IMG/VR virus record: IMGVR_UViG_3300009079_000094
Coordinates: 1 to 27,910 of that record
From: a virus
Direction: 5' to 3' (one strand)
Length of the DNA stretch: 27,910 nt
Each line of letters opens with the position of its first letter. Position 1 is the first letter of the stretch. Shown here piece by piece: positions 1 to 27,910 of the stretch. The notes beneath the pieces were generated by a model, which saw nothing but the letters and a program-made list of their open reading frames with translations, did not search any database and was not told the DNA's origin. Made by a program: the position numbers and the translations under genes.

Positions 1-229
1 TACCACCTTGAATACCATCAGTACCTTGTGGACCCTGAGGACCTTGAACACCTTGAGCGCCAGCACCTTCAGGACCATCACCACCTTGAACACCCTGTAA
101 ACCTTGAGTACCTTGAACACCTTGAGCGCCGATTCCTCCGCCGGCACCTTGTAAACCTTGAGCACCTTGGATACCAGTACCACCAGTAGCACCCTGAGGA
201 CCTGCCGAACCAGTGGCACCAATGTCACC
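1..229 (-). repeat. Collagen-like tract 6 (continues past the window edge)
   Basis: At least 75 residues of Gly-X-X follow module D. The tract opens with a less Gln-rich section (GDIGATGSAG) and includes an irregular patch GAGGGIGAQG. It is still collagen-like at base 1. Confidence 0.85.
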
Positions 230-3200
230 AGTTCGAGCAAATGTAATTGTAACATCTTCACCATTTGCGAACGATCCGTTTCCACTCACAAAGTCACAGT
301 TGACAATGAAGTATCCACCTTGGTTAACCGTTCCGCTAATAGTAAAGATCTTGAAGTCTTGTGGTGCAGACTTCTTAGTAATCTTAAAGTGACCTTTAAC
401 AGGGCTTGTACTATCATCAATAGTAAGTAAGAAAGGCTCAATGTTAACGAAGTTATCGTCACGATCATCAATGAACATTGCTGTAATGTCAGCATCAGTT
501 GTATCATTGACCTTTAACTTACCGAAGCCCGGATCAGCATTGTTTGTTGTATTGTCGAATGTGTAGTCGAATGTTACACCACCAAACGAACCATCGGCAC
601 CCTGAATACCTAAGTCACCTTGTACACCTTGTACACCCTGTACACCAGCACCGGTAAATCCTTGTAAGCCTTGAGCACCCTGAGGTCCTTGAGCACCCTG
701 CACACCAGCAGGTCCGCGTGGGATAAATGAGATTAGTGTTTCTGCTGAGTGAGATGCAGCAACCGCGGTCCAAGATGTCGCATTACCATCAACGTAATTA
801 ACGTCAAAGTAACCGTAATTCTTAGAACCTGAATCCCAAGACCAGTTTGTAACTTCGTATACGAGCCAATGGTGTCCGCCAGGTCCTGTTCCGCCGGGGC
901 CTGCACCTGCCTGAATTTTTAAATAACCTTTTACGGTACCAGGTTGATTATCAATGAAGTCTAAGAAGTCATCAATTTCTGTATCGTATTGGTCGAAAGG
1001 AACATCGTCAAGTGTTAATAGGTCAGCCAGTGTTGTGTTTGCATTATTCAGTTTCCAGTTGTTGGTGCCTGGGTCTGTTCCACCCAGTGTGTTAGAACTC
1101 CAATTCCACTTGAAGGTCATTCCACCATATTCACCTTGGTCGCCCTGGAAGCCGCGCCAACCCTGTAATCCTTGAGCACCTTGGGTACCTTGCGGTCCTT
1201 GCATACCTTGGATTGCTTCACCTTGTACGCCTTGGATACCTTGTGTACCCTGCATACCCTGAACACCTTGTGGTCCTTGCATGCCCTGGATTGCTTCACC
1301 CTGAACACCTTGGAGACCTTGCATTCCCTGAGGACCCTGTGGTCCTTGCATACCTTGAATAGCTTCGCCTTGAACACCCTGTAAGCCTTGGAGACCTTGA
1401 GTACCCTGCGGTCCTTGAGGTCCTTGGATACCTTGGATTGCTTCACCTTGTACACCCTGAAGGCCCTGTAAGCCTTGGAGACCTTGCAATCCTTGAGTAC
1501 CCTGCGTTCCTTGAACACCTTGAGCACCTTGTAAACCTTGGAGACCTTGCATTCCCTGAATACCTTGATCACCAGTTCTGACAAACGAGATTCGGAAATC
1601 AGTAGCATTAGGATAGCTTTGGCTAGGCGACATTGTATCAACGTCAATGAGATACCAACCTGAACCAGCGTTACCATTCAGAGCACCACCAGTAACCTCG
1701 AACAGGGCATAATTGTAAACGTTTGAAGCGTCTGCTAACTTTAAGTAACCCTTATTGCCTGGGTTAGTTGATGCAAAGAAATCAGCAATTAAGGCTGCAA
1801 TTTGTACACTGTCAGCATCTTCAACATCAAAGTAAAGTTGAGTAGAGTTACCGAAGACAGAATTGTTACCTTTTACAAAACCAATGCCGGGATCTGATGC
1901 TGTCGTGTCGGTAGCGTCATATGTAAATCTAAATGTAACTCCACCGTAAGCACCGGTAAAGCCTTGGGTACCTTGAGCACCCTGTAATCCTTGTGTTCCC
2001 TGAGTACCTTGAGAACCAGTTACACCTTGAGGTCCTTGTACACCCTGTAATCCTTGAACACCTTGTAGTCCCTGTGGACCTTGTACACCTTGAACGCCTT
2101 GAGGACCAAGATCACCTTGTAAACCCTGAACACCTTGTGGTCCACGGAAACCTTGGATACCTTGGTCACCTGCAATACTAAATGCAACAACCAAAGGTTG
2201 AGAAATAAACGTGCCTGGATTGCCTGGAAGATCTTCTGCAACAAAATGTTCTTTAGCAGCAGAACCAGAAACGTATGTGACATCGAGTTCCCAATATGAT
2301 CCATCATCAACCATTGTTTGAACGGTAAAGATAACGTATCTTGAAGGTTCATCGCGTCTTGTAATTTTTACGAATGCTTTATTTGCGGATGTAGACTGAG
2401 ATACAGCAGTGAGCAAAGGCTCAATGTCATTGTTATAGGTATCATTTTCGCTGATATAAAGTTTAGTTACAGCACTAAAGTCGTCAGTTGGATTTGATTG
2501 ACCGTTAACTTGGAAGAATCCGCCGGGAGGAGCAGGAAACTCTCCACTCGTGTTCATCATTCCAAAGTCTATAACACCACCTGAGTCTGTACCGTTATAT
2601 CCTTGTAAACCTAACTTACCTTGGATACCGGTGAAACCTTGCGTACCTTGAACACCTTGTGTTCCCTGAGTACCTTGAATACCCAAGTCACCTTGAATAC
2701 CTTGTGTACCCTGAACACCTTGCGGTCCACGTCTACCTTGAACACCCTGTGTTCCTTGGAAGCCACGGAAACCTTGAAGACCTTGAGTACCCTGCGCGCC
2801 CTGGAAACCACGAACACCACGATAACCCTGAACACCAGTATTACCGGTTGGTCCTTGAGTACCTTGTGGTCCTAGATCGCCTTGTAAACCTTGAATCCCT
2901 CTGAATGAACCAATGTTTATCCAAGCGGCTCCGTCATAAATCCAGAGCTCATCATCGGCTTCATCAATAACACCGTCACCGGTATTGGGAGTTGCAAATG
3001 CTGCGTTTAATGTTGCTTGAGGATCACCGCCTGAGTCAACATCTGGTACTGATCCGACAATAGTAAAGCCAGGACCATACTCACCCTGAGTACCTTGAAC
3101 ACCTTGTATGCCCGGTATACCTTGACCAACCGAAACAACTGGATCTGATCCAAATACCATGATACTAAATGCACTTGCACCAGATGGAGCGGTTGCAGCA

Positions 3201-3634
3201 CCATTGTCATCATAGAACGAAGCTTCAAATCCGTTGACTGTTTTACTTTGAATCGAAACTAACCGGCTATCGTCATTCAATTCACCGTCAGTAATAACAG
3301 TATAATCTGTGTCAGGCTGAGCGGCATCGAAGGTAAAGTCTGCGGTCCCAGCAGCTCCATCCCAGTTGGACATTGAGATTCCAGTACCTGAGATATCTGC
3401 TGTTTGGCCTACTCGAATAAATGCGAATGGAAGGATAGCATTAACTGCTCCTCCTGTCCCTGCGCCTGCTAGTTCTACCCAAGCAGTTCCATCGGAAAAA
3501 TATACCTTATCGTTATCGGCATAAACGAGAGCGCCCTCGTGGACGACAGGATCTAATGTAATCGGAAACGCTTGCGGCGTTCCGAAGCCTATTAGCTTAC
3601 TTCTTCCTGTTAGTGTGCCGAATCTATTGGCCAT
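1..3634 (-). CDS. Collagen-like tail fiber protein, C terminus beyond the window (at least 1,211 aa)
   Basis: A continuous minus-strand frame opens at the ATG at 3634 (MANRFGTLTGRSKLIGFG, preceded by GGAG) and has no stop down to base 1, so the gene is cut by the window edge. The N-terminal 170 or so residues are globular (VYFSDGTAWVEL). They are followed by alternating collagen-like Gly-X-Gln tracts and four related globular modules of about 130 residues (near 2590-2180, 1945-1575, 1125-720 and 597-230). The modules share an opening GGVTFxYTFD-like strand, usually a DPG turn, and a hydrophobic end before a Gly-X-X tract. There is no signal peptide. Collagen-like tracts form trimeric rods in phage fibers, so this is probably a long, jointed trimeric fiber. 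It is the last gene seen in this operon; the receptor-binding tip would be in the missing part. Confidence 0.85.
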   Translation of the reverse strand, partial: MANRFGTLTGRSKLIGFGTPQAFPITLDPVVHEGALVYADNDKVYFSDGTAWVELAGAGTGGAVNAILPFAFIRVGQTADISGTGISMSNWDGAAGTADFTFDAAQPDTDYTVITDGELNDDSRLVSIQSKTVNGFEASFYDDNGAATAPSGASAFSIMVFGSDPVVSVGQGIPGIQGVQGTQGEYGPGFTIVGSVPDVDSGGDPQATLNAAFATPNTGDGVIDEADDELWIYDGAAWINIGSFRGIQGLQGDLGPQGTQGPTGNTGVQGYRGVRGFQGAQGTQGLQGFRGFQGTQGVQGRRGPQGVQGTQGIQGDLGIQGTQGTQGVQGTQGFTGIQGKLGLQGYNGTDSGGVIDFGMMNTSGEFPAPPGGFFQVNGQSNPTDDFSAVTKLYISENDTYNNDIEPLLTAVSQSTSANKAFVKITRRDEPSRYVIFTVQTMVDDGSYWELDVTYVSGSAAKEHFVAEDLPGNPGTFISQPLVVAFSIAGDQGIQGFRGPQGVQGLQGDLGPQGVQGVQGPQGLQGVQGLQGVQGPQGVTGSQGTQGTQGLQGAQGTQGFTGAYGGVTFRFTYDATDTTASDPGIGFVKGNNSVFGNSTQLYFDVEDADSVQIAALIADFFASTNPGNKGYLKLADASNVYNYALFEVTGGALNGNAGSGWYLIDVDTMSPSQSYPNATDFRISFVRTGDQGIQGMQGLQGLQGAQGVQGTQGTQGLQGLQGLQGLQGVQGEAIQGIQGPQGPQGTQGLQGLQGVQGEAIQGMQGPQGPQGMQGLQGVQGEAIQGMQGPQGVQGMQGTQGIQGVQGEAIQGMQGPQGTQGAQGLQGWRGFQGDQGEYGGMTFKWNWSSNTLGGTDPGTNNWKLNNANTTLADLLTLDDVPFDQYDTEIDDFLDFIDNQPGTVKGYLKIQAGAGPGGTGPGGHHWLVYEVTNWSWDSGSKNYGYFDVNYVDGNATSWTAVAASHSAETLISFIPRGPAGVQGAQGPQGAQGLQGFTGAGVQGVQGVQGDLGIQGADGSFGGVTFDYTFDNTTNNADPGFGKLKVNDTTDADITAMFIDDRDDNFVNIEPFLLTIDDSTSPVKGHFKITKKSAPQDFKIFTISGTVNQGGYFIVNCDFVSGNGSFANGEDVTITFARTGDIGATGSAGPQGATGGTGIQGAQGLQGAGGGIGAQGVQGTQGLQGVQGGDGPEGAGAQGVQGPQGPQGTDGIQGG
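597..718 (-). repeat. Collagen-like tract 5
   Basis: About 40 residues of Gly-X-X triplets between globular modules C and D, with one short interruption (GFTGAGVQG). Confidence 0.85.
1128..1573 (-). repeat. Collagen-like tract 4, with four GEAIQ interruptions
   Basis: This is the longest tract, about 148 residues of Gly-X-Gln. Four copies of VQGEAIQG (DNA at 1433-1447, 1355-1369, 1286-1300 and 1208-1222) shift the Gly register by having four residues between glycines. They are spaced 26, 23 and 26 residues apart. Confidence 0.9.
1945..2170 (-). repeat. Collagen-like tract 3
   Basis: About 75 residues of uninterrupted Gly-X-X triplets with mostly Gln in the third position, between globular modules A and B. 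Confidence 0.9.
2592..2900 (-). repeat. Collagen-like tract 2
   Basis: About 100 residues of Gly-X-X triplets, most with Gln in the third position. Several arginine-containing triplets (YRG, VRG, FRG, RRG) give this tract a more basic character than the others. Confidence 0.9.
3071..3128 (-). repeat. First short collagen-like tract (Gly-X-Gln)
   Basis: Encodes GQGIPGIQGVQGTQGEYG in the collagen-like fiber. It joins the N-terminal domain to a second short domain containing LWIYDGAAWINIG. Confidence 0.8.
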
Positions 3635-3655
3635 TTAGTATTTCTCCGTGATCCT

Positions 3656-3663
3656 TTATTATA
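3656..3663 (-). promoter_or_regulatory. Weak promoter-like TATAATAA
   Basis: The coding strand reads AGTATAATAAAGGATC in the 42-base gap before the collagen-like gene, about 22 bases upstream of its ATG. It is a poor match to TATAAATA but sits at the same distance from the start as the exact match before the giant fiber. Confidence 0.25.
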
Positions 3664-3676
3664 CTATATATGTTGT

Positions 3677-4096
3677 TTAAACAACGTCATCTTCTTCTGA
3701 TTGTCCAAGTGTGAACGATAGGGTACTGTGAATCGCAAAGCTTACGGAAGCTGATGCTTGTAGTATGTCTCCAGTTTTTAGAAATTGACCGTTCAATGGC
3801 AAAGGAACTGTGTCATAAGCCGGAACAGGTAAATTTTTAACAATGTGGAAAAACTGGTTTTCTACGTTTCTATATATTTCAACATCAACAGTAACCGTGT
3901 TTGCAGTTGTGTTACACAGGAGCAATGGAGAAATAACTTCGCCAACACCCGGCTCAACAGTAGTACTACCACCAAAGACTAATTCAGGTACCTCATAGTT
4001 AGGTACATTCATTAGTTCCTTCGCTGTAGTTTCAAGTATTAAACTACTGTATACCGGTTTCGCGTCTGGCGCCTGACTGGTAGTAATTGTTGCCAT
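3677..4096 (-). CDS. Small beta-rich virion protein (139 aa), function unknown
   Basis: I do not recognise a named family. The protein is beta-rich and acidic at its end (QSEEDDVV), has no signal peptide or membrane segment, and reads like a compact beta-sandwich (TVTVDVEIYRNVENQFFHIV, then LNGQFLKTGDILQASAS). It lies 15 bases after the giant fiber stop and 42 bases before the collagen-like fiber, in the same operon. AGGA precedes the ATG. Proteins of this size between fibers of marine T4-like phages are commonly annotated only as virion structural proteins. A capping, connector or fiber-attachment role would fit the position but is inference. Confidence 0.7.
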   Translation of the reverse strand: MATITTSQAPDAKPVYSSLILETTAKELMNVPNYEVPELVFGGSTTVEPGVGEVISPLLLCNTTANTVTVDVEIYRNVENQFFHIVKNLPVPAYDTVPLPLNGQFLKTGDILQASASVSFAIHSTLSFTLGQSEEDDVV

Positions 4097-4111
4097 TTTT
4101 TTCTATCCTAT

Positions 4112-7100
4112 TTAAAGTGACGCTCTACTATTAGAAGCACGTCTTGCAAGTTTTCTTACAGATGATGTAAATGGTCGTCCTTCAATTCGTCCTGTACGAC
4201 CGTTAATCCTTAATCCTCTTGCAAAGTACTGGTTGTTCAATTCATCCGCACCTGACCATCTGATACGTCCACCATCTTCATTCAATACCGAAGCGATAGC
4301 AGAGATTGGCTGACCTAAGTTTCTAAAGTTCAGTGGCAATGCGTTTCTGTTAACACCTGCCGATGCACCGTTGAACTGGTGAGCAATGGATTCAACCAAC
4401 GATCCGAAGATCAATGTTTCTGGTCTTACCACGTTATCAATCAAACAATCATTAAACAATCCGGCAATCATTGCTGAGTGAGCCGCGTCAGGTGAAAGGT
4501 TACTAATCATGTAATCTCTCATTCGTTCCCATGCACCTACGAAGGAATCTAGAAGTTCAGTGTTATTAGGACCATCGTATCTCCAATCGTTGATTGTAGG
4601 ATCCCAATAATATATATCACCCTCGTAGTGACTAACCGCCATGTTAGTAGCAACGATATATGCGTGGTTTGGTTTTTGACCAGTGACCGATGCTAGAATA
4701 CCGCTACCAACAGGACCTTGTAAAGAACCTTGATACTTCAAGCCCCGAGTAGTTGAGTTGAATACTGGGAATGCATGTTGACCTTTGTAATCGAAGAACG
4801 ATGATGTAAAGGTTCTTATTGCATTCTGAGCACCAACCGCAATACTACCAGTGTAAGATGGTGAATTAACTTCTGTGCCATCCTCATACTTGAAGTCATT
4901 TGCTATTGCTTGAAGCAAGTTAGATGCATCGCGTCTAGTAAGAGGTAAGTTGATAAATCCGTATTCAGCACTTACATATCTTACGGTATCAGCAGCGAGA
5001 TTAATCTTATTCTCACCGATGATAAACTGAGCACCAGTAAACTTGTCTCCAGCATAAGCGTAATCAGGTTCTTGCTTAGCAGGTAAATACTTCGTATCTT
5101 TATTTATCTGAGTCAGATAGAATACATTTGCAAGCTTTTCAACTTTATCAGCTTCAACCTGAGTACCAAGCTCGCCTTTAGCAACCTGTCCTGCATACTT
5201 ACCGAGAACGATATCTTTACAAATTACACCAAGCTGTCTATAAGACTTAGCAGTTGCTTCACGTTGATTTTCTGGTACTCGATACTCGTTATTCCAGAAG
5301 TAGAAGTCTGCATTCCAACGAGAAGCGATGTTACCACCATAGTTCAAGTCATAGCTGAATGCATCGAGTAAGTAACCAACATCTCGGAAACACTTGGCTC
5401 GGTTATAATCAAGAGCATTAAACTCAGTGTTGATAAAGTGTACCAAGTCATTTGCTAGATGATCGACATTATCTTCGATTTGCTCTGCAGCTCCAATTAA
5501 CTCAGAGTTGACCCAAGAAAGATCAGGTCCTTCAAGCCCTGGTAGTGCATCAGTTGAATTTGCTCGAATAACATCTTCAACAATACCGATGAGAGACTGT
5601 GCAGCCGCTGCTTCGGTAGCTGTTCCCGGTGTTCCGAGGAACTGTTGATAAGGACCGTTAGCAAGTGAATCAGCATCAGCCGTTACGAATGTATGAGCAA
5701 CTTGGCCTGTTCCGCCCGTTCCTACATTCATCGTAATCGTAGTACCCTCTACAGCAGTAATTGGGCATCCTCTGTTATAGTATGGGTGATGTGATTCTGG
5801 TGACCTATGATTCTGGTTACCAGAGCCCATGTTGCAAGAGAATACAATACTTTCAGGGGCAAACCATACAAGATCTCCAACCTTAAAGTTGTTGCTTCCG
5901 ATCGTTGCGGTAAATACTCCAGATGCTGGATCGTAAGTTGCATTAGTTGGAGTGTAAGTTGTAAACTGCGATACATCATTTTCTTGAACGACTTGTGACA
6001 TTACAAGACCGAGGTAATCGTAAATGTCTGCAGTTTGCTTACGGGTATCTGCTGGAAGTACACTTACTCCATTTTCGAAGTAGATTCCTGCAGATTGTCT
6101 AGAAGCAAAGTTTCCGCCATATTGAACGTCGTGTGATACAGCATCAATTAAGTAACCGATGTCTCTTCGACATTTCGCTCCTGGGAAGCCTAATCCATTT
6201 TGAACTGCGGTCAAGTATGTAAGTACATTATCTGCTAGAGCAGGTACAGCATCTTCAACCGCTTCCTTACCAGCAATAACTGTTGGTGATTGCCATGTTT
6301 GTAATGGATCGACTCGAGTTGGGAATGTAGCATAAGATCCAGTCTCAACAACATTGGTAATAATCATACCTAATGCTTTTGCTCGAGTAGCGATCATTGG
6401 GTTACCAGCAACATTACCGAGTTCTTGTCGATATGGATTTGAAACCTTAATGATAGCATTTGCTTTAGCACTTACAAATGAGTGAGCCTGAGTGTATCCA
6501 CCGGCAGGTTCAACATTAACTGTAAATGTAGTTGCAGTAACAGCAGATACTCGAAGTGGCTTACGATAAACAGGATCTGTTACTCGTGGATGCGAGATCT
6601 CAACGGCTGGGTTATTACACTCAAATGTAATACCTTCCTTTTCGATAACAATGTAATCACCAAGACTTAATGTGTGTGGTGCCAAAGTAGTTGTTACCAT
6701 TTCACCAGATACTGGATCATAAGCAACTGTACTTACACCGAATCGATCAAGTGGTCGTAATGGAATTTCTTGACGTTGTACAATCTTCTCGACCAACTCA
6801 GACATGTGAGTAAAGGCAAACTTAGAAGCTTCTCTCTGTTCGAGTGGCAGAGTATTAACTGCGTTATCAAAGTAGAGTTTAGCATTACCTAAGGTTGCTG
6901 CATTACCACCATACTGAATATCATGTGAGATTCCATCCAAGATGTACTTGGTATCTCTTCGACATTTGTCTTCGCTATAAGGAAGAATCTCGAAGTACTC
7001 AGCAAGGTGAGCATAAAGACCATCTTGTACGCTTGGGATTACAGCTTCCAACTCAGTGAATGCGGTCTTGAATTCATCGACATAAGCATTAGATGCACTG

Positions 7101-10100
7101 TTTGGTTCTTCCAAAGCAGGCATACTTTCAAGTGAGTTATTTGATATTGCATTAGCAACTACAGAGAATAGTCTCTCAACTTCATTACCAACCGCTAGAC
7201 CAGCACTACCTGAGTCTCTATTCTGTGTAGCACTGTTTGAGCTAGACTTAAGTCCCAGTCCATCGACATCTTGATCTTGTACGATGTACTTAGCAACCTC
7301 TGCAATGTGGATGAATGTTTCAGCGGTCTTAGCTTGTTGATCAACCGGTAATACACTTACAGCATTCTCGAAGTAAAGTTTAGCATTTCCTCGAACTGCT
7401 GAGTTACCGCTGTGGTAAGTGTCAAAGATTACACAATCTGTTAAGTAACCAACGTCCCTCTCACACTTAGCAACATCATAAACATATGAAGGATAGTTGT
7501 CAGCAAGGTAAGCAGTGATTTCAGCCTGCATGAATGCTTTGTTATTCTTTAACTGTTCCCGAGCATTAAGACCATTTAGACCACGAGAGCTTGATGGACC
7601 GAATACAATATTATCAGCGGCTGTTTCACCGTTGGTCATAATGTCGATAAGCTCATTGAATGAATTCAGAGTCTTTGTCTTAGCAGTAGGATCGGTTACA
7701 GCGGCTACCGCAGCATCTCGAGTATATTCAATTGCAGAAACAGTTTCTGTTAATTGTTCAGTGATTACGTTATCAGCTAATTTCGTACCAATTCGATAAG
7801 CTAATCCATTGAATACCGCATTAAAGTTTGAATCGGTTAGAACATCTCGCTTAACTGCATTAATCAGAATTGCCATATCTCTGTAGCACTTTTCACCATC
7901 GAAGGTGTAGTAACGCTCTCTCAGATATTCAACAACGTCTTCAGCAATAAAGTCCTTGTTCATTTGGATTTGCTTACGTGCCACAGTCCTATTAGGATCA
8001 ACTGTTGGGTTGGTAGCTTTAGGAATGTAATCAGCAGTCTTATCATCTACAAGGGCAGCAACTGCTTGGATCAAGTCATGTACCGCAGTACCGGTAGCAG
8101 CAGGAGCGGCTGTACCACTTGTATCCTGAGCTGGTACATTAGCAGATGAAGGAGTGATTGCAGTTTCTGTTACGACCTTTTCAGCAACATCTGCTAATCT
8201 CTCGAATGCCAATCGAGTTGGAACTCGTTGTATTTCTGGTAAAACATTAATAAGTGTACGTAGACCAGAAACGTTAGCAGTTGGATACTCTTCAGCAGTA
8301 TCTCTCATTTGTCCTTTTACTTCAAGAGGAAGAACGTTAACGCTTCGTAGTTGCTCGTAATCACCGGATGTTTCATCATCACGTGAGAAGTAGAATGCAG
8401 CAGACTCAATAGTAGAAGCATTGCCACCATACTCAATATCCTTAGATACCGAATCGATGATATGACCAATATCTCTGAAACACTTAGCCTTGTTATATGG
8501 AAGACCGTTGAATACGTTGATGATGTGTTCAATAACATCAGTTTGAAGGTTTTCAGTCTTACCATCCATTCTAGCAACGGCAGTCTCGAATCCAGCTTCA
8601 ATGGTAGGTTCAACATAAGAAGGTAACCAATCAAGTGTGTCAGCTTCAATTGTCTTAGTGACAACCGTAACAAGATCACGACCTTTATTACCTAGGATGA
8701 TTCCTAAATCTCCACCTGAAACATCCTGTGTTTGAACGTTTCCTGTTGTAGGTGTAATTGCAATTGCTCGAATAACCGAGTAGCAAACTTCAGCAATGTA
8801 TTCCCAAGTTCGAACGGTTGGAACAACTTGATCTTCGGGTAATACAGCCATTGCGTTTTCAAAGTAAAGTCTTGCAAAGTTAACCGCACCAGCATTTGAT
8901 CCGTGTTGAATATCCCAAGAGATTGCATCAATCATGTATCCAGTATCACGAAGACACTTAGCAGTATCATAAGTAAGATTTGGATAAGTGTCAGCGATAT
9001 GTGCTACTGTTTCAGCTTGGATAAACGTCTTGTTTGTCTGTAGTGCAACTCGAGCATTAGCATGAGCTACATCAACTGCATTAGTACCCCAAACAATCGT
9101 ATCAGCATTACCTGAACCGTTTGATAAGATGTCAATGATTTCGTCGAAAGCATCGTTGCTTCGAGTTAAAGCAGTACCTGTAAGTTCTTCACTAACCTCT
9201 GACTTGAGGTAGTTGATTGCACCAACAGTTTCTGTGAGCTGGTCATTAACGACCTTGTCTGCACCTACGGTTCCAATTCGATATCCCAATCCCATGTAAA
9301 TTGCAGGATAGTTAGAACCAGTAGCAACCGAACGTCTTGCTGCATCAACAATAAATCCAGTATCTCGAGAACACTTATCACCATCAAATACGAAGTATTG
9401 AGTATCAAGGTATTCCATGATCTCAGTCTGAATCATGTTTCGATTTGCTTGGAGTTGCTCTCTAGCCAACTGCCCGGCTGTATTGGTTGTTACCTTTATG
9501 ACCGCGTCATTAGCCACACTCACGAAGGTGTGAGTCCCTCCAGATCCTGTACCTACATTGACAGTAATATTGTTTCCTGCAACGTTTGTAATCTCCATTG
9601 CGGTCTTGTAATTACCATCTCCAACTCGTGGATATTGATGCTCAGTAGCATTACTATCCAGAGAACAGGTGTATGTAAAGCTATATGGTGTAAACTCAAT
9701 ACGATCACCAATTGCCAAATCATGGTCAGGAATAGTAACAACACTGACTCCAGTTGCAGGATCGTATGTAGCAGTTGTTGGTGTGTAGTAGTTCAAGTAA
9801 GATGATGGATCAGTCCAAACGAGTGGATCAGCAATGATAGCACCAACATCAGCACTTACAAATGTATGAACACCGGTATAACCTCCACCAGCACCGACAT
9901 TCATAGTAATTGACGTCGTAGTTACCGCGGTAACTAATACTGGTTTCTTATAGAATGGGTGGTGTTGCTCTGGACTTGCATGATCTTCTGGACCATTACC
10001 GTTGTCACAACTAAATACTACACTCTCTGGCTTGATTTCTACATAATCACCAACCTGGACGTTGTGCTTTCCAATTGAAGCAACGAAGACACCAGTGTTA

Positions 10101-13100
10101 GGATCGTAAGTAGCATTTTGTGGAGTGTAAGTACCTGAGTAACCAAACTCTTTAACACAGTCAGCGGTAGCACTCACAAATGTGTGTACTTTATCTGTTC
10201 CTGCAGGACCAATGTAGCAAGTAAATGTAGTAGAAGATGTCGCAGTAATCTTGATCGGCTTACGATAAACTGGATCAGTTGGCCGTGGATGAGTAATTGA
10301 AACTGGGTTACCACCTTCATCTGGGCATGTAAACGTAATGCAAGAATCTGCAAGTACAATTTCTTGGCCGGGCTGAAGATCATGATCACCAATTGTGCTA
10401 ATCATCATTCCTGTTACAGGATCATAAGTTACACCAGTTGGTGTATATGTCTTTCCGGTATTATTAACAATGTCAACAAGTTGACGGAACGAGAGATCTG
10501 CTTGAGTAGATTCAGCATTACGTCCGACCGAAGTAACTTCAGAGATAGCATTAGCAACAGATGATACAAATGTATGTGGGAACAAGCCTGTTCCACCAGT
10601 ACCTACATTCATAGTAATTGTAGTTGCATCAACCTCGGTAACCAAACATGGCTTACGATAGAATGGGTGGTGAGCTGCTGGTGAAGTATGGTTAGTAGCA
10701 CCACTTCCCATGTCACAACTCATTGTAATACCGTTATCTGCAAACCAGACATAATCGCCAGGTTCTAAACTGTGAGTTCCTACCGTTGCAACAAAGATTC
10801 CAGTATTAGGATCGTAAGTAGCATTGGATGGAGTAAACTGAGCACCAAACTCAACACCAACATTGTCGGTAATTTCTTGTCGTGTATTAAACTGGAGATC
10901 TTCAATTGCTGCAACAGTCTGTGGCAGTTCATTAAGTATGGTTGACTCACCAGTTTTCTGACGATAAGCGATACCAGCTTGAATTGCGTTATAGTTACCA
11001 CCGGTAACCATGTCACGCTGTACGGCAGGTAAGATGTAATCTGTTACATCCCTACGGCAAGCGATGTTATCGTAATGGAAGTAGTTAGTATCGATATAAT
11101 TCAATACCGAATCTTGCATAAACTCTCGGTTAGCTTGAAGTAGCTTACGAGAATCTCGTCGAGCTTCCAAAATACCAGCGTCATCAGAGAATGTAATTTC
11201 AGCACCAAGTACCGAGATAGCATTTGGTAAAGCTGATACGAAGGTGTGGGCTTTATCGACTGTTGCTACACCAGCATTAATTGTAATAGTGGTTGCACCA
11301 ACATCTGTAATTTCACATGGTGTGTTGTAGCATGGATCTGGACGACCTGCTCCACCCAATGCTCGTGGATGTGCGATTTGACCAATGCTTCCATCACCTT
11401 CACAAGCAAGAAGAATACTTTCTGGCTTGAATAGTATCTTATCACCTGGTTCTAAATTATGAGTACCGATGGTCATTATCATAACACCGGTAATGTGATC
11501 GTAATCTACACCAGTAGGAGTAAATGTAGCACCGTTAGCTCGTAGTTGCGTAATAATTTCATCGAAAGCACCATCGACTCGAGCTGAACTAATGTAAGAG
11601 TTCGCATCAAGAATTTCGTTAGTACGATCTTTCAGGAATCGGTAAGCACCAATTGTTTCATTTCGTTGCTCACCTATAACCTTAGATGCAGATGCCATGT
11701 AGTATGCATTACCGGCGGTTACTGCATTATAGTTTGTGTCAAGAAGCATGTCATTCTTAACTGCTGGCATGATGTAGTCAGTAGTATCTCTACGGCATGC
11801 AACACTATCATATGAGTAGAACTGATCGTTATTGTCGATCCAGTTGGTCAACTCAGTTTGAATGAATGTTCTATTATCTTGGAGAAGTTCCCGAGCTGCA
11901 GTTTGTTCAACAGATGTTGGTACCCAAGTAATTGGGTTAATGTTTTCTTCACCGTATTGAAGAACATTGTACAGTTCTTGCATCGAGGTATTTGCTCGTG
12001 CTACAATTGCTGGATCACCTTCGAAGAGATCTTGCACTCGAGCTTGCATGTACTCGTTAGCACCAAGGGTTTCTTCAAGCTGCTCGCCTGGGACTACATA
12101 TGAAATTGGTGAACGGTAAGAAATACCTGCTAATCGACCCCAGTAGTTACTATCAAGAGCAATGTCATATCCAAGACCATCGAGGATAATCTTAGAATCT
12201 CGCTCACACTTATCAGCATCATATCCTTTATAACCCAGTCCGCCCGAAGCAGTATTTGCAGTTATGAAGTCGACCATGTCGTCGATGATAAGTGGCTCAT
12301 TTGCTTCGATAGTGTCGGCAAATGCTGTGTTACCAAATATGTTAGCAGCGCTAGTAGACTTAGGAGCAAAGAACCTTGTGGTACCTTTTGCTCGCATTGA
12401 GATGTCACCGAACTGAGTACCTGAGTTGTTCAATGTCATTTGTCCGCCGTTCAAGGCGTAGAATGCAATACGTACGAAGATTGACAGAGAACCAATACCG
12501 TTTACACCAGCACCATCCCGTGCTACATAACCGATACCGTTCTGAGTACGAGGTGTGAAACCAAAACATAGTACATATGTATATAGTGAATCTGGATCTA
12601 GAACTCTTCGGTCTGCAAGTACACAACCACCACCTCGACCTACCAACCTGTTAGGGAAGTCATCAATACCGATCGACTCAACAGTACCTGTTCCGCCTGA
12701 TTCACATTGTACGGTATCACCTACCGCAAAACCTCGATTGTTCTTAAGGTTTCGTACTCGAATCTTACGATTTTGGTTGACGTCACGATCAATACCCTGA
12801 GCTGCATCCATGCTGTCATCCCAAGAGAGATAACCAACTGCACCAGATGAGAATGTAACTTCATCACCTTCTTGCCACAACGACAATGCAGGGTTAGCAT
12901 TTTGTCCTGTCATGCCAACTTCAAGTGTAAACTCTCTACCAAGGTCAGCTAGTGTACCTTTGGTGTTGTATGGGTTAAGAGGTGGTTCAACATCAGAACG
13001 AACAAAGTTTGAAAGCTGAGTTGAGTCTCTCAAGTATGGAGAACGAAGTAACTTAGCGCCTGGTCGATAAGCAACCGCGAATCCACCTTCTGGGAAATCG

Positions 13101-14809
13101 AAGTTATCGATCTTCCAGTTCATGTAAGAGAAGCCCTGTACATAACAACCAGAACCTACTAGAATCGCATTGTTATTTTCATAACCTGGAAGTGCTTCAA
13201 TAACCGTGGCATACTGACCAGATGTAGAAGTAACCGAACAATCATCCGGCAACATCAAGTTACCCTTGGTGTAATATGTTCCTGGCCCTGCAGAAATATG
13301 AACTGAGTTGTTTAAAGCATTTCGATCAAATGATCCACCAGCCTTTTCTAAACAAAGCTCAAACGCTCGTTCCATACTTTGAACTGGCTGTAACAGAGTT
13401 CCTGGGTTGTCATCATTACCTGATGCAGCATCAACGTGAACTTTAAGAGCCTGTGCAGTACTCTTCGATACTTCGTCAAATAATTGACTGTAAGAAATTT
13501 GTTCTGTTTGACCTGTCTTTTCGTTCTTAATAGCAAAGTAGCTATCTTGATCAAGAGGTGGCTCAAACTTATCATTGAGATCCATGTCAAAGTCGACAAG
13601 AGTAGAATCCTTAACGATACCATTGTCGAACGTTGACTTAGTAACATCACCACTGTCGAACGTTGATCTTGTTTGACTAAAGCCATCAGCACTTGAACTC
13701 GTGATGGTCATGTTCTGAGCTACTACATTATCCATCGTTCCTGTAAAGGATGAATTAACAATTTCAGAATTCTGAATTGTACCTTGGTCAATTGTAGTAT
13801 TGGTAAAGACGTTGTTATTGCCGGTACCATCAGAGAAGTCTGAGTTAATGATTTCAACATTATCAAGATCAGACTGAGTAATTGTAACGTTGTTTGCTGT
13901 TGAATCTTCAATTGCGCCATCTGTAAACGTTGAATTAGCAATTTCTAAATTATCAGCAGTGCTATCGGTGATTGTAGAATCATCAATAGTAGAATTTGTA
14001 AGTACTACATTATTACCAGTACCGTTATTAAATTCAGAATCAGTTATAACAACGTTGCTTGCAACCGAATCTTCAATTTCACCGTTCGTAAAGACAGAAG
14101 TATCAATGGTAGATCTGGTAAGTACTACGTTGTTGCCGGTTCCGTCATTAAACTGAGAATCAGTAATAACTACGTTATTTGCGGTAGAGTCGTTTAACTC
14201 AGAATTTGTAAGTACTACATTGTTACCGGTAGAGTCAAAGATCTCTCCATCAGTAAACTCGGAATTTGTTATTACAATATTGTTAGCAGTGGAATCTTCA
14301 ATCGACCCATCATTAAATTCAGAATTTGTTATTACAACATTGTTTGCTGTACTATCATTAAGTTCTGAATTCGTGAGTACAACATTATTACCGGTTGAAT
14401 CATTAATCTCGCCGTCGTTGAACTCAGACTGAGTAATGATTACGTTGTTTGCTGTAGAGTCGTTAATCTCACCGATATTAAATTCGGATGAGGTAATGAT
14501 TAAGTTATTAGCATCCGAGTTCGTAATGACAGTATCGTCAATCGTCCCTCGTTCAAAGTTAGTATCTTCGATGTCAGAATTGTCGATAATGACTCGATCA
14601 ATGCGCAGGTCGTGGATGAACGCGCCGGAAATGTCTCCGCCGGTAATCGTGATCCGATCAAATACCTCGTACTGAATGGCCTGTACGAGTTCTTTACGAG
14701 TGATGTTTGATGTGCCATCATCACCTTGTACCAGATTGACAATAACAAATAGATCTTCTGATCTAGTATTATCACCGGTAATCGGAGGTAATTCTGAAAT
14801 CTTCGCCAT
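4112..14809 (-). CDS. Giant modular tail fiber/adhesin (3,565 aa)
   Basis: This very large fiber-like protein is probably a receptor-contact appendage. Modules in order: an N-terminal anchor-like segment (MAKISELPPITGDNTRSEDL; about 1-46); a beta-solenoid of NNVVITNSEF-like repeats (about 50-400); a pectate-lyase-like region (about 453-830) opening with VHVDAASGNDDNPGT; then a long array of helical C-x-RD modules (about 12 copies, 860-3300) mixed with 'YDPxTG...HTFVSA' beta modules (7 copies: five within about 1093-1771, one near 2690-2790, one near 2946-3048). The conserved-looking C-terminal domain (about 3355-3565) contains GGRIRWSGADELNNQYFARG and ends in a basic tail. There is no signal peptide, membrane segment or visible catalytic motif. 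A TATAAATA promoter and AAGGAAAGG site precede the start. Similar modules occur singly in marine T4-like phage fibers as I recall; the copy number here is exceptional. Host target unknown. Confidence 0.85.
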   Translation of the reverse strand: MAKISELPPITGDNTRSEDLFVIVNLVQGDDGTSNITRKELVQAIQYEVFDRITITGGDISGAFIHDLRIDRVIIDNSDIEDTNFERGTIDDTVITNSDANNLIITSSEFNIGEINDSTANNVIITQSEFNDGEINDSTGNNVVLTNSELNDSTANNVVITNSEFNDGSIEDSTANNIVITNSEFTDGEIFDSTGNNVVLTNSELNDSTANNVVITDSQFNDGTGNNVVLTRSTIDTSVFTNGEIEDSVASNVVITDSEFNNGTGNNVVLTNSTIDDSTITDSTADNLEIANSTFTDGAIEDSTANNVTITQSDLDNVEIINSDFSDGTGNNNVFTNTTIDQGTIQNSEIVNSSFTGTMDNVVAQNMTITSSSADGFSQTRSTFDSGDVTKSTFDNGIVKDSTLVDFDMDLNDKFEPPLDQDSYFAIKNEKTGQTEQISYSQLFDEVSKSTAQALKVHVDAASGNDDNPGTLLQPVQSMERAFELCLEKAGGSFDRNALNNSVHISAGPGTYYTKGNLMLPDDCSVTSTSGQYATVIEALPGYENNNAILVGSGCYVQGFSYMNWKIDNFDFPEGGFAVAYRPGAKLLRSPYLRDSTQLSNFVRSDVEPPLNPYNTKGTLADLGREFTLEVGMTGQNANPALSLWQEGDEVTFSSGAVGYLSWDDSMDAAQGIDRDVNQNRKIRVRNLKNNRGFAVGDTVQCESGGTGTVESIGIDDFPNRLVGRGGGCVLADRRVLDPDSLYTYVLCFGFTPRTQNGIGYVARDGAGVNGIGSLSIFVRIAFYALNGGQMTLNNSGTQFGDISMRAKGTTRFFAPKSTSAANIFGNTAFADTIEANEPLIIDDMVDFITANTASGGLGYKGYDADKCERDSKIILDGLGYDIALDSNYWGRLAGISYRSPISYVVPGEQLEETLGANEYMQARVQDLFEGDPAIVARANTSMQELYNVLQYGEENINPITWVPTSVEQTAARELLQDNRTFIQTELTNWIDNNDQFYSYDSVACRRDTTDYIMPAVKNDMLLDTNYNAVTAGNAYYMASASKVIGEQRNETIGAYRFLKDRTNEILDANSYISSARVDGAFDEIITQLRANGATFTPTGVDYDHITGVMIMTIGTHNLEPGDKILFKPESILLACEGDGSIGQIAHPRALGGAGRPDPCYNTPCEITDVGATTITINAGVATVDKAHTFVSALPNAISVLGAEITFSDDAGILEARRDSRKLLQANREFMQDSVLNYIDTNYFHYDNIACRRDVTDYILPAVQRDMVTGGNYNAIQAGIAYRQKTGESTILNELPQTVAAIEDLQFNTRQEITDNVGVEFGAQFTPSNATYDPNTGIFVATVGTHSLEPGDYVWFADNGITMSCDMGSGATNHTSPAAHHPFYRKPCLVTEVDATTITMNVGTGGTGLFPHTFVSSVANAISEVTSVGRNAESTQADLSFRQLVDIVNNTGKTYTPTGVTYDPVTGMMISTIGDHDLQPGQEIVLADSCITFTCPDEGGNPVSITHPRPTDPVYRKPIKITATSSTTFTCYIGPAGTDKVHTFVSATADCVKEFGYSGTYTPQNATYDPNTGVFVASIGKHNVQVGDYVEIKPESVVFSCDNGNGPEDHASPEQHHPFYKKPVLVTAVTTTSITMNVGAGGGYTGVHTFVSADVGAIIADPLVWTDPSSYLNYYTPTTATYDPATGVSVVTIPDHDLAIGDRIEFTPYSFTYTCSLDSNATEHQYPRVGDGNYKTAMEITNVAGNNITVNVGTGSGGTHTFVSVANDAVIKVTTNTAGQLAREQLQANRNMIQTEIMEYLDTQYFVFDGDKCSRDTGFIVDAARRSVATGSNYPAIYMGLGYRIGTVGADKVVNDQLTETVGAINYLKSEVSEELTGTALTRSNDAFDEIIDILSNGSGNADTIVWGTNAVDVAHANARVALQTNKTFIQAETVAHIADTYPNLTYDTAKCLRDTGYMIDAISWDIQHGSNAGAVNFARLYFENAMAVLPEDQVVPTVRTWEYIAEVCYSVIRAIAITPTTGNVQTQDVSGGDLGIILGNKGRDLVTVVTKTIEADTLDWLPSYVEPTIEAGFETAVARMDGKTENLQTDVIEHIINVFNGLPYNKAKCFRDIGHIIDSVSKDIEYGGNASTIESAAFYFSRDDETSGDYEQLRSVNVLPLEVKGQMRDTAEEYPTANVSGLRTLINVLPEIQRVPTRLAFERLADVAEKVVTETAITPSSANVPAQDTSGTAAPAATGTAVHDLIQAVAALVDDKTADYIPKATNPTVDPNRTVARKQIQMNKDFIAEDVVEYLRERYYTFDGEKCYRDMAILINAVKRDVLTDSNFNAVFNGLAYRIGTKLADNVITEQLTETVSAIEYTRDAAVAAVTDPTAKTKTLNSFNELIDIMTNGETAADNIVFGPSSSRGLNGLNAREQLKNNKAFMQAEITAYLADNYPSYVYDVAKCERDVGYLTDCVIFDTYHSGNSAVRGNAKLYFENAVSVLPVDQQAKTAETFIHIAEVAKYIVQDQDVDGLGLKSSSNSATQNRDSGSAGLAVGNEVERLFSVVANAISNNSLESMPALEEPNSASNAYVDEFKTAFTELEAVIPSVQDGLYAHLAEYFEILPYSEDKCRRDTKYILDGISHDIQYGGNAATLGNAKLYFDNAVNTLPLEQREASKFAFTHMSELVEKIVQRQEIPLRPLDRFGVSTVAYDPVSGEMVTTTLAPHTLSLGDYIVIEKEGITFECNNPAVEISHPRVTDPVYRKPLRVSAVTATTFTVNVEPAGGYTQAHSFVSAKANAIIKVSNPYRQELGNVAGNPMIATRAKALGMIITNVVETGSYATFPTRVDPLQTWQSPTVIAGKEAVEDAVPALADNVLTYLTAVQNGLGFPGAKCRRDIGYLIDAVSHDVQYGGNFASRQSAGIYFENGVSVLPADTRKQTADIYDYLGLVMSQVVQENDVSQFTTYTPTNATYDPASGVFTATIGSNNFKVGDLVWFAPESIVFSCNMGSGNQNHRSPESHHPYYNRGCPITAVEGTTITMNVGTGGTGQVAHTFVTADADSLANGPYQQFLGTPGTATEAAAAQSLIGIVEDVIRANSTDALPGLEGPDLSWVNSELIGAAEQIEDNVDHLANDLVHFINTEFNALDYNRAKCFRDVGYLLDAFSYDLNYGGNIASRWNADFYFWNNEYRVPENQREATAKSYRQLGVICKDIVLGKYAGQVAKGELGTQVEADKVEKLANVFYLTQINKDTKYLPAKQEPDYAYAGDKFTGAQFIIGENKINLAADTVRYVSAEYGFINLPLTRRDASNLLQAIANDFKYEDGTEVNSPSYTGSIAVGAQNAIRTFTSSFFDYKGQHAFPVFNSTTRGLKYQGSLQGPVGSGILASVTGQKPNHAYIVATNMAVSHYEGDIYYWDPTINDWRYDGPNNTELLDSFVGAWERMRDYMISNLSPDAAHSAMIAGLFNDCLIDNVVRPETLIFGSLVESIAHQFNGASAGVNRNALPLNFRNLGQPISAIASVLNEDGGRIRWSGADELNNQYFARGLRINGRTGRIEGRPFTSSVRKLARRASNSRASL
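5665..5970 (-). repeat. 'YDPxTG' beta module copy 7 (giant fiber)
   Basis: This copy encodes TYDPASGVFTATIGS, VGDLVWFAPESIVFSC, an ESHHPYYNRGC segment and VAHTFVTADA. It belongs to the HHPF/HHPY subtype, like copies 2 and 4. Confidence 0.8.
6440..6760 (-). repeat. 'YDPxTG' beta module copy 6 (giant fiber)
   Basis: This isolated copy encodes AYDPVSGEMVTT, LSLGDYIVIEKEGITFEC, SHPRVTDPVYRKP and AHSFVSA. It belongs to the HPR-DPVYRKP subtype and is separated from the main cluster by more than 2.7 kb of C-x-RD modules. Confidence 0.8.
9495..11530 (-). repeat. Five consecutive 'YDPxTG' beta modules in the giant fiber, with two C-x-RD modules between copies 1 and 2 and after copy 5 elsewhere
   Basis: Five copies of a roughly 100-residue module lie at about 11530-11215, 10850-10555, 10460-10150, 10135-9830 and 9795-9495. 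Each opens with YTPxxATYDPxTG, continues with GxHxLxxGD and a strand ending in Ser/Thr-Cys, then His/Pro-rich residues, and closes with TTITMNVG and HTFVSA. Copies 3 to 5 are nearly back to back; one C-x-RD module lies between copies 1 and 2. Copies 6 and 7 lie near 6760-6440 and 5970-5665. Confidence 0.85.
13720..14660 (-). repeat. DNA repeats encoding a beta-solenoid (NNVVITNSEF-type)
   Basis: Irregular tandem repeats encode units such as DSTANNVVITNSEFNDG and GTGNNVVLTNS in residues about 50-365 of the giant fiber. The hydrophobic residues alternate in pentapeptide-like steps, expected of a right-handed beta-helix. Unit length varies because 'NDGEIEDSTA' and 'STID' segments are present in some turns and absent in others. 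Confidence 0.85.
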
Positions 14810-14831
14810 CTAGCCTTTCCTTTTTACTTTA

Positions 14832-14839
14832 TATTTATA
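14832..14839 (-). promoter_or_regulatory. T4-type late promoter (TATAAATA)
   Basis: An exact match to the T4 late-promoter -10 consensus TATAAATA (extended CTTATAAATATAAAG) lies in the 53-base gap before the giant fiber gene, 22 bases upstream of its ATG. A ribosome binding site (AAGGAAAGG) follows directly, giving a very short leader. Confidence 0.7.
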
Positions 14840-14862
14840 AGACCATTATTGGACTAATGTGA

Positions 14863-16065
14863 CTATTCGCTTGGTAAGCGACTTTCTAAAACTTCTACTT
14901 TTTCTTTCAATTCTTTAATTGCTTCCAATAGTAGAGGGATAAGGCCATTGTAGTTCACGCCTTTATACACTCCATCATTTTTTTGTATATCATAAATAAC
15001 TTCAGGCAGGACTCTTTCAACTTCCTGTGCTATAACACCGGATTCGACAGTATCACTACCAATTTTATTAAATGTGTACCCATTCACCGACATAAGTTTG
15101 TCTAGGCTGTTGGGTATAATCATTAAATTTTCTTTTAATCGTTGATCAGATGCGGTAACAACGTTGCCCGATGCAGTAATGTTACCAGTAACCGTTAGGT
15201 TAGTATCGATTTGAGCGGTTCCTGAAACGTCAAGATCACCCAGAACATTAAACCCTCCAGTAGTCCACTCAGCAGTAGAGTACTCTGATCCTGCAAGTGT
15301 AACTCGTAGTTGTCCAACAGGATTCGCACCGTCGAGAGTTCCTCTAACATGTGCGGCATAGCCCGAACCTTCGAAACTAATCTTTCGTTGTTGTATATCT
15401 TTTGGCGTATTTAATGTAGTAATATCAGTACTAGCGTTATAGTTAACACTTACATTAGCAGGACCAACCCCAGGTTGAAGTGCACTACCGACTCGAGCAT
15501 TTGTGAAGTAAAGATTAGTGGAACCTTCAGGAACGTCATCGGTATCAGAGAATTGAGATGCACCAACAAATGAGGCCGCAGTAACAGTTCCAGTACATAC
15601 AATACTAGGAATTGTTAATACACCTGCAGTTGAAAGTTCAAACTTAACAGGAGCGACGCCAGTGTCGATAATAAAGTTTGAGTCGGCTTGAGTATCATCA
15701 ATACCCACATCCCAACTAAAGCTTCCATCGGTGAAACGAACTTGGCCACCAGATGCAACGTTATTAAATATGGCGGCAGGATTAGCAGCAGATGTAATCT
15801 CAACGGGAGATCCGAATGCAACCGTGCCGGAACTTGATGCAGAGTTAATAAGATCAGTTTTAAGATCACCACCGTTACCTGCATCTACAACAAGATTATC
15901 AGCTGTAAAAATACCGGTTAGTGTAGCGTCTCCGTCTGTTGTATCCCCAGAGCCTGACGCAGTCATTACTTCGTCTTTGAATATGCCGACCATTTCATTA
16001 GTCTTAGCAAGCCAATTCTCAAACGTCTGACTGGTAGTTACTTCGGTTATTAGTGGTTTTGCCAT
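14863..16065 (-). CDS. Tail fiber with C-terminal S74 intramolecular chaperone domain (400 aa)
   Basis: This is a fiber or tailspike protein that ends in a peptidase S74 (ICA/CIMCD) domain, which drives trimer folding and then cuts itself off. The N terminus (MAKPLITEVTTSQTFENWLA) is a probable attachment segment. Residues about 40-300 are beta-rich, with a DTDDVPEGSTNLYFTNARV block (174-192) that I recall from marine phage fibers. The S74 domain begins near 300: TASDQRLKEN gives the catalytic Ser306 and Lys311, with expected cleavage between Ala305 and Ser306. Then come GVIAQEVERVLPEVI (343-357), NYNGLIPLLLEAIKEL and a C-terminal coiled coil (EKVEVLESRL). The start lies one base after the stop of the 60-aa gene. 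Cleavage would release a fragment of about 95 residues. Confidence 0.9.
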   Translation of the reverse strand: MAKPLITEVTTSQTFENWLAKTNEMVGIFKDEVMTASGSGDTTDGDATLTGIFTADNLVVDAGNGGDLKTDLINSASSSGTVAFGSPVEITSAANPAAIFNNVASGGQVRFTDGSFSWDVGIDDTQADSNFIIDTGVAPVKFELSTAGVLTIPSIVCTGTVTAASFVGASQFSDTDDVPEGSTNLYFTNARVGSALQPGVGPANVSVNYNASTDITTLNTPKDIQQRKISFEGSGYAAHVRGTLDGANPVGQLRVTLAGSEYSTAEWTTGGFNVLGDLDVSGTAQIDTNLTVTGNITASGNVVTASDQRLKENLMIIPNSLDKLMSVNGYTFNKIGSDTVESGVIAQEVERVLPEVIYDIQKNDGVYKGVNYNGLIPLLLEAIKELKEKVEVLESRLPSE

Positions 16066-16066
16066 T

Positions 16067-16249
16067 TTATTCGGATTCCAACTTTTGTATTCTGTCGTAA
16101 ATAAGTGTTATGCTCTTCTTGATTTCTACAATATCATCATGGAGCCTGTCAACTTTACGGTAGTACTTACGCTCTACTTTATATTTATTCAGCGCTTCAA
16201 CATCGGTATTGAGAACAGCACCGGTTATTGGATCTTTTTTACTTTGCAT
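16067..16249 (-). CDS. Small charged coiled-coil protein (60 aa)
   Basis: I do not recognise this small protein. The first 20 residues are polar (MQSKKDPITGAVLNTD). The rest is rich in Lys, Glu, Asp and Arg with hydrophobics spaced as in a coiled coil (VDRLHDDIVEIKKSITLIYD, then RIQKLESE). It has no membrane segment. It sits 13 bases after the DUF4815-type gene and ends one base before the S74 fiber gene, so it is probably co-translated with both. A coiled-coil linker, oligomerisation or fiber-assembly role would fit, but this is inference. The reading frame also contains an AATAAATATAAAG stretch that may act as a promoter for the downstream gene. Confidence 0.7.
   Translation of the reverse strand: MQSKKDPITGAVLNTDVEALNKYKVERKYYRKVDRLHDDIVEIKKSITLIYDRIQKLESE
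16182..16189 (-). promoter_or_regulatory. Possible internal late-promoter-like element (AATAAATA)
   Basis: The coding strand reads GAATAAATATAAAG inside the 60-aa gene, about 117 bases upstream of the S74 fiber start. It extends the same octamer found in two intergenic gaps. Because it lies in coding sequence (Asn-Lys-Tyr-Lys codons) it may be coincidence. Confidence 0.3.
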
Positions 16250-16262
16250 GATAAGTCTACCC

Positions 16263-19200
16263 CTAGGATAACGCTATGGCCCGGTAATCGTTTAATGTGG
16301 GAGCGTTGTGGATGTTAGGTGATAGCATATCAATGCGGATGGCAAACTTTCTAAATCCAGAGAAAGTACCAGCATTGCTAGTATATTGTAGTAGTCCATT
16401 AACATCCTTATCCGACTCAGCTACCTTATACTTGTACTCTTTAAAATCACCAATGTTAATATTTGAAGAGAATAAATTTACACCTTCAAACATTTCTAAT
16501 TCTACCCATTCCATCTCACCAAAGCTCTGACCATCGTAAACATTCTGAGGCTTAATGTAAACCTTAATGTCTGTACCGTTAGGGCGATATGCGCTGATAG
16601 TTACTTCCATATCTTCGGCGTCAAGATCTTCAGCCAGTTCTACGCGGTTTGAAATAAACACCGCATCAGGATCAGATGCATCATTATTGATGTTATATTG
16701 ATATGCGAATAGTTTAGCAATTTCGATATCAACCACAGGTGTAGATGTTACGTTACCGCTGTTTTCTAAGTTGACTGTAAAGTTGAATGCTTTAGTTTCA
16801 TTAACATCGTTAGATTTACTATATACCATCACACCCTTTTCTGGGAAGTGAATGTTACCATTAAACTTTAAGCCTTTAGTGTAAGTACTGCTTACGTCTG
16901 CTGGTGAAACGAATGTTCCATCAAGAGTTGTAGTTGCAACAGTATCTTCTGTTTTCTGAATCATTGCTTGAACATAGCTTAGATTAATATCATCAACCGT
17001 TGTAATGTCAGCAGTCCTGCCACTGTCGAGTCCAACAATCTTAGTTGTTGCATCTGAAGGATTACTTGCTTGGAATACTCGTGATGGCTTAGCTGAACTG
17101 TGCTCGAGGTTCATAGTAAATGGTCTTAGTACATTATAGTAACTTATGTTACCTACCACCACTGCTGCACAAGTTCCTCCACTTACCGCAAACGATGTTG
17201 GCTTATTCACAGTAAGTTGCGATGCGGAATCGACACTGATAACTTTAAAGATATCTTTACGAGTAGCACCAGCATCATTTATTAGAATAAAGTCATTCTC
17301 GTTAAACGTATCATCGAGATCTGTACCGGTAATGATTGCTGTATTTATTGCCATACTTACAGTTGCAGATGTTGAGCCTGCAAAAGCCTTTTGCTGGTAA
17401 ACAAGCTCACCGGTATTGAATCGGCCAGTAACATCGCTGATAGTCAAGAACTCACAATCATTTGCTGTCATTGTAATTGAACCAGCAGACTCGTTAAAGT
17501 TATGTCGATAAAGCTTGAACTTTAAATCTTCGTCTTGGTATGACTTCCAAGCACTGTTGTTTGTTGAACTAAATAGAACACCATCACCCCAGTCCTGTAC
17601 AATAGCAGTTCCTTGAGTCGCTCCAGGCGTAAGATCATTTTGTCCGATTTGAGATATGAACAGCAAGTAGTTAGGATCGTTAGCATCTGCTTGTAATACT
17701 AATGCATATTCTTTTTCTACATCCAATCTTACAGGAGCTTCAAAAGTAAATGTAGTTGGAACCGAAGCGTCATCAGATGCAGCCCCTACCAAATCAGAAG
17801 GTAGTTTACGAGACTTCGAGAATGGAATGATTTCGTTTGTTGGGAAACCATTAACAACTTCTCGTATCTGACAGGTGATACCATTCTCTGTACTAACTCG
17901 CTTGAAGAATACATCAACCTGAGATAAGAATACTGTATTGCTTCCAGCACCCATACCTTTCTTAACAAAGAATGTTTGAGCAAGTGGATCACGACCTTCT
18001 GGTCTTCGAACAACATTTCGAACAGTGGTTGTCTTAGCTACATCAGCATCTGGCTTACGAGTTGTTTGAGTAAGAGATGTACGCTCCATTGAGAAGTTAT
18101 AAGCACGGTATGTAACAAAACCTGTAGATGTTGCAGCTGAATTAATATTGTCGTAAGAATCAACATCCACAATATCTAATACGCGATCACCGACGAAGAA
18201 TGTTTCACCAGGGATTGTAAAGACTGCACGTAATACACCATTTGCATCAGTAGATACTGCATCACCGTATTCGCCTAATCGCTCAACTAGGTTAACATCG
18301 TCAACAGCACTTCCTGGGATTACATTAGCATTAACGTCTGTCTTGTCGAAGAAGAAATAATGTTGAGTGTTTGGACGAAGACCTGACATATAGACCTTAA
18401 CATCCCTGCCAGCAATAAATGGCTTGAACTGTACATTACTAACAAAGTCTCCAACAGGAACTGAAACGCTAGTATTCTCAGGCATTGAGATATCGATATC
18501 ACGCTGAGTGGTAACTTCTCGGAATGTGCCGGGATTGTATCCATACCGACGGTTACGATAACGTGGGTGGTGCCATCCGCCGTGCCACCATCTGTTCCAC
18601 CACCAATCACCACCCCAATATTCGCCAGGAACATATTCGTAACTGGTATCAGTAAGTGGTAGTACTTCTTGAATGTTATCAATGAGTTCGCTAAATGCTC
18701 CAGTCATATCAACATCAATTGTCACTGGATTGACCGTAGTGTCATAGTTCACGTCGTAAGGAGGTGAAATGTAACCGTTACCTTTGTACTGGTAGAAGTT
18801 GTTTGCACAAGTTCTAAAACCAGTTGCTGAAGGTTGGTCTATGAAAGCGACATTTGAATCTCGACCTAGTGTACCTACCTTAGCACTTGTGGCTGAAGGG
18901 AATAAGGAAGCGCCGGAGCTTGTCTTATATTTAAGATCAATAGGGAATTGCTTGACTGAAGGAGTAAGTACCTTACGACCATGCGGAATCGCTGCACTAA
19001 ATAAAGGATCTTTAATGTTTGAAAGAGAAATATCATTGAATGGATCTACAATAAATCCATTTTTAAATCTGTTAAGTCCATTCTCATCGAGTACTCGCAT
19101 ATTTTGTGTATCAGATTCAAGCTGATTCAATGAGATGTAATAAGACATATTGTCGATTCTCTTTTCGAGAGAATGCATGTCTTTCATAGTAAAGTTTTTA

Positions 19201-21728
19201 ACACCTGTACCCTTACAAGTAATTGCATGTGCTCGTTTATTTTGAGCATCAGCTGCTCGAGCTGATAGAGCTGGAAAGCCAGGGACTCGAACTTCAGCAA
19301 CGGCAAACTCTTCTCGACTTACTCGTGGTGGTGTTGGGTTATCTTGCTCTTTACCTTTAAGAAGTTTAATTTCACCATAAGAATCAACAACAATACTGTC
19401 GATACGTGCTAAGTAATATTCGATGTCAGTTGTAATTGCTTGATCGACTGCAGGGATGAGAGGTGTACCGTGACCATCAGCACCAAAGGTAGTAACTGCA
19501 CCACCTACGGTTCCAGCAATAATAGGAGCGGTTGGCCCGTCGTTTGCACCATAGTTTGCATTAGCTGCTTTATCTGCGACTGGTCTAAAGTCAAAGCACT
19601 CTCGTAAACTATATGAATCACCTGCATCAGCTACGTAAGCTGGAATATCAGATGGCTGAATTGTATTGGGATAACTGTTAATTGTAAAGTAGTAATCACC
19701 AGATGAACTAATTACTTTAAAGCACTTTAATTGAATAATCAATCGCTGGTTACCAGGACGTGGTCGACCTTGGATGTATTCAATATATGAAATATCGTAG
19801 TGAGTATCTTTTTGGTTATTATGCAGCTTAAAGCTCTTGGTGTAATCAGTTCCTAATGTGTCTTCGATACTAATAATTTCAAATACGTCTGGGAAACCAA
19901 GGCTATATTTGTTTTGGCCTAGGGTATGATCAACACGTACAAACGGTTCTTCTACTACCTTACCATAAGGCTCTACACCATCTGTGGAGCCAATCAAACG
20001 AACGTTATAGTAAACCTCTACTGAGCTCCAAGGACCTCCAGATGAATCCAGCTCAATCACCAGCTCACTGTTATTAGTCTGTGTGGTAGTTGAATTGATT
20101 GTTGGATAAGCACCACCTGCCGCAACAACCAATACGTCGTTATTATCACATACAAAGTCTTCACCTGGGCCTGCTGTAATCGTGATGACGTTTGTTTGAG
20201 CAGTTGCAGATACCTGTTGTCGTACTGGAATCAAAGTATCTGAGGTCGAGAATAAGCTTACCAAACCAGTGCGGAAAATGAGTGGCTTAAGTCCTACATT
20301 TCGAATTACATTTCCTACTGAAACAAATCCGTTTCCATCTGAAAGCTTAGCAATATCTTGTACTGCACCTACCATTACTACGTTTGTGATATAGGCTTTT
20401 GTAGGTGTAATGTTAATCGCTTGACAAGAACCGATAGACAAACCACCAGAATCTTGAATATCAACCGTTGCTCGATTTAAATCAATTTTACCACTAAAAC
20501 CAGTAACATCAAGATAGTAACCATAAGCAGTTGATACCGCTTGGTTGGCTGCAGTTTCTGTTTCAGTTATTTGATCAATAGGGAAGGAGCGTTCTGCATT
20601 GTTCTCAACTCGATAACCTTTAACATAAGCAACACCGGTTCCTAACACTGCATGTGCTGATGCTGGTGTACCTGCTGCTGATCCTGAAGGAACAAGGTCA
20701 TCTGAAATTACGTCGAAGTTATCAAGTACATAGTTACCTGATTCTTCATAAGTCCGGCGGGCCATCTCTTCACCGAGAACGTTATATTGAGAAACGTCTC
20801 GAATTGTTACTGCATTACCATTTTGGTATCGAATCAAAGAGAAAAATTCGACATCACTATTACCTGTTTCGCTATTAACAACGATAAGTTCTGGTGTAAG
20901 CTTAAGTCGATCAGCACCAGGAGCGTTTTCGTTAGCGGATCCATTTGCATTGTCGAAAAGTTGTGCATCTTCAAGAGCATTAACATTTCGCTCAGTAATC
21001 TTATAACCTACTGAAACGCCGTCTGGTACTCGATTGTATTTAGATACAACAAGTGTTTGCTCACCCGCAAATATAAAGTGACCTTTCTGGAAAATAACAC
21101 CGGGTGCTGATTGAATACCAAATGAATCACCAACCGCATCATCCGATGGTAAAGAAATTACAGAAAGAGTAGGTGGTGTGACATCAGATGGAGCGAATAC
21201 TTCGTCAGTAGTACCACGCTTATATCTAAATAAGGTAATATTAAGTGTATCACCTTTGTTGAATTTTTCTTGGCCTGGAATGGTGTTTAAGTAATTAATG
21301 AAGAATGTTTTCTTGTTAACCGGATCAGCGAGGAAACCGTTTGCTGCCTGGACAATGGCTGCTCGCAGACCTGCGGCATTACTTAAAACGTAAACATAAT
21401 CGATTTCTACATCAATACCACCAATAGTTTCAATCTCAACTTTAGGGATATATGCTAAAGGATTAATGTCAGTACCACCAAGGGCATCATTTATTTTAAC
21501 GAATTGCAGGCTGTCAAGGTTTGTAAAGTTACAACCTTTAATAACGCTTCCTTCTTTGAAGATGTTATCTCCAAATTGTTCAACCTGATTTTGAAGCATT
21601 GACTGAAGTTGAATCAGTTCGCGCGCTTGAACAGCAAATCCTGGCTTAAACAATACGCGATAGTATTGATTCTCGACGTCAAAATCGTCAAAGTATGGTG
21701 ACTTATTAAGATCTGTGTTTATAGGCAT
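16263..21728 (-). CDS. DUF4815-type baseplate/tail structural protein (1,821 aa)
   Basis: This is a large virion protein whose N terminus (SPYFDDFDVENQYYRVLFKPG, then ARELIQLQSMLQNQVEQFG) matches the DUF4815 family, common in the baseplate region of marine T4-like phages. The DUF4815-like part covers roughly the first third. Next come a helix-rich block with KDMHSLEKRIDNMSYYISL (about 848-866), a Trp/His/Arg-rich insert (about 1035-1065), a block starting GRDVKVYMSGLRPNTQHYFF, an AQTFFVKKGMG block near 1247, and a C-terminal beta domain with VTISAYRPNGTDIKVYIKP (about 1703-1721) ending in LNDYRAIALS. No signal peptide or membrane segment is seen. GGAA lies upstream of the ATG. Placed directly after gp8, it probably takes the role of the large wedge proteins (gp7 or gp10 in T4), but no direct T4 equivalent can be named from sequence alone. 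Confidence 0.75.
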   Translation of the reverse strand: MPINTDLNKSPYFDDFDVENQYYRVLFKPGFAVQARELIQLQSMLQNQVEQFGDNIFKEGSVIKGCNFTNLDSLQFVKINDALGGTDINPLAYIPKVEIETIGGIDVEIDYVYVLSNAAGLRAAIVQAANGFLADPVNKKTFFINYLNTIPGQEKFNKGDTLNITLFRYKRGTTDEVFAPSDVTPPTLSVISLPSDDAVGDSFGIQSAPGVIFQKGHFIFAGEQTLVVSKYNRVPDGVSVGYKITERNVNALEDAQLFDNANGSANENAPGADRLKLTPELIVVNSETGNSDVEFFSLIRYQNGNAVTIRDVSQYNVLGEEMARRTYEESGNYVLDNFDVISDDLVPSGSAAGTPASAHAVLGTGVAYVKGYRVENNAERSFPIDQITETETAANQAVSTAYGYYLDVTGFSGKIDLNRATVDIQDSGGLSIGSCQAINITPTKAYITNVVMVGAVQDIAKLSDGNGFVSVGNVIRNVGLKPLIFRTGLVSLFSTSDTLIPVRQQVSATAQTNVITITAGPGEDFVCDNNDVLVVAAGGAYPTINSTTTQTNNSELVIELDSSGGPWSSVEVYYNVRLIGSTDGVEPYGKVVEEPFVRVDHTLGQNKYSLGFPDVFEIISIEDTLGTDYTKSFKLHNNQKDTHYDISYIEYIQGRPRPGNQRLIIQLKCFKVISSSGDYYFTINSYPNTIQPSDIPAYVADAGDSYSLRECFDFRPVADKAANANYGANDGPTAPIIAGTVGGAVTTFGADGHGTPLIPAVDQAITTDIEYYLARIDSIVVDSYGEIKLLKGKEQDNPTPPRVSREEFAVAEVRVPGFPALSARAADAQNKRAHAITCKGTGVKNFTMKDMHSLEKRIDNMSYYISLNQLESDTQNMRVLDENGLNRFKNGFIVDPFNDISLSNIKDPLFSAAIPHGRKVLTPSVKQFPIDLKYKTSSGASLFPSATSAKVGTLGRDSNVAFIDQPSATGFRTCANNFYQYKGNGYISPPYDVNYDTTVNPVTIDVDMTGAFSELIDNIQEVLPLTDTSYEYVPGEYWGGDWWWNRWWHGGWHHPRYRNRRYGYNPGTFREVTTQRDIDISMPENTSVSVPVGDFVSNVQFKPFIAGRDVKVYMSGLRPNTQHYFFFDKTDVNANVIPGSAVDDVNLVERLGEYGDAVSTDANGVLRAVFTIPGETFFVGDRVLDIVDVDSYDNINSAATSTGFVTYRAYNFSMERTSLTQTTRKPDADVAKTTTVRNVVRRPEGRDPLAQTFFVKKGMGAGSNTVFLSQVDVFFKRVSTENGITCQIREVVNGFPTNEIIPFSKSRKLPSDLVGAASDDASVPTTFTFEAPVRLDVEKEYALVLQADANDPNYLLFISQIGQNDLTPGATQGTAIVQDWGDGVLFSSTNNSAWKSYQDEDLKFKLYRHNFNESAGSITMTANDCEFLTISDVTGRFNTGELVYQQKAFAGSTSATVSMAINTAIITGTDLDDTFNENDFILINDAGATRKDIFKVISVDSASQLTVNKPTSFAVSGGTCAAVVVGNISYYNVLRPFTMNLEHSSAKPSRVFQASNPSDATTKIVGLDSGRTADITTVDDINLSYVQAMIQKTEDTVATTTLDGTFVSPADVSSTYTKGLKFNGNIHFPEKGVMVYSKSNDVNETKAFNFTVNLENSGNVTSTPVVDIEIAKLFAYQYNINNDASDPDAVFISNRVELAEDLDAEDMEVTISAYRPNGTDIKVYIKPQNVYDGQSFGEMEWVELEMFEGVNLFSSNINIGDFKEYKYKVAESDKDVNGLLQYTSNAGTFSGFRKFAIRIDMLSPNIHNAPTLNDYRAIALS
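18535..18625 (-). other. Trp/His/Arg-rich low-complexity insert in the DUF4815-type protein
   Basis: Residues about 1035-1065 of the 1,821-aa protein contain WWWNRWWHGGWHHP followed by an Arg/Tyr-rich stretch. Seven Trp and three His fall within about 20 residues, against a surrounding sequence that is ordinary Asp/Asn/Ser-rich structural protein. Confidence 0.85.
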
Positions 21729-21743
21729 ATCTAATTAAATTCC

Positions 21744-23372
21744 TTAAAGTTCCAGTACAAACTTAAATTCTTCTCTAGAAAGGTCCGTTCTCGCAAGTGG
21801 GAAAAAGTTTTCCATGAAGTACACTTCGCCTGAGCGTTGTTGGTAGTTCGACATCACGATGTTGTCTTCTACTGGACTATTTATAGTAATTGTTTGACCT
21901 GTTATATTTCTAAGCGGTAAAGTAAGATCTAATGAAGTGTCACCGTCTCCTGTTGCTGGATTGTTAGGATAAGGTCCCATGTATTCAGCTAAATAGAAGG
22001 TATTATTATCTTCATCAACCTCGTGTACTACTCCTGAGAATGTTACTATATTACCACTACTTAGTTGTGTTAACACTGTATTTGCAGATACCTTATCTAT
22101 ATCATCAGTTGTAATTGCAATACGGTTATCAAAAATAACTGGAGTGGTATCATGAAAAGTTGGTTCTTTTACAATTCCTACCCCTGTGTAAGTATTGCTA
22201 TCACCAATTTGTGTATTATCATCTGCTGTAATATAAGCATAAAGCATAAAGTGCTTACATTTAAATTCGTCAATAAAGTTATATCCGTGGCCGCCATCAG
22301 GTGTTAGCCTAGCTCGTAAAATACAACGAACTTCATCACTTCCAGATTGCCCTGGTCTAAAGTCAACTCGAGGATCTGTAACAGTAATTGTAATATTATG
22401 ATAGCCGGTGCCTGGCTCAATTAATTGAATGCTTCGAATTTGGCTATCGACAATATTAGGTATTCCAATAGCACCTGTACCATCACCTTCAATCTTAACT
22501 TCTGGTAAGATTTTCCAAGAAGCGTTTTGAGTAACACCAGCTGCAACTGGATTTGCTGCACCTGTAATTAACTCACCACCAACTCGTATCTGAGCATTAC
22601 CTGTATTCTTATTATAGAAGTAATAAGTGATTTTAAATATTCTTGTTGTTACACCATCAGGATTCGTTGTTATTAGATATTGCCCAGTATAATAATTTGT
22701 TGTTGGACTTACTACAGTTGAAGGATCAACAATAATAATACCAGTCGAATATGGACTACCTACTAAAGCACCACGCTCTTCTTTATATCCAAAGTTATCA
22801 TTAGGATTAACAACTAATATGTCAGAGACTTGGCTACCTGTACTCGTAGGAGGATCGATAACATAATCGTCAACTAATGGAATATAACCAACAGCGTTGT
22901 ATGCTTCGAATTGAAGGTCGGTAAGCTTATACATAAACTTCCAAACATACCCGTCAGCTGTTTCATATATTTGATTAGGAGTTGTTTCAGCCCAGTTAGG
23001 TGGGTTTGAAACCTCAGTTCGATCGTTATTGTTTAAGCATTTATAAACTCGATAGTCTCCAGTGTCATTATCGTTTGGACCGACAACGGCATAGAACTTA
23101 ACACCGGTAAGATCAACTTGGTCGTCATACTCTTCGAATACTAATCCTTTCTGCCAAGGATAATACTTAATCATGTAATGCATATCGTTAGACGATATTT
23201 TCTTAGCAAACAGTGTTTTCTCTAAAAATTCATTTTTTGAAAATAAAGAATCCGAAGGATCGAACGGGCCGATTGACGACACAAAAAGATAGTAATCTTC
23301 GCTTGCTCTTGATTGTTCAAGGAAGAGTCTATTCAAGTCACTTTTTAGATTGGTGCTTAGAATCTCTGGCAT
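21744..23372 (-). CDS. gp8: Baseplate wedge protein, T4 gp8-like (542 aa)
   Basis: This is a likely homolog of T4 gp8, a structural dimer of the baseplate wedge. Shared landmarks with T4 gp8 as I remember it are YRVYKCLNNN at about 104-115 (T4 has LVYRCLD), a DGYVWKFMYKL block at about 139-150 (T4 DGYVWEYLFEI), and a C-terminal GEVYFMENFFP followed by an FKFVLEL end (T4 MIYMENRPP and INILFTF). A GGHGYNFIDEF block at about 357-370 is typical of the longer marine-phage versions. At 542 aa it exceeds the 334 aa of T4 gp8, with the extra length in the middle. The ATG is preceded by a weak GGGG tract. It lies 15 bases upstream of the DUF4815-type gene, in line with joint baseplate assembly. Confidence 0.8.
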   Translation of the reverse strand: MPEILSTNLKSDLNRLFLEQSRASEDYYLFVSSIGPFDPSDSLFSKNEFLEKTLFAKKISSNDMHYMIKYYPWQKGLVFEEYDDQVDLTGVKFYAVVGPNDNDTGDYRVYKCLNNNDRTEVSNPPNWAETTPNQIYETADGYVWKFMYKLTDLQFEAYNAVGYIPLVDDYVIDPPTSTGSQVSDILVVNPNDNFGYKEERGALVGSPYSTGIIIVDPSTVVSPTTNYYTGQYLITTNPDGVTTRIFKITYYFYNKNTGNAQIRVGGELITGAANPVAAGVTQNASWKILPEVKIEGDGTGAIGIPNIVDSQIRSIQLIEPGTGYHNITITVTDPRVDFRPGQSGSDEVRCILRARLTPDGGHGYNFIDEFKCKHFMLYAYITADDNTQIGDSNTYTGVGIVKEPTFHDTTPVIFDNRIAITTDDIDKVSANTVLTQLSSGNIVTFSGVVHEVDEDNNTFYLAEYMGPYPNNPATGDGDTSLDLTLPLRNITGQTITINSPVEDNIVMSNYQQRSGEVYFMENFFPLARTDLSREEFKFVLEL

Positions 23373-23403
23373 GATTGCCCCGTTGTTCGATGCTGGTTTA
23401 CTT

Positions 23404-23411
23404 TATTTATT
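23404..23411 (-). promoter_or_regulatory. T4-late-promoter-like element (AATAAATA)
   Basis: AATAAATAAAG on the coding strand lies in the 47-base gap between the protease stop and the gp8-like start, about 32 bases upstream of the ATG. It has one mismatch to T4 TATAAATA and is the same octamer as the element upstream of the 588-aa gene. Confidence 0.5.
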
Positions 23412-23419
23412 ATCATCCT

Positions 23420-25861
23420 CTATACCTCAATTGTCTTCTTTCTTCTAGGAAATACATTTCCACTCGCAGGCCTTTCTTTATGTCGAGGTGCAAATGCTGC
23501 GCCATGATTCATGTACTTTCCCGGTGAATTACGAACAGCCCACGGAACATTAATCATTTGAGTAGTATTCCCGTGTAAATCAGTAATGTCACTGCTGCCG
23601 TTTTTAAAATCGTTTGCGTAAATGCTATAAACATCTGAGCTGGGACCATCTAGGTACTGGACAACTTTTTCACCGGCCGACCCTTGTGTAGTATCGGTTT
23701 TTGTGTTATATGCAGTTATGATCCAATTGGTGCTTGAGAAGTCAACGCCCCGTACAATATTTTTGCTATCATTTTGTATTTGCTCTTTAAGTTGAGCTAT
23801 GCTTGGATATGTTCCGCGCTTCAAGTAAAAGTCATCTATCATTAAGGCCGCAGCCCCAGCAGCCCTAGGTCCTGCACAACTCGTTCCACCAAATCCTGAC
23901 CATGTATAACCATTTTGATCAGTAGTTTGCTTTGAGCCAACTGGGTAACTACTAAATGTGTTAGACCCCGGAGCTGAAATGTCTATGCCCGGTCCTCTAT
24001 CACTAAAACCATCTAAATAAGGATACAACCGGGATGTAGTCGCCGCTGCAACTGTGATCTCGTTTGAATAGCATCCTCTCCAAGAGCGGTTAGGATAAAA
24101 TTGTTCATAACCAGAACCGAGCGGGCCTTCTCCTTCATTAACAGCAGTTAAATTAGCTAAAGTATATCGGCTAGATGAAATACCTATTGATATGTAACTT
24201 TCCCCTGCAGCTACACTTAACTGGTTATGCCAATGCTGATGTTCTGGACCTACCTCACCTGCTATTGCATTATTGCCAGCACTTTGAAAATAATATATTC
24301 CGCCGACAGTATCGTAGTTATCTAAGATAGTGTCAAATGCTGTATCTCGAATGTCACGGTTATATGGTATCGTCCACTTAGCTGTACTGTCAGAAGGATC
24401 TACTATTAAACGAGGAGCGATATTAGCATTTGCAAAAGGTCTTAAATCACCTTCCCAGCTAGTTGAACTCCACGAAGTGGCTACTATCGCACCTATCATT
24501 CCAGGGTGTAATGTACACCTATACTTAAGAAGAGTTGAGGTGTTTGCAGGCACTGTAATAGTAACCGTAGCAGTTCCTTGACCTGTAATCCACGAGTCAG
24601 TCCTTACTTCTAAGGTCGAGTGGTCAATAATTTCGATAGGATGAGAACCTACACTACTTGCGTCTAAAACAACCGTGTCACCGGCTTTTAAAACTAGCGT
24701 GGGATTATCTTGACTAGCTAAAACGCTGCCAGTTGGTCGGTAAGTACCTCGGTCATATCCTTCAAAACGATAAGCACTTGATCCGTTAGCAGTCACTTTA
24801 TAGTTAAATGTTGCTATTTGTGGATCGCCTCGGTTAATTGTTGTAGGCGAGTCAATGGGATTTCCCAGCGCATTGTTTGGCCCATCAGGATAATACGTTA
24901 TAGCTTTAACTTTATCTACTGGGATACCACCATTCATCCCATCAGTTACATAAACCCAAGCTCCAGTTACAACAGTTGCATTACGTATACCAGTGTTAGG
25001 ATTAACAGGTTTACTTTGATGCCACGCTAATACTGCATTCATTGCTTCAGCAACACCGTCGCCCAAATATACGACTCTTAAAGATGCGTTAAAAGCCCAA
25101 CCAGAGGCTTTACCACCTGTAGCACTTAATACACCAATCGCGTGAGCGCTAAAATATTCAGATCCGTTATCAACTTGGTTAAAGCTCACTAAGTTAGGTT
25201 CGTAGTCTTCCCAGTTCATTGGAACAAACCTTGATGTACCCGAGTTAGCTCCCAATCCGCAAAAGTCTACATGTGGACTATTGTGCCAGCTATCATAAGA
25301 GGTTGTTGGTGATCCTGCTTCAACAGCAACAATATCTACATATTCACCTGCGTAGTTTTGTATTACTTGACCGTCGAAAAAAGGGTCTTCAGTCGTCGCA
25401 TTAATCGGTAAGCTTCGTGAGACTCCTTCTGCATTAGAGTGATATCCGTAACCAGTCGAGCCGGAAAGGATAAAATTTGATGTTTCATTTGCTGTAGGGG
25501 TTGCTCCGCCAGTATACAATAATGCCATTGAAGAATAATCTAAACCATCCGCACTTCCGAGACCGGCGTTATCCCAATCATTAGCAACTAATCTTTGTGC
25601 AGTAGTTCCATCTCCTCTTTCATAATTAGGTGACCCGATTGTATTATAAGAAGCGTCTTCAACTGGTAATTCTGGTACTACATCTCGGACCTTTTCACTT
25701 GCTTTAAGCGTAGCAACCTCTTCGTCTGTTAGCATCATTGAAATCAAACTATCTAATAAACTTAGATTAGATTTGACCTGCATTCCTGCAGCTTCATTTG
25801 CTAGAAACTCTGGTTCGTTAGTTCCTTTTACGAGAACAACTGTATGCTTATGCTTTTCCAT
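23420..25861 (-). CDS. Subtilisin-family (S8) serine protease homolog with cupredoxin-like insertion (813 aa)
   Basis: This is a phage subtilase homolog. Residues about 1-70 resemble an I9 propeptide (TVVLVKG start, then MMLTDEEVATLKASEKVRDV). The S8 landmarks are VDIVAVEAG at 175-183, where the catalytic Asp is expected but Glu181 is found; FSAHAIGVLSA with His240; YFQSAGNN with oxyanion Asn530; SDRGPGIDISAPG at about 620-632; and GGTSCAGP with nucleophile Ser661. The substrate-pocket motif (NNSWG in phage relatives as I recall them) reads TGAWV near 299-303. Between it and Asn530 lies an insertion containing a cupredoxin-like domain (about 351-463: His407, Cys449, His452, Met455). A HQHWH cluster follows at 541-545. 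The C terminus is basic (RPASGNVFPRRKK). It starts one base after the upstream stop, with GAGAG as a possible binding site. Marine T4-like phages often carry a subtilase in the tail cluster; a role in virion maturation is inferred, and activity is uncertain. Confidence 0.85.
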   Translation of the reverse strand: MEKHKHTVVLVKGTNEPEFLANEAAGMQVKSNLSLLDSLISMMLTDEEVATLKASEKVRDVVPELPVEDASYNTIGSPNYERGDGTTAQRLVANDWDNAGLGSADGLDYSSMALLYTGGATPTANETSNFILSGSTGYGYHSNAEGVSRSLPINATTEDPFFDGQVIQNYAGEYVDIVAVEAGSPTTSYDSWHNSPHVDFCGLGANSGTSRFVPMNWEDYEPNLVSFNQVDNGSEYFSAHAIGVLSATGGKASGWAFNASLRVVYLGDGVAEAMNAVLAWHQSKPVNPNTGIRNATVVTGAWVYVTDGMNGGIPVDKVKAITYYPDGPNNALGNPIDSPTTINRGDPQIATFNYKVTANGSSAYRFEGYDRGTYRPTGSVLASQDNPTLVLKAGDTVVLDASSVGSHPIEIIDHSTLEVRTDSWITGQGTATVTITVPANTSTLLKYRCTLHPGMIGAIVATSWSSTSWEGDLRPFANANIAPRLIVDPSDSTAKWTIPYNRDIRDTAFDTILDNYDTVGGIYYFQSAGNNAIAGEVGPEHQHWHNQLSVAAGESYISIGISSSRYTLANLTAVNEGEGPLGSGYEQFYPNRSWRGCYSNEITVAAATTSRLYPYLDGFSDRGPGIDISAPGSNTFSSYPVGSKQTTDQNGYTWSGFGGTSCAGPRAAGAAALMIDDFYLKRGTYPSIAQLKEQIQNDSKNIVRGVDFSSTNWIITAYNTKTDTTQGSAGEKVVQYLDGPSSDVYSIYANDFKNGSSDITDLHGNTTQMINVPWAVRNSPGKYMNHGAAFAPRHKERPASGNVFPRRKKTIEV

Positions 25862-25862
25862 A

Positions 25863-27629
25863 TTAGCTCTCTAATACTAACCCTGTTAAGGATACGGTAA
25901 TTGTTGCAGTTCCTGAGTCTATGTTTGTAACAGTAACCGGAACAGTTGTTTCTGAATCATCAACATATCCGTAAATTGCCGGAGTTACTTTAAACTCAGT
26001 TGTTCCTGATTGAGTCGCAATAAACTCGGCAATAACGCCTCCACCTTCTGGTGGATCTTCACCTTGAGTTCGAGAAGCATCGGCTGTTCGAGATGCTGTA
26101 TCACTATAGATACGAACCCAGCAAGGTGCATCTACTTGGCATGTATACAAGGCATACGAAATACCTAAGTTTGCGAATGATAAGTTAGTACTCGATCCAG
26201 CGTTGAGGCTAGTTGCTTGTTCGGATTCGGTAGCTCGAGATAGTGAACCACCTCCGCCACCGCTGTTACCGGCCGCAGGTTCAATTACAATAGTACCAAC
26301 CATACTCGAGTGTGCTTGACATATGTACCTATAGTTACCAGAAATACCTGCTGGAATTTTCCAGAATAAAGCGCCACCTATTCCTGCGTTTGCAGCTGAA
26401 CCTTCGTAATAGACTCCTAAATCAAGTGCAACTAGTCCTTCATTATAATCTGCACCTGCCGCAGTTTGAATTACGAATGGGTGTACAGCACCACCTGCAC
26501 CAGTTAAATCAAATCCAACTGTCGTTCCTGCTTTTACATAAATTGTTGGGTTATCAGCTGTACCATATTGGTCAAAACGATATGAAGAAGAACCATTATT
26601 AGTAACCTTTAATACAGTGGTAGCATTTAAGAAACTGTTTTCAAATAATGCTTTATCTGAAACACCGGCAGGCTGTTCACTAATGTTTAAATAAGTTGGA
26701 GTGAACGTTACGTTTCTCCAAGTCCCATCACTACCGAAGTATTTTAAAATATCATCAGATTGTGGATTTGTAATTGTAGTATCAGTAATATCAGCCATAG
26801 CAGTTGAACCACCGCCACCTGATAATGCGGCCCATGCAAAATCTGAACCATCCCACTGTAATACTTGGTTTGCACTTGCACTACTTACGTTTAGGTGAGC
26901 ACTTACTGCGTTATCATTATATGCACCACCACCACTTTGTGAAATCCAAGAATAGTCAGTACCGTTCCAACTTAATATATCGTTTTCGCTAGCGCCACTT
27001 ACATTGATATGAGCATCAACATCGCTATCAGCATAAGATCCACCGCCACCAGAGATATCATCGAATACCAAACCATCAGCATTACTGTTAACAACCAATG
27101 CTTGGCCGGCCGTGCCAAACGAACTTGGTGTATCAGATAAACCGATTATAGTACTTGAACCACCGCCACCACCTTGAGCTACCCAAGTATATGTACCATC
27201 TGCATTTGACTTAAGTACATAATCAACGGTTTCGCTATTAGTAATATTGGTTGAGTAAACGATGTTGTTTAAAGGATCGGAATAGTTTGTTACTGCACCA
27301 GCTGAAGTGTCTGTTAACACTTTACGCCATTCACCGTGAGCGTAATACAATGCGCCTGTATCGTGAGCATGCCCAATAGATCCGTGATAAGTACTTGGGC
27401 TTAGAGCGAGTAATGATTCTTCCGTATCATGCAAGAATGAAATTTTATGAGGTTTTCCAACAAGATCGAATGCTCCATTTTGATCGAAAAGAACTTCTGC
27501 ATTTGTAGAACTACCTAATGCGAAATATAATTCCGTGAAGTTATCGTTTGCTTTATCGAATGCATTCCTTAACGGATCACCTGTTCCGTCGTTCGCTGAT
27601 GCACCGATATTAATTATCTGCTTGGCCAT
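25863..27629 (-). CDS. Tail fiber/baseplate-associated protein with cupredoxin-like domain (588 aa)
   Basis: This is probably a virion fiber or tail-appendage protein. Its N terminus (MAKQIINIGASANDGTGDPL, then an AFDKANDNFTELY helix) is a form I recall from marine T4-like phage structural proteins. Residues about 145-275 carry short tandem repeats of the type AHINVSxASxNxxLxWxGxDxxW, separated by Gly-rich linkers (GGGGG near 153, GGGG near 194 and 271). Residues about 338-450 form a cupredoxin-like beta domain with His383, Cys437, His440 and Met443 in the order of a type-1 copper site (C-x2-H-x2-M near its end). A further Gly linker (about 457-461) leads to a C-terminal beta-rich domain with CQVDAPCWVRIY. 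The ATG is preceded by AGGAAA. Its stop lies one base before the protease gene, so the two are probably translationally coupled. Copper binding is inferred, not shown. Confidence 0.75.
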   Translation of the reverse strand: MAKQIINIGASANDGTGDPLRNAFDKANDNFTELYFALGSSTNAEVLFDQNGAFDLVGKPHKISFLHDTEESLLALSPSTYHGSIGHAHDTGALYYAHGEWRKVLTDTSAGAVTNYSDPLNNIVYSTNITNSETVDYVLKSNADGTYTWVAQGGGGGSSTIIGLSDTPSSFGTAGQALVVNSNADGLVFDDISGGGGSYADSDVDAHINVSGASENDILSWNGTDYSWISQSGGGAYNDNAVSAHLNVSSASANQVLQWDGSDFAWAALSGGGGSTAMADITDTTITNPQSDDILKYFGSDGTWRNVTFTPTYLNISEQPAGVSDKALFENSFLNATTVLKVTNNGSSSYRFDQYGTADNPTIYVKAGTTVGFDLTGAGGAVHPFVIQTAAGADYNEGLVALDLGVYYEGSAANAGIGGALFWKIPAGISGNYRYICQAHSSMVGTIVIEPAAGNSGGGGGSLSRATESEQATSLNAGSSTNLSFANLGISYALYTCQVDAPCWVRIYSDTASRTADASRTQGEDPPEGGGVIAEFIATQSGTTEFKVTPAIYGYVDDSETTVPVTVTNIDSGTATITVSLTGLVLES

Positions 27630-27661
27630 AGCATTTTTTTCCTAGAGTTTGGTTAACTAAA

Positions 27662-27669
27662 TATTTATT
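27662..27669 (-). promoter_or_regulatory. T4-late-promoter-like element (AATAAATA)
   Basis: The coding strand reads AATAAATA about 33 bases upstream of the ATG at 27629 and overlaps the stop codon of the preceding gene. The T4 late-promoter -10 consensus is TATAAATA, so this has one mismatch. The same octamer recurs upstream of the 542-aa gene and inside the 60-aa gene, which supports it as a genuine motif. Confidence 0.5.
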
Positions 27670-27904
27670 AACTAGTTGGTTCGTGGTCAACTGTAATGAA
27701 AGAACTATCAACAGTAAAGTTCGTTACCGATGCTTCAAGGCTGTCAGTATTCGCTGTGTCTAATGGCGAACCTCTACCATCGTCATTGAATCGTCGGAAG
27801 AATCGAGTTCTTGCATTATTCGGCACTTCAACCTTATAAACAAAGTCACCGAATAGTTTTGTTCCTGCTAAGTGTACATTTTCTTTGAGTGTACTTTCAT
27901 ACAT
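27668..27904 (-). CDS. Unassigned structural-region protein, C-terminal part or small complete ORF (78 aa)
   Basis: I do not recognise this protein. It is a soluble, charged sequence with no membrane segment or signal peptide, and it ends in EPTS before a TAA stop. The ATG at 27904 is only the first Met in view: the frame stays open to the window edge (two more codons, Leu-Ser), and no ribosome binding site can be judged. It may therefore be the tail of a longer gene. It precedes the 588-aa fiber gene in the same orientation, and its stop codon overlaps the late-promoter-like AATAAATA of that gene. By position in a T4-like tail cluster it is probably a baseplate or tail component, but that is inference from context only. 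Confidence 0.5.
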   Translation of the reverse strand: MYESTLKENVHLAGTKLFGDFVYKVEVPNNARTRFFRRFNDDGRGSPLDTANTDSLEASVTNFTVDSSFITVDHEPTS

Positions 27905-27910
27905 ACTTAA

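Follow-up and report, generated by a model that had tools for sequence, protein, structure and literature searches.

Phycobiliproteins often carry a CXRD motif, the cysteine of which is the covalent attachment site of the bilin, and globins with CXRD that are not part of phycobilisomes bind bilins with no need of a lyase, according to the portion of PMC10151467 drawn on here. Genes for bilin synthesis and attachment occur in phages that infect cyanobacteria or other marine bacteria; their purpose is open, and a 2024 paper devotes a section to the question; the portion of this paper used here lists a globin that binds bilin among the possible partners of phage hemO-pcyX cassettes (PMC11480375). 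The idea that these genes sustain host light harvesting is found in the same portion and in a review; the term 'tail fiber' occurs 0 times in the main text of PMC11480375. Here, we analyzed a 27,910-nucleotide stretch of viral DNA (the window), in which a single giant gene probably encodes a virion fiber of an uncultured marine T4-like myovirus, comprising 11 phycobiliprotein-like modules with a bilin motif and optional YDP modules, putative beta-barrels, where the cysteine of each phycobiliprotein-like module may hold, or may once have held, a bilin.

The protein, P0001, is encoded by an ATG-start open reading frame of 3,565 aa on the minus strand (4112..14809; all features below lie on this strand) and was classified as a giant fiber-type virion protein on the basis of PHROG matches; annotation and gene neighborhood suggest that it may be a fiber of the virion. 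Its N-terminal part (residues about 66-404; 13598..14614) corresponds to the beta-solenoid proposed in a preliminary description; it is pentapeptide-like and was recognized by self-repeat pairs and by Pfam Pentapeptide_4 (45.1 bits, cut-off 38). This is followed by a conserved region (residues 440-815; 12365..13492), referred to as 'pectate-lyase-like' in that description, and by an array of C-x-RD (phycobiliprotein-like, C) and YDP beta (Y) modules, all delimited with profile HMMs. The first part of the array consists of C1 (residues 817-930; 12020..12361), C2 (958-1069; 11603..11938), Y1 (1093-1200; 11210..11533), for which structure comparison was also available, C3 (1203-1315; 10865..11203), Y2 (1322-1425; 10535..10846), Y3 (1452-1555; 10145..10456), Y4 (1558-1663; 9821..10138) and Y5 (1671-1781; 9467..9799). 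Next come C4 (1768-1877; 9179..9508), C5 (1902-2014; 8768..9106), C6 (2066-2174; 8288..8614), C7 (2259-2373; 7691..8035) and C8 (2398-2513; 7271..7618). The last modules, also covered by an AlphaFold2 model, are C9 (2571-2679; 6773..7099), Y6 (2688-2798; 6416..6748), C10 (2830-2943; 5981..6322), Y7 (2949-3060; 5630..5965) and C11 (3091-3202; 5204..5539). In the model, C9 and the helix after Y6 form a single phycobiliprotein-like fold, with Y6 inserted ahead of its final helix. A weak, degenerate twelfth C module (3251-3309; 4883..5059; i-Evalue 6e-4) precedes the C-terminal about 100 residues (4115..4417), which were nearly invariant in the comparison of relatives.

In P0001, profile HMMs thus resolved seven YDP modules and, besides the weak C-x-RD module, 11 strong ones with i-Evalues of 8.3e-34 or better, in good agreement with the seven YDP, about 12 C-x-RD and about 19 total modules first described. 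Since the segments behind these HMMs were picked by motif from P0001 itself, independent support for the repeats comes from a tiled self-BLASTP, in which 64 distinct pairs lay off the diagonal at E<=1e-3, whereas none of 10 residue-shuffled controls gave any; this confirms the repeats of the preliminary description. Tiling was used because the untiled full-length self-hit hides repeats (0 pairs in the real protein and in 20 shuffles alike).

Within the family of the window protein, Cys and Asp of the motif were present in 379/379 C modules and Arg in 376/379, such that the complete C-x-R-D motif, aligned with the bilin site of phycobiliproteins, was found in 376/379; in cyanophage C modules it was full in 32/57 and incomplete in 25/57. 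Bilin attachment to the C modules is a tentative reading, to which we give slightly less than an even chance. With regard to bilin supply, adjacent genes for a heme oxygenase and a bilin reductase (PcyA/X-type) were observed in two of 17 relatives (G007 and G008), neither enzyme was found in the other 15, among them records 156 and 137 kb long, and CpeT was not found in any of the 17. We also monitored the reciprocal association in 25 records, namely Pelagibacter phage Mosig and 24 of 94 reductase loci, chosen mainly by record size, where G007 and G008 had entered from the C-module set itself. No C module was found in any of the 23 reductase-bearing records other than G007 and G008, most of them short fragments; these 23 include Mosig, which has both bilin enzymes and was searched without a positive control. 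Strict co-occurrence of bilin genes with C modules was not found in this set. Of the two reductase-record searches, one was run without a positive control and the other with G001 and G004 detected as controls. The complete Sinorhizobium phage phiM7 likewise gave no C module, again without a positive control. In cyanophages, cpeT lay within about 5 kb of a C-module gene or match in 14 of the 17 related phages compared, a comparison made by eye among the matches listed (60/148 C-module records and 60/66 cpeT records); ten C-bearing cyanophages among the matches listed showed no cpeT among the 60/66 cpeT records listed. The adjacent enzyme genes in two relatives and the nearby cpeT speak for bilin binding, whereas the 15 relatives in which neither enzyme was found and the case of Mosig speak against it.

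In an alternative to which we likewise give slightly less than an even chance, the C modules derive from a phycobiliprotein or a bilin-binding globin and are now purely structural rod segments without bilin, with Cys, Arg and Asp retained because they serve packing or cap a helix. The 15 relatives in which bilin genes were not found, the lack of CpeT matches in all 17 and the profile similarity that persists in the 25 cyanophage modules without the full motif are all in line with it. However, the cysteine is retained in every module of the family, even though the positions diverge to 28% mean identity, and a free cysteine at every copy would, in our judgement, be odd to keep for packing alone.

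A likeness of the C-x-RD modules to phycobiliproteins, absent from the preliminary description, emerged from both sequence profiles and predicted structures. Among 18,950 NCBIfam models, the sole match at E<=0.01 was TIGR01338, C-phycocyanin alpha (E 8.8e-5), which aligned the motif region of C11 (3129-3159) with profile positions 72-102, at 22.6 bits against a family cut-off of 269.45; the cut-off of Pfam Phycobilisome (PF00502) was likewise missed (15.0 bits vs 22.2). When the C-module profile was searched against the PDB with hmmsearch, phycocyanins made up 14 of the 15 rows (E 0.077-0.81), and the module C-x-RD fell on the CxRD of 1f99. A phmmer search with whole P0001 returned nothing from the PDB at E<=0.1. 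Against 82 cyanobacterial alpha-type chains, hhalign gave 88% for the C modules of the window's family and 95.5% (E 1.4e-8) for those of cyanophages, compared to maxima of 2.7% in 60 and 2.4% in 40 column-shuffle controls, and the profile comparisons placed C-x-RD on the bilin-attachment motif of phycobiliproteins. C1-C3 taken alone reached 3.4-51.8% at best. A heme-type globin was rejected as a candidate, given that the 20 best-conserved columns of the module include no His.

At the structural level, AlphaFold2 models of two sections of P0001 were of middling quality (mean pLDDT 58.2 and 63.9). For the C9-C11 model, 49 of the best 50 VIA-align rows were phycobiliprotein entries, the remaining one being an entry titled 'Bacterial fluorescent protein', and Z>=8 was reached by 208 of 999 chains. 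This predicted model showed the helical fold of phycobiliproteins and globins, and matched phycobiliproteins at three places with Z 13.2-15.4 over 123-153 residues; the values of 15.4 and 13.2 do not lie far above what mostly helical models typically give, namely a best Z of 14 and, at rank 50, a Z of 6 (up to 13). For residues 420-1320, which include C1-C3, the best 50 rows of the model were mostly Y1 matches; its helices matched flavohemoglobins and SLC9C1 and no phycobiliprotein, an absence that carries no weight, since parts outside 665-786 were barely tested. Taken as a prediction, the C9-C11 model makes the C-x-RD module look like a phycobiliprotein fold.

An unrelated helical bundle that is globin-like by chance and happens to carry C-x-R-D would be an improbable account of this likeness. 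In its favor, the structural rows of the C9-C11 model share only 10-16% identity, no Foldseek row against the PDB reached E 0.001 for either model, and the profile signal of the window's family depends on the motif, as it dropped to 0.6% once the four columns of the motif were masked (cyanophage modules under a wider mask gave 2.8%). Against such convergence, fold, motif and motif position all agree, C-phycocyanin alpha was the only NCBIfam match, and the cyanophage modules retained 50.5% with CxRD masked, with the 25 modules lacking CxRD reaching 91.5% against alpha-type chains.

The history of the array was followed in 75 relatives, gathered by peptide patterns of P0001, a sampling that favors similar architectures; 53 of them had complete proteins, and 35 were left after dereplication at 95%. 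The 11 C modules occurred in identical order, orthologous by position, in 32 of these 35 (per-site counts use C matches of at least 80 residues and Y matches of at least 70 residues), the exceptions being two proteins without C7-C8 and one without C4-C5; with partial matches counted too, L052, L058 and L059 held 10, 10 and 9 C modules. Module loss was read from module matches, as the alignment split modules in Y-less proteins. C modules at the same position in different proteins shared 60.7% identity on average (375 sampled pairs), and those at different positions within one protein 28.0% (1,868 pairs, maximum 65%); with 12 position labels, a tree of 382 C modules required 14 label changes (raw count). 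Y modules clustered by insertion site (16 changes over 6 sites) and not by protein (201 changes; raw counts), and are optional insertions at fixed sites. The constant C order, the orthology by position and the grouping of Y by site therefore make it look, at sequence level, as if the duplication is old and Y modules were later gained and lost at fixed sites. The idea first put forward from the length of the array, that it grew as its modules were duplicated internally, possibly yielding a very long or multi-armed appendage, is highly improbable in view of this constancy, even though the repeats are real and C4-C5-C6 and C7-C8-C9 resemble two copies of one triplet (45% identity between 1801-1950 and 2296-2447), and that length is not special either, since cultured cyanophage proteins with these modules span 3,496 to 8,573 aa.

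Concerning the remaining parts of the protein, Y1 aligned with beta-barrels of ubiquitin E1 (FCCH), of tail proteins of phages T1 and FCWL1 and of phage endosialidases, in tied rows of middling score (Z of about 7-8, with some 75-82 residues aligned). Pfam matches of the Y modules were weak, with End_beta_barrel in 2/41 members (best E 0.0077) and E1_FCCH in 1/41 (E 0.095), both short of the family thresholds, and the Y profile gave nothing in the PDB at E<=1. Residues 440-815 had no Pfam match, and their profile returned from the PDB a single irrelevant row (E 0.29); residues 440-820 had no match in phage records at E<=1e-5. The tail fiber of Agrobacterium phage 7-7-1 aligned with no more than residues 432-540 (Z 8.5 over 84 residues, rmsd 3.8), and in the region 440-815 the AlphaFold2 model contained long stretches below pLDDT 50; a parallel beta-helix of the pectate-lyase type is a candidate fold here.

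The suggestion that these modules are shared with marine T4-like phages held up well. P0001 matched PHROGs 701, 5342 and 4527 (E 4.8e-120, 7.9e-110 and 6.5e-64) over 11, 13 and 10 stretches, respectively, and 341 phage records, by name Synechococcus (263), Cyanophage (49), Prochlorococcus (22) and Marine (7). The C modules of the window and of cyanophages aligned at 99.6% in hhalign, while tblastn with the C-terminal 362 aa of P0001 matched none of 50,697 phage records at E<=1e-5. The window itself was not assigned a cyanophage origin: psbA was not found in 9/9 relatives, none of which is known to be complete, and on a contig whose fiber matches, the terminase was closest to those of Sinorhizobium phages (59%). 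Given this absence of psbA, the hosts may make no phycobilins.

Coming back to the reading of P0001 as a fiber of bilin-motif modules, the tandem C array would form a long helical rod, capped at its two ends by the N-terminal beta-solenoid and the nearly invariant C-terminal domain, and the YDP modules, putative beta-barrels placed in fixed loops between or inside C modules, would vary what the rod displays to the host surface. The cysteine of each module would bind a linear tetrapyrrole (bilin) covalently in the virion, or would have done so in an ancestor. The sequence data show the modules with their order, orthology, insertion sites and conserved motif, together with the fold similarity of a predicted model; the place in a virion fiber, the rod shape, bilin attachment and any light-related function are inferred. 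In a more far-reaching and rather unlikely version, virions would carry bilins covalently along their fibers. Some members of the lineage would synthesize the bilin themselves through heme oxygenase plus a reductase of the PcyX/PcyA type, in some cyanophages a phage-encoded CpeT lyase, its gene close to that of the fiber, would attach it, and the chromophore array would render the fiber responsive to light or shield it from light damage. P-HM2, whose gp7 carries two CxRD modules, has reportedly been modelled as hardly adsorbing in the dark, and P-SSP7, in which no CxRD module was found, reportedly shows no such dependence.

If true, phage bilin genes would gain a target in the virion, and the light-dependent adsorption of some cyanophages a mechanism and a physical candidate; the range of bilin-binding globins would also be widened. 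A fiber with an intact attachment cysteine would offer an alternative bilin target in the virion, in phages of possibly antenna-less hosts. Even without bilin, a phycobiliprotein-like fold as a repeated module would be a new structural element of phage fibers, where, to our knowledge, none was previously known.

Compared with known systems, the C modules resemble phycobiliproteins (PF00502; TIGR01338) in predicted fold and in-register CxRD, but score below the family cut-offs and are fused in tandem within 3,565 aa with putative beta-barrels inserted, and their bilin is putative. Like the C modules, the bilin biosynthesis-associated globins (BBAGs; Rockwell et al. 2023, PMC10151467, in the portion considered) have CXRD outside phycobilisomes; however, they owe their name to an association with genes for HO and bilin reductase, whereas the C modules are repeated domains of a phage protein. 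The adjacent enzyme genes of G007 and G008 recall the hemO-pcyX(-alaS) cassettes of aquatic phages, as these are presented in the portion of PMC11480375 used. Y1 aligns at tied, middling Z with the barrels of E1 FCCH, the T1 and FCWL1 tail proteins and endosialidases, yet stays below every family threshold. Finally, the giant cyanophage proteins annotated as 'short tail fiber' (S-PM2, Syn1) or, for gp7 of P-HM2, as 'baseplate wedge initiator' contain the same C modules and, in many cases, Y modules; their loci hold 2-8 C copies each, some of these loci being cut, compared to 11 in the window protein.

The 3,565 residues of the giant fibre-type protein P0001 are encoded by the minus strand between window positions 14809 and 4112. 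The protein consists largely of repeated modules, with 64 off-diagonal pairs in a tiled self-comparison and none in 10 shuffles. Profile HMMs seeded from motifs of P0001 itself recognized 11 strong C-x-RD helical modules and one weak one (C modules; C1 to C11 and a 12th) and seven YDP beta modules (Y1 to Y7), and the counts in the preliminary description (seven YDP and about 12 C-x-RD) were therefore right. Its interpretation was partly supported; its suggestion of growth by internal duplication was not. Pfam placed a pentapeptide-like solenoid at the N-terminus, and the label "pectate-lyase-like" for residues 440-815 was confirmed neither by Pfam nor by a PDB profile search or structure alignment. 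C4-C5-C6 and C7-C8-C9 resemble two copies of a higher-order triplet (residues 1768-2680), and residues 1801-1950 and 2296-2447 were 45% identical in the tiled self-comparison. The last 100 residues (window 4115-4417, minus strand) were near-invariant across 35 relatives, the middles of which differ. The C-terminal 362 residues had no tblastn match at E<=1e-5 among 50,697 phage records, and a weak HMM match to the C-terminal region lay mid-protein in S-RIM32 and S-RIM44.

The likely phycobiliprotein-like identity of the C module was unexpected. Two AlphaFold2 models built from 35-row alignments, one of residues 420-1320 (C1-C3) and one of the C9-C11 stretch, reached intermediate confidence, with mean pLDDT values of 58.2 and 63.9. 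For the C9-C11 model, the best Foldseek match was a phycoerythrin (E 0.011, probability 1.00) and phycobiliprotein entries made up 42 of the 50 best rows, none of which reached E 0.001. With VIA-align, 49 of the 50 best rows were phycobiliproteins (Z 13.2-15.4, rmsd 2.2-7.2, 123-153 residues) and the remaining one was a "Bacterial fluorescent protein". These scores are not decisive by themselves, because mostly helical models typically reach a best Z of 14 and, at rank 50, a Z of 6 (up to 13). The scores gain weight from how uniform the rows are and from the register of the motif. The matches fell at three places (about 7..263, 324..676 and 537..676), the first of which includes Y6, which therefore precedes the last helix of that fold. 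Among viral structure predictions, 45 rows were found at E<=0.001, including cyanophage tail and structural proteins.

With regard to sequence, Pfam Phycobilisome matched P0001 under its cut-off (E 0.024), the sole NCBIfam match was C-phycocyanin alpha (E 8.8e-5; 22.6 bits vs a cut-off of 269), and phycocyanins filled 14 of 15 rows when the C-module profile was run against the PDB (E 0.077-0.81), with C-x-RD aligned to CARD. In hhalign comparisons against alpha-type chains (82 chains, 79 cyanobacterial loci), pooled C modules of P0001 and its relatives (the window family) scored 88% (pairwise E 3.2e-6) and single C positions 3.4-92.3%; a beta-type alignment gave 6%. Controls remained low, at most 2.7% for 60 column shuffles, 0.3% on reversal and at most 0.2% for five further parts of P0001, but masking the four motif columns reduced the real score to 0.6%. 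The 57 C modules of cyanophages (13 loci) scored 95.5% (E 1.4e-8; 40 shuffles <=2.4%), 50.5% with the motif masked and 2.8% with a wider mask; the 25 lacking CxRD still gave 91.5%. Window-family and cyanophage modules matched each other at 99.6%. Taken together, the structure and sequence-profile matches make it highly probable that C modules are remotely homologous to phycobiliproteins or bilin-binding globins. In the open-licence literature, we found no report of a phage structural protein with a phycobiliprotein-like domain, which does not establish novelty generally because only such papers were covered.

CxRD is frequent in phycobiliproteins, where its Cys attaches the bilin covalently, and globins with this motif that lie outside phycobilisomes bind bilins with no need of lyases (Rockwell et al. 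2023, PMC10151467). Among 379 window-family modules, Cys and Asp were present in all and Arg in 376, the three exceptions all being C7 with Cys and Asp retained. The corresponding numbers for the 57 cyanophage modules were 50 (Cys), 52 (Asp) and 33 (Arg), with the full motif in 32 and in 0/3 of those of syn9. Adjacent heme oxygenase and PcyA/PcyX-type, ferredoxin-dependent bilin reductase genes occurred in two of 17 relatives on longer contigs (G007, 169.7 kb, 37908-39149; G008, 77 kb, 4446-5686), the reductases matching the PcyA model under its cut-off (E about 4e-27). Neither enzyme was found in the other 15, and CpeT in none of the 17. Among 25 reductase-bearing records, C modules were found only in G007 and G008, both previously known to have them, and not in the other 23, mostly fragments; the complete Pelagibacter phage Mosig has both enzymes and no C module was found in it. 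Bilin binding in the P0001 family is tentatively proposed, with a chance slightly under even.

P0001 relatives were present at 75 loci, with a complete protein in 53, of which 35 were left after dereplication at 95% identity; their retrieval with patterns taken from P0001 biases this set toward similar architecture. C1 to C11 occurred in order in 32 of the 35. L052 and L059 lacked C7 and C8, L058 lacked C4 and C5, and these three relatives had no Y module. Identity between C modules averaged 60.7% at the same position vs 28.0% (maximum 65%) between positions within one protein, and a tree of 382 C modules required 14 position-label changes for 12 labels (a raw count with no shuffled-label null). 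Y modules were confined to six gaps (after C2, C3, C5, C6, C9 and C10) and, in an alignment with five relatives that have few or no Y modules, looked like in-frame insertions into short loops. The 217 Y modules gave 16 changes by gap vs 201 by protein, again raw counts with no shuffled-label null. The C array looks old and stable, and variation among relatives looks like Y insertion and loss, plus C-pair loss in 3/35. Across 41 Y copies (alignment A5), Y11, G16, C45, P55 and H90 were invariant; the models show the modules as rich in beta structure, with a block pLDDT as high as 89 in Y6, and Y1 aligned with barrels of endosialidases as well as with E1 FCCH domains and phage tail proteins (Z about 7-8). 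The insertion pattern suggests that they serve as variable surface decoration.

Genes around P0001 in the 27,910-base record are T4-like baseplate and fibre genes: a "baseplate wedge tail fiber protein connector" (phrog_677, 25863-27629), a "baseplate wedge subunit" (phrog_438, 21744-23372), a DUF4815 protein (16263-21728) that matches "VrlC" proteins of phages and, at 14863-16065, a protein carrying an S74 chaperone. Downstream lie a 139 aa protein (window 3677-4096, minus), whose only PHROG match, phrog_1276 (E 0.0075), also matches a Y module, and, at window 2-3634 (minus), a collagen-like fibre of the QGxQGx type. The latter is truncated by the contig end, measures at least 1,211 aa and contains numerous tandem repeats (9 to 78 bp). 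The DUF4815 protein was closest to Sinorhizobium phages phiM12/phiN3 (about 32%), as was the terminase (59%) of L011/G001, a contig with a fibre that is a 100% match to P0001. A search of nine longer relatives, of which no complete one is known, found psbA in 0/9. These results make the lineage a T4-like one that may not belong to the cyanophages.

In cyanophages, cpeT was present in 66 records. When positions were compared by eye in 17 named phages listed for both genes, it lay within about 5 kb of a C-module gene or match in 14 among the matches listed (S-PM2, S-RIM44, Syn1, S-RIM32, ACG-2014j, S-RSM4, S-CAM4, ACG-2014e, -i and -h, S-H9-1, S-CAM3, S-WAM2 and Sf-CH1b), which are not 14 independent cases because they are related. 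It was far from the C-module gene in P-HM2 and S-SCSM2R, and from the sole listed match in Sf-CH11. Ten C-bearing phages (S-RIM2, S-SZBM1, ACG-2014g, S-RIM50, Syn33, S-RIM12, P-TIM40, Syn10, syn9 and S-H38) were not among the cpeT records listed, although a review credits syn9 with the gene. A review (PMC10452541) presents CpeT as a lyase of the T type that probably acts for the phycobiliproteins of the host.

A light function of the C-module fibre is unlikely. S-PM2 was reportedly placed among the light-dependent phages by Jia et al. in 2010. In PMC7112961, adsorption was modelled as strongly light-dependent for P-HM2 but not for P-SSP7. We found two CxRD modules in P-HM2 gp7 and no C-module match in 44,970 of the 45,176 bases of P-SSP7, a contrast between two phages differing in much else that proves nothing.

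Proteins of comparable or greater length are encoded by cultured cyanophages. In S-PM2 (L274, 16194-21021), 16 annotated tRNA genes lie, oddly, within an 11.3 kb ORF annotated as a fibre and share its strand. The genes of S-WAM2, S-SCSM2R and P-RSM6 span 14,280, 15,519 and 25,722 nt, respectively, and the last (L005, HQ634193.1 103907-129628) is predicted to encode an 8,573 aa protein, annotated as hypothetical, in the examined part of which 20 Y modules and 6 or 7 C modules were found.
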